A stretch of 64,000 bases of DNA from Sphagnum magellanicum (lineage: Eukaryota; Streptophyta; Sphagnopsida; Sphagnales; Sphagnaceae): the NCBI GenBank assembly GCA_021904315.1, contig CM038916.1, forward strand, positions 930,001 through 994,000, in the 5' to 3' direction. The notes beneath the pieces are model-generated. The model saw only the letters and a program-made list of their open reading frames with translations, was not told the DNA's origin and made no database searches. Made by a program: the position numbers and the translations under genes. Position 1 is the stretch's first letter, and every line of letters begins with the position of its first letter. Below, piece after piece: positions 1-64,000 of the stretch.

Positions 1-664
1 CCTCGAGCAGCGCCTCAGATTTTAACTCTGGGTTTTCTGCATTTGTGAGGATGGAGATTTCTCAATTCTTATGAGAGATATTTCTGCATTTGCACTGCAA
101 ATAGAGGGCTTTCAGGTTTGGTAAAGGACTGAACAAAAGCACTTGTGTTCTTGCAAAACTGGAATCCCAAAGACATCTATCTAACTAGCTATCTAGCTAC
201 CTACCTTGGTGTGTGTGTGTGTGTGTGTGTAACTGGGCTAAAGAATTGTGTTCTGGTGTGATGGGATTTTGCAGGTTATGGAAATTGTACATATCCAGCC
301 AGGTAATTACATGTTCTTTGCTGATGATGTACATGAAAGATTGAGGGTCTGTTCATGATTTGTGAGCTTTAGTGGTTGGTAGTCTTAACTTGAGTTTTGC
401 GAATTGCGGGTGCTTATTTCAATCTCTGGGAAATACCTTTTTGTGCAGCACCCAACTGGTAGCTGAGACGACGGTGTCTGGATCTTCATTGCTTCTTCAA
501 ACTGGAGTACTCCATCTCATTTCTTCAATGCTTCTGGTGTTGCTGATGCTGAACCTGAGATGGACTTGGATGTTGTGAATATTTTAAGACACAATGAATG
601 TTTGCAGAAACAGATAACCTGCATTCCTGGACAAAGGCACCTTGTGAAACTGACTGTAGATTGA
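1..664 (+). CDS. Possible 3' end of an unidentified gene (partial, three putative exons)
   Basis: Three short open stretches can be joined with consistent phase: 3-44 (14 codons, donor GTGAGG), 275-302 (acceptor TTGCAG, donor GTAATT, ends in phase 1) and 468-664 (acceptor TGAG, 65 codons including TGA at 662-664). The last stretch reads like ordinary soluble protein, acidic in the middle (ADAEPEMDLDVV) and ending HLVKLTVD. I do not recognise the family. The 468 acceptor has a poor polypyrimidine tract, and the open stretches are short enough to occur by chance, so this is a weak model. If real, the gene enters from the left edge and converges on the ARID-HMG gene on the other strand, about 1.7 kb away. 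Confidence 0.25.
209..230. repeat. (GT)11 microsatellite
   Basis: Perfect alternating GT run of 22 bases, seen directly. It lies in the putative intron between the first two exon-like stretches at the left edge. Confidence 0.95.
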
Positions 665-2371
665 GTTGCCCTCCTGTATGTACTACCTGGAGCTAGCTAG
701 CCAGCTCAAGGATTCCAACAGTAGTCAAACAACAAAAGCATTTTCAAATGTGCTTTGCCAGTGTAGCTAGCACACAGAAGTCTAAAAGAATTTTTTGTGC
801 AAGTAATTCTTGTCATATCAAAGAATCCAACTAGAAGAGGATGCAATTGGATTCCTCTGTAACTGTTGATCACTCATGCCATTCTTCCCTCTCTTATCTG
901 ACAGCAATACAGACCAATTTTGGTATTTCACATCCCTAGGCCTTCTTGAAAATCTGGAATAGCAATTCCTGATCACCCCCAATCATCAAAGTGGTGGTCT
1001 GACGCTTTGTGAGTGATGCTTGTATTGGTTATGGTTGCACTTATTCTTGTCATGTTGCCTTCAAAGTTTTGCTCTGGAGTTTATTTCTCTGCACTCTCAT
1101 CTTGTAGAAACGCACTTCTGCACCTTCAATTTGGCTCTGACTCAAGAAATTCTAGCAGATGGTTCAAAATCAAATTGGAATTAGGTCAGGAACTCAAACA
1201 AAAAGAAATAAATCTCAACAATTTTTCCATTTAATGATAGTAGTGTTACTTTATATGCCCTTCAGTTCTTTCAAGTTGCAGTACTAAGGATATGATAAGA
1301 AATGGGTGAGAAAAAGTGCTGTCAGTTGAAGGACAAAATGAAGTTTAGGCTGTCTTGCATGAGATTGCAAAGGAATGTGAAATCCCCTATAACTGAGCTA
1401 CCATAGTTCTGGCTATACACCATTCTTAATCACTCGAGGCGTGCAGTTTTACACATGTAGTGCAGTACTAGTTATGAACGATGTGCAATCACACACATGG
1501 CTTCAGCTGTATAATGTATGGTGCACAAAAATTGTAGACGATGATAAAAAGAGTAGGATTAACTCTTTTGTATTTTTGCAATCATCCACAATACAACTAC
1601 TTGAACAGTCAACATACATTAAGCTACTTGTCCAGTCTTCTTGTGCAGGGAAATCAGGTGGAAAGAGACAATTGAATGCAGCAATGTAAACAGCACAAGT
1701 TATGTCATGCTCACTCAAATCCTGCAAAACTATCAACCAGAACCAAACTAACTATTTTATCCTTTTATGGAGTGCAAACTACATACATAACTCACACAAT
1801 ATGCTGCACAAGGCTGCAGGTCCAGGTAGCAGTGTAGAAGATCTACATTCTATCATGAGGCAGACACACTACAAAATAGTTGCATCTAACAACTGTATAC
1901 ATGAAGTCAACATGAAACTCCCTGCACAGGACTCACAATGATGATAGAAGCACATTCACAATCTCAAGCTATCTCCCAACAGAGACCTGAAAATCAATTT
2001 AAATATCCACAGTCAATCAAAATATCTAGCATGTTTTCCAGTGTATCTTCAAATATCTTCCAATGAGAAAAGCCTTGGGCCCCGTAAGTCTAATCTGCAA
2101 AATAAAATCTCTACATGTTTTGAGGAGTGCAGACAATCTTTGAAGGGGAACTCATTTCCCATATAAACAAAATGATCACCAAGTTTGCTTGGTGTCTCTG
2201 CCACCTGGTTAGCTCTAGCAAAGTTTAATGAAGAGGCAGAGGGAGAAAACACCAGCAGGATCTGACATACAGAGGGGGCCGAGGTCTTCTGAGACTCACC
2301 TCACCAGAAATAGATGGAAAAGAAATGTTTGAAAAGTATGAGGAAAATAACTATGAGTAACTAAGCCTCTG
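665..2371. other. Convergent intergenic region / 3' flank
   Basis: No convincing gene was seen. Short ORFs on both strands lack family similarity and splice support. The segment nearest 2371 probably includes the 3' UTR of the minus-strand ARID-HMG gene. Confidence 0.5.
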
Positions 2372-5300
2372 TTAGCCATTCACGCCCTGATCAGAAATCC
2401 CTTCTGAATCCTCATTTCCATCAAAGCTTTCCTGTTCTGGAGTGACATAGGGTGATCCTGGCAAGTCATGCGCAGGAGAATCCTGATGTTCAGATACAGC
2501 AGCAGAGCTCAAGTGTGGCTCCAGAGGCAAAGTCCCAAAAGTTTCTTCTAGCTTTGCCACCATGGTATCAAGTTGCTGGTCACAGATGTCCTCTAGGGTC
2601 TCCTCTGGTTGCTTTTCATCCTTCCCAACATCCAGCTCATGTGGTACAGAGTCTGCAGGTATAACTCCATCGCTAATTTTCAGCAATTCCTGATATTCCT
2701 GCATCTCTTTCTGGAACCTCTCCTTGTCTTTCACAGCTTGATCTTGATATGGCTGCAGAGTAATCAACAATTTTCCTTTGTTCAAAAGTAGGTCTGAGGC
2801 CTGAGAAGAAAGTCATCTCTGACCATACCCTTCTACATTACAGCAGTAAAAACCTAATTGGCCTTTAAACCCAATATCAATGATGACTCACTCCTAACAC
2901 CATGTTAAAAAATAGCTTCAATGAAAACACAGTGCTGCATTCTTCCAGCAATTAATAGGAAAGTTCACCTATGAACAATTAGTCTTCACTGTAGCTGTCA
3001 AAAGATTATTAAAAGAAAACACTGCTGGCTCCCACCTGGCATTAGAGGAAAAAAAGGGACAATGGACATCTGAACATATCCATCAGAGGCAGAACAATTT
3101 CACAATTACACTTCAAAGATAATATGACAAGAATCTGTGCGACCATTACCTTATGAATCTCACTCATAAAGTAATGATTGCACAGATAATCTGTACAAAT
3201 GGTTATACAAATACTTGTATCCTGAGTTTCTGTTGCATTTCTGGAGGATCCAGGACAACTCAGTTATGATGTTGGGCAGCACTCAAGAGGCATGAACCAG
3301 ATACACAAGAATACACACGAACCAGATACTTACAATTTTCTCCTCCTCTGTGAGCCTGTTCCAGGCATCCCCTATCATGCGGCCAAGCTCTCTCTCTCTG
3401 TCAGGATGCAATGCTTTCAATTTCAGGTGCTGCTCCCCAAAGAAAAAATTGTAGCTAGACCGATTAGAGCGTGGTGCATTTGGGTCTTTTTTTCTTTTTA
3501 TACGTTTCCGCCCTGAGCTCTGAACAGTTGCTATCTTTCTGCTAGGCATTTGTGAGTCTGCACCAAATGTTCCTGCATAGTTGGGCACGTTGGCATGTTG
3601 CAAGCCCCTATGGCCTTGTGGCAAGTGATATAGCACCCCTCTCAGCTTCTCTGTGCCCATCATGATGCTTACAAGGTAGCCATGCTCAAACTTGCCTTCA
3701 ATTGCACCTGTCACCACTTGCCCAATTGACAGTGATGGATCTACCGCTGCAAATTACCACACCAAAACAACAAATTCCCCTTGTAATTTCATGAACTGTT
3801 GCACAGAAACTTCACATTGCCCCTCTCAAGGAACTAAAAAGTTTTGATTTCATGCTGGAAACACCTCTTTTCAAGGGTAAATAAAATCACAGACAAGGCA
3901 GCACTGGAGCTCGTGAACCAAATAGTAGAGGATATCAAAAGACCTGGGAGCATTTGAATTGGTAGAAGTTTCCTCTTCCTAGTCTTCACTGTGTCAGACC
4001 CCACTGCTGATAGTGGCTGTACCTTCAAAGGACTTGGCCCCGGCAAGGCAGCTTCAAAAACCAACATATCAAACCATGTTAATATCATCTTTTTGGGCCA
4101 AAGCACGACTCCTGTGCACCTGGCTAGATCCACACATTGCCAACAGAGTATCCTACCAGCCTCATGTCCTTCTGCACAATTTGCAGTTGATTGAAATTGT
4201 TTCATATGTACAAAATATAATCTATGAAATTGCAGTGAAAATCCACACCAATGCTTGAAGGTAACCATTGTATTAGCTCCAGCAAAACCAGAAGTAAAAT
4301 GATGACCAAAAATGCCATTTGAACCTCACAAATGTCACTCACAATGTATCAGACCCTCACCTCCCTCACCTCTGTCATGAACAGCAGTGACTAACTGCCA
4401 TGACTCCCCACTGACTTCATCACCTCCTGACAGCCAATGTTGATGAGTATATGACACTCTACCCATATTTTGGCAAATAAGAACATGAAAATCTTTATCC
4501 TGAGTTTCTATCACATTTCAGGATGCCAAAAGGAGACTCATTCGTAAGGGATGTTAATAAAATAGTCTGCCATTATGGGGCATGGATATGGTGACATACT
4601 TGGAGGTAGGACCAAGGACTCAGATAGAGTTGGAGTTCGGAGAATTCTCTTCTGCACAAGTTTCCCAGCAGCCAGCCCCACTTTTGAAAGGGAATGTGCC
4701 GTTGGATCCTTCATCACACTCATGGGGCTTGGTCCTGGCAAGGCAACTTCCAAACCAAAACAAAAAACGGTATTAGAACATTTCTCCCAATGTGAAAACA
4801 GCTTAGCTCATGCAACTGACTATGTATCTTTGCCATACCATTCACTAATGTACTTTGAACCATGACAGCAACTGTCTTATAATGTCCCAAATATTGTTTG
4901 CAAGTATGTTCCATCAGGCAGTTTTAACTTACTTGGAGGTGGGACCAGATGGCCCTGGGTTCCAAAATAATAGACTTGTTCATAGTGATGAAGGATCCCC
5001 ATGTAGTATTTGCGCAAAACATATGCAGCACTGCTGGTTGTATGAGGAAAATTGAAGGCAGCTGTAAGCTCTTTCCATTTTCTGTCCTTGATTACCTGCA
5101 ATGAGAGCCACAACTCAATATCTAGCCCACATTCAAAAATGAACATGTGAAACAACTGAGGTTTTAGCCACCACCATGATCAATGTTCCAAAAACACCCC
5201 ACAATTGCTCTATTGCAAAGCCATATCAGCAAACCAACGGGCAATCTGGCACAATCAACCAACCTAGAAGGAAGAGACTAAAGAAAAAACACCTGCTGGG

Positions 5301-6903
5301 AGCCACCCCTCGATGTGACTTCAGAATAGAGAAAGTGCAAGTCAAGGGGCTTGCCTCCTATTTTTGGTATCCTGCACCACCCATAAAGAGCACATCACCC
5401 CAACCTATAATCACAGGAGACACAAGAAAAAGAGATTGCTGAATGCAGTAACTGGTCTCTTGAGTATCTGCAGATAGCAGAATGACCATAACACCATTAA
5501 ACATAAAGCCTATCTTTAGGACATAAACTGACTGATTGGCTTATGGAATGTTATGCACCTCCCTAACAAATGGAAATACAAAACAATGGGCGTTGGATGC
5601 CTCTGTGAACACAAAACTTGCAGGCCAGTCATGCAGTTATCATCATTCCTCTTTCATCACTATAAACCACTACGTAAGTCTCCAAAGGCCACTACACACA
5701 TGCAACAACACAACTGGAGCACTGAGGCCAACATTCTATAAGGATGGAAAACAACAGAAAGTTTCCAAATTCCTAATTGTAGTATCTCCATGGTTTCTGA
5801 GCCATGCTCACCCTTCAAGACTATCTCGGAAGCTCTGAGGCTCTTGAGGCTTTCCCTTTCTCCACTTCTTTCTGCACTATTCCAGAATTTGCAGTCAATA
5901 GTGACTCAAGTAAAACAGGCAAAGTCAAAATGTAGAAAAAGACATTCAATGAACTTCAACACTAGATATAACAGCAATTGAGTCTTACATATCATAAGCA
6001 ACATGTTCATCATTCCACATGAATTAAATGTGCTCACATGTGCAACTATTGCAAAAGCGATATTCACCACAGGGACTCAATTCATCAAGTGCAAGGTAGT
6101 TGGACACAACACACTGTGGAATCAGCTAAGAGCCCTACACCAGAGCATTTTCTAGTTCACTCACACCAACATGTGTCTCACTCACATAAGAACCACTTGA
6201 ATTCTCCAGTTGAGAGAGACTGGCTTCCAATCAGAAATGTCATCTTTAAGTTTTCAGGTCATGTAACATAAGCAAGTTGTAACACTGGAAGAGCCTGAAA
6301 ACGTCTAGGCTGAGGAGCACATAACTATACAAGAAAAAATGCCACCATCCATAACCCTAAAACCTGAACCCTAAACCAGGAAAGAGATGCTGACTCTCTG
6401 CTTGGTGGGTTTTTTCACCTAAGCACAATGCACCCTGGTATTATGGCACATTCTGACCTCTCACTATTGCCAACAACTGGAACAGAATGTAGTAGATGCG
6501 CCCATAGGGAAGGGACAAGGTTTGGAGTATTGGGATACAGAGAAAAGACGGCCAATTGATCACGCTCCATAGAGTTTTTAAAAAAATTCTCTGCAGGAGA
6601 AAAGATAACTTACATGAGCAGTTTAGTGCCAAGAGCGGTGTGGAATTTGTCGAGAGTGTCCAAGAAGAGCTCCTTGCTGGCCACCACTTCTTCATGCCTG
6701 GCCAACGGCGCGGGGTAAAGGGCGCTTAATGGCACAGTGTTGTCCACAACGCCTCCAAGCATCATCGCGCTACCTAACTCGCCTGGAGAAGAAGCAGCCA
6801 TAATAGCCGCACCATCACCACCATTCTGCTCCGGATGCAGACCTTCCTGATATACTTCTTGGTCTTCTCCTCCTGCGGAGGCCACTGACAGCTCCGCCTG
6901 CAT
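2372..6903 (-). CDS. ARID plus HMG-box DNA-binding protein (plant HMGB9/10/11/15 type)
   Basis: Nuclear architectural or transcription-factor-like protein of the plant ARID-HMG family. Seven exons, read right to left: 6614-6903, 5293-5371, 4933-5095, 4600-4746, 3944-4051, 3334-3746, 2372-2752. They total 1581 nt (526 aa plus TAA) and all phases agree. The ARID (about residues 72-168) spans exons 1-3: FLDTLDKFHTALGTKL, then IGGKPLDLHFLYSEVTSRGG, then VLRKYYMGILHHYE. The central region has the conserved GxxEGKFEHGYLV block (about 277-288) seen between the two domains in this family. A basic stretch GRKRIKRKKD (342-351) precedes the HMG box (about 352-425), which is split between exons 6 and 7. 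The C-terminal tail is acidic. The start was set at 6903 (MQAEL); an in-frame upstream ATG at 7107 exists but its extension looks like 5' UTR. Most donors are GTAAGT-like; exon 5 uses a weaker GTCTTT. The protein is somewhat longer than the Arabidopsis members I recall (about 450 aa or less), mainly in the linker. Confidence 0.9.
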
Positions 6904-7230
6904 TGCAGCTCTCCTCAGCCCCGCAAGCACAAAAAACAGTTTCCAGGTCTCGCAATAACAACTGCGTACGCTCGCGCAATGGCCTCTCCTTCCGCGCGTG
7001 TGTAGGTATTGGTCTTGTGCGGAGGGAGAGCTCAGCAAAGCAGAGCGAGCGCCAGAACGAGCGCCAAACCCTAGGGAGTTTTGCGTTCGCAGTGCGGGAA
7101 GGTCCACTTACGCGAAAGAAACGAGTTTTGGTGGCCCGGGTGGAACGAACCGGACCTGAACAATAACCGGATCTTGGGTTTGGTTCCACTTTAACGTGTC
7201 CTAATTTGGTTGTTTGGGGCTTAATCAATT
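6904..7230 (-). promoter_or_regulatory. 5' UTR and promoter region of the ARID-HMG gene, with telo-box-like AAACCCTAG
   Basis: This segment is visibly more GC-rich than its surroundings, as is common around plant housekeeping promoters. AAACCCTAG lies at 7066-7074 about 165 bp upstream of the chosen ATG; such telo-boxes are known in plant growth-related promoters. No TATA box was identified. The extent is inferred from base composition only. Confidence 0.35.
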
Positions 7231-7305
7231 TTGTGATGTTGCTCAAGTGGTGATCATAAATAAGAATATTTAGCCAAATTTGGTGATATTCTTCAGCAAA
7301 CTTTC
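7229..7305 (+). repeat. Dispersed repeat, inverted copy at 39226-39292
   Basis: Contains GATGTTGCTCAAGTGG followed by a GATCATnAATAAG-like stretch and a TTTAGCCAA block. The reverse complement of 39226-39292 shows the same order of blocks with a few mismatches. Its identity as an element is unknown. Confidence 0.6.
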
Positions 7306-10258
7306 ATGTCGTAGGCAGTTGTGACCATTTTTTGGAAAAGTTTCTAGATTTTTTAAAAAATTGGGGAATTTTTAATAAAAACTTAGTGAATTTGTAACAT
7401 AATATTCCTTTTAAAAATATTTTTGACAGACAAGAATTTGCCACCAAAAAAAACAATCACTGGAACTTTGGGGTGGCTATTAGCACAGGTCTGAAAAACA
7501 TACTTTATGTGAAGTCGCTTCTAGAAGTATGGGTACCAAGTTCTTATTATTTATTAATGGTGCAATTTTTTTTAATTTTCTTTTCGGGAAGATGAAAGTG
7601 GGCCGTTCTTTACGAAATGACTGTAACCTATAACAAGGAGAGTCCACATCTCAAAAAATGAAATTGGTGCATTTGACCATCTAGAGATATTATTCAAAAA
7701 GTTTTAAGGAGGACAAGAGGAGCAGTGATTTTTTATTATTTTTGTGTGGTGAATTTTTGCCATTTTGCTTAAAAAGAAGATTCCTGAGCAACATGGACGA
7801 GGGAACTTTTTGAAAAAATTTCAAAAAAATCGTCGCGTTTCAAGGAAGAGCATTATGAAATTGCCAAGATTTTTCAAGGATTTGAGAGGGAACTTTTTGA
7901 AACATTCTCAAAAACATCATCACATTTCAACGAAGAACATTATGAAATTGCAAAGATTTTTCTAGGATTTGGGCATATTTCAAGCTTTCTTCTTTTGAAA
8001 TTGTCACATTTAGCTACTAGGTTCTAGTGGTTCTCATTTGGCTAAATCCTCTTGTGACTGATTGGCACTTTTGGAGCAACATGAGAATATTGGAAAAACA
8101 AAAAACACTGAAGTGAAGGGTTCTGAAAGGCAAATATTTGTTCAATAGAATTACATTCATAATTTTTGTCATAAGGCAAAAGTAGTTGAATATAGAAACT
8201 TCCAAGCCTCCTTCTGCAAAGAAACTACCCTAGGACCTTTTCAAGTTCGAAAATAATTAAATTATATTTGAAAATGTTGAATTTTTGAAAAATAAAATAA
8301 TTATTCAATACCCAATTGCCAAACCTGAAAAGGTACTATGGCACCAAATACCAACAAATCTTCCATTTTCAAAGGTTAAGAAAATTACTCACAATATTAA
8401 AAGTATCAGTTCATGTGTTCTTTCAAATTGCAACAATATTGTAATAATTAAAACTCTCTAATCAAGAGTACACTTGCAAAGGTTTCCTAATCACAGAATT
8501 TGTATTCTTCTTCATTCTTGTCTTGATCAAGTAAAATAAGTATTTGTTTATAGGTGTAAGGTCACTCCCACTACCAAACAACAGGCATAAGATCTGTCCT
8601 CTTTTCTAAAGGACCTTGGCATACACGAATATGAAGTGCACTCCAAATACACTTAGAAATTATTCCCATGTGATTTAAGATGATTTAAAGAGTTTTTGTT
8701 CACATGTTTCAAGTTTGATAGCAATGAGGTATAAAATTCTTTACTTGTTAGGAGCAGCTCCACTCATACCTCCTATTTGCGCACGCAGTAATGTTTATCA
8801 CAACCAACATGGTGTATAATCATTTGTTTTCCAATCAGACAAAGAATAGATGTGCACAAGAATATGATTATCTTTCGTGCAGAGGAAGATGATTTTGATG
8901 GTCCTCACATGTTTATCCCACATTAAGCAAATGGCATTGTGTCATGGCTTTCTTACATGGTACTACAGATTGCAAAGTTTTGTGGAATGTAGAACATCAT
9001 ATAGAGACAAAATTGCAGAGACTTTTAACAGCAACACTCACTGGATTATAAATCCTATCAAAACACTGATTTTATCTTTTGAGCTTGCACCAAATCTCAC
9101 ATCCAAAGAGAATAAACAAAAAAACCCAAGGTCATCAAATTTACCAATAAACACAGTTCCAATAAAGTGTTTTAGAACTATGGAGCATCATACTGAAATT
9201 AGGATGAGCTCAGAAGAAGCCAACATGGGTACACAAAGTAGTCAATACTAGTGGGGTATATTCATCTGTGCCAACTTCTTCATCTTGCAGAGGAGACTGT
9301 TAAGCACAGCCCACAATGGATCAGCTTCCAAAACCAACAACAAATCTCTTCAACTACAATTCACAGATCATCTTGGCTACATGGTGTGAATTTCTGCACT
9401 TGATCAAGATTCTTGGAGTAGAATGGCTTTGTCTGCTCTGCATGCCCTGCAATAATGTTTCCCTCCCCATTTGCTTTGTATTATTAGAACTGTCCAGTTT
9501 TGGATCTTTCACACACAGATATGGAAATCAGATTTAGAGTCTAATAGGCAGTAATGTAATTGACCCTAATACCACCAGAGCAGAAATCAATTTTTCAACA
9601 GGATCAAATCTTCTCTGAAAATGAACTTGAATTCTGAAGGAAGACGATGGGTGTGCGTCTAACAGACATTGTACAACATGACCTGAAGGAGATGGAATCA
9701 AATCAGCCTGATGGTGGCTTCATGAGAAGCTAGCAATAATATCATGTCGTAGATGGTGTGAGTCAATCTGATACCTGGTCCACTCTTACAAGGTCTGCTG
9801 GCTTTGTCCAACTTCTCCCTGGGTGTCTTTTGCAGAGAGGGAGTTCCCTTCTCTACCCCTTCCTTGTTGAGGATCCGTTGCATGGCTTGGTCATTCATAT
9901 TGGGTCCTAACATTCTGGCACTCCTTTTAGTGGCACTTACGGCAAGCTTCTGGACACCAAAAATACAGACTCACTTGTATTATATTCTTGCTCACTTTGT
10001 ATTGCTAACTTTGATCAGCTTCTTTAGAAAGTTAGAATGTCAGGGTATAGCGACTATGCGGCTACATGAAGATCTGTGGTGAGAGAAGATGAGGGAGAAA
10101 ATCAGAAGCTCCTCTGCATATCCTATGGCAAGTGGCTATGCCTAAATTGTACACTTTTGATACCAGAGGTGGAGCCACATGGTGTGCATTTGGGTTACCA
10201 ATTTGTACTACTGGTGTTGCATGCACCGCCTTCCCTGTGATTAAACAACTCCCTCCTT
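7306..10258. other. Intergenic, AT-rich, no gene recognised
   Basis: Aside from the 87-bp tandem duplication listed separately, no family-level similarity or splice-consistent exon chain was seen. ORFs at 8877-9251 (+) and 9698-9913 (-) have no recognisable motif. The segment 8750-10150 is less AT-rich than its flanks and may be a decayed repeat. Confidence 0.4.
7801..7974 (+). repeat. Two-copy tandem duplication, 87-bp period
   Basis: GGGAACTTTTTGAAA begins at 7801 and again at 7888. Both units continue through CATTATGAAATTG and AAGATTTTTC blocks with moderate divergence. The period is a multiple of three, so an ORF runs through both units, but no protein family is recognisable and I do not call a gene. 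Confidence 0.8.
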
Positions 10259-10266
10259 GTCTGCAC

Positions 10267-10785
10267 CAGTGTTGGCCTGTTATTGATTTTTTTTTTCCAT
10301 GACTGCCGGGTAGGTTTTTTTAAAAATAAAATATTTAAATATTTAAAATTTTTTAAAAATTTAATAAAATTGGGTGCCAGTTAGGTTATCATATCAAAAA
10401 GATGGGTGCTGGTTACTAGGATATCAATATTTTTGGATAATAAACATATGTTAGGCATATTAAGGGTAAGTTATCAAATAACCAACTGATAATCATTGGT
10501 AATCTTGTCGATTATAAGGTTTTTTACAAGATTATAATTAAAATTATTGTTTGCTATTTTGGTTTTTAATTGTAAAAATGTTTAGTGTTTTAGGGTTCAT
10601 AACTTACCTAGATGATCTAACTAAGTCAAGTCCAGGGAGATCATTAGATTTTGAAAATTCAATTGGTGATTAGATTATTAACTGGTTATCAAAAAAAATC
10701 AATAACCGGCTAGTAGGTTATTAATAACCTACCTGATAACCGAGCTCTGATAACCGGGACAAAACTCAATAACCGGCCAACATTG
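10267..10785. mobile_element. Non-autonomous hAT-like element (MITE), 519 bp
   Basis: Terminal inverted repeats are visible: the left end reads CAGTGTTGGCCTGTTATTGA, and the reverse complement of the right end reads CAATGTTGGCCGGTTATTGA. The flanking 8 bp are GTCTGCAC (10259-10266) and GTCTGGAG (10786-10793), six of eight identical, which fits the 8-bp target duplication of hAT elements. The interior is very AT-rich with repeated AACCGG-type motifs and no ORF. Superfamily assignment rests on the CAGTG-type terminus and duplication length. Confidence 0.65.
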
Positions 10786-11788
10786 GTCTGGAGTCTGCAC
10801 CTTGTCTAAGTGGTGACCTGAGCAACTAAGATTTGCTGTTGCAACTTGGCAGAGACTTGGCAGCTGTTGAAAAGTGGACAATTTAAAGAACTACAACTGG
10901 TCTTGGTCCATGGTTTCTCCAAGACATATGGCAAAGCACAATTTATTCAAGCAGGCAAGGCACTGATTCAATCAGGGAGTTTTCCTAGCTTGAACCGTGC
11001 TAGAGAGTGGTCCAGCAGGGGCATCTTCGGGCTCCAAGCAAGTCCTTGTGTGAGTCCATTGACATTCTGGGAGTTCTCCTAGAGATCCAGCCAGCTAGGG
11101 CCAATTCCAGTTCCTACCAACTTTCCATGGGCAAAGGCATTGACATTCAGGGAGTTCTCCCAGCTTTAACTGTACTAAAGAGCAGGCCATCTAGGGCCGC
11201 TTCTGGCTCCTAGCAAGTCCATGGGTGCCTATGGGCACAATAGGAGTTGGAATTGGCCCTAGTGATCTCACTCTCTAGTGTTAAGCTAGTGAATCCAAAT
11301 AAATGTAGGCATTTGTATAGAATTTGCCTAGCTGGTCAATTCAGCCGCCACCCAGGCTAGATCTGTCTGGGTAGGCCAAATCAGCCACTCAAGCAGATTG
11401 AGCGCAATTCAAGGGTCCAAAAAACAGCCTGAAAAGCCAAGCTTGACTTTAACGTACTATGAAACAAGTCCAGTATGGGAGCACAATGAGGTTGGTAGGT
11501 AGCAGTATTTTTATTTTTATTTTGCAAAATTTCACCATTTTGGTGACAAGAAAAAAATGGGCCTGGAACTTCTGCAAAGGATGGTTACTCTTGGACCAAT
11601 GGAGTTCCCTGGTCCAAGAATAACAGTTTCTCACTCCTTGCTTCCCATCTGAATCATGTTCTCTACCCTCAATTCACATTACAAGTGCATCTCACTGCAC
11701 AAAACCTGGAATCAGCATATGGCTGCCTGTCCCACCTAGTGGCCTTGGGTGAACCAGCACCCACACTGCAACCATGGTAAAAACCCGT
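10786..11788 (+). repeat. 1-kb dispersed repeat, copy 1 (direct copy at 43070-44050)
   Basis: The stretch from GTCTGCACCTTGTC to ACCATGGTAAAAACCC matches 43070-44050 in the same orientation at roughly 85-90% by eye, with one insertion of about 55 bp in the second copy. Similarity stops abruptly at 11788. It is less AT-rich than the surroundings. It could be a solo LTR or another non-coding element; termini and target duplication could not be fixed. Confidence 0.75.
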
Positions 11789-14479
11789 GTTGTGTGGATA
11801 TATTGTTTTTGATATATCCAAGGGTAAGGATATAAAAAAAATTCAATTTATTTACCTGGAGGGTAAGGATACATTAACATTTTTTTCTTCCATTAGGTTA
11901 GGGACCAAGTATAAAAAAATTATGGTTTCTGGTAGATGGGTAGGACCTGTATGGATACCTTCTATCATATACCCATGGTTGGGGTAATAAATGGGTATGT
12001 ATCTTTTTATTCAATTAATTAAAAATAAAAGATATTTTCCATGTTAAAATATTTTTCAAAGGCTCAAATTCAATGGGATGTAATGTTTAAATCCTTATGT
12101 CAAAATGCAAGGATCAATTAAAAGAATGAACTTAGCATCTTAATGCTAAACATACACACAATATGAGAATATTATGAGACCTTTATGGATAAAATATACA
12201 CTCTATGTTCAAAATATAATCACCATATCCATAATATGTTCACTCCACATCTTCCACTTTGAAATTCCAACAACACAATGCACCTTTCCCTTCTTGCATA
12301 CATATATTGAAAATGCCCAATTGGCCACCCTCAATCCCCATATGGATACACACAATGCCCAAGGAATCCAATTCAAGAAACTTTGTTTGGATTTCAATCC
12401 AACAACTTTTTCTTGAACAAATTCAAATTCCCCTTAATAAACATGAACAATGTATTTAATTAGCTTCCCCACAATACCATCATGTCCTAAGACCAACATT
12501 GGGTTATGGTTTATAACCTAATTATAACAAATTTTGATAAGACAAATAACCTAATTATAATAAATTTTGATAAGACAAATTAAACAACAATCCACCTTAC
12601 CAAATTTGCACCTTACATCATGCAATCTACCATTTGCTTCACATACCAAATCTGCCTTACCAAATTTGCAGATTTTGAAATCAAAATCAGCCAAATCTTC
12701 AAGCTCAACATAGTTACCTAGTTGGTCTTCAAACTCCTCCTCCGTCAGCTCCAACAAATGTGTTTCAAGATCCCCAAAATCAGCAAGGGATTTAGCTACC
12801 AATGATTCGCACCCAAAACATGACCATTTGGTCAATTTTTGGAAATCAACACAAGTTGATTTAAGTTTTGGGTTCCAAGTTGGCATTTGCGTAGCCTTGT
12901 CAAAATCCCAGCAATGGACAAAATATTTTTTGATTTAATCTGACTTTGTACAATACCCAAAATTTGATGAACCAAGTATCCAACAACAAAAAAGTGTGCC
13001 TCATGAACCTTCCATCACTTTAGTGGATTTTCATGCATGATTTGTTTCCAATTGTAAATTCCAAAAATAAGAGAGTTCTTGTTTCACCTACAATCAAAGA
13101 CACAAATAGTTAAATCATTATTCATTTATTGTTATGTGCATCACACATATGAATTAGGGTAAATGCAAAGTAAAATGGTTCACTTTTTGCGTTACAAGCT
13201 TGATTTCTACAAGTATTTTGTGTTTAAATGCTTATGGTGAATGATTTAATTTTAAATACATTAAATGATGATTCATTTTAGATTATCAACTTGATTATGA
13301 AAAAAATTGCACAATTATTTTTTGAAAGTAATTTTTTTCTAATAAATAATGAACTTTTGAAAAAAAATTTGGACTAGTCAATTGATTGGATTGTAAAAAA
13401 ATTCAAGAATTCATATTGAATCCCACTCCAAATTGTTTATTGTGATTAGACATGAGTTGAAAAATTAAGTCATAATGTTAATTGTGAATTCTTATTTTGT
13501 GAAACATTAACCAAATGGTGGTTATAAACTTTTGAAAGGTCAAAATTGGACCATGTTTTCAAAAGTCCTTTTGAAATGAATTTGATTTCTGTTTTTCAAA
13601 TGTTTTGCGCCTCATGGGTACATAATTGGAATACCTAAATGAATTTTTATTCTTATGGACTTTATGGGTTTTTCTTTTAAATTTTCAAAATGATTTCATC
13701 ATACTAGTTAACAATAATATTTTTAAACATGGGTTTTGACCTAGTTTTAAAGGGTTTCATAAGTAATTGAAACTAAAATAGTCAAAGATTACATTAATGA
13801 AAACCTTAGGAATTGAAACCATATCCATATGGATCATCTGTAAAAACTTGCTTGTAATTCTTGTGAGAGTTGTATATGCTTAAAATGAGCCACTAAACTA
13901 TCCATTTACCCATTAAATAATATATGTTATAAATTTAAAGTGACTACAAATTGTGAATTATAAATGAAAAAACTAGATTTCATAAAATAGAAACTTGAAG
14001 TTATGAATGAAAAATTTATAAATGGAAATCCAAAAACCAAACATTTTTCATTTTGAATGCATAAACCAACTATTGTGAATGTAGAAACTTACATGTTCAA
14101 TGGCAATATCATGTGGAGATAGTCATGCACCAAACACAACCAATGGTCATTTTAGGGTGACAAATGTTTTTGTTGGCTTTGCAAAAAATTCATTTTCTGA
14201 TAAGTTGAACATAGAAAAGGAATTAAGGTTTCAGAATCATGCCTTGTTGCTACAATTGTGGCCATATCTTTTCCCACATAATTGTAATAAATCCTTGAAT
14301 TTGGGGTCAAACATTAGAGCCAACATCATGTGTGCATTTTTTGTATCAAACTCATGTAAACAATCTAAAAATGGAGTAAGCATGTGATTGACTTATTATT
14401 GCATCCTATTTGCTAACAAGAAATTTTTTGTATCAACTTGAGCTGCAAGGATAGAGTTCATCTAAATTTATAGTTGAGA
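11789..14479. other. AT-rich intergenic DNA, no gene recognised
   Basis: No exon chain or recognisable transposon protein was found. A 111-aa minus-strand ORF at 12551-12886 contains an acidic EEEFEDQLGN stretch but matches no family I know. The local sequence includes two nearly identical 25-bp blocks near 12515-12580 (CCTAATTATAA…GATAAGACAAAT). Confidence 0.4.
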
Positions 14480-16420
14480 CCTTTCTTAGGTCAATTTGAC
14501 ATAAAAATTGATTGCATTTGCAAGTTGATCACTAAACAATTAGTAACCACGACATTGATTGAACACACAACTTGACACAATCCTGGCCAAGGTTGATGTA
14601 ATGATTTCAACAATTGCCCAAATTTATGTCATTGGAATTCTACCTTGCAAAACCAATCTTTGTTGCTTATAACAAAGATGAATAACATGGCTCCCTAAAT
14701 TCAAAGGCTTATTGGAACATTGCCATTTTGGAAGCAAACCTTGTTTTCATTGGTGTGTTTAATTTTCATGGTCGCAAACCTATAGTTAAACATGCCTTCG
14801 TCCATTCTATCCTTCTTTTGTTAGATTTTGTTGGCCATGTTGTATAAGATTGAATTGAAGATTGTGCGGTTTTGATTTTCACTAGTTGTAGATTAGAATT
14901 TACTTTTTCATTAGAAGTGGCATATTGGCAAGCCTAAGAAAGGGCATGACCAAACAAACACCTTCAAATGGTGCATACATTGTTAATTTTTCATAAGTAA
15001 TAATCTATTTAAGAGCATTAGTCATTGTAGATAGGTTTGTGCCTTCATATTTAGCATAATAAATGATTTTGTTAATATATGTGTATTCCTTAAACAAAAC
15101 TTGCAGTTGACCAGCAATATTAACCTTAAAAGTCCCTTTTGCCTCAAATAAACTAGTTGTGACAAGTTTTGGTTCCTAATCCAAAGTCAAGAAATTAATG
15201 ACAAGGGCAAATGTATTGAATGCATATTTGTTTATCCATAAGTCAAATGTTGTAATAATAGAAGTTGTCGCATTGACAAAAGGGAAAACAAACTTTTGAA
15301 GCGTGCACTTCATCATAAAAGGTAATATATTTTTGATTAGGGTTCTACATGATGTAAACACCACTTGTGGTTCCTTCCACAAACTAGATTGCCTCATCCA
15401 TATGCTTTCAACCATGTTTAAAGGGAGTAACCCCTTCACAACAAGTAACACAAAATCATCAATGAAGGGTGGAAACATGGTCAAAGGAACCAAGGGCGCC
15501 AAGGTAAAAGTCCTTTTCCAAGGACTACACATGACACCTATCATTTTTACGTTGGTTTATAACTTAAAATTTTATATTTTAGATATTTAGTTTAACATTG
15601 CATGTTAGATATAAATAAATTTTTACTAAAAGTTGATTTTATATCATATATATTATGCATTCATGCCCTCTATCACATAAATATGAACAACTTTTGTTAA
15701 AGCTACATTTTCAAAATCCATAATTTTAAGGGTCAAAAGCACTTTTGAACTAAATGTGCTCAAATTGGTTATAAAAGTATTTTGCATTAGTTCAAGTCCT
15801 TTTTCCTTTCTAAACATTAATGTTAAGATCCTTTCCAATTTTAAAAGGAATGGTGCACATTTGGTAAAAAAAAAAACATTTGAAAAAAATAAGGACTATC
15901 CATTTTCAAGGTTTGAATGTTTTCAACATGCAAAAACATTTTTTATTTGTGTCAAGATTTGAGCATATAAACTTAGCAATTAATGAAAAATATTCTAAAA
16001 AAATTATGAAAATCCAAAATATTTTGCTTCCCTTGTGATCTTTCAAATATACAAAAATGCAATTTTAAGGAGTGTCCACTATCCATTCACTTGGGTGGCA
16101 CCTTTGACTATGTTTTTACCTTGAAATCTTTCTATTCTTCTTGTGATTTTTTGTAAGATGTGGTGCTACCCAAAAATGTAGAAATGGAATGAAGATTTAC
16201 CATTTTTCAAGCTTTGGAATTTTGTTTTTCAAAAGGATTTGTTTTAGTACAATGTTGGAGTGAAATTTCACTAAAATAAACTTTCCAAATATTAGAATGT
16301 TTACCTTCACAATGTTTCTTCATGGCTAAAGTCTCATTTTCAATTTTATAAGACATCAATCCCTTCTTGTCTTTGGTTTTTGACCCCAATACATGAATAA
16401 TCAAAGGAATTGAATGACAC
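14480..16420 (-). pseudogene. Broken hAT-type transposase (BED/DUF659-like)
   Basis: Minus-strand translation gives a chain of fragments in the order expected of plant hAT transposases. A BED-like piece (MKKHCEGKHSNIW) lies near 16280-16320. The ORF 15176-15544 ends in TTFDLW and FALVINFLTLD, a typical DUF659 block. Directly downstream in the same frame are LFEAKGTFKVNIAGQL, KIIYYAKYEGTNLSTMTNAL and APFEGVC. In-frame stop codons follow FLTLD and NALK, so the gene is dead. Limits are approximate. The family resemblance is from memory of the conserved blocks; termini and target duplication were not found. Confidence 0.7.
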
Positions 16421-16589
16421 ATAATACATGAAAAACCTATTTTGTTTGAAGCAACATAAGTTCATCAACATTTGTTATGTAAAAAACCCAAGGAATAGAT
16501 CTTCAATCCCATGGATCAAATTTCTACATGATAATTTTCAATAAATACATGGTATGTAGTATGTTATAAAAGAGGGGGCTAGGTATATA

Positions 16590-16930
16590 TGGTGCTATGG
16601 TGTCTACTTTGGCAAACTTGGCCATAAAATAATCCCACACAAAAGATTCCAATACATGTTTTGTAACCTAAATTTGTGAATAAGTACACGTTGCACCTAG
16701 TAAATTTTGTAATATTCTCACAGGTTATCAAAATCAAAATTGCTCATATTCACATTTTACAATGAAAGTATTCTATGTCTTTTTTAGGCACTTTGTTAGG
16801 CTTTCCTCTAGGTGGGGGTAAGGTGAACCGACACCTACATTAATACCTTCACCTTATTGAGTGAGGCTTCCTAATGGCCATATTAAACTCAAAGAAATGC
16901 TAGATTCAAACTCAGTGGCTTTGATTTAGT
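16590..16930 (-). repeat. Dispersed repeat, inverted copy at about 44100-44460
   Basis: The reverse complement of this segment follows 44100-44460 over about 340 bp, including blocks for GGTGTCTAC, CACAGGTTNTCAA, AGGCACTTTG, CCTTCACCTTATTGA and AATGGCCAT. Divergence is high. It resembles LTR sequence but no terminus was identified. Confidence 0.65.
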
Positions 16931-17699
16931 CAAAGCATGAGATAATTAGAAGTAATTTAAATGTATTTTGGGGTTTTTACCAATGTTGTGTAGGTAAAAC
17001 TTTTAGTTAGATATACCCACCGAGCATGAATAGGGTATATTGTATATCTTTAACCTAATTTTTAAAAAAAATACATTTTAATGAGGTGCATATCCTAGGA
17101 TAAATAAATCTGAAAATTTATAACCTATTTAGAACCTCACATATATTTTTTAAATACCTTTACTCGAAATCAAATATGTTTTGGCATGTGGGTAAAAAAG
17201 ATTAAAACTCTAAACCCTATATATTACACCATATGGATTGCCGCTCTTATGTGTTACTAATTACATCACTATTGTCTCACAACAATATTTTTTTCCCAAC
17301 TTCTATTGTTAATGTTGCTTTGAAGCTTGCATAGATTAACAAAGAACTTCACTTGACAACACAAATATTTATGAACAAGAGACCAAAAAAAGTCTTCCAT
17401 CATTGTCTAAGACCAAGGAAAAGGCCAAAAAAGCACTTGAATAATTATTTCATGCTAAAGGTTAAATTAATTTATTTGGAGCTATTAGGTTTTAGTGGCA
17501 CTGAACAATCACCTTTCTTGTGGAAAGTTTTATTATGTTTTTTTTCTTTGTGTTTGTTTTATGCTTTCTTCTTATGAATTTTTTTAATTGACTTTATTTT
17601 GTTGCCAAGGGGTATTTGTTGTGCATTGTGAAAAAGAGACTTGTGTAGTGGATTAAAAATGTTTTGTCTGCTTCAAAGAAAAGTTTGTGTAACAGAAGA
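16931..17699. other. Intergenic spacer, nothing recognised
   Basis: AT-rich with no exon-like or transposon-like translation in any frame. Confidence 0.5.
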
Positions 17700-18540
17700 A
17701 CAAATTTTTTTTATCCTCTTTCATTTTTTTGGCCTCTTTGTGGACCCATTGCTCTAATTCACCAATGAAATAAATATGGTATAGTGAAAAAGTTTTTATT
17801 TTTTCTTGTTGTTTTGGCCTATTTGTGGACCCACAATTTTCTTCACCATTTTTATCAAATCAACTACAATGTGTTTTTCTTTCCTTTGTGGGCCCACATG
17901 ACTTTTGTCCCTTTGTTCTACATTTATTTTCTTCCCTCCAAAGCCAATGGGGGAAAAAAATCTCATCATTTATTTATTTTTGAATGGTTTTATGTAGCAT
18001 GAAAACAAGAATATAATTTTGTGTTGTGTTTACTGTCCATATCGATTTCTATGTGATATTACATTATTCAAAAGGATTATTTTTATTGTCCATGTAAATC
18101 AAGAACAAAAACTATGGTAAAAGTTGTTGTTGGATCCTTTACAACAATGAAATCCCATACAAAGAGGTTTAACGTAGCATCAATATTATTCATATATCAT
18201 ATGTCAATTAAATCATATTCTTATTGATGTCAGTTTTATTGTTTTCTATGGTTTTTTTTACCTTTTTGTGGACACATAATTCTCTTCACCATTTTTGTCA
18301 AATCAATTACATTTTACATCATTTTTTTCCCATCCAGTGCCAATGAGGGAAAAAATCTCATCAATTTTTTTTTTAATGGTTCTATGTAGCATGGAAACAA
18401 GAATATATTTATGTGTTGTGTTTATTGCCCACATGGGTGTCAATATGTGATCAAACCACATTATTTGAAAGGAATGTTCTTTGATATCCTTGTAGATTAG
18501 AAACATAAACTATGGTGGGAGTTTTTTTCAGATCCCTCAC
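17700..18540. repeat. Diverged tandem repeat, about 390-435 bp unit
   Basis: The block beginning TTTGTGGACCCACAATTTTC near 17820 recurs near 18265. The downstream blocks (ATCTCATCA, ATGGTTNTATGTAGCATG, AACAAGAATATA, GTGTTGTGTTTA) recur in the same order about 390 bp later. A shorter third copy of the first block lies near 17730. The unit ends just where similarity to the 44.6-kb region begins. Confidence 0.7.
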
Positions 18541-19759
18541 AAAAGAAGGTGGATATCTCCATGCAAAGGGGCACACATGGAACAATTGTAAATGTTGTTG
18601 ATCATGTAAGCTCAAAGAAAGACAAGTTACAACTTAACTCTACTAAACACTCTGCAAGTCCAAACTTGAAAATAAAAATGACTTATTTTTGAATTAGAAT
18701 TTAGCATGAAAACTATTCAATAGACTTTTAATTGTTAGATATATAGAAACACATAATACGAAGGACAATGCTCAAATGTTTTAAAGTGTTTAGTTTTGTA
18801 TTGATAAAATTAATGTCATATATATTTTTTCAAAAGTCATCCTTACACCCCAAAGATAAAGTCTATAAAACAAAAGGTCATAACTCTACATATCAAAGGT
18901 AACTACAATTGTAGGTATAGTTGTATGTATTGTCTCCTACTAGTGTATTGAATGACATATATTATTATATAGTTTTGACACTCTCACTAATAGTTTTTCA
19001 TTTGCATTTTTTTCATTCATCTTGAACTAGTATTTCCACCAAGCTTAAGATTTGTAGCTTGTATTTTGTGTTTTTTGAAACACTCTTTTGTACCTCTCTT
19101 TCTCCTTTTTGAAATTTGAATATAATATTTTAAAGCATGAAATTTCTCAAAGGTCAATGCATGGTTGGGTGGACCAATTTGGGTGTCACACCATCTAATT
19201 TTTCCTTGTGGTTGCCATTGCAATGCCCATGGTGCTTTATAGGCTTTAAAATTTATTGAAATGGACTTGGTTTAAAGATCTTAACTTGAATATCTACATG
19301 ATGCACAAAATCTTTTTATAGATTTTAAAAAATCATAAAAGCCATGGACTTTTGAACTCAAAACTCATGGACGACACCTTTGACTTCCATTTTTATGTGG
19401 ATTATGCTATGGTCTATTAATTGATGGAATGTGTGTTAAAGACTTGGAATTAGTAAAATATCATATCAAAGAAATGTAAGAACAAAATAAATAATAAGTT
19501 GAATTTTAAAACTATATTTATGGACTTTTGAATGGGTTAAAAAAGAACATTCTTTCATAAGTCCATATCGTATTGGAAGAAGAAATATTTTATGATTTTT
19601 TTGCTTATATAATGTTTAAAGAAATATAAACTTTAGATGTGCCATTAATGACATGGAAAAAATATGGAAGAAATCAATGTAATTTCCAAAATTTGACCAT
19701 TTTTTGAGTAGTAGGGACTTTGGTTTTGTGCCAAATTGGTCAACCCAACCATGCATGGG

Positions 19760-20480
19760 TCAAAACACATAACTAGGTGCCAAAAATGGCATCAGATGTT
19801 AAACATAATTAGTCAAACTCAAACATTTTTTTTTTATAACCATTTAAAACCATAGTAATCATGGCAAGTTAGTTCTTTTTCCTTCATATGAATGTCAAGG
19901 AACTTAAAGTAAAAATTCATTCGGTTCAATTTTAAGTTTTGGTTTTAATTCATGATGTTTGAAAATGTACACCTATTATGTTAGATGGAATCACTTTTGC
20001 AAAGAACTATCAAAAGGATTCATATAATAAAATAATTTTCATTGAAAAAATGTAGATGATAAGAACATATTAGCCACACTAAAAAAAATCCATATTTTTT
20101 AAAATGTGGAATTCTAAAACTTAAAAAATTCAAAGAATTTTTCAAAATTGCTTCAAAATTTTAAAGTTTCAAGAGTCCTTTATCACATATAAATAAGCTA
20201 TCATGTACATGATGTATGAAACAAATTTATAATTTAAAATATAATAAAACTAAGGAATGTGAAATTTTAATTTTTGGTGATGACTTAAAAATTTGATCAT
20301 TTTTCAAGATGAAACATTAAATCTGTAAGGAATCAATACACTTTTAAAAAATCATATTTATTCAATAATGACTAATAAAAAAAATGTGATGCATTGGGGA
20401 ACATTTAAACATTTTTTAGAATAAGTTATAAAAGATTTCATTTTAAAATTCATTTGCATATAAAAAAAATTTTGGGGAAA
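19760..20480. repeat. Segment matching 50280-50985, out of order relative to the duplication
   Basis: Shared blocks in order include GGTCAAAACACA, CCATTTNAAACCAT, ATGGCA, AACTNAAANTAAAAAT and TCATATAATA. In copy 2 this segment sits between the counterparts of 25750 and 25790, so its position differs between the two copies. Confidence 0.65.
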
Positions 20481-20528
20481 AAACGTGCAATCCTTTTCCA
20501 AAATAATTCTTTTGGCTCCTAGTTATAG

Positions 20529-21448
20529 TGACGCACTTTCAATTCCTTGAAGGACTTAAATGTGAGTCCAAGTAGAAAACAGCGGAAGAGGGAGGAGTCG
20601 GGGCACGTTCTTTAGCACACAACACTTTGAGGGGTAGAAGGGCGTGTTGGAGCTCCAAGATGAGACTAAGAAGAGTTGACAAGCTTCACTCATTCACACG
20701 AGCCTGCACATAACCCACACAAAGCACCTTTGGTGTTAGGACGAGCTATGAGCAACACGAACACACTAGATTCATCACGGCCCGGATTTGGGGGAAGCCA
20801 CCACCTTCCCCTTTATAGTATACTTTATGGCTAGTGACGGAGCCCACATCCAAATGGTTTTTCTCTTTCAGGACTTTCGAGTGGGAGTCTCGAAATCGCG
20901 CCAGTTGGGACTCTCGCAACTTTGGAGCCCCATAACTTTGCGAGTAGATCTCAGATCAAGATACGGTTTGAAGCAAAGTTGTAGCTCTCGTCGAGAGCTT
21001 TTCAACGGTATGTCGCATGCCCTCTGCAGTTAAGTAAATCGGGTCGATTTTTGACTTTTTTTTGGTCAGGAGTCAAATTGACAGTTTGACTCTTGGCCCT
21101 TCTTTTGGCTTCTTTTGGCCATAACTTGTGTTTTAGATGTCCAAATGAAAAATGCGAGCCCATTTTAGACATTTACATTCTAAGAGCTTTCCAATGATAT
21201 AAAGAACACCACAAGCCATTGAGTTTTGACCCCTGAAATCGGTTTGTAAAATTTTGGGAGTCCACGAGGACTCCATTTCCCAAAGTGGGAGTTACTTTGG
21301 GAGTGTGAGGGTTCACTCCCTCATACTCCTTCACACTTTCTTACACTCCCGATAAAGGAGTATGTGATGTGACTCCCGGGCTTATTTTTGGCCCGCACCG
21401 TTGTAACCCTTTTGCATTGGTTGTGAGCCCAAAGTTAGGGTTGTGACA
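20529..21448. mobile_element. Solo LTR, 920 bp, with 5-bp target duplication TATAG
   Basis: Begins TGACGC and ends GTGACA, and is flanked by TATAG at 20524-20528 and again at 21449-21453. It is visibly less AT-rich than the surroundings and contains text typical of plant LTRs (for example CCATAACTTTGCGAG, GAGCTTTTCAA) and a CTTTATAGTATAC TATA-like block near 20812. No internal retrotransposon region is present, so it is the product of LTR recombination or a lone LTR. Orientation is uncertain. It lies in the part of copy 1 that has no collinear counterpart in copy 2. Confidence 0.8.
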
Positions 21449-22439
21449 TATAGGTTTTGACCCACATTGATCTTCAAACATTCATTACTCATGCATGCTT
21501 ATAGTTATGTGGTTTTGGTAGTTTGTTAGATGACCAAATATTATTAATTTGTGTTGGTGTTTTTATTTTTCTATATTTTCTTTGACAACTTGGTCCACCT
21601 GATTTTTCATTTCAATCTTAGTTTGATTTGAAACATTGGTAGGTGGAAATAGACCAAATGAAGAATATCTTGTAATGTAATGAATGCATTTACAAAAACC
21701 ATTCCCACATTAGGAAAAGTAATGTTGTTTTCCATGTAATCATATCATGAAAGCTTGATGTTGAGGAGTTTATTTCCACTTTTGGAATCAAACAAATTCC
21801 TAAATTTTATGCATTAGAGGTGTTTGTCTGTTGATAAAAGTTTTATTAAAATGTTAATTGTCATATTTGATGTATAAACATACTTGAACTAAATTTGTTT
21901 GTTAAGTACCTTTTTTTGAATGAAATGGTATTGAATTTCCATATGTTTTTTTAAAAAAATTGGTATTTGGGATTTTCACTTAAGGTTAAGTTCATTCAAT
22001 AATTTCAAAGCCAAACTACTTCAATCCATATTCTTTTCACATAAAAATTAATAGCCTTTGTGAAATAACACCTTCAAAATTCAAGACATTAAAGGTTAAA
22101 GTTCTTCTAAACCAATTATAAGATCAAATAAAATTACATTGCACTTATAAATAATAACTTCATCAACTTTGAGCCGTTTTTTCTTTTTTATGTATTAACA
22201 ACAAAATCCACATTAATTTTTAGAGTTATTGGTGGACATTTATCAAAATTTAACAAAAAAAAAAAAAACACTTGTCTAGACAATTGTTTTAAGTTTTCAA
22301 ATCATATAAAAGGACTCTTAAAACATCATAAATTAAAATTACATTTTTTAGATTGAAATTTTGCAAGTAATGGATTATGGAGCGTATTAAAAAAAAATGG
22401 CAATTCCAATTATTGTGTCTTTTTTGTGATTTTTCAAAA

Positions 22440-24210
22440 ATGTAGGGGTATAGTTTTTAAGTAGTGTCCATACACTTTGTACTCCTATGATTATGTTTTC
22501 ACCCAAGTAGCGAATTAAAAACATTACAATTTTAACATCTAGTTTCAATGCATTTCTAGATTATGTTGTATGGTTAGTGTGATTAACACATTAATGGAAT
22601 TCTATTTATCCATAGGAGAAAATGTTTTCTATTTAGTTAACTCCTTACATTTACGAGAATTACCTTGACATTAGCCTAGCCTTGTACATTTATCAATTGT
22701 TCCAGCATCATTAATTTTAATCTTGAAAACTCATTTAGAGCTAATTGGGGTTCTATTGGAAGGGAGAAGGGTCATGAACATCCACTTGTGTTATTCTTTT
22801 GTAAATAATATAATTCAACATTGATGGCATCTTGCATTCTTTAACATAAGATTTCTATAAGGTGTATTTTATTATGTGAAGAATCTTTAAAGATATATTT
22901 GCTAAATTAGCTTGATAAACTTCTTTACATGAAGTTTCTTAATTTGTGGTTTATTTTCCTTCTATGGACTCTATTAGCTTTTCTGTAAGTTGAATTTGTT
23001 TCTTTTAGGTTGAAAAGAACTAGGTGGATTTTGTTGTAAATGAAATTTTTCATGTGCTGTAATATTATGTGAAATTAGATCTTCTTTAGGCAAGTTTTTT
23101 TTATCATTGGAATTAATGGAAGTTGTGAAAAGTTTTCAATGAGGTTACTTTGAAAGAGTTGACCAAATGTTGTGGTATTCCCACACGTGTGAAATTAATT
23201 GTTGGTTTGAATTTATAGAGGCCACCCATTTGGAGGTAGTGCAACATTTTGGATTTGTGTTGTTGGAATATTTTGATTTGGCATTAAAATAGGTCTTTAT
23301 TGCCCTTGTATTGTTGGGGTGTTTAATTAACACAAAATAACAATTCCTTTCTTTCTTCTTCCTTTTCCAATAGGTGTTTGTTTTCTTGACAATTGTCAAA
23401 GTTTTTGTGAAAGATAACATTTCTAGATATAACTATAATTCTATCATAAAATGATAAGATTTATATTCTTCACTATACCCAAGAAAAATGCATTCATAAA
23501 AATGTGAATTCAACTTTTTTTTCCTCCTTATGAGCAAGAATTTTATTTTACACCCAAAACTTTTTAGGCACAACACATTTGGTTGTCTTCCATAGCATAA
23601 TTCATAAGGAGTTTTATTTTTAGTTACAACATTTTTTGGACTTTGCTTTGCTAATTTTTCTTTTTAAAGGTGCATCCTTCCAAAACACCTTAGGTACCTT
23701 AACATATGATAACATAGCTAAAACAACCTTGATTAGAGTTTTATTTTTCCTTTTAATACACCAATTTGTTGGGGTGTATAAAAAGTTGTAAACTCTTTTT
23801 TTATGCCTTCCTTTTGATAAAAGAGATTGAACTCACCAAATTTTATACTCATCTCCATGGTCAACTTTAAAAGTTTTAATATTATGATTAGTTTGTCTCT
23901 TTACAAAACTTTTGTACATAGTGGGAATTTTGATCAAATGCTTCAAATTTATGTTTCATGAAATAAATTTAACAATATTTTGAAAAGTTGTTTATAAATG
24001 TAATGAAAATATGTGCATCTTCAATGTGTTCTTATTTGTAATGCACCAAGAAATTGGTCAAAATGTGCAAGTTCAAGAAGCTTTGTAATTCAATGAACTC
24101 AATTTTTGGGAAATTTTCTTTTATGTTGTTTCCCTTGGATGCAAGGTGTACATAAAATAATTTCCTTCTCATGAATTGTTTTAATGCCTATTGATGTACA
24201 TTGCATTTGG
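22440..24210 (-). pseudogene. Decayed Ty1/copia polyprotein (integrase and reverse transcriptase), copy 1
   Basis: Minus-strand reading gives an integrase-core-like stretch (IKTFKVDHGDEYKFGEFN) near 23790-23880, then integrase C-terminal text near 23600-23700. At 22660-22790 it gives reverse-transcriptase N-terminal text (VFKIKINDAG). The frame is broken by many stops and shifts. It is the counterpart of 46290-48420 but lacks about 700 bp that copy 2 retains near 48020-48725. Confidence 0.65.
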
Positions 24211-26718
24211 TGTAGTCCCAAGCATTCATAAGTGGTAATCACTTGGGACTTGAAGTTTTAAAAAGTTGGGCCAAAAATATATATAGGTGGCAAATCTTGT
24301 GTAAATTGGGAATTTTTTATACCATATTTTGAAAGCTCTTGAAATGTAGATATTCTAATTGAACTTGCATTTTCCATTGTTAAATTTGAAGTGTAAGTTA
24401 TATGGTCAAAATAAGGACAATGAGTTTAATTGACAATTTGACTCCCAATTATTAAAAACAAGGAAATAAGTGGAAATGACCTTTGATTGAAACACACGAT
24501 ATGGTATTGGAAAGATCTCATTGAGGGCTATAACTTTTTAGCTTCACCCTACTCAATTGAAGTTTATATGAAAGAGTTATGAACTCACAAAATTTCCATA
24601 ATTTGGGAATCCTTGGAATTTTGGCCATTTCGATGTAACCTCTATCACAATTATAGTAATATATATTAGAAGAAGGAAAGTATTTGCCTCCATCCAAGTT
24701 TGGGCCATGTGAATGTAGTGAGTCCAAAAGAAGTTTATGACCCAAAGTTGACTTCATTTGCATTAACCATTTGATTGTTTGGCTTATGTTAGTGATTTGT
24801 CTATGAAGTTTTCATGATATTGTCCTAGTCCCATTCTAAATCTTCTAGGCACCCCTTTTTCCCTAGTGTGAAGACCTGGGAAGCATACCCCCAATTTTTC
24901 CTTCTTTTTCACTTCTTTTCATTATTGTCCCTTGTAGGGTTTATTCTCAATACCTTGGGACAAACTTAGGGGTGTGTCACTTATAATGAAAACCCTTATT
25001 GTTTAAAAAAGATTTATTCATAGCAAAGGTTTAAAAATTCCTTTTGAATTGAAAAACTTTTTAAAATTCTTATTAAAACCAAGCTTTTTGTTGTAATTAA
25101 AACCATTTTTTCCTATATAAAGGGTTGATGTGTTATTTGAAGTTGAACTTAAAAGTTTTTCATGAAAGTTTTTTCTTGTATTAAAATTTTGAATAAAAAC
25201 TTTAATGCTTAGTTTGGTTGTCTTCCTAAATAACTTATGAATGTTTTATGATTAGGAAGCATGTTGTTCATTGAAACAAGTATAATTTCATTATTTGGTA
25301 TTGTTGCATTTGTTGTTAAAAATTGTTACAAATGGGCTCAAAACATATGAATGTGTTTTGTAACATTATCATTCCCTCTCATTCTTAATGTATGAAACAC
25401 ATCTTTATATACATTTTGGTCATTGAGTAAATCAAAATTTAAATAGTCCAACTAATTTTGCCCATGCTAATGCCAACATCTAGCATGATGGGATATGGGA
25501 GATTATCTTATTGTCAATGCAATTTTTAATGATTGTTAAAGCTAATGCATCTTATCTTCCCATGGACTATTTTCTTCCTATTCATGTGGCAAGTAAAAGA
25601 GGAATTCCAATAGTTATTTGTGCTATTGAAAGTGCAATTGGTTTGATTTCTATTTCATCAATTAATAATCATAACTTTTTTTGCATTGAAAATAAGTGTA
25701 AGTCTATGTTTCCAAATATTGAAATACAATTTGCTGGAAGTTTTGAAAGATGATTTATATTATACTTATTTCCATTTTGAAAACATAAGCAATTATTAAA
25801 TTTTGGATTGCATTAATATTTAATTTTATTAGTCATTATAATAAACACTTGTAATGATTTAAAAACAATGTTGCCTTAACTATGCTTGTTAGCTTCAATG
25901 TGGATGTGATTGTTTGTCAAATTTTCAATTTATCACACACTTATCACTCTTTTGTTCAAGAAGATTTTTTAAAATAAAAATTTGCAAATTCTTTGCATGG
26001 TTCACAAACATAATTCAACTGTGAAGAATCACATGGTTCAATAAAACCTTAATTTTCATAAAGGGTTTCAATTATTTTAATTTTTTTTTTTGTGTTTTTC
26101 AATAAAATCTTACAAATATTATTGTCAAACAAAGACATTCTAAGATCGCATCATACAAAACCAAAATGTCTAATTTCTTTAAGAATTAACTTCTTTATGT
26201 AATGGGCTACCATAATATTCAAAACCACATTGAAAATCCTTCTTAATAATGACATTATTGAAATTTAAATATGCACCACTGAAAAGTATATATATAATGA
26301 CACACAAAAGGGGTCCCCTATAATTAATGTGCTTTGACACGTCTATAGTTATTAGAGGTTGCAACTTTACATATCAAATATTAGAACTACAGGCATGTGA
26401 TTGTATGTATTATTTCCCACTAGTGTATTAAACTACATATATATTATAATTTTTTGACACATACAAATACATTGAGTTACATGTACATACACATTATGTA
26501 TTGGTTGGACAGTGAGCAGATCATGTAGCTCCAACCAAGGCATAATCTTGTAGTTTAGATTTGACGGCATGGAAGTTGAAGTATCCTTCACAGTATTACT
26601 TTCTTGGAGGGGTTTGATGTCCGATCATGGCCCCTGTGCTCCGGAGGGAGAGGCTTCTTACGGGGATTGGATGGGAGTGAGTGCTGCACAAATTGACATC
26701 CATCAACTCAATCAGTTC

Positions 26719-26723
26719 CATCC
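26719..26723. other. Empty integration site CATCC matching the solo LTR in copy 2
   Basis: A single CATCC stands here between CAATCAGTTC and ATAACATAAAGAAC. In copy 2 the same flanks carry CATCC on both sides of a 932-bp LTR (51946-52877). This is the pre-insertion state. Confidence 0.85.
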
Positions 26724-27143
26724 ATAACATAAAGAACTTCAAAAAATTTAATTCTCCATTTCTTTTTGGTCACCTTCCCTCACAGAATTTCCCTTTCTAC
26801 CACAAACGAACGTTCTGTTCACTAACGATATCAATTTCATTTTCGAAGAACCTTTCATTTTGGTAAGTAAGGAACTTTTCTGAACTGCATCTTCCTGGCT
26901 TTGGTTTTTGGGTCTAGCCTCATGCTACCGCCCTCAGCTGGGGTCTCTCAAACTTAGAAAGATCCTTAGAAAATTCCTTACCTTATGCCTTCTATCTTAA
27001 GCATCCAGGGATGTGGGACAAGAACTGTCTTCATTGTCTTTCAAGACGCAGTCAAATTCTCACATGGATGAAAGCAAAGAAATCATCAAAACCCTCATCT
27101 GCAGTTGCCTCATTCTTTCTTAACTTGAACCTTTTGACAACTC

Positions 27144-30100
27144 TCACGTACCCTTCATCCCTCCGACAAAGTCTTTGAAATCGTCAAGGCATGGTTGGCC
27201 CATGAGTGTTGAATCAAGTCTCATGTAGGTGAAGTAAGATATATTGTGATGAAATGCGACATTGATAATCCGGTCATACGAGTCCTTATCGTAAGCTGCC
27301 AATGCATTCTCACAAGCTCTAGAGACCTTACTGTCTTTGGCCACTCCCAGCACCTACACACCATAATTTGAACTTCCATGATATCAAACATTGTCATCAG
27401 CAGGTCAATCCTCCAGAGATAGTATTCATCCTGTTCCCCAGATTGGCTTGAGAAATAGAAGCTGCTCTTTTATTGGTCGTATGTTCTTGGAGATTGGGTC
27501 AGCCAAATTGGGTGCCTCGCATTCTCAGATGCAATTTCATGTAGTTCAATTCTTTGTTTTACAAGAGTAGTGGCAAGATACTAACTCTCCCTCTTTCTCC
27601 AATCAGTTTACAGAGCCCAATTTTTATGTCTGGTCTACCATATCATGTCAAGGTTGTGGATCATTCAAAGAACGCATGTACCTGCTCGACAAGTGCTTCA
27701 GGGTTGCAAGATGCATTGGCGTATTTTTCCCCAGCGGTGGTCAGTTCTGCACATGTTAAAATGAAGGTGGCGCTCAGGACTTCAAGCGTGTCAGCTATGG
27801 ACTTGTACACAGAAAGATGGTTAGGAACGCCATTGAAGAGCCCTGCTGTTGCCTCTGCTGCATGGCTTTCGTCATCATACCACCAATGGATCCCCGGAAC
27901 CTGCATTGAAAATGTTCAGTTGCAACAGTGACACCATGAATCAGACGCAACCATTATCAATTTACCCTTCTGAATCTGCGCAGTTGTAAGTCTTTGATTC
28001 CTGGATCTCTTATCAGGTTTTGAAGTACCCAGATTGAAATTGTCAAACACTCAGTTCCTCACTGTTTAACCATGAACATACTAGACAAGAATTTATGAGC
28101 AAGGTGTTTAAAAGACCCCTTCTAAATGTACAGGGGAGTTTATAAGTTGCAATTGGACGCAAAGATAACTGGTCATTTTGGCTGATGAATTATGTGGCAG
28201 GGGCCGATAGAATGAGATAAGAAATGTATCAACTTTGACACCCCTACATAGTTGTTATATTTTAATATGTGATCTGCAAAGATTGAACTTTTTTGCCACT
28301 GTAATTTGAGAAGCCACCCAGCAACAGTTGACCCAATTTCTCTATGGCATCTCACCTTGGCAGCAATTTTGACATTTCTAGACTTGAAGACGTCCTTGGC
28401 TTTTTTCAACACTCCCTTCCCATGAGCAACCAATTTTTCTGAGTACCAGGTAAGAAAAGATTTTCCATTGTCGTTCCAGTAGCGTGGGCCATTGATCAAA
28501 CTTGTCTCTGGTTGCTCCGGTTGGGCTTGGAAAAACAGTGTTTGATCTGGCTCTGAATTATATCCCACGTCTTGCGGTAATTGTAAATTTTGACTCTTTG
28601 CTTCTTTCTTCCACTCCCCCATCATGTACTCGTCATAACACTGCTCACAATCGTGCCCCGTGGACACACATGATTTGAAAAGTTCAATATTTTAGCCAGA
28701 GTGAACCAACAACCCACCATGGAACCATGTAGGAAGGATTGTGTGTGGGCAGGAATGGTTTTTTTCATTTATTCCTGTCCCAGATCTAAAACCACAGTGG
28801 TTAACAATGTACCAACCAAGTGTTGGGCAGTTCTTTACTTTTACGACGAACCTCTTGTTCCAGTTCTGAAAAATAATTTAGAACACTTTCTGTTCTAGTT
28901 CTCGTTCCACACATAATTGAAAATCCAATTCCAGGTATGGTTCTTTCCTCAAAAAAAATTCTGGTTATGATTCTACTTCCGCTTCTGAAAATCAGACTCA
29001 GTTCTAGTCCAGTTCCAGGTTGCAATCTGGACTGGAACTAGGGGATGTTAACTGTCGATTAGCACTCAATTCTAGCCTTTTTTTGTTTCTCAGAAAGCTC
29101 AGTTCCACACATAAATGAAACTGGGAATTCAATTCTGGGTGCAGTTCTTCAAAAATATAAAATCTGGGTCCGGTTTTGAAATCGTTGAAACAAAATCAGA
29201 ACTGATTTCAGTTTGATTTTTACTAGTTCCAGAACCGGAACCACCGATTTTAACCCTCCAAACTGGGTAACAGCCCAAAACTGCTACCAACCATCTGGAC
29301 ATGCACCTACTTACCCGTAGTACTCACCCACTTCCATAGGTAGTCAACTAGGTAGAGGAAGGGGACTCTTCACATCACATCTTCACAATCAGAGTGACAC
29401 AATCTGTATTCACTGACAGTTACTGAAATTCTAGTGCAAAATAGGTCAGATGCATTCTTAGTTGACCTAGAAAATGTACATGTTGTTGGACATCCCTCTC
29501 AAGGATTCTGCTTACAAAACTTTCATGACATTTACCCAGACGCTGCAGACAACAGAGTGCCATGGGATACAACCATTTGTAGCCTTCCCATAAATCTAGT
29601 GTAAAACACAAGAAGTAGTGAAAGGATGGCAACTGCTGCAACACTTTTTTGGTCCAACTGTACACGCATTGACAAAAGGTGCCCACTATCAGACACTGCA
29701 CAAATCCTCTTGAGCACAGGAGTCTTGTTCCATGTGGTTTCTTTGAAACAAAGCTTGATTACACGTAGCAGAAGATTTACATAGGATGATTCCACTTACC
29801 TGAAACTCACCAACACCTGGAAACTTCCATGGAAATCGGTATGCGGGATACCTCAGCTCACCAGAGGGACCAAGCCCAACCTCAATCATGGTGATGATTC
29901 CTTTTTCGTCTCGTTTGTCAAAATAATCAACCATATGTGTATTGAATCCATTCATGAAGTCTTCGTACACCTGCCAAGCAACATCTCAGCGGCCTCATTC
30001 TTCAGACCATGTTATGTAGACTGCCTCAATCTAGAAGTTTAAGGAAGTTTTTGTACACCTGCCAAGCAACATCTCAACGTCCACATTCTTTAGACGATGT

Positions 30101-31641
30101 TATGTAGACTGTCTCAATCTAGAAGTTTATGGAACCTTGATTGGCCCAGTGCTCTTGTTCACAAGCATGTGCTCCATTACGTATGCGGAAGCTCAACCCT
30201 AAAAAAAATTCATTTCAATTGATTACCTTTAGTGGAGACACAGGGTTACCGTTTTGATCTTCCAGCACATATTCTTTGTCTACAGCCCATGACAAGTACT
30301 CAGTGCTGGGGTTGTCCTGCGCATCTTTGTAGAAGAGGTCTTTTTTCTCTCCATCCCTTTTCACCCAGCCAGGTAGAGGAATAGTCTCAACTCCATTTTC
30401 AACACACGCGTGGAATGACATCACCACCTGATTATCCACATACCCATGACAGATTACCCCAAAATGAAGGGCCCCAAAAACAGTTGAATCAGCCCATGCT
30501 TCAACAAAGTAGAGCGAGATGGTTAGAGCTCATAATACGAGTTCACATCATTGAAGTACCTGGGAGCTTTCTGGAGGTAAATTCGGACAACCCGGCTAAT
30601 CCATTTCAAAATGTCCAGTCTTAAGAAGATGAGCATCCTAAGGTTGACAGGGTACGCAAGGTGATTAGACTAAGTAGGAGTAACCACTAATTTATTACTC
30701 CTATCTACTAAGTAATCATATTCAAAGTCAGTCAAATTAAGCGGGACTTACAATTTGATACCTTACCAAGTTAGTCAGTTAAAAGCATTTAGTATTCCCA
30801 ATCGAAAAGGTGGGCAAAAGACCTTCTCATTCCTCATTACTCATTACACATGGAGAACTTCAAATCCCCCAAAGATCACACAATTCATAGGAGCTCCCCA
30901 AGCTTGAAAAACAGCCTTTGGTGGTAAACTTACATGAAGTTCAAGATTTGCCGCTTTAACAATGGAGAACAAGTTCTTGTATCCGTCCCAGTTATACTGG
31001 CCGGGACCTGCCGCTTCAACTCGTCCCCACCAGCAATCCACCATCACCCCTCTCACTCCATTTGATTGCAACGTCTTCAAATCTCTGGTTAACTCCCCCT
31101 CAGACTTATTCTTATCAGCCGGCTCCTTCCCATAGTTGACTTCATGCTGTTTATTTAGAATGCTCAACTGCACGCATTCATTACCGGATGTCACACACAT
31201 AGCATTGAGCATGAACAAGTTACCAATCGCAAGTTCATCACAAAATTACTTATGAGCAGCCTACATGCCCAGATGAGCACGGCACATTCGTGGACAAGCA
31301 TTGGGAGCAAAAACAATTGAACTTAGACGATTCGGAATCCAGCTCGCGGCAAGACACACGAACCCGCTCAGGGTACAGTATTGTCCACCTCAGGTCGACA
31401 ACATCACATTTACAAGACATGTGGCTAACGGCTGTGTATAGTAGTAAGCTCATAACAGTCGGTTGTGAAGACGGGACGTATAAAATCGATACATGGACGT
31501 GCATCATTTGTGCTTGCAGTGGTCAAGTATTGGGTTATCTAAATTAACATTGACCAAGCCCTGAGAGAGTTAGTTGAATACCGGAAGCATGACAAAGACA
31601 GGAATACCAGTTTTGGCGCCGCTTCCAGACGGCTCAGCCAT
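27144..31641 (-). CDS. BAM: Beta-amylase-like protein A (glycoside hydrolase 14), 459 aa
   Basis: GH14 enzymes release maltose from the non-reducing ends of starch chains. Seven exons, right to left: 31582-31641, 30934-31167, 30227-30427, 29800-29970, 28356-28640, 27682-27900, 27144-27353. All junctions are phase 0 with GT-AG. Recognised blocks: IPVFVMLP (13-20), GVMVDCWWG (60-68; D64 matches the substrate-binding aspartate), VMSFHAC (100-106), IEVGLGPSGELRYP with catalytic acid E203, FLTWYS, GIHWWY, and LTCAE with catalytic base E369. ATG at 31641 is preceded by an in-frame TGA 45 nt upstream; no transit peptide is seen, so a cytosolic location is inferred. Oddities: the GGNVGD flexible loop is replaced by VENGVE with a 2-residue shortening; the usual MRDxEQ after the base is LTTAGE; and exon 2 is 12 codons shorter than in gene B. 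These suggest altered or lost activity, but all splice sites and the frame are intact. Confidence 0.88.
28818..29280. mobile_element. hAT-like MITE in intron 4 of beta-amylase A
   Basis: The left end reads CAAGTGTTGGGCAGTTC and the right end reads GCCCAAAACTG, an imperfect inverted pair. The flanks are GTACCAAC and CTACCAAC (7 of 8 bases), as expected for an hAT 8-bp target duplication. The interior is made of degenerate GGTTCCAGTTCTGGTTCC-like repeats. Related copies lie at 36368-36779, 54968-55806 and 62941-63368. Confidence 0.75.
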
Positions 31642-31823
31642 GATTCGTGATTCAGCTGGAACCTGCAAAGACGTCGTGGATCAGCTAGAACCTGCGAACA
31701 CGTTCGGGGGATAGTAATGATCAGCGGGCCGGCTGAGATTTCTAATCCGCGTATCGCAACTTGTTGCAGCAAGCAAGCGAAGAACAATAATGTCACAAAA
31801 CCTGGCAAGTGAGCAATCCTCAA
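31539..31823 (-). promoter_or_regulatory. Upstream ORF overlapping the beta-amylase A start (94 codons, out of frame)
   Basis: An ATG at 31823 opens a frame that starts MRIAHLPGFVTLLFFACLLQ, looks like a signal peptide, and runs past the beta-amylase ATG at 31641 in another frame. The predicted TATA box at 31861-31866 places it in the 5' leader. Gene B has the same ORF with an in-frame 6-bp difference. It may lower translation of the main frame. A chance ORF preserved only by recent duplication is the alternative. Confidence 0.4.
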
Positions 31824-31860
31824 AGCTTCTTCTCACAATGGACTCCACTCACTCATTTCA

Positions 31861-31866
31861 TTTATA
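31861..31866 (-). promoter_or_regulatory. TATA box of beta-amylase A
   Basis: TATAAA on the minus strand (within GGTATAAATG), 220 bp upstream of the ATG. The same sequence is found at the equivalent place in gene B. A transcription start near 31830 is inferred. Confidence 0.55.
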
Positions 31867-32041
31867 CCTGTTACATCCATGGTTCGTAGAATGCAATGTA
31901 GCTAGGGTAGCAACTAGCTAACGCGGAACAGAAGCCGATCCTATTCAATTCTTGTGTATAGGAGAAGTTGGCACAATCCTTTTCTATCCTCAACATGTGC
32001 ACTATTCAATTGAAGGAGCCTATTTTGTTCTAGAGAGCCTA

Positions 32042-32123
32042 GGGCGGATTCTGTCAGGTAAACGTTCCCTGGAGAAGCCTGTCAGGGCAAACTCGGGGTA
32101 TGTGCAGCTGGCAGAATCCGCCC
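32042..32123. repeat. Inverted repeat upstream of beta-amylase A
   Basis: GGGCGGATTCTGTCAG at 32042-32057 pairs with CTGGCAGAATCCGCCC at 32108-32123 (15 of 16), with a 50-base loop. It is about 400-480 bp upstream of the ATG and present at the same place in gene B. Confidence 0.8.
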
Positions 32124-32269
32124 AGGCCGGCCTGCTCGCTGGCCGATTCTTTCACATCAATGAGGCTGAAATATAGGAAGGATTCCCGCACTGACTTTAG
32201 TGTCATTTTAAGCAGCTACTTGGAAGTTTGGAACTTCATGGAACCGCAGGACGTTTTACCCGCCCATGC

Positions 32270-32369
32270 AACTTCACGGGGTCAAGGCCGCGCTCTTCAC
32301 GGTTATGCTGTAATTGCGTCTTTTGCGTGGGCGAAAGGTATGCGGGTGCCCCTTTGACCCTGTGAAGTT
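32270..32369. repeat. Second inverted repeat upstream of beta-amylase A
   Basis: AACTTCACGGGGTCAA at 32270-32285 pairs with TTGACCCTGTGAAGTT at 32354-32369 (15 of 16). Flanking CATGGAACTT-type words continue outside it. It may be the remains of a small inverted-repeat element. The counterpart at 58903 onward in copy 2 is partly decayed. Confidence 0.7.
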
Positions 32370-32424
32370 CGATCGGGGAGTATAATGCTTTGCCATGGAA
32401 CTTGATTAGATCAAGGTAAACCAC

Positions 32425-35400
32425 ATGGAACTTTGATGCTACTTAATGAGATCGTAAACATGAGGTTATTTTTTTTTCCACTTTTCTGAGGTAGGTACCA
32501 TCAATTGGCAAAAACCCCCAAAAAGATTTAACATTGATTGATGACATGTTTCTAAAAATTGTCCAAATGTAAACGCTAAACCCAAGAACAGTGATCAAAT
32601 ATTATTGCCTCAAAATAAAAAGTTGTGTTAAAAAGTAATGACATTTTCTTTTTAAGAGAATTTTTTTCCTTGATTTTTTTTCAAAACAACAAGCTATCTT
32701 GAACAGCATATTCTTATTTTATTTTTCTCCACAGTGCAAAAATTAGACACTAAAAAAACACTGATCATGAACTATAGAATGTAGGTTTCTTAATAATCAT
32801 CAATTTGATGAAGCAACTAGTACTTAATTGCACAGTCCAGGCAATTATTAGTTGCTTGATAAGACTATTGGGCTGATTTACAATCCCCTTCTCAAAGGTG
32901 CTTACGACTTCTAAGGACATCTCTATCGCAATCCAGCAAAGAACGTCTCATAAATGCAACAACATAAATGCAAGTTGTTGGTTCGCTTGTAGGTCGAATG
33001 CGAGTGATGGTCAGTCGTGTCTCTCTGCACACACAACGTCGACCCTACCAAAACAATTTCCTTTGTTTTCATATTCACAACAATTAGGATTAGATTGGGA
33101 GCTTGATGATTTACATGAGCTTGCAAATGATCAAGGTCTTGTAAGTCAAATTTGGGCTTGGGTTTGAATGTCAAATCATTTGAAACTCCTAGCCTCCTAG
33201 AAGGAATTGTCACACTCCCAAGAAATGACTTTTGGTAACAAATGATGTGGAAGGAAAACCTTATGTTGTAGTTCTAAAGGAAAGGGAGAGTGGTCCCAAC
33301 ATCAAGGTTCACAAAGGTATATTCGATCTAGCCAAAATTAATGGAGAGGCCACCACCTAGGGTCATGATGCTCTTTGCTCAGCATTCCTAATAATATTCT
33401 TAGGTTGGTGCCTTGGGGAGGTCATTTCCATTATATTCCAAATGATGTGTAAAAGATATAATGTGCAATTATTGAAATGAAATAAAATATTAAAATAATT
33501 TAAATGTCAATAAGGTTCCAATAATTCATTATGAGAATATATTTGAAATATATATAATATATTTTAAAATATATTTATAATATACTCAAATTATGTCATT
33601 ATTTCATAGCAAATTTTAAAATGTTTTTTTATTTCAAGTGTTTCCTAAAATACACAAGTAGTGACTTCCCCCAGGGTTTGTGGTCCAATTTGCAAAATGG
33701 AGAGCTTGACAATTAAACTCCTTCACTCCACACATTGCAAACCAAAAAATAAGAAGGTTTTTTTTTGTTTTTGTTTTATCCATCCTTTGTGAATCACAAC
33801 AACCAAAAAAGTCAATGAATTCGAGCACCCAAGGAAATGAAGCATGCTAAGGAAAGACATGCATTTGGGCTCTTGGTGACAAGAACAAAAGTTGAATAAT
33901 TATTAGAATGAGGTTGCTGCTTGTAAAATTTTCATCAAAATGTCATTGATGGGCCTAATAAGGTACTATGGTGGAAATGCTCTACAATAATAATTTAAGG
34001 TGGGATTGTTCTTGCTTTCTAGGGAAGGGATGGGGGTTGGGCACTAACCATATATATAAAATAACTGTCACACTATGCTCCATCTTAATACAACGAATCT
34101 TAAATATGAAAATTGTATGGTAAAGCCCAAGGGGCTACGGGCTTTATTGCAATAAGGGGGCTAACATAGGCTTAATTTCAATAAGGCCCAGAATCAAGGG
34201 TTTTATTGAACATAAAGCCTTGGGCAGATTTTAATTTTTTTTTCCCACAATACCTAGTGGATATTGATTGGGTATCATGAAAAGCAATCAAAAACAAAAA
34301 TGAATGTTTCAAAATGTTCACCCTTTGTAGAGTATACTTGTCTAAGGTCCCATATAATGAATTTTTCTCAATTTTCTAACGTTGCATAGTGGCTAATATC
34401 CCAAGAAAGATTTAATAATTAATGGCAACATGAAATCAAAAAATAAAAATAAAAATTGTAATCCTACTACTATTTAACACCCTCATGTAGGAGCAAGCCT
34501 TGTAAATTTGGCAAACCAGTCCAAACCCTTGTTTTTATGGGAAAAAATCCAAAAACAGCCTTTGTAAGGGTTGCAACTTGCAACCCAAAAAACAAATTTT
34601 CTTTTTGACAAAATTTCACACCAAAAGAAAACATTGATCTTGTATATTGATTGTTGAGAATAAATATTTTGATTGATTTTATAAGATCACATTTAATTTC
34701 AAAACCTAATATGATTAATGTAGGGTTTGCGATAGTCTTAGGTATTTAAAAAATCAAACAAATTATGGTACAAAAATATATTTCTATAGTTCATAAATTT
34801 AGGTTCCTTGTTGAACAAAAAAATGGATACCAGTAGTGGATTTAAAAAACTTTCGTGCTTTGTATATATGCATGTGCACCTCAAACTTTGTAAAAGATTT
34901 AGGAGTTTACTGGATTTAGAAAGTCAACTGTCTCTACTTCAATGATTTTCATATTTCATAATATTATATGTTTGTTCTTTGATTATGCTTTTATTCATCA
35001 ATGGATGTTTGCTTAATATATTCGAGCATGTGGATAGATTGTGAATCCCTCATCAATTCTCACGACTTTAATTAATATTAAAATTTTAAGCAAATATATA
35101 ATACCACAATTCAACATGTGTAAAATTTAAATTAAGTTTAAGGTGTTAGCTTAATAATGTCAAATTTTAACATGAAGTACCTAGGTGAAAGCATAATAAA
35201 ATAGACACAAAAAATAGTGTAAACAATCAAATATTGGGGTCTCTATGTAAAAGGATTAACAAATAGATGATTTTACAAAGATAATATTATTTTTTTCGGT
35301 AGATTATTTTAAACTTTTGTTTGCATGAACTTCAAAAATTAAATTATTATAATCATGTTTTTTTACACTATTTGCAAGTATTTAATTTTTTTCTCGTACA

Positions 35401-36360
35401 TCTCAATATTGATGTGGTGAACATTTTAATACAATTTTTTCGGTTAATGAATTTTTTTTTCATAGTTAAAATCATTCCTAACTTCTAAAAGATGACAAAA
35501 ATTTTGGGGATGCTTTTGGAGTACATTTTCAAATCCAAATGATATGGCACAAATTGTTTTTAAAAGCTAGAGGGAAATTAAAAATGCCCATAAAAAAAAT
35601 TAAAAATTTCAGTTGTTTTGAAATGTTAAAAAAAAGTTAAAAACTTTTCAAACTATTTTTTTGGTGTTTTCAAATAGAAAATAAGGAATAAATATATACA
35701 AAATATCTTGCTTGCACCCACTTTTACCCCTAAATATGTGCGCACATGAAGATCCTTGATGCTACTTAAAAATGAAATAACACAATTGAATAATCAAACC
35801 ATGATGGATAAAATTGATAAAAATATATCAATCATGGGACATGGTTGAATTGTGTTAATGGATGAAATTGTAATAGGTACATTAATGAAGATGAATGATA
35901 TGAATGCAAATAATTAGATGGACAAAGTTATTACATGAATAATGAAGTATACCACATGCATGCAATTAATGATAAATCCAACTTTGTCAAATATTTTAAT
36001 CTCATCCATAAGTTCAAATTTTATCCATGTGTTTAATCCATCATCATGGTATTTCCCAATAATGTCATTCACATAACCACATCTTCTTATATAATTCATG
36101 CCACCTGGTCTGTTGTTGATTTCAACCATGTATTGGGCATCAATTCTTTCATCTATGTAACTCATTTCATTTGAGTCATGAATTTCATTTATGTTATTTT
36201 CATTGAAAATTTCATGTGTGCTATTTTTACTTCTGGATTTCATTGTGTAATTTGTGCAAACATGTTTGGTTTATTTTCCTATTAACCAGAAAATAAATTA
36301 ATAACTTCCCCTATTTTGTCCTACCCTAGAATGGGGCCAGGATGGAGACTGAGGGGGGAA
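32425..36360. other. Upstream flank of beta-amylase A, AT-rich duplicated DNA
   Basis: Shared with about 59050-62935 in copy 2. No confident gene. Two open frames are retained in both copies: a 38-codon one at 33244-33360 (plus strand, VEGKPYVVVLKE) and a minus-strand one around 35914-36243 (INEIHDSNEM, RRCGYVNDIIG). Neither belongs to a family I recognise; transposon remnants are likely. Copy 2 has a deletion of about 90 bp relative to 33865-33955. Confidence 0.4.
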
Positions 36361-36367
36361 TGGGGGC

Positions 36368-36779
36368 TAGCGTTGGGCAGTTCGCCAGTTGGGGTGGTTA
36401 GAACTGTCAGTTTCCATTTCAGTTAGTAAAAAGTGAACTAGAACCGCCTCTGATTTTTGGAACCGGGAACTGGAACCAGGTCTAAGACTGGGTCCGATTC
36501 TGGTACATGGCTCTAGAATCAGAACCAGAAATTTTGGCCAAAAAAAAACGTTCTGGAACCTGGGGTTAATCAGTAGTTAAGTGTCAGCTTCAGACCAACC
36601 AGGTTGCTCGGAACTGGGTTTGATTTCCAGAACCAAAACCAGAACCTGTATTATTGGTCACTCAAGAACCGAACCAGACCTCGGTTTTCAGTTTTTGACG
36701 GAACTGGAACCATTATAATTTATTTTTTTTAAACCAAAACCAGAGGTTCTTCATAAAAGTCAAGAACCGCCCAACACTG
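36368..36779. mobile_element. hAT-like MITE, opposite orientation to the intron 4 copy
   Basis: The left terminus TAGCGTTGGGCAGTTC pairs with the right terminus GAACCGCCCAACACTG. Flanking 8-mers ATGGGGGC and GTGGGACC agree at only 5 of 8. The reverse complement of the right end matches the left end of the element at 28818. The interior is GAACCAGAACC-type degenerate repeats. Confidence 0.65.
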
Positions 36780-37395
36780 GTGGGACCTGTGCATATCTGC
36801 AGGGCCCGTAAATCAGGGTACCAAGCACCCCAATAATGTGGACAAAATACAAAAGGTTTGTGTTTCAGACCTACCCCAAGTAGGCCAAGTGGGCCGGGGT
36901 GGTGAGGGGAACTGAAACACAAGGTATCAAGAGCGACCCGCACGGTGTGGAGAATATGAAAAAAAGGAACCAAAGTATTGTATTTTGGTTGTTTTTAAAT
37001 TGCCAGATTGCACTTCAAATAATACCTACCGGGAGTTGAGATTCAACGTTTTCTATTTAGAATTGTGTCAATTTGTGGGGGGGGGTGGGGGGACAACTCG
37101 GTAAGGCTCTAGCATATTGCTTCTTTGAAGTCCATTGAATCCATCTTTTACTGAAATTCACAAATACCATTCATAGTAATTTATGACCCAATAATTTGAA
37201 AGTTTTTAAAAAAGGATTGTAAATTTTTTTAAGGCTTTAGTTTAAATTAGTTTAATTAAGATTCTTTAAATACAATTTTCATAGTGTGCTATATTTTATT
37301 TTGGGCCTTCCCTTGTTAAAAATATTTAAGAAATATAATAAGATGACAATTGAATGTTCATTATGTAGAATCAAGTAATTACTATATATATATAT

Positions 37396-39784
37396 AATTC
37401 AAAAAATATTTAATGAATCATATTATAGTATAGGGACATAATATAATTTGAACTAATATTAAAAGAAAACTATGATTATTGATAATGGTTTGAATGTGAA
37501 GAAGTCCTCCTGTTCACATTTTATTTATGTTAGCCATAAACTATATCGCATAGAAAATGAAAATTTTCAAAGTTCATTATAAAAATATTTATTTACAAAT
37601 CATGTCATGAAATGATTTTGTTTGTGAAAAAATATGTTTTGAGTTGTTATTAAATTAGAACATTCCAATGTTTCTTGTAAATGATTTGAAATTTGATATG
37701 TTTATTTACTATACATGTGTAGACTTTTGAAAAAACTTCAAGAATGAGTTTTTGTTTGTTTCATTTGAACAAAATATTTTCTAAAAAATACATGTTAAAG
37801 TTTGATTTATAAAACAGTTTGGTGTAATTGTGATATATATTTAATTTTTGACATGTTATATTACAATGTCAAATGGTAGTGGATTGGCAATGACAAGGGA
37901 TTGTCTCTTTGGAGACCAAAGTTTAAACTTTAAACCTTGATACCAATGACTATATACAATATGTATGTTAAAATATGAAAAATAAAATAATATACAATTC
38001 TGATTTTTAAAAAAAATACTATAAATATAACCTAATTACATTGACACATACAATTCAATGTTTATTTGATCACATGCTAGTCAATTCACTTATCTATAAC
38101 AAGTCATTGCCAATCACTACATTTGTCTTCTTTTTCAATTGGAAAATTGAACTTCAAATGCCTATGGAGAGTTGGTCTCTAGACTTGGGAGCTTGAAATT
38201 GGGGGGCAAGGGACAAGATGGAGTGTATCCCGCTGGCCCAAATGGTATGGGTCCTGGGGAATATGAAAGAGAAACCAAAAGTCTTGCATTCTTGTTTCTT
38301 TCCAAAATTGGGAAATTGTAATTCAAATATCTATAGTGAATTGAAAACTGACATTTACCATTTACAAATTACAATTGCCTCACTTTGGGGTAGGGAAGAT
38401 TGGGTTAGGCTCAAGTACATGGGTGTAAAGTGCATTGACTTTTTATTGAGAATTCAACTATATTTCATTTTATTTTATTTTTAATTCTTAAATAGTGGCC
38501 AAATTTTTGCCAAATTTTACCCTTGGTTGAGGAGTATCCTTGGTGGGAAAGCATGAATATTTCAAATAGAATTTGGGAGGTCATGTTGTAACCCTTTTCT
38601 CATTCACATTTTATGAAGATCAATTTTAACAAAACCTTGTATGACATTCTGATTGGTTGCCAAGGAATTTTGTGCATTTATCCCTCATGTTTTGAACCCT
38701 TAATTTCATGAGTCTAATTGTTCACTTTATATTCTTCATTTTAAGAAAATGGGTTCATATTAATTTTAAGTTCAGAAAACATGACTATCCAACTTTTTCT
38801 TACATGGATTCCATGAAAGTCTTAGTTGTGAGAGATTTTATAATCTACTCAACCACACAATTACTTTTATTGAATGATTTACTTATTGAACTTAGACATC
38901 TTTCCAACAAAAAATCAGGACATCAGACTCAGCATTCATGGCAACCATTGGATCTAAAATTTGAACACCGCATCTTTGGCTAAGCTAAGAAGAGACAATA
39001 GACCATTAAATGGTGGATAAGTAGTTTCGAGTTTTATTTTTCTTAATTCCTCAACTTGGATGCAGTGATGTTTTTTTGTGGTGAATTTTTCCATTTGGTG
39101 AAATATATTTTGAAAAAAGAATATTAAGTCATAGATTCCTTTTTTTTGAAAAAAGAATCGGAAAAGAAAATATTCACCAAAAACTGCCACAGTATGAAGG
39201 GTCCTTAAGGTTTTCTACTTTCATATGTTGAATATCGCCAAAATTGGCTAAACATACTTATTGATGATCGCCACTTGAGCAACATCACCCAATTTTCTTT
39301 TTAAAATTTAAAAACTGCTTTAACATAAGGAAAATCATATGCCTGCATAAAGTAAAATACATACATGTGTTTTATTATAATTTGAATATTTATCACTATC
39401 TGGAATATAGGGTCTCGAGATCTTGGCATCCTACATAGTGGGTGTTGAAAATCATACACATATGCTTTAAAGTGGTATGAATATTTCATAAGATGGTACA
39501 TGGATAAAGGTTGGGACAATTAGAGGTAAATTTATGATAGATAAATCCTTTCCAATTTGGCTAAGGTCCCAAATTCGCTCAATTGTGGCTATCCTTATCC
39601 AGACCGGATAAGGATAGGATAAGGTCCCATTAAAACAACTCGACAATAATAAAGCAAATTAACAACAAGGCTAGTTTTTGATGATGAAATATATTGTGAA
39701 AATTATTGAACCCTTATTGTTAATTTTCTTTATTGTTAATTGGATCCTTGGAAAATTGGTTAAGGAGAATAAACTTGTTTTGTG
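37396..39784. other. AT-rich spacer, no gene recognised
   Basis: Unique relative to copy 2, whose window ends here. A segment near 38160-38360 is a diverged relative of 36870-37050 (both contain a GAATATGAAA…ACCAAAAGT…TTGTTT order of blocks). No coding call is supported. Confidence 0.4.
39226..39292 (-). repeat. Dispersed repeat, inverted copy of 7229-7305
   Basis: The reverse complement reads GATGTTGCTCAAGTGG followed by the same downstream blocks as 7229-7305. The element type is unknown. Confidence 0.6.
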
Positions 39785-39811
39785 GGATGTGGGGAAGGTA
39801 ATTGCAATTAC

Positions 39812-39994
39812 CTTCAGGTAAAGCCTGTGGAACAGGGTATTCCTGAAATATGTGGCCTTTGCCTGAGGCAGGAGCCGAGCATGAGCCTCAGCTTCTGGGG
39901 TGCCCTGTTCCAAGTGGCTTGACCTGGTGTCAAGCTCAACAGCCAAATTCAGCAAAAGTTGATGGTGACGATTGATTCGATTGCATTGCACGTT
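39812..39994 (-). other. Isolated exon-like island (61 codons)
   Basis: A minus-strand stretch bounded by ATGTAAG (acceptor-like) and CTGAAG then GTAATT (donor-like), phase 0 at both ends. It reads like real protein, with LLLNLAVELDTRSS, EAEAHARLLPQAKA and TLFHRLYLK, and is less AT-rich than the kilobases around it. No partner exons were found nearby and I do not recognise the family. It may be one exon of a gene with very long introns, a captured gene fragment, or chance. Confidence 0.3.
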
Positions 39995-42127
39995 CTTACA
40001 TATGTACAACGACAGCACGAAACTATAATTTGTTGCTGTACTTGTGGAAGAATCCTCCGTACTAGGACATGAATTGTGCATGTACAAACGCGTACATTGC
40101 ATGATAAAAAAACACCCAACTATTAGAGAATCCATATCCTTAAAGTGGTATCCAGTCATGTGCCCTCTCTCTCATTCTCTGATTGGGAATTTCACCCTCA
40201 CTTTGGAGGTATTCCATAAGTTCCACAAATTGTATAGTGTGCAATCACTCCTAAGTTGCACCTACTTACTTACCCATTTACTTAGGTTACCTAATAACAA
40301 TTAGGGTATTTATATACATTGGCTACTTACCTAGGACAGTAATGAAACCTTAAAAATTTCTCACACCATTTGGATATCCCATGGGACCAAGCATATTTTG
40401 ATAAATTTTCAAAACTAAATCTATTGGGCGTCCAATGAAGGGAATTCCAACAAGATCTCCAAAAAACCACTATATCCCCAAGACTCACCCCTCTTAACAT
40501 CCTTCTCTAAATCATTATTTTCAAATGAGCAACGTCTCTCTTTCAATCATTCAATGTCATTTTCTGGATCATTTATTTTGCGTTTTTCAAAGTCATTCTA
40601 GATCAACATTTGGGGTTGAACAAAGTGCTTTTTTGGAAAATTGTTTACACATGAACAAAATATGTCACTCTTCGAAGGTAGATCGGTTTATCATCGATCA
40701 CATTCTTATGCTTGAACATTTATTTATATCTTCATCATATGTGCTTCATTTTGAGTGATTTAAATGTTATGGGAGTGTTACCTCAAGCTTTAAAAATCAT
40801 TTTTGAAGGGCAAAGGAAAAGGAGTAATGAAAAAATAATAAGAAAAAAAATAAACTTTTCAACTTGCAAAACACCTTTTTTTTTTGAAAACCTCATAATT
40901 TTTTCTTTTTTTTTATCAATTTTAAATGATTTAAAGTGTTGTAGGAACACCCCCTAAAGTTCTACAAATCATCTTTAAACTGTAATAGCAACAGAACAAC
41001 ATATAAAGAAATTTTTGGATGTTCAGCAATCAACCTTGTCAATGTTTATTGCTTTGTTTTCAACAATTGTCAATGTGTCAGGTGCGTCAAAAAGAAAGTT
41101 CAAGTTTTATTTAGACATGAAAAACAATAGAACTCTCCCCTTGGATCTGATCTGCCCAAAACACTTAAGTGTTTGATCACCAACCAGTCTACCTTATTGA
41201 TTTTAATTATTCTATTACCTTGAACCCTTTTAGTTCTTCTTCATTTATTATATAAAAATTTATTCATGACATGAATGTCAAAGCTTTGACATGTGTTTTC
41301 AAGTGACAATGGTCATTGCTTCATGTTCGTAGGTGTTGTCACTACAAGCAAGTGGCGTTAGTGTGGTACACCAAATATGAGGGTTACAATAATATTTGAA
41401 TGGGGGAATCTATGTAACATTTTTGTTAACTTCCAATATAAAGGTTATGTTATCAACAAAATACATTTTGGTCTTAGTTTTTTAATCAAGTTTTATCATA
41501 ATTTTCTAGGTGTTGATTATTCGCATCACTATATCATTTATTTAATGGGTTGTTTATTTCACTATATATATAAAACATGGCATTAGTTCAAAAGTTCGAA
41601 CAAGACTTTGTAACTTTTATATGCATGTCCAATAGAGAAAAAAATGAAAAATAAGAACATCATTTTCTAATTGAAAGCCAACTTAAGCTTTTGGGTGTTT
41701 GCAAATATGTAAGTCACAACAAGCCACCTTCATTTGACACATCAACATAAAGAAATCAATTTTCAAACATTTTTTCATTTTGGCATATTGGCAAGTGGAA
41801 AAATACAATTAGCTATTCAATAGTTTGCAATTAAAAACTTCCTAATAAATGAAAATAAACTTTTTAAAAATTAATCCTTAACAAACCTTTAGTATGACAT
41901 TCAAAGCATTCTTGTAATGGAAAATGGTAGTGAATTTTTTTTCATTTTTAATATTCCTTCTAATCTTATGTGCTACATTTGGATAAGTTTAAAAACTTGA
42001 AGTTTATATGTTTATGCCAACCACAATATTTTCACATATATAACAAAAAATATCATCAATATACAAACCCGGTCTAACATAAATATTTAGAATTTGCAAA
42101 AGGAAACCAAATATAAAATTAATGACC
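39995..42127. other. Spacer, no gene recognised
   Basis: ORFs on both strands are short and without family motifs. No transposon termini were identified. Confidence 0.4.
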
Positions 42128-42595
42128 AGAAATTTGCAACTTTAAAATCTAGACATCTGAAAGCAATTTTCATACATTTGATGGGATATGTGGTGGTCAC
42201 TTTGTAGACCTTGTAAAAGCTTCAATTCATGAAAACATTAAAAAATAGCACAATGTGGACTTAATAAATTAAAAAACCTCAAACTTGCAACCTTAAAATT
42301 TGGACATTTAAAAACAATTTTCATATGTTTGATGGAATTACTTGGTGGCCACCTACTAAAACTTATAGAAATTATGTCAATTCATCCAAAAATTAAAATA
42401 TAATACATTCTGGACTTAGTAAAAAAAGAGGATTAAAACTTATAATTTTCAAATCTGGACATTTGAAAACAATTTTCATATGTTTGATATGATTACCTAG
42501 TGGCCACTTGGTAAAACTTGTAAAAGCTTCAATTTATCAAAACACAAAAAATAAGAGATAACAAAACTTGGACTTCATAAAAGAAGAGGACTGAA
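42128..42595. repeat. Three-copy tandem repeat, about 150-155 bp unit
   Basis: Units start near 42133, 42284 and 42439. Each carries AAAATCTGGACATNTGAAA, CAATTTTCATATGTTTGAT and GTGGCCACTTGG-type blocks in the same order, followed by GCTTCAATT-like and GGACTT blocks. Divergence between units is moderate. The unit is close to nucleosome-repeat length, like many plant satellites. Confidence 0.75.
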
Positions 42596-43069
42596 AGGGC
42601 TGGTGGGCACTAGGTCATAATTATATACAAAATAAAATTATGAAAGACTATAAGTTGGATTACTATCACATGACATAGATCCATATTCATATGAAATGTC
42701 AACATACTTTAAAAACATAAACAAATTTCAATAATAACAATACTCTTCTTTTGAATTAACTAATAACCAAATTGCATTTTAAAAATGAATGAGTATAAAT
42801 CAAAACAATAATCACACTCCTATAGTCTCATTAGTTACATTGAGGTTTTTCTTGGCCTTGGTTGCATCATTAACACTAATCAATACAATGCTATTGATTG
42901 TGACATTACTTCTAGCAAGAAATAAAAATAGAACAAATGAAATGTCAACCCATTATTTAAGATCTGCCCAAATTACATTTTCATTTGTTCACCCAATAAT
43001 CCTAATACAATTCTCTAGCATTCCTTGCTCCTTTTTTCACTGGCACCCACCATTAAATATGAAGATGTC
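42596..43069. other. Spacer between satellite-like repeat and 1-kb repeat
   Basis: No feature recognised. Confidence 0.4.
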
Positions 43070-44050
43070 TATCTGGTCTGCAATCTGCACCTTGTTTAAG
43101 TGGTGACCTGAACAACTAGCTTGCTGTTGCAACTTAGCAGAGACTTGGCAGCTGTTGAAAAGTGGACAATTTAAACACCTACAACTGGTCTTGCTTGGTC
43201 CATGGTTTCTCCAAGACATATGGCAGAGCACAATTTATTCAAGCAGGCGAGGCACTGATTCAGCAGCTGTTGTGGCCTGATTCTGCGGGCCAAGTTGCTA
43301 GTCAGTGGGAACCCTGACAATCAGGGAGTTTTCTTGGCTTGAAACCATGCTAGAGAGTGGTCCAGCTAGGGCCGATGCCGGTTCCTACCAACTCCATGGG
43401 TGCAGGCATTGACATTCAGGGAGTTCTCCCAGCTGTAACTGTACTAAAGAGCAGGCCATCTAGCGCCGCTTCTGGCTCCTAGCAAGTCAATGGGTGCCTA
43501 TGGGCACAATAGGAGTTGGAATTGGCCCTAGTGATCTCACTCTCTAGCGTTAAGGTAGGGAATCCAAATAAATGTAGGCATTTGTATAGAATTTGCCTAG
43601 CTGGTCAACTCAGCCACCACCCAGGCTAGATCAGTCTGAGTAGGCCAAATCAGCCACTCAAGCAGATTGGGCACAATTCCAGGGTCCAAAAGACAGCCTG
43701 AAAAGCCAAGCCTGACTTTAACGCACTATGAAACAAACCCAGTATAGGAACACAATGAGATTGGTAGCAATATTTTTACTTTTAATTTGCAAAATTCCAC
43801 CACTTGGTGACAAGAAAAATCTGGGCCTGCAACTTCTACAAAGGATGGTTACTCTTGCACAAATGGAGTTCCCTGGTCCAAGAGTAACCAGTTTCTCACC
43901 CCTTGCTTCCCATCTGAGCCATGTTCGCTACCTTCAACTCACATTACAAGTGGATCTGACTGCACCAAACCTGGAACTAGCATATGGCTGCTTGTCCCAC
44001 TTAGGGGCCTTGGGTGAACCATCACCAACACTGCAACCATGGTAAAAACC
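43070..44050 (+). repeat. 1-kb dispersed repeat, copy 2 (direct copy of 10786-11788)
   Basis: Collinear with the first copy from CTGCACCTTGT to CAACCATGGTAAAAACCC. An extra stretch near 43260-43320 (CAGCTGTTGTGGCCTG onward) is absent from copy 1. Here no hAT MITE abuts the left edge. Confidence 0.75.
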
Positions 44051-44099
44051 CCAAAATCCATTTAAATTGCTTCTGATTATCCCATATCATTATAATTAT

Positions 44100-44460
44100 C
44101 CCATGCTTAGACTGAATCAGGGTCGCTGAATCCGAATCTAGCATTTCTTGGGTTTTTATATGGCCATTAAGAGGCTTCAGTCAATAAGGTGAAGGCATTA
44201 GGCCTATTGTAGGTGCTGGTTCACCCTAGCCCCACATAGAGGAGAGCCTGGTAAAGTGCCTGAAAAGGACATGGTATACTTTCATTGTAATGTGTAAATA
44301 TCAGCAATTTTGACCTTGAAAACCTGTGAGAATGCTACAAAGTTTGCCAGGTGCAAGGTACCTATTCACAGATTCAGACTGCAAAACATGTTTTGGAATT
44401 TTCTGTGGGATTATTTTGTGGGCAAGTTTCCCAAAAGTAGACACCATACCACCATATTAC
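44100..44460 (+). repeat. Dispersed repeat, inverted copy of 16590-16930
   Basis: Matches the reverse complement of 16590-16930 with blocks GCCATTAAGAGGCTTC, CAATAAGGTGAAGGC, AAGTGCCTGAAAAGG and GTAGACACCAT. Confidence 0.65.
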
Positions 44461-44461
44461 A

Positions 44462-44490
<29 letters not shown>
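44462..44490. repeat. Homopolymer run of 29 C, followed by TCCCCTCCCCTC
   Basis: Seen directly. A run this long in AT-rich DNA is unusual and is also a likely assembly weak point. Confidence 0.9.
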
Positions 44491-44493
<3 letters not shown>

Positions 44494-46289
44494 CCTCCCC
44501 TCTTTTACAACATACTACATACCATGTATTCATTGAAAATTATCATGTACAAATTCGACACAAAAGGGGGGCACACATGCAACAAATTCGACACAGAAGA
44601 ACATGGATATCTCCATGCAAGGGGGCACACATGCAACAACTAGAAATGCTCTTCATCATGTAAGCTCAAAGAAGGACAAGTTACAACTTAATTCTACTAA
44701 ACACTCTCCAAGTCCAAAATTCAAGGTAGAAATGACTTGTGTTTGAATTAGATGATCTATCGTGAAAACTATTCAGTAGACTTTTAATTGTTAAAATTCA
44801 TAGAAACACATAATAAGAGGGACAATACTTAATGTTCTAAAGTGTTTTGTTTTGTATTGATAAAATTAACATCATATATATCCTTGCAAGAGTCATATGT
44901 AAACTTCAAAACTAATGTTTGTAAAACAAGAGGTCATAACTCTACATATTACAATTGTAGGCATAGTCGTCTATATTGTCTCCTACTAATGTATTGAACT
45001 ACATATATATTATATAGTTTTGACACTCTCACTCATAGTTTTTCATCTACAATCTTCATTCATTTTGAACTAGTATCTGCACCAAGCTTAGGATTTGTAG
45101 CTCTTATTTTGTGCTTTTGAAGCACTCTTTTGTACCTTTTTTTTTCCTTTTTGAAATTTGAATACAATTTTAAAGCACAAAGTTTATTAAACATTGGTTA
45201 ATCGTGCATAATTATAGTCATGTTGTTTTGGCAATTTGTTAGATGATCAAATATTACTAGTTTGTGTTGGTGTCTTTTTTTTTAAAAAATTTAACAACTT
45301 GGTCCGCTTCGTTTTTCATTTCAATCTTGGCTTGATGTTTTATTGAAATGATAGTGTAGATCCCTACATGTAGTGTGGATGAATATCACATATTTGACAT
45401 GTTTTTTATATCTTGCTCTCACTCCAAGATTCAACCATTGATGGGGTTTTTGTTGGTTGTGACAATAAAACTATGGTCGGTGGAAAGAGACCAAATGAGG
45501 GGATCTTATAATGTAATGAATGCACTTATGAAAACCATTCACACATTAGGAAAAGTAATGTTGTTTTCCTTATAATCATGTCATGAAAGCTTGATGCCGA
45601 GGAGTTTGTTTTCACTTTTGGAATCAAACAAATTCCTAGGTTTTTTATCAATTGGATGTGTTTATCACTTGATAAAAGTTTTATTGAAATGTTAATTGTC
45701 ATATTTGATCTAGAAAGACACTTGAATTGAATTTGTTTGTCAAGTACCTATTTTGAGCAAAGTGGTATTTGGGATTTTCACTTAAGGCTAAGTTCATTCA
45801 ATAATTTCAAAGTCAAACTCCTTCAATCCATATTCTTTTCACATAGAAATGAATAGCCTTTGTGAAAGAACACCTTCAAAATTCAAGATATCAAAGGTTA
45901 AAAGTTTTTTAAAACCAAATATAAGATCAAATAAAATTCATTGCACATATAAATAATAACTTCTAAAAATTTGAGCCTTTTTTTTAAAAAATGTATTAAC
46001 AAAAAATCTTCATTGATTTTTAGATTGATTGGTGGACATTTATTAAGGGAAAAAAAAATTCCAACAAAAAAAAAAAGCATTTGTCCATACAATTTTTTTG
46101 AGTTTTGAAATCATACAAAAGAACTCTTGAAACATCATAAATTTGAATCAAATTTTCACATTGAAATTTTGCAAGTAATGGGGTTTACTCCCAAAGAAAA
46201 ATGATAATTCCAATTTTTTCTTTCTCTTGTGATTTTTCAAAAATGTAGGGGTATAATTTTTTAGTAGTGTCTATACACTTTGTGATTCT

Positions 46290-48420
46290 TATGACTGTGT
46301 TTTCATCTAAGTAGCTATTTAAAAACATTAACATTTAGTTGATGCATTTCTAGATTACATTGCATGGCTAGTGTGATTAGCACATTAATGGAATTCAATT
46401 TAACGATAGGAGAAAGTGTTTCTATGTAGTCAACTCCTTGCATTTATGATAATTCCCTCGTCACTTGCCTAGCTTTGTATTTGTCAATTGGTCCATCATC
46501 ATTAGTTTTAATCTTCAAAACCCACATAGAGGTAATTGAGGTTCTATTGGGAGGGAGAAGGGTCATGTACTTCCAAATGTTATTCTTTTGTAAATAATCT
46601 AATTCAACATTGATGGCATCTTGGCATTCTTTAGCATTAGATTTCTATAAGGCTTCCTTTATTATGCGAAGAACCTTTAAAAATATATTTGCTAAATTAG
46701 CTTGGTAAACTTCTTTAAATGAAATTTCTTAATTTATGTTTTTTTCCTTCTATGGACTCTATTAACATTTTTTTAAGTTGAATTTGTTTTTTTAAGTTGA
46801 GAAGAACTAAGTGGACTTTGTTGTAAATGAAATTTTTCATGTGCTATCATATTTTGTGAAGTTACATTTTCTTTAAGCAAGTTTTTTCTATCATAGGAAT
46901 TAATTGAAAATTGTGAGAAATTTTCACTGAGGATACTTTGAAAGAGCTGACCAAATGTTGTGGTATTCCCACACTTGTAGAATTAATTATTGGTTTGAAT
47001 TTATAGAGACCACCCATTTGGAGGTAGTGCAAATTTTTGGATTTGTGTTGCTAGAATGTTTTAATTTGGAATTGAAATAGGTCTTTGTTGCCCTTATATT
47101 GTTGAGGTTATTTTACAAAGTTAGCACAAAATAATAATTCCTTTTCTTCTTCTTCCTTTCTTTATAGGTGTTTGTTTTTTGACAATTGTCAAAGTTTTTG
47201 TAAAAGATGATATTTCTAGATATGACTATATTTATATCGTAAAACAATAAGCCTTAGATTCTTCACTATACCGAAGAAAATTCCTTCATGAAAATGTGAA
47301 TTCAACTTTTTTTTCCCTCCTTATGAAGAAAAATATGTTATTTATACCCAAAACTTTTAAATATGACAAATTTGGTTGTTTTCCATAGCATAGTTCATAA
47401 GGAGTTTTATTTTTTGTCACAACTTTTTTTGGACTTTTTTTTTGCTGATAATTTTCTATTAAAGTTGCATCCCTCCAAAACACCTTAGTTACCTTAACAT
47501 ATGATGACATAACTAAAATAATATTGATTAGAGTTTTATTTTTTCCTTTTAATACACCATTTGTTGGGGTGTATAAGAAGTTGTAAACTTTTTTTTTATG
47601 CCTTCCTTTCGATAAAAGTTATTGAACTCATCAAATTTATACTCACCTCAATGGTCAAATTTGAGAGTCTTAGTTTTATGATCAGTTTGTTTCTCTAGAA
47701 ATTTTTTTGTACATAGTGGAAAATTTTATCAAATGCTTCAAATTTATGTCTCATGAAATAAATTTAGTAATATCTTGAAAAGTTGTTTGTAAATGTAATG
47801 AAATATGTGCATCTTCAATGTGTTCTTATTTGTAATGGAACAAAAATGTCAAAATGTACAAGTTCAAGAAGCTTTGTAATTCAATGAACTTTTTCAAGTT
47901 GGAAAATTTTATTTTACGTTGTTTCCCTTAAATGTGAGGTGCACATAAAATAATTTCTTTCTCATGAAATGTCTTAATGCCTATTGACATACATTGCAAT
48001 TGATGTAGTTTTATTTGTTTTATGTTGTTTAATCTTGTATGCCACAAATTGATTTCACTATAATATGTAATGATATGATTTGCTAGTACATTTGGATTAG
48101 CATATGTTGTACAACACCCACCTTATATAAAGCAAACATTAATTTTCACATTGCAATCACTACTCTTGATTAATTTGTTAATGGACATATGCATGATTTA
48201 ATATGTATGTCTCCACCAACTTTGTCAAATTGTTTAATTGAAAAAAGTTCTTTCTTAGTCTAAGGATAGAAAGAGCATCAAGGATTTGTTTGTTTACTCC
48301 ACTAAAGAGCGTTATAGTGACATCATCTTATCCTTGGATTCTACCTCTAGAATTATTGTCAAAGTCAACTAGTTGATGATTGTTACAAACTGTATAATTT
48401 TTCAAGGATCCCTTTCAAAA
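46290..48420 (-). pseudogene. Decayed Ty1/copia polyprotein (integrase and reverse transcriptase), copy 2
   Basis: Minus-strand text shows the copia integrase C-terminal signature NKTPYELCYGKQPNLSYLKV (47300-47420). Further downstream are reverse-transcriptase blocks: KNAKDAINVEL near 46620, WVLKIKTNDDGPIDKYKAR near 46480-46540, then GVDYIET and SPIVKLNSINVL near 46400-46440. The order integrase then reverse transcriptase is that of Ty1/copia. Stops and frameshifts are frequent, and RNase H was not found. Limits are approximate. Confidence 0.75.
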
Positions 48421-50279
48421 CACATATGCTATGTAGCTTCAATATCTATATACCAAGTATGATTTGATTTTTCCTTCTCTATCAATACAAATTCATAAAT
48501 TTTATAAAATTTATAGTAATGTTAGATTGATTGTTATTATTATTCTAGCTTCATTTCCTAATTTGGTGTCTTTCATCATATGTCTTAATTTTTAAAAATT
48601 GTCACAACCCTCAACTTGGGTTCACAACCAAGGTTGGGACATGAAAAAAGAAAAAGGCCAAGAAAGTGTTTTGAGACTCAAGGACACTCTTATGCAAAGA
48701 GTGAAAAAGTGAGAAAGATGTGAATCTGATGCATTCATAAGTGGGAATTACTTGGGACTTGGAGTTTTAAAGATCTGGGAAAAAAATATACATCAATGGC
48801 AAATCTTGTGCAAATTGGGAGTTTTGCAATGTAATTTGAAAGCTTTTGAAATGTAGATATTGTAAATGAATTTGCATTTTCCATTGGGAAATTTGAAGTG
48901 TAGGTTATAGGGTCAAAAGAAGGACCATGAGTTAAATTGACATTTTGACTCCTAATTATTAAAAAAAGGAAATAGGTGGAAATTACCTTTGATAGAAACA
49001 CACAATATGGTGTTGGAAAGATCTTTTTGACAGCTATAACTTTTTTGTTTCAACCTCCTCAATTGAAATTCATATGAAAAAGTTATGAACTCACAAAATT
49101 GTGGGATTCATAACTTGGGAATCCTTGGAATTTTGGCGATTTCAATGTGACCTCCATCACAATTACAATATAATATATATTCTAAGGAGGATATTTGCTT
49201 CCTTCCAAGTTTTGGCCATGTGAATGTAGTGAGTCCAAAGCAAGTTTGTGACCCAAAGTTGACTTCATTTGCATTAACCACTTATTTGTTTGGCTTGTGT
49301 AAGTGATTTGTCTATGAAATGTTCATGATATTTACATTGTCCTAGTCCCATTCAAAATCTCATGCACAATCTTCTTTTCTGAATGTGAGGAGCTAGGAAG
49401 CATACCCCCAAGTTTTCCTTCTTTTTCCTTTCTTTTCATTATTGTCACTTGTAAGGTTTATTCCCAATACCTTGGGACAAACTTAGGGGTGTGTCACTTA
49501 TAATAAAAAAAAATTTAAAAAAAAGATTTATTCATGTCAAAGGTTTTTAAATTATTTTTCCTTTTGATTTGAAGAACTTTTTGGAATTCCTATTAAAATT
49601 GGCAAGCCTTTTGTTGTAATTAAAACCATTTTTTCCTATTTTGACAATTACATTACAAGTGCAGTGCCTTGATGTGTTATTTGAAGTTGGACTTAAAGGG
49701 TTTTCATCAAAGTTCTTGTATTATACTTGTCATTAGAAACTTTCATGTGATGTTTGGTTGTTTTCTTAAAAAACTTATGAACATTTTATAACTAGGAACT
49801 TGCGTGTTGTTCATTAAAACAAATATAATTTCATCATATGATACTATTGCATTTGTTGCTAAAAATTGTTCCATATGGGCTCATGTGTTAAGTAGCATTA
49901 TCATTCCTTTTGATTTTTAATGTATGCAACTTATCCTTTATGTGCATTTTGGTCATTGAATAAATTGAGTAAATTGAGATTTAAATAGTCCAACTAATTT
50001 TGCCCATGCTAAAGCAAACGATTGGATTATGTTATTGTCAATGGAATTGTTGATGATTGTCAAAGCCAATGCATCTTCATCCTCCCTTATAATATTTTCT
50101 TCTTATTCATGTGACAAGTAAAGGAGGAATTCCAATAGTTATTTGTGTTATTGTAGGCGTAATTGGTTTGATTTCTATTCCATTAACTAATAACCATAAC
50201 TTTTTGTCTTGAAAATAAATGTAAGTTTATGTTTCCAAATACTAAAATACAATTTTCCAAACTTTGATATGGGGTCAAA

Positions 50280-50724
50280 ACACAATCAAAGGAGCCATAA
50301 AAGGTGTTAGATGTCAAATTTTGTCATTAAAAACTAAAGATTTATTCATTTTTCACCATTTGAAACCATGTTAATCATGGCACATTATTCCTTTTTAACA
50401 CACATGAGTGTTAAGAAACTCAAATTAAAAATCCATTTGATTCAATTTTAGGTTTTGATTTATTTAAAGATTTTTGAAAATGAAAATTTTGATCATTGAA
50501 AAAGAACATTTTTACAAAGGAATTTCAAAAGACTCATATAATAGAAGTGAATAGTAAAAAATATGAGATGATAATAACCTATTAGACACACTCAAAAACA
50601 TTCACAATTTCAAAAATGTGAAGTTTTAAAACTTTGAAATTCAAAATATATAAACTTGAAAATTTAAAATTTCAACTTGAATATTTTTTTATCACATATA
50701 AATGGGGTATAATGTACATGATGT

Positions 50725-50765
<41 letters not shown>

Positions 50766-50985
50766 CATTAAATTTAAATTTAAAATATTAACATTTTTTG
50801 GTATGCTTTCAAATTATCATCATTTTGAAACATAGACTCTACAAGTAATCTATACATTTTTACAAATTCATATTTATTATAAAATTATTCAATTTTTCAT
50901 TTGACTTATTGAGGAAATTTTAATCATTTTTCATAATAAGTTACAAAAGAATTCATTTGTATGAAGAAGTTATTTTTGCGAGATA
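50280..50985. repeat. Segment matching 19760-20480
   Basis: Same blocks as its counterpart in copy 1 but located between different neighbours. See the entry at 19760. Confidence 0.6.
50731..50760. repeat. (TA)15 microsatellite
   Basis: Perfect TA run seen directly. The counterpart segment in copy 1 lacks it. Confidence 0.95.
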
Positions 50986-51945
50986 AGGACATGCAACCTT
51001 AATGTAAAGTAACACTTGTGATTCTTTTAAGTGCATTTTGACCCAATGTGACTTATATCTATATTTTTTTTCATTTTGACAGCATTACCAATTTTTCATT
51101 TTGAACTACATCAATGTTTGGTTTCATTAATCATTATAACAAACATTTGTTATGGGTTTCAAACAAAATCATCCTAATTATGCATGTCACCTTCCATGTG
51201 AATATGATTGTTTGTTAAGTTTTTAATTTACCACACATTTGTCACTCTTTTATTAAAAAATATATTTAGATAAAAATTTGCAAATTCTTCAATTTATTCA
51301 CAAACATGATGCAAATTATGTGAAATTATATGGTTGAATAAAACCATATATATATACTTTAATTTCAATAAAATCTTACAAATATTATTTTCAAACAACT
51401 ATATTCTAATATTAAATAATATGAAACCAAAATGTCAAATTTCTTTAGAAATTAACTTCATAATGTAATGGGCTATGACTATATATATTAAAACCATATT
51501 GAAAATCTTTCTTAATAATGACATTGTTGAAATTAAAAAACGCACCACCCAAAAAAAGAAGTATATAATGACATACAAAAGCTGTCCCCTATAGTTAGTA
51601 TGCCTTGACACGTCTATAACTATTAGAGGTCCCAACTTTACATATCAAACATTAGAACTATAGGCACTTGATGGTATGTATTATTTCCTGGTAGTGTATT
51701 AAACTACATATATATTATATAATATATGACACATACAAGTACAAGTTACATGTACATACACATTATGTATTGGTTGGACAGTGAGCAGATCATGTGGCTC
51801 CAACCAAGACATAATCTTGTAGTTTCGATTTGATGTCTGATCATGTCTCCTTTGATCCAATCCTTCATGATGTGGACTCTCCTTGAGGGGATGTGATGGG
51901 TAGTGCTGCACAGATTGACATCCATCAACTCAATCAGTCCCATCC

Positions 51946-52877
51946 TGTTAGAATAATAACTCTGCTTATGTGATTAAACTTGAGTTGTGTCCTAGATTTT
52001 TGGGATTGCATATGTTTAGATCAGGATGTAGTTTATTCACAGCTATTTTCACGTTGAATTTCACATACTCTCTGTTGTGATATCTCCCTTGATTTTGGAT
52101 CTACTTTTTTTAGTCTTTATTGCACACGGCTTGTTGTTGCGTATTTGTCCATTCACTATTTTAGATTTTCTCTGTGGGTAGCCAGCAAGCACACACGATC
52201 CCATACATTAGAAGTAGCGTGATGCAACTTGCAGACAGTGTCTGCACTCCTGACTAGTTTGTTGCATGTTGATCAGTAGTAGGGCAGTGTATGTGTATTA
52301 TTTCTGTACATTCCATTTTAACTAGTGTGGCAAGTGCCGTTGGCCCAAGTGTGAACTCGTCCACGTCCTCAACCGATTTTTCCTTCCAAAACCTGGTTTT
52401 TGAGAATTTATTCGAATTTTCAGCGTCAGAAATCACTTTAAAATCAATATCTCCCACATTCTGAATCCAAATCTTACCAAATAAATTCCATTAAATCCTG
52501 CTCGTCAAGATCGTTCCAACAGCACCAAAGGCACTTCCAATTCCTGCAAAATTTTCAGCTATGATTTAATTTAATTTTCAGCCAAGAAATCATTCAATAT
52601 TCAAGAACTTTTGCACCGCAAGTTCAAACGCCATGAAACCAAGCCAATGCACCCTCCTCCTTGAGAGCTTTCCAAAGAGACCAAAAACGCTATCTGAAGC
52701 ATCCCGGTTCAGTGGAACTCATAAGTACAAACAAAATAAACAAACTACCTTCCTTCATAGATAGATACTATGTAGTTTGTGCACTTCATGTGCTGATCTT
52801 CTTCATTTTGTTAATATTACAAGTCAGCTAGTTGGGTTGATTTAATCTCAGACAATGGCAGACTTTGAAGGTTCACA
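51946..52877. mobile_element. Solo LTR, 932 bp, copia-like, with target duplication CATCC
   Basis: Begins TGTTAGAATAATAAC and ends GGTTCACA, flanked by CATCC at 51941-51945 and 52878-52882. The equivalent site in copy 1 (26719-26723) carries one CATCC and no insert, so the ends and the insertion event are well defined. No internal domain is present. The TGTTAG start is common among copia LTRs. Confidence 0.88.
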
Positions 52878-53242
52878 CATCCGTAACAGAAAGAACTTCT
52901 CCACTTATTTTTAGTCACGTTCCCTCACAGAATTTCCCTTTCTACCACAAACGAACGTTCTGTTCACCAACGATATCAATTTGATTTTCAAAGAACCTTT
53001 CATTTTGCTAAGTAAGGAACTTTTTTGAGTATCTGCCTGGTTTTGGTTTTTGGGCCTAGCCTCATGCTACCGCCCTCAGCTGGGCTCTCAAACTTAGAAA
53101 ATCCTTACTTTATTCGTTCTATCTTAAGCATCAAGGGATGCCAGACAAGTGACTTCCTTGTCTTTCACGACGCAGTCAAATTCTGAAATGGATGAGAGCA
53201 AAGAAATCCTATGACACTCATCTGCAGTTGCCTCATTCTTTC

Positions 53243-56200
53243 TTAACAACCTTTTGACAACTCGCACGTACCTTTCATGTTGCTGACAAATGTTTTGAAA
53301 TTTTCGAAGTTTGGTTCGGTCATGAGAACTCCATCAAGTCTTAAGTAGGTAAAATAATCTATTTCGTTAGCAGCTGCAACCTGTTGAATCCGTTGGAACG
53401 CCTCTTCGTCATACCGAGACAATGCATTCTCACAAGCTATAGGGACCTCACTATCTCTCACCACTTGCAGCACCTACACACCATAATTCGAATTTCCACG
53501 ATATCAAACATTTGTCATCGGCAGTTGAATCTTCGAGAGATGTTATTCATTCCATTCTCCAGATTGGTTCGAGAAATAGAAGCTGTTCTTTATGTGGTCG
53601 AATGTTCTTGGAGATTGGGTCAGCCAAATTTTGAGTCTCACATACACAGTTGCAATTTCATTTAATTCAATTCTTTGTTTTCTGGGCAAGCCAATTCTTA
53701 TGGTTTACAAGAGTAGTGGCAAGATACTAACTCTCCCTGTTTCTCCAATCAGTTCACAGAGTCCAATTTTAATGTCTGTTCTAACATATCATCTCAAGGT
53801 TGAGGATCATTCAACGGACGCATGTACCTGCTTGACAAGGAGTTCAGGTTCGCAAAATGCGTTGGCATTTTTCTGCTCATTATCCCTCATTTCTGCACAT
53901 GTGAAAATGAAGGTGGCGCCCAGGTCTTTAAGGGTGACAGCTATGGACTTGTACACAGAAAGACTATCAGGAACGCCTGTGAAGAGCCCTGCTGTTGCCT
54001 CTGCTGGATGGCTTCCTATACCATACCACCAATGAATCCCTGGAACCTGCATTGAAAATTTTCAATTGCAACAGAGACACGACGAATCAAACCCGACCAT
54101 TATCAATCTACACTTGTGAATGTGTGCAGTTGTGAGTCTTTGATTCCTGGATATCTTCTCAGGTTTTGAAGTACCCAGATTGACACCATCAAACACTCAG
54201 TTCCTCACTGTTTAACCATGAACATACTAGACAAGAATTTATGAGCAAGGTGTTCAAATACAACCCTCCTCAATGTACAAGGGAGTTTCAGAGTTGCAAT
54301 TGGATTCCAAGATAACTAGTCACTTTGGCTGATGAGTTACATGTCACGGGGAGCCAATAGAATGAGATGAGAAATGCATCAACTTTTTCACCCCTATGTG
54401 TTTGTTTTATGCAAATATGTGATCTGCAAAGAGTGAACTTTTCTGCCACTGTAATTTGAGAAGTCACCCAGCAATAGTTAACCCAATTTCTCTATGGCAT
54501 CTCACCTTGGCAGCAATTTTGATACCCTTAGGGTTGAAGATTTCAGAGGCGATTTTCAACACCCTTTCCCCATGATCAACCAGATTTTTTGAGTACCAGG
54601 TAAGAAATGTTTTTCCATAGGTTCCATCGTAGCATATGCCATTGGTCAAACCTGTCCCTGTTTGGAAAAACTGTGTTTGCTCTGGCGTTGAAGTATAATC
54701 TCCAGCAGTTTGAGGCCCCACGCAGCATGGTATTGTAAAGCCTTGCTCCTCAGCTTCATTCTTCCAACTCTCCATCATGTACTTATCATAACACTGCTCA
54801 CAATCATGCCCCGTGGACACATCACTTGAGAAGTTCAATATTTTAGCCAGAGTGAACCAAGAACCCACCATGGCACCATTTAGGATGGATGGTGCGTTGG
54901 CAGGAATTTTTTTTTCATTTATTCCTGTCCCACATCTAAAACCACAATGTTTAACAACATTCCAACCAGTGTTCTGCAGCTCTTTACTTTTATGAAGAAC
55001 ATGAGGTTCCAGTTCTAAAACATAATTTAGGACAGTTTCAGTTCCAGTTTGGGTTCCACACATAAATGGAAACCAAAAATCTGGTGCCACACACAAATGG
55101 AACCACAAATCTGGTACCAGGTCTGGTTCTTTTCCCGCCCCCTCCTCCCCCTCAAAACAATTCTGGTTTTAGTTCTAGTTCCACTTCCGAAAACCAGATC
55201 CAGTTACTAGTCCAGGTCACTGCTGGAACGGAAAATTTGGTTTCAGTTTCACACCTAATGGAACTGGGAATTCGATTCTGGCTCCAGTTCTTCAAAAATA
55301 GGATGGATGGTGTGTGGGCAGGAAATTTTTTTTCATTTATTCCTGTCCCACATCTAAAACCACAATGGTTAACAACATACCAACCAGTGTTCTGTAGTTT
55401 TTTACTTTTATGAAGAACCTGAGGTTCCAGTCATAAAAATAATTTAGGACCGTTTCAGTTCCAGTTTCGGTTCCACATGTAGAAATGGAACCAAAAATCT
55501 GGTTCCAGGTCTGGTTCTTGGACCCCCACGCCCCCCCCCCTCCCCCCCAAATTCTGGTTTCCGTTCTAGTTCCACTTCCGAGACCCGGGTCCTAGTCCAG
55601 GTCGCGGCTGGAACTGAAAATTTGGTTTCAGTTTCACACATAATGGAACTGGGAATTCGATTCTGGGTCCAGTTCTTCAAAAATATAAAATCTGGGTCTG
55701 ATCCCCAAACTGTTTTCCAAAATCAGAGCCAATTCCAGTTCGATGTTTAGTTCCAGAGCCCAAACTGTTGATTCTAACCCTCCAAACCAGGTATTTGCCC
55801 AACACTGGTATCAACTGTCCACATGTACCCACTTACCCATGGTACTCACCCACTTCGATAGGTGTAAGTTAACTAGGTAGAGGAAGGGGACTCTTCACAT
55901 CACATGTTCACAATCAGAGTGATGCAATCTGTGTGCATTCACAGTTACTGAAATTTCAGTGCAAAATAGGTCAGATGCATTCTTAGTTGACCTGGAAAAT
56001 GTACAAGTTGTTGGACACCCCTCTCGAGGATTCTGCAAACAAAAATTTTATGACATTGACCCAGATGCTGCGGACAACAGAGTGCCATGGGAGACAACCA
56101 ATTGTAGCCTTCCCATAAATCTAGTGCAAAACACAAGAAGTAGTGAAAGGATGGCAAATGCTGCAACACTTTTGTGGTGCAACTGTACACGCATTGACAA

Positions 56201-58215
56201 AAGGTGCCCACTATCAGACACTGCACACAAACTCTTGAGCATAGGAGTCTTGTCCCATGTGGTTTCTTTGAAACAAAGCTTGATTACACGTAGCAGAAGA
56301 TTTACATAGGATGATTCCACTTACCTGAAACCCACCAACACCTGGAGTTGGGACAAAATTCCATGGCAATCGGTATGCGGGATACCTCAGCTCACCACAG
56401 GGACCAAGCCCAACCTCAATCATGGTGATGATTCCTTTTTCGTCTTGTTTGTCAAAATAATCAACCACATTTGTATTGAATCCATTCATGAAGTTTTCGT
56501 ACACCTGCCAAGCAACATCTCAGCAGCCTCATTCTTCAGACCATGTTATGTAGACTGCCTCAATCTAGAAGTTTAAGGAAGTTTTTGTACACCTGCCAAG
56601 CAACATCTCAACGTGCACATTCTTTAGACCATGTTATGTAGACTGTCTCAATCTAGAAGTTTAAGGAACCTTGATTGGCCCAGTGGCCTTGTTCACAAGC
56701 ATGTGCTCCATTACGTATGCGGAAGCTCAACCCGAAACAAATTTCATTTCAATTGATTACCTGTAGTGGAGACAATTGGTTACCGGATTGATCATCTTTG
56801 AACACACGTTCGTTGTCTACGGCCCCTGACAAGTACTCAGTGCTGGGGTTGCCATGCGCATCTTTGTAGAAGAGGTCTTTGTCCTCTCCAATACTTTTCA
56901 CCCAGCCGGGTAGAGGAATAGTCTCAACTCCATTTTCAACACACGCGTGGAATGACATCACCACCTGATTATCCACATACCCATCACAGATTACCCCAAA
57001 TTTAAGGGCCCCAAAAACAGTTGAATCAACCCATGCTTCAACAAAGTAGAGCTAGATGGTTAGAGCTCATAATACGAGTTCACATCATTGAAGTACCTGG
57101 GGCTTAATAGAGGTAAATCTGGACAACCCGGCTAATCCATTTCAAAATGTCCAGTTTTAAGAAGATGAGCATCCTAAGGTGGACAGGGTACGCAGGGTGC
57201 TTAGACTAAGTAGGAGTAACCACTAATTTATTACTCCTATCTACTATATATTCATATCCGAAGTCAGTCAAATTAAGCGGGACTTAAAATTTGATCTCTT
57301 ACCAAGTTAGTCAGTTAAAAGCATTTAGTATTCCCAATCGAAAAGGTGGGCAAAAGACCTTTTCATTCCTCACTACTCATTAAACATGGAGAACTTCAAA
57401 TCCCCGAAAGATCAAACAATTCATGGGAGCTCCCCAAGCTTGAAAAACAGCCTTTGCTGGTAAACTTACATGAAGTTCAAGGTCTGCAGCTTTAACAATG
57501 GAGAATAAGTTCTTGTATCCGTCCCAGTTATACTGGCCGGGACCTTCCGCTTCAACTATTCCCCACCAGCAATCTACCATCACCCCTTGCACTTTAGCCT
57601 TTTTCAAACTGTCCAAATCAGCCAGTAACACCTTCTCAGGTAACGTCTTCAACTTATCATACCGCTCGTCCAAGCCCACGGCTGGAGAAGGTCTTCTCCC
57701 ATAGTTGACTTTATTAGTCTGGCCATTTAGAATGTGCAACTGCGCGCAATCATTACCCGACGTCACAGACAAAACATTGAACATCAACAAGTTACCCATC
57801 GCAAGGTCATCAGAAAATTACTTAACTGAGTAATCGACATGCCCAGATGAGCACGGCACATTAGTAGATAAGCATTGGAAGTAAAAACATTTGAACTTCG
57901 ACGATTCGGAATCCAGCTCGCGGCAAGACACACGAACCCGCTCAGGGTACAGTATTGTCCACCTCAGGTCGACAACATCACATTTACAAGACATGTGGCT
58001 AACGGCTGTGTATAGTAGTAAGCTCATAACAGTCGGTTGTGAAGACCGGACGTATAAAATCGATCCATGAACGTGCATCATTTGTGCTTGCAGTGGTCAA
58101 GTATTGGGTTATCTAAATTAACATCGACCAAGCCCTGAGAGAGTTAGTTGAATACCGGAAGCATGACAAAGACAGGAATACCAGTTTTGGCGCCGCTTCC
58201 AGACGGCTCAGCCAT
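53243..58215 (-). CDS. BAM: Beta-amylase-like protein B (glycoside hydrolase 14), 483 aa
   Basis: Paralogue of gene A with the same seven-exon, all phase-0 structure: 58156-58215, 57470-57739, 56761-56964, 56325-56504, 54506-54793, 53828-54046, 53243-53473. Blocks: IPVFVMLP (13-20), GVMVDCWWG (D76), VMSFHAC (112-118), IEVGLGPCGELRYP with catalytic acid E216, FLTWYS, GIHWWY, and FTCAEMRDNEQ with catalytic base E386 and the usual MRDxEQ motif. The N-terminal 20 codons are identical to gene A, and in-frame TAA and TAG lie just upstream of ATG 58215, fixing the start. The flexible loop GGNVGD is missing (VENGVE instead), and the conserved GEFQC at the exon 4/5 junction reads GGFQC. Exon 2 keeps a fuller LDERYDKLKTL…DLDSLKKA helix than gene A. 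It ends seven residues later than gene A (MKGTCELSKGC). Of the two, B looks closer to a working enzyme. Confidence 0.88.
54882..55715. repeat. Tandem duplication of about 418 bp in intron 4 of beta-amylase B
   Basis: AGGATGGATGGTG starts at 54882 and again at 55300. Each unit runs through TTCATTTATTCCTGTCCCAC, ACCAACCAGTGTTCTG and ATGAAGAAC to the CAGTTCTTCAAAAATA block. Gene A has a single unit (28733 onward). Confidence 0.85.
54968..55806. mobile_element. hAT-like MITE, internally duplicated, in intron 4 of beta-amylase B
   Basis: The left end is CAGTGTTCTGCAG and the right end GCCCAACACTG; flanks ATTCCAAC and GTATCAAC resemble the GTACCAAC target copy of gene A. It is the counterpart of 28818-29280, lengthened by the tandem duplication, whose internal left end is at about 55386. 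Two C-rich runs occur inside. Confidence 0.7.
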
Positions 58216-58391
58216 GATTCGTGATTCAGCTGGAACCTACAAAGACGTCGTGGATTAGCTAGAACCTGCGAACACGTGATAGTAATGATCAGCGGGCCGG
58301 CTGAGATTTCTAATCCGCGTATCGCAACTTGTTGCAGCAAGCAAGCGGAGAACAATAATGTCACAAAACCTGGCAAGTGAGCAATCCTCAA
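58113..58391 (-). promoter_or_regulatory. Upstream ORF overlapping the beta-amylase B start
   Basis: Counterpart of the ORF at 31539-31823, opening with the same MRIAHLPGFVTLLF and staying open over the main ATG in another frame. It differs by an in-frame 6-bp deletion. The deletion also creates CACGTG (a G-box) at 58274-58279. Confidence 0.4.
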
Positions 58392-58428
58392 AGCTTCTTC
58401 TCACAATGGACTCCACTCACTCATTTCA

Positions 58429-58434
58429 TTTATA
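58429..58434 (-). promoter_or_regulatory. TATA box of beta-amylase B
   Basis: TATAAA on the minus strand in the context GGTATAAATG, 214 bp upstream of the ATG and identical in context to gene A. Confidence 0.55.
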
Positions 58435-58609
58435 CCTGTTACATCCATGGTTCGTAGAATGCAATGTAGCTAGGGTAGCAACTAGCTAACGCGGAACAGA
58501 AGCCGATCCTATTCAATACTTGTGTATAGGAGAAGTTGGCACAATCCTTTTCTATCCTCAACATGTGCACTATTCAATTGAAGGAGCCTATTTTGATCTA
58601 GAGAGCCTA

Positions 58610-58691
58610 GGGCGGATTCTGTCAGGTAAACGTTCCCTGGAGAAGCCTGTCAGGGCAAACTCGGGGTGTGTGCAGCTGGCAGAATCCGCCC
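58610..58691. repeat. Inverted repeat upstream of beta-amylase B
   Basis: GGGCGGATTCTGTCAG at 58610-58625 pairs with CTGGCAGAATCCGCCC at 58676-58691 (15 of 16). Same position and stems as in gene A. Confidence 0.8.
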
Positions 58692-59049
58692 AGGCCGGCC
58701 TGCTCTTTCGTGTTAAAGTACATAGGACGGGGAGAGTACCAGAATCGACTGCTGCCTGCAAAATCGGCAAGGTGGGCCGATTCTTTCACATTAAAGAGGC
58801 TGAAAAATAGGAAGAATTCCCGCACTGACTTTAGTGTCATTTTAAGCAGCTACTTGGAAGTTTGGAACTTCATGGAACCGTAAGACGTTTTACTCCCCCA
58901 TGTAACTTCACGGGGTCAAGGCCGCGCTCTTCACGATTAAGCTGTAACTGCGTCTTTTGCGTGGGCTGAAGCTTTGCGGGTGGCCCTTTGATCCTGTGAA
59001 GTTCGATAGGAGAGTATAATGCCTTGCCATGGAACTTGATTAGATCAAG

Positions 59050-62000
59050 GTAACCACATGGAACTTTGATGCTAGTTAATGAGATCGTGAACATGAGGTT
59101 GTTTTTTTTTTTTTTCACTTTTCTGAGGTATGTACCATCAATTGTCAAAAATCCCCAAAAAGATTTAACATTGATTGATGACATGTTTCTAAAAATTGTC
59201 CAAACTGTAAACCCTAAACCTACGAATAATGATCAAATATTATTGCCTCAAAATTAAAAGTTGTGTTAAAAAGTGATTATATATATATATTTTAAAAGAA
59301 TTTTTTTCGTTGATTTTTTTTCAAAACAACAAGCTATCTTTCACAGCATATTCTTATTTTATTTTTCTCCATAGTGGAGAAAACTAGGCACTAAAAAAAC
59401 ACTGATCATGAACTATAGAATGTAGGTTTCTTAAGAATCATCAATTTGACGAAGCAACTAATACTTAATTGCACAGTCCAGGCAATCATTAGTTGCTTGA
59501 TAAGACTAGTGGGCTGATTTACAATCTCCTTCTCAAAGGTGCTTAAGACTTGTAAGAACATCTCTATCGCAATCCAGCAAAGAACGTCTCATAAATGCAA
59601 GTTGTTGGTGCGCTTGTACGTCGAATGTGAGTGATGGTCGGTTGTGTCTCACTGCACACACATCATCGACCCCACCAAAACAATTTCCTTTGTTTTCATA
59701 TTTACAACAATTAGGATTAGATTGGGAGCTTGATGATGCACATGAGCTTGCAAAATATCAAGGTCTTGTAAGTCAAATTTGGGCTTGGGTTTGAATGTCA
59801 AGTCATTTGAAACTCCTAGCCTCCTAGAAGGAATTGTCACACTCCCAAGAAATGACTTTTGGTAACAAATGATGTGGAAGGAAAACCTTATGTTGAAGTT
59901 CTAAAGGAAAGGGGGAGTGGTCCCAACATCAAGGTTGACAAAGGTATGTTCGATCTAGCCAGAATTAATGGAGAGGCCATCACCTAGGGTCACAATGCTC
60001 TTTGCTCAACATTCCTAATAATATTCTAAGGTTGGTGCCTTTGGGAGGTCATTTCCATTATATTCCAAATGATGTGTAAAAGATATAACGTGCAACTTAT
60101 TGAAATAAAATAAAATATTGAAATCATTTAAATGTCAATAAGGTTTCAATAATTCATTATGAGAATATATTTGAAATATATATAATATATTTTTAAATAT
60201 ATTTATAATATACTCAAAATATGTCATTATTTCATAGCAAATTTTTAAATGTTTTTTTATTTCAAGTGTTTCCTAAAATACACAAGTAGTGACTTCCCCC
60301 AGGGTTTGTGGTGCAATTTGCAAAATGGAGAGCTTGACAATTAAACTCCTTCACTCCACACATTGCAAACCAAAAAATAAGAAGTTTTTTTCTTTTTTGT
60401 TTTATCCATCCTTTGTGGATCACAACAACCAAAAAAAATCAATGAATTCGTGCACCCAAGGAAACGAAGCATGTTAAGGAAAGACATGCATTGCCTAGTA
60501 AGGTACTATGGTGGAAATGCTATACAATAATAATTTAAGGTGGGATTATTTTTGCTTTCTAGGGAAAGGATGGGGGTTGGGCACTAACCATATATAATAA
60601 AATAAATGGAAGACTATGCTCCATCTTAATATGACGAATCTTAAATATGAAAATTGTATGGTAAAGCCCAAGGGGCTACAGGCTTTATTGCAATAAGGGG
60701 GCTAACATAGGCTTGATTTCAATAAGGCCAACAATCAAGGGTTTTATTGAGCATAAAATATTGGGCAGATTTTTTAGTTTTTTTTCTCACAATACCTAGT
60801 GGACACTAATTGGGTATCATGAAAAGCAATCAAAAACAAAAATGAATGTTTCAAAATGTTCACCTTTTCTAGAATATACTTGTCTAAGGTCCCATATATG
60901 ATTTTTTTCAATTTTCTAATGTTGCATAGTGGCTAATGTCCCAAGAAGGATTTAATAATAAATGGCAACATGAAATCTAAAACAATAAAAAGAAATTGTA
61001 ATCCGATTACTATTTAACAACCTCAAGTAGGAGCAAGTCTTCTAAATTTGGCAAACTATTCCAAAACCCTTGTTTTTATGAAAAAAATTCCAAAAACAGC
61101 CTTTGTAACGGTTGCAACTTGTAACCCCAAAAACAAATTTTCTTTTTGACGAAATTTCACACCAAAAGAAAACATTGATCTTGTATACTGATTGTTGAGA
61201 ATAAATATTTTGATTGGATTTATAAGATCAGGTTTAATTTCAAAACCTAATATGATTATTGTAGGGTATGCAATAATCTTAGGTATTTAAAAAATCAAAC
61301 AAATTATGGTACAAAAATATATTTCTATAGTTCATAAATTTAGGTTCCTTGTTGAACAAAAAAATGGATACCAGTCATGGATTTTAAAAACTTTTGTGCT
61401 TTGTATATATGCATGTGCACCTCAAACTTTGTAAAGATTTAGGACTTTACAGGATTTAGAAAGGCAAGTGTCTCTACTTCAATATTTCATAATATTATAT
61501 GTTTGTTCTTTGATTATGCTTTTATTCATCAATGGATGTTTGCTTAATATATACAAGCATGTGGATAGATTGTGAATCCCTCATCAATTCTCATGACTTT
61601 AATTAATATTAAATTTTAAGCAAATATATAATACCACAATTTAACATGTGTAAAATTTAAATTAAGTTTAAAGTGTTAGCTTAATAATGTCAAATTTTAA
61701 CCTGAAGTACCAAGATGAAAGCATAATAAAATATACATAAAAAATAGTGTAGGCAATCAAATATTGGGTCTCTATGTAAAAGGACTAACAAATAGATGAT
61801 TTTATGAGGATAATATTATTATTTTTGGGTATGTTATTTTAAAACTTTTGTTTGCATGAACTTTAAAATTGAATTGTTATAATCATGTTTTTTTACACTA
61901 CTTGCAAATATTTGAATTGAACCTAAAATTTGTGCTAATTTGAAAAGTAAAGTTCAAATATTTGAAAATAGTTGAAACAATTTTGCAAGTATTTGGTTTT

Positions 62001-62935
62001 CTTCTCAAACATCTCAATATTGATGTGGTGAAAATTTCAATATAATTTTTTTGGGCTAGTGGATTTTTTTTTCATAACTAAAATCATCCCTAATCCCTAA
62101 AGAATGACAAAAATTTTGGGGATGCTTTTAGAGTACATTTTCAAATCCAAATGATATGACACAAATTGTTTTAAAAAGCTAAAGAGAAATTAAAGATGCC
62201 CTTGAAAAAAAAACTAAAAATTTCATTTGTTTTGAAATGTTAAAGGAAGGTTAAAAAAAATATTATTTATATTTTGATGTTTTCAAATAAAAATGTACAA
62301 AATATTTTGCTTGCACTCACCCCTAACCCTAAATATGTGTGCACATGAAGATCCTTGATTGAACTCAAAAGTGAAACAACACAATTGGATAATCAAACCA
62401 TGATGGATAGAATTGATAAAACTAGATTAATCATGGGACATGGTTGAAATTGTGTTAATGGATGAAAGTGTAATATGTACATTAATGAAAATGTGTGATA
62501 TGAATGCAAATAATAAGATGGACAAAGCTAATAACATGAATGATGAAGTATACCACATGGATGCAATTAATGATAAATCTAACTTCATCAAATACTTTAA
62601 TTTCATCCATAATTTCAAATTTTATTCATGTGTTTAATCCATCATCATGGTATATTCCAATAATGTCATTCACATAACCACATCTTCTTATGTAACTCAT
62701 GTCACCTAGTCTGTTGTTGATTTCAACCATGTATTGGGCATCAATTCTTTCATCTATGTACCTCATTTCATTTGAGTTATGAATTTCATTTATGTTATTT
62801 TCATTTCTGGATTTCATTGTGTCATTTGTGCAAACATGCTTGGTTAATTTTCCTATTAACCAGAAAATAAATTAATAACTTCCCCTATTTTGCCCTGTCC
62901 TGGATTGGGGCCGGAATGGGTACCTAGGGGGAGTG
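59050..62935. other. Upstream flank of beta-amylase B, AT-rich duplicated DNA
   Basis: Counterpart of 32425-36360. It holds a retained 38-codon open frame at 59871-59987 (VEGKPYVEVLKE) and a shortened minus-strand frame at 62626-62817. No gene is called. Confidence 0.4.
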
Positions 62936-62940
62936 GGGGT

Positions 62941-63368
62941 TAGCGTTGGGCAGTTCGCCAGTCGGGGTGGTTAGAACTGTCAGTTTCCATTTCAGTTAGT
63001 GAAAAGTGAACTAGAACCGGGTCTGATTTTTGGAACTGGGACCTGGAACCAGGTCTAAAACTGGAACCGATTCTGGTACGTGGTTCTAGAAACAGAACCA
63101 GAATTTTGGGCCCCCAAAAAAAAAAGTTGTGAAACCTGGGGTTAATCAGTAGTTAAATGTCAGCTTCAGACCAACAAGGTTGCTCGGAACTGGGTTTGAT
63201 TTCCAGAACCAAAACCAGAACCTGTATTATTGGTCACTCAAGAACCGAACCAGAACCGAACCAGACCTGGGTTTCCAGTTTTTGACGGAACTTGAACCAT
63301 TCTAAAATATTTTTAAAAAAAACCAGAACCAAATGTTCTTCATAAAAGTCAAGAACCGCCCAACACTG
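62941..63368. mobile_element. hAT-like MITE, counterpart of 36368-36779
   Basis: Left end TAGCGTTGGGCAGTTC and right end GAACCGCCCAACACTG. Flanks are GTGGGGGT and GTGGGACC (first five bases identical). The insertion predates the segmental duplication because both copies carry it. Confidence 0.65.
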
Positions 63369-64000
63369 GTGGGACCTGCGCATATCTGCAGGGCCCGTAA
63401 ATCAGGGTACCAAGCACCCCAATAATGTCGACAAAATACAAAAGGTTTGTGTTTCAGACCTACCCCAAGTAGGCCAAGTGGGCCGGGGATGCTGGGGGGG
63501 AGATGAAACAGAAGGTATCAAGAGCGACCCACCCGGTGTGGAGAATATAAAAAAAAGGAACCAAAAGTATTGTATTTTGGTTGTTTTTAAATTGCCAGAT
63601 TGCAGTTCAAATAATACCTACGGGGAGTTGAGATTCAACGTTTTCTATTTCGAATTGTGACAATTTGTGGGCGGGGGAACAACTCGGTAAGGCTCTAGCA
63701 TATTGCTTCTTGAAGTCCATTGGATCCATCTTTTACTGAAATTTGCAAATACCATTCATAGTAATTTATGAACAAATACTTTGGAAATAATTTGTGAATG
63801 AATAATTTGAAAGTTTCAAAAAGGATTGTAAATTTTTTTAAGGTTTTAGTTTAAATTAGTTTAATTAAGATTCTTTAAATACAATTTTCATAGTGTGCTA
63901 TATTTTATTTTGGGCCTTCCCTTGTTAAAATTATTTAAGAAATATAATAAGATGAAAATTGAATGTTCATTATGTAGAATCAGTTAATTTATATTTATAT

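Follow-up and report, generated by a model that had tools for sequence, protein, structure and literature searches.

The locus studied here raises the question of why the exons of two duplicated beta-amylase genes should have diverged more than the introns that lie between them. It is located in a window (i.e., the whole stretch of analyzed DNA) of 64,000 nt from Sphagnum magellanicum with 35% GC, in which a large imperfect tandem duplication was identified: pieces between ~10.8 and 37.4 kb have their counterparts between 43.1 and 64.0 kb. Each half of the duplication contains one open, seven-exon GH14 (beta-amylase) gene on the minus strand, referred to as gene A (27147-31641) and gene B (53246-58215), which encode 459 and 483 residues, respectively. 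As an earlier reading of the letters without database searches (the sequence-only reading) had claimed, frames and splice sites are intact in both copies, all 14 exons being open and in phase 0 and all 12 introns starting with GT and ending with AG. A tblastn search of the window yielded no third gene copy, and the comparison rests on this one gene pair. The features are as follows.

21631-37393, no strand assigned: bulk of the duplicated unit, with its counterpart at 45468-64000; additional pieces occur from 10784 onward
31331-32137, no strand assigned: 5' block that includes exon 1; the copies agree at 791 of 801 aligned bases, more than in the surroundings
31582-31641, minus strand: gene A exon 1, identical in gene B
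30934-31167, minus strand: gene A exon 2; hyper-divergent in its first half and almost the same in its second (VMVDCWWG...)
30227-30427, minus strand: gene A exon 3, with the substituted flexible loop (VENGVE)
29800-29970, minus strand: gene A exon 4, with the catalytic motif GELRYP; 8 replaced codons, 0 silent changes
28356-28640, minus strand: gene A exon 5, hyper-divergent
27682-27900, minus strand: gene A exon 6, divergent
27147-27353, minus strand: gene A exon 7, of highest divergence; stop codon at 27144-27146
58156-58215, minus strand: gene B exon 1
57470-57739, minus strand: gene B exon 2, 12 codons longer than in gene A
56761-56964, minus strand: gene B exon 3
56325-56504, minus strand: gene B exon 4
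54506-54793, minus strand: gene B exon 5
53828-54046, minus strand: gene B exon 6
53246-53473, minus strand: gene B exon 7, exceeding that of gene A by seven residues; stop codon at 53243-53245

Given that GGTACGT is found near the end of exon 7 in both copies (27146-27152 and 53266-53272), it may be a splice donor, and a further (eighth) exon is possible.

Divergence of exons and noncoding DNA

Codons gapped in either copy were left out, so that 454 codons were compared. Over these ungapped codons, the amino acid identity between genes A and B was 20/20, 55/78, 53/67, 49/57, 49/90, 50/73, and 37/69 for exons 1 to 7, respectively, and the corresponding nucleotide identity without gaps was 1.00, 0.79, 0.89, 0.95, 0.73, 0.81, and 0.68. 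The value of 37/69 for exon 7 given in the sequence-only reading was reproduced; its claims of low identity in exons 5 and 6, of near identity in exon 1 and the second half of exon 2, and of a 12-codon difference in exon 2 (78 codons in gene A and 90 in gene B, placed by the aligner in three gaps) also held. In the noncoding DNA, the divergence was 9.8% over the 15,558 aligned positions of the duplicated unit, 0.065, 0.057, 0.035, 0.156, 0.125, and 0.125 in introns 1 to 6 (0.174 for intron 4 with local alignment), 0.088 in the 3' flank and 0.012 in the 5' flank. The previously estimated 88-96% identity of introns and upstream DNA is thus about right for five of the six introns, but intron 4 is only ~83-84% identical and the 5' flank reaches 98.8%; among the two regions offered as examples, 31260-31560 measures 95.7% and agrees with the estimate, whereas 27901-28330 measures 86.7%.

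The nucleotide changes are spread over five of the seven exons: exons 2, 3, 5, 6, and 7 differ by 11-32%, compared to 1-17% for introns and flanks, while exons 1 and 4 show no excess at the nucleotide level. The faster divergence of exons than of introns is therefore real, and the excess over noncoding DNA exceeds chance. Five of the seven blocks of exons 5-7 diverge by 19-27% and the other two by 10%. Few noncoding blocks diverge by at least 16%, and they are found in the middle of intron 4 and at 18.4, 22.2, 25.8, and 19.6-20.4 kb. The match of the 19.6-20.4 kb blocks is out of register, and they may represent another repeat.

At codon positions 1 and 2, 119/464 sites of exons 5-7 differ versus 126/1100 in introns 5 and 6 and the 3' flank (p = 1.1e-11), and 54/444 sites of exons 1-4 differ versus 65/1175 noncoding positions (p = 1.5e-5). 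This excess persists more than 4 codons away from any gap (p = 0.0017 for exons 2-4 and p = 2e-11 for exons 5-7). The 4-fold sites of codons whose amino acid is conserved behave like the local introns (11/145 differ), with 5/81 in exons 1-4 versus the same 65/1175 in introns 1-3, and 6/64 in exons 5-7 versus the 126/1100 given above. In the first half of exon 2, positions 1 and 2 differ at 31/80 sites and silent third positions at 1/20.

The codons were also classed as hydrophobic, polar or mixed from three proteins of the structure database, for the 396 of 454 codons in which all three relatives are present. A cleaned noncoding set, from which the middle of intron 4 was excluded (2911 of 3423 positions), served for comparison, and the analyses were also run with the middle of intron 4 included. 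Positions 1 and 2 of polar-class codons differ at 110/448 sites versus 240/2911 in the cleaned set (p = 5e-21), i.e., ~3 times faster, whereas those of hydrophobic-class codons (17/240) do not differ from it. That hydrophobic positions are not slower than the neutral rate is an observation that counts against an explanation by selection. The same three proteins were used for polarizing the 141 changed positions, among which gene B alone matches any of the relatives at 45, gene A alone at 16, both at 6 and neither at 74. Thus, both copies have changed, gene A perhaps more.

Selection and the competing explanations

We favor, with a probability of about 0.72, recurrent selection for amino acid change after the tandem duplication of a Bmy1-like beta-amylase gene. 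Tandem duplication would have produced two copies of a seven-exon gene whose ancestor had probably lost the standard flexible loop, and selection acting mainly at polar positions would then have made approximately one fifth of the codons change much faster than expected under neutrality. Introns, hydrophobic positions and the silent sites of conserved codons, by contrast, would have kept roughly to the neutral pace. Judged from the residue types in the relatives, the changed positions would probably lie on the protein surface. Among the 454 codons, 313 keep their amino acid and 22 of these are silently changed; the remaining 141 are replaced, 76 of them via two or three base changes, and all 76 codons with two or three differences are replacements. 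In noncoding DNA, triplets with two or three differences number 27/956 (cleaned) or 58/1120 (all), as means of the three frames. We infer that the multi-hit codons are due to selection rather than mutation.

Diversifying selection was one of two explanations offered by the sequence-only reading, and it is the one supported by 4-fold sites at about the intron rate and by polar codons at ~3 times the noncoding rate, with the caveat on multinucleotide change discussed below. The pairwise dN/dS on which that reading would have relied is only ~1 (NG86, 0.96 overall and 0.89 in exons 5-7; YN00 and maximum likelihood, 1.2-1.3 overall), because the mutational pathways inferred for codons with several changes include silent steps, which inflate dS. 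For this distortion, naive dN/dS was set aside as a measure. Nevertheless, neither outcome that would have refuted the claim was seen, these being dN/dS clearly below 1 in exons 5-7 and exon identity at or above intron identity in a proper alignment.

The other explanation offered earlier was patchwise conversion, in which a divergent beta-amylase locus elsewhere would have replaced exons or parts of exons and spared the introns for want of homology with the donor. The NG86 dS values of exon 7 (0.515) and exon 5 (0.333), both above the intron divergence, are consistent with such an import, as is the closer match of gene B than of gene A to BAM1 of the structure database in exon 5 (43/91 versus 31/85), exon 6 (34/70 versus 29/70) and exon 7 (28/66 versus 19/66). 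Silent third positions other than 4-fold sites differ at 9/63 in exons 5-7 versus 65/1100 noncoding transitions (p = 0.015). This excess is attributed to exon 7 (6/19, p < 0.001), given that exons 5 and 6 together (3/44) are not raised. For exons 5-7, the evidence from codon frame and silent sites is mixed, and exon 7 is a partial exception in which the raised silent divergence may reflect some older or imported sequence. Per codon, a model that mixes young codons with very old ones (27% at distance 1.2; omega <=1) also fits slightly better with one extra parameter (lnL -2716.4 versus -2720.7; -2716.5 versus -2718.8 with noncoding multinucleotide rates), a result that counts against selection as well. 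Conversion should, however, have left its mark on 4-fold sites, which equal the local introns in exons 1-4 and in exons 5-7. Moreover, the replaced codons are interspersed, with no block clustering by runs tests in six exons (z from -1.18 to 0.14). When conversion, intron homogenization and plain neutrality were compared by their predicted counts, two old-exon models (the second with hand-chosen rather than fitted class weights) gave 38 and 33 for the 4-fold differences, whereas 11 were seen, and 65 and 57 for the silent codons, whereas 22 were seen. We therefore regard conversion as unlikely. Mutagenic conversion of exons from cDNA was also considered and dropped, because silent sites would have been hit as well.

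Selection models matched most counts in the same predictive check, in which one model with multinucleotide change had t =.286 and hand-rounded class weights and kappa. They overestimated, however, the replacements between two 4-fold codons, of which 27-28 with ~8 third-base changes were expected and 16 with 9 observed. Under neutral models with multinucleotide change at noncoding rates, 74-91 codons would be replaced, compared to the 141 seen. Under a pairwise site-class codon mixture model, refined with multinucleotide rates, the likelihood-ratio statistic (LRT) for a class with omega >1 versus none was 78.5 without multinucleotide change, 59.9 with the cleaned noncoding multinucleotide rates and 41.3 with the full noncoding rates. 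When the null model was simulated 60 times with the full noncoding rate (fitted distance of 0.224; class weights and kappa hand-chosen), the LRT did not exceed 4.2, versus the 41.3 seen. Taken singly at this rate, parts of the gene gave weak signals (p = 0.04 for exon 5, 0.11 for exon 6, 0.09 for exon 7 and 0.23 for exons 3 and 4 together). The fitted neutral distance of exons 2-4 (0.056-0.061) is close to that of introns 1-3 (0.053-0.058). Further results count against selection: the neutral distance of exons 5-7 (0.16-0.18) lies above that of their introns (0.11-0.12), and an omega of 16-51 in one fifth of the codons is very high.

Multinucleotide changes can mimic selection, as stated in the available part of PMC6332903, and an exon-specific excess of double and triple mutations without positive selection has to be weighed. 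If the exons of this one gene pair are allowed their own, freely estimated double and triple rates, omega >1 is unneeded (LRT 1.75, p = 0.42), and rates of 0.455 (double) and 0.486 (triple) with omega of 1 fit equally well (lnL -2717.7 versus -2716.8). The noncoding DNA of the same genes, however, yields only 0.05-0.10 for doubles and 0.01-0.05 for triples, and the exons would thus need a double rate 4-9 times and a triple rate 10-40 times as high. Differences are also clustered in noncoding DNA (77 adjacent pairs versus 40 expected), but the excess at issue is confined to exons, falls at polar positions and partly respects the frame: adjacent difference pairs number 46 at codon positions 1-2, 31 at positions 2-3 and 29 across codons, and pairs two bases apart number 43 within codons versus 25 and 20 across. 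We know of no mutator that gives an exon-confined multinucleotide excess at polar positions, and we consider mutation without selection less likely still.

Alternatively, the copies may be old and their exons long diverged, with introns and flanks homogenized later by conversion while exon tracts were held apart. The divergence of the duplicated unit is indeed a mosaic, mostly 9-15% at 21.6-29.4 kb, mostly 3-10% at 29.6-37.4 kb and 1% at 31.3-32.1 kb, and some exchange between the copies is therefore likely. Yet the 4-fold sites of conserved codons track the local introns in both halves of the gene, even beside replaced codons: where a replaced codon lies immediately on both sides, 2/22 conserved codons are silently changed and 2/11 4-fold sites differ, with 10/79 and 5/35 for replaced codons within two codons on both sides and 12/108 and 6/48 within three, although these numbers are small. 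Homogenization would need to act at a scale of a few bases, which makes it very improbable. Least probable of all is relaxed constraint on or decay of one copy, or an error of gene model or assembly, which would accord with the naive dN/dS near 1, the loss of residues invariant in the three relatives (68 in gene A and 58 in gene B) and the near-noncoding rate of hydrophobic positions, but neutral decay cannot exceed the intron rate, and the open exons, the GT/AG introns and the catalytic motifs are all kept.

Likely function and relation to known systems

Both proteins match the Pfam family PF01373 (Glyco_hydro_14) over 405-408 residues, with 280.1 bits for gene A and 278.8 bits for gene B at a cut-off of 27. 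Among solved structures, their best matches are beta-amylases, with 29 distinct sequences per query; they include a chloroplastic beta-amylase 1 and, by entry code, presumably the enzymes of sweet potato, barley and soybean. When aligned to three solved plant enzymes, both copies keep GELRYP and CENAL, which we take to hold the two catalytic glutamates, as well as the FTC/LTC motif of the inner loop. These glutamates are Glu-186 and Glu-380 in soybean numbering (available part of PMC6394054). In both copies, the flexible loop GGNVGD is replaced by VENGVE and two residues after it are lost. Because this change is common to both copies, it probably predates the duplication, and weak or no amylase activity is likely for both proteins from their substituted loops. 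No transit or signal peptide was evident by eye in MAEPSGSGAKTGIPVFVMLP.

The two genes resemble Bmy1/BAM5-type beta-amylases (e.g., PDB 1b1y, 2xff, and 5wqs) in the GH14 domain and the catalytic motifs. Barley Bmy1 is likewise reported to have seven exons (PMC3760831, as far as its accessible text goes), a likeness in exon count. Genes A and B differ from these enzymes in the loop sequence, the two lost residues, an alignment that ends near residue 436-446 of the known enzymes, and the diversifying pattern. According to the accessible sections of PMC6394054, the flexible loop is heavily substituted in the inactive BAM4 and in BAM10, which is held likely to be inactive, and in this respect genes A and B are like these non-catalytic members. 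BAM10 proteins are predicted there to be plastidial and often have serine at Thr-342, unlike genes A and B, which retain the Thr of FTC/LTC and show no evident transit peptide on visual inspection. The likeliest reading is that the proteins are weakly catalytic or non-catalytic and have a binding role under recurrent selection, and we infer that their task would be binding or recognition, not that of an ordinary starch enzyme.

Venom genes provide known cases in which exons outpace the introns between them. The duplicated three-finger toxin genes of snakes have similar introns and sharply different exon stretches, a pattern termed accelerated segment switch in exons (ASSET; PMC2474615, in the part available). 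Genes A and B share with them the similar introns, the differing exon stretches and the kept fold. In the toxins segments are switched, whereas here single codons are replaced between conserved ones, in a plant GH14 protein without an evident signal peptide; ASSET-type replacement of contiguous exon segments was not found by the runs tests in six exons. Such switching is approached most closely in the indel-bearing first half of exon 2. In conotoxin superfamilies, introns are likewise conserved within a superfamily beside diverse coding parts (accessible portion of PMC3862624), but conotoxins are small peptides encoded by two or three exons, in contrast to the barrel-type protein of 459-483 residues described here. 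Venom genes offer the nearest known pattern, which here is carried codon by codon in a barrel-type protein of primary metabolism.

Selection for protein change is unexpected in beta-amylase. Among the listed titles and abstract openings of the beta-amylase literature on selection, inactive members, pseudoenzymes and the flexible loop, no report of beta-amylase exons outpacing introns was found, and the phrase "positive selection" is absent from the available text of PMC6394054. A more far-reaching idea, which we consider doubtful, is that in a plant lineage the beta-amylase scaffold has given rise to a fast-diversifying family of pseudo-enzymes with near-identical 5' regions and hyper-variable surfaces, engaged in an arms race (e.g., by binding pathogen or herbivore proteins). 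If this were true, a barrel of primary metabolism would behave as a venom or immune gene does. Should further copies confirm the pattern, the neutral introns beside these exons would make the genes well suited to testing how selection can be distinguished from multinucleotide mutation, and a probably inactive enzyme family would join the genes of biological conflict.

Divergence along the duplicated unit

Between the two copies, that is, the beta-amylase-like (GH14) genes A and B with their surrounding DNA, noncoding divergence shows a step at 29400-29600 in intron 4: to the left it is about 12%, to the right about 5%, and the duplicated unit therefore looks like a two-age mosaic. Around exon 1 lies the 5' block:

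31331-32137 (A side) and 57905-58705 (B side), containing exon 1 and the beginning of intron 1

The A and B sequences of this block are 98.8% identical (791/801), whereas the blocks adjoining 31331-32137 diverge by 6-9%; a conserved control region and recent conversion are alternative candidate readings of this near-identity.

Repeats in introns 3 and 4

28730-28928 (gene A) and 54881-55685 (gene B), repeat-like stretch in intron 4
29956-30134 (gene A) and 56490-56668 (gene B), 91-bp tandem duplication

The repeat-like stretch, which in gene B comprises two self-similar copies, probably explains the low identity of intron 4 between the genes. The tandem duplication (90-91% identity) spans the end of intron 3 and the initial bases of exon 4 in both genes alike, and its presence in both indicates that it is probably older than the gene duplication.

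Other coding features

3283-3753 and 4877-5179, minus strand, ORFs with HMG-box and ARID matches
27146-27152 (gene A) and 53266-53272 (gene B), GGTACGT at the end of exon 7

The two ORFs are perhaps a single ARID-HMG gene. The GGTACGT string could be a splice donor, in which case genes A and B would have an eighth exon.
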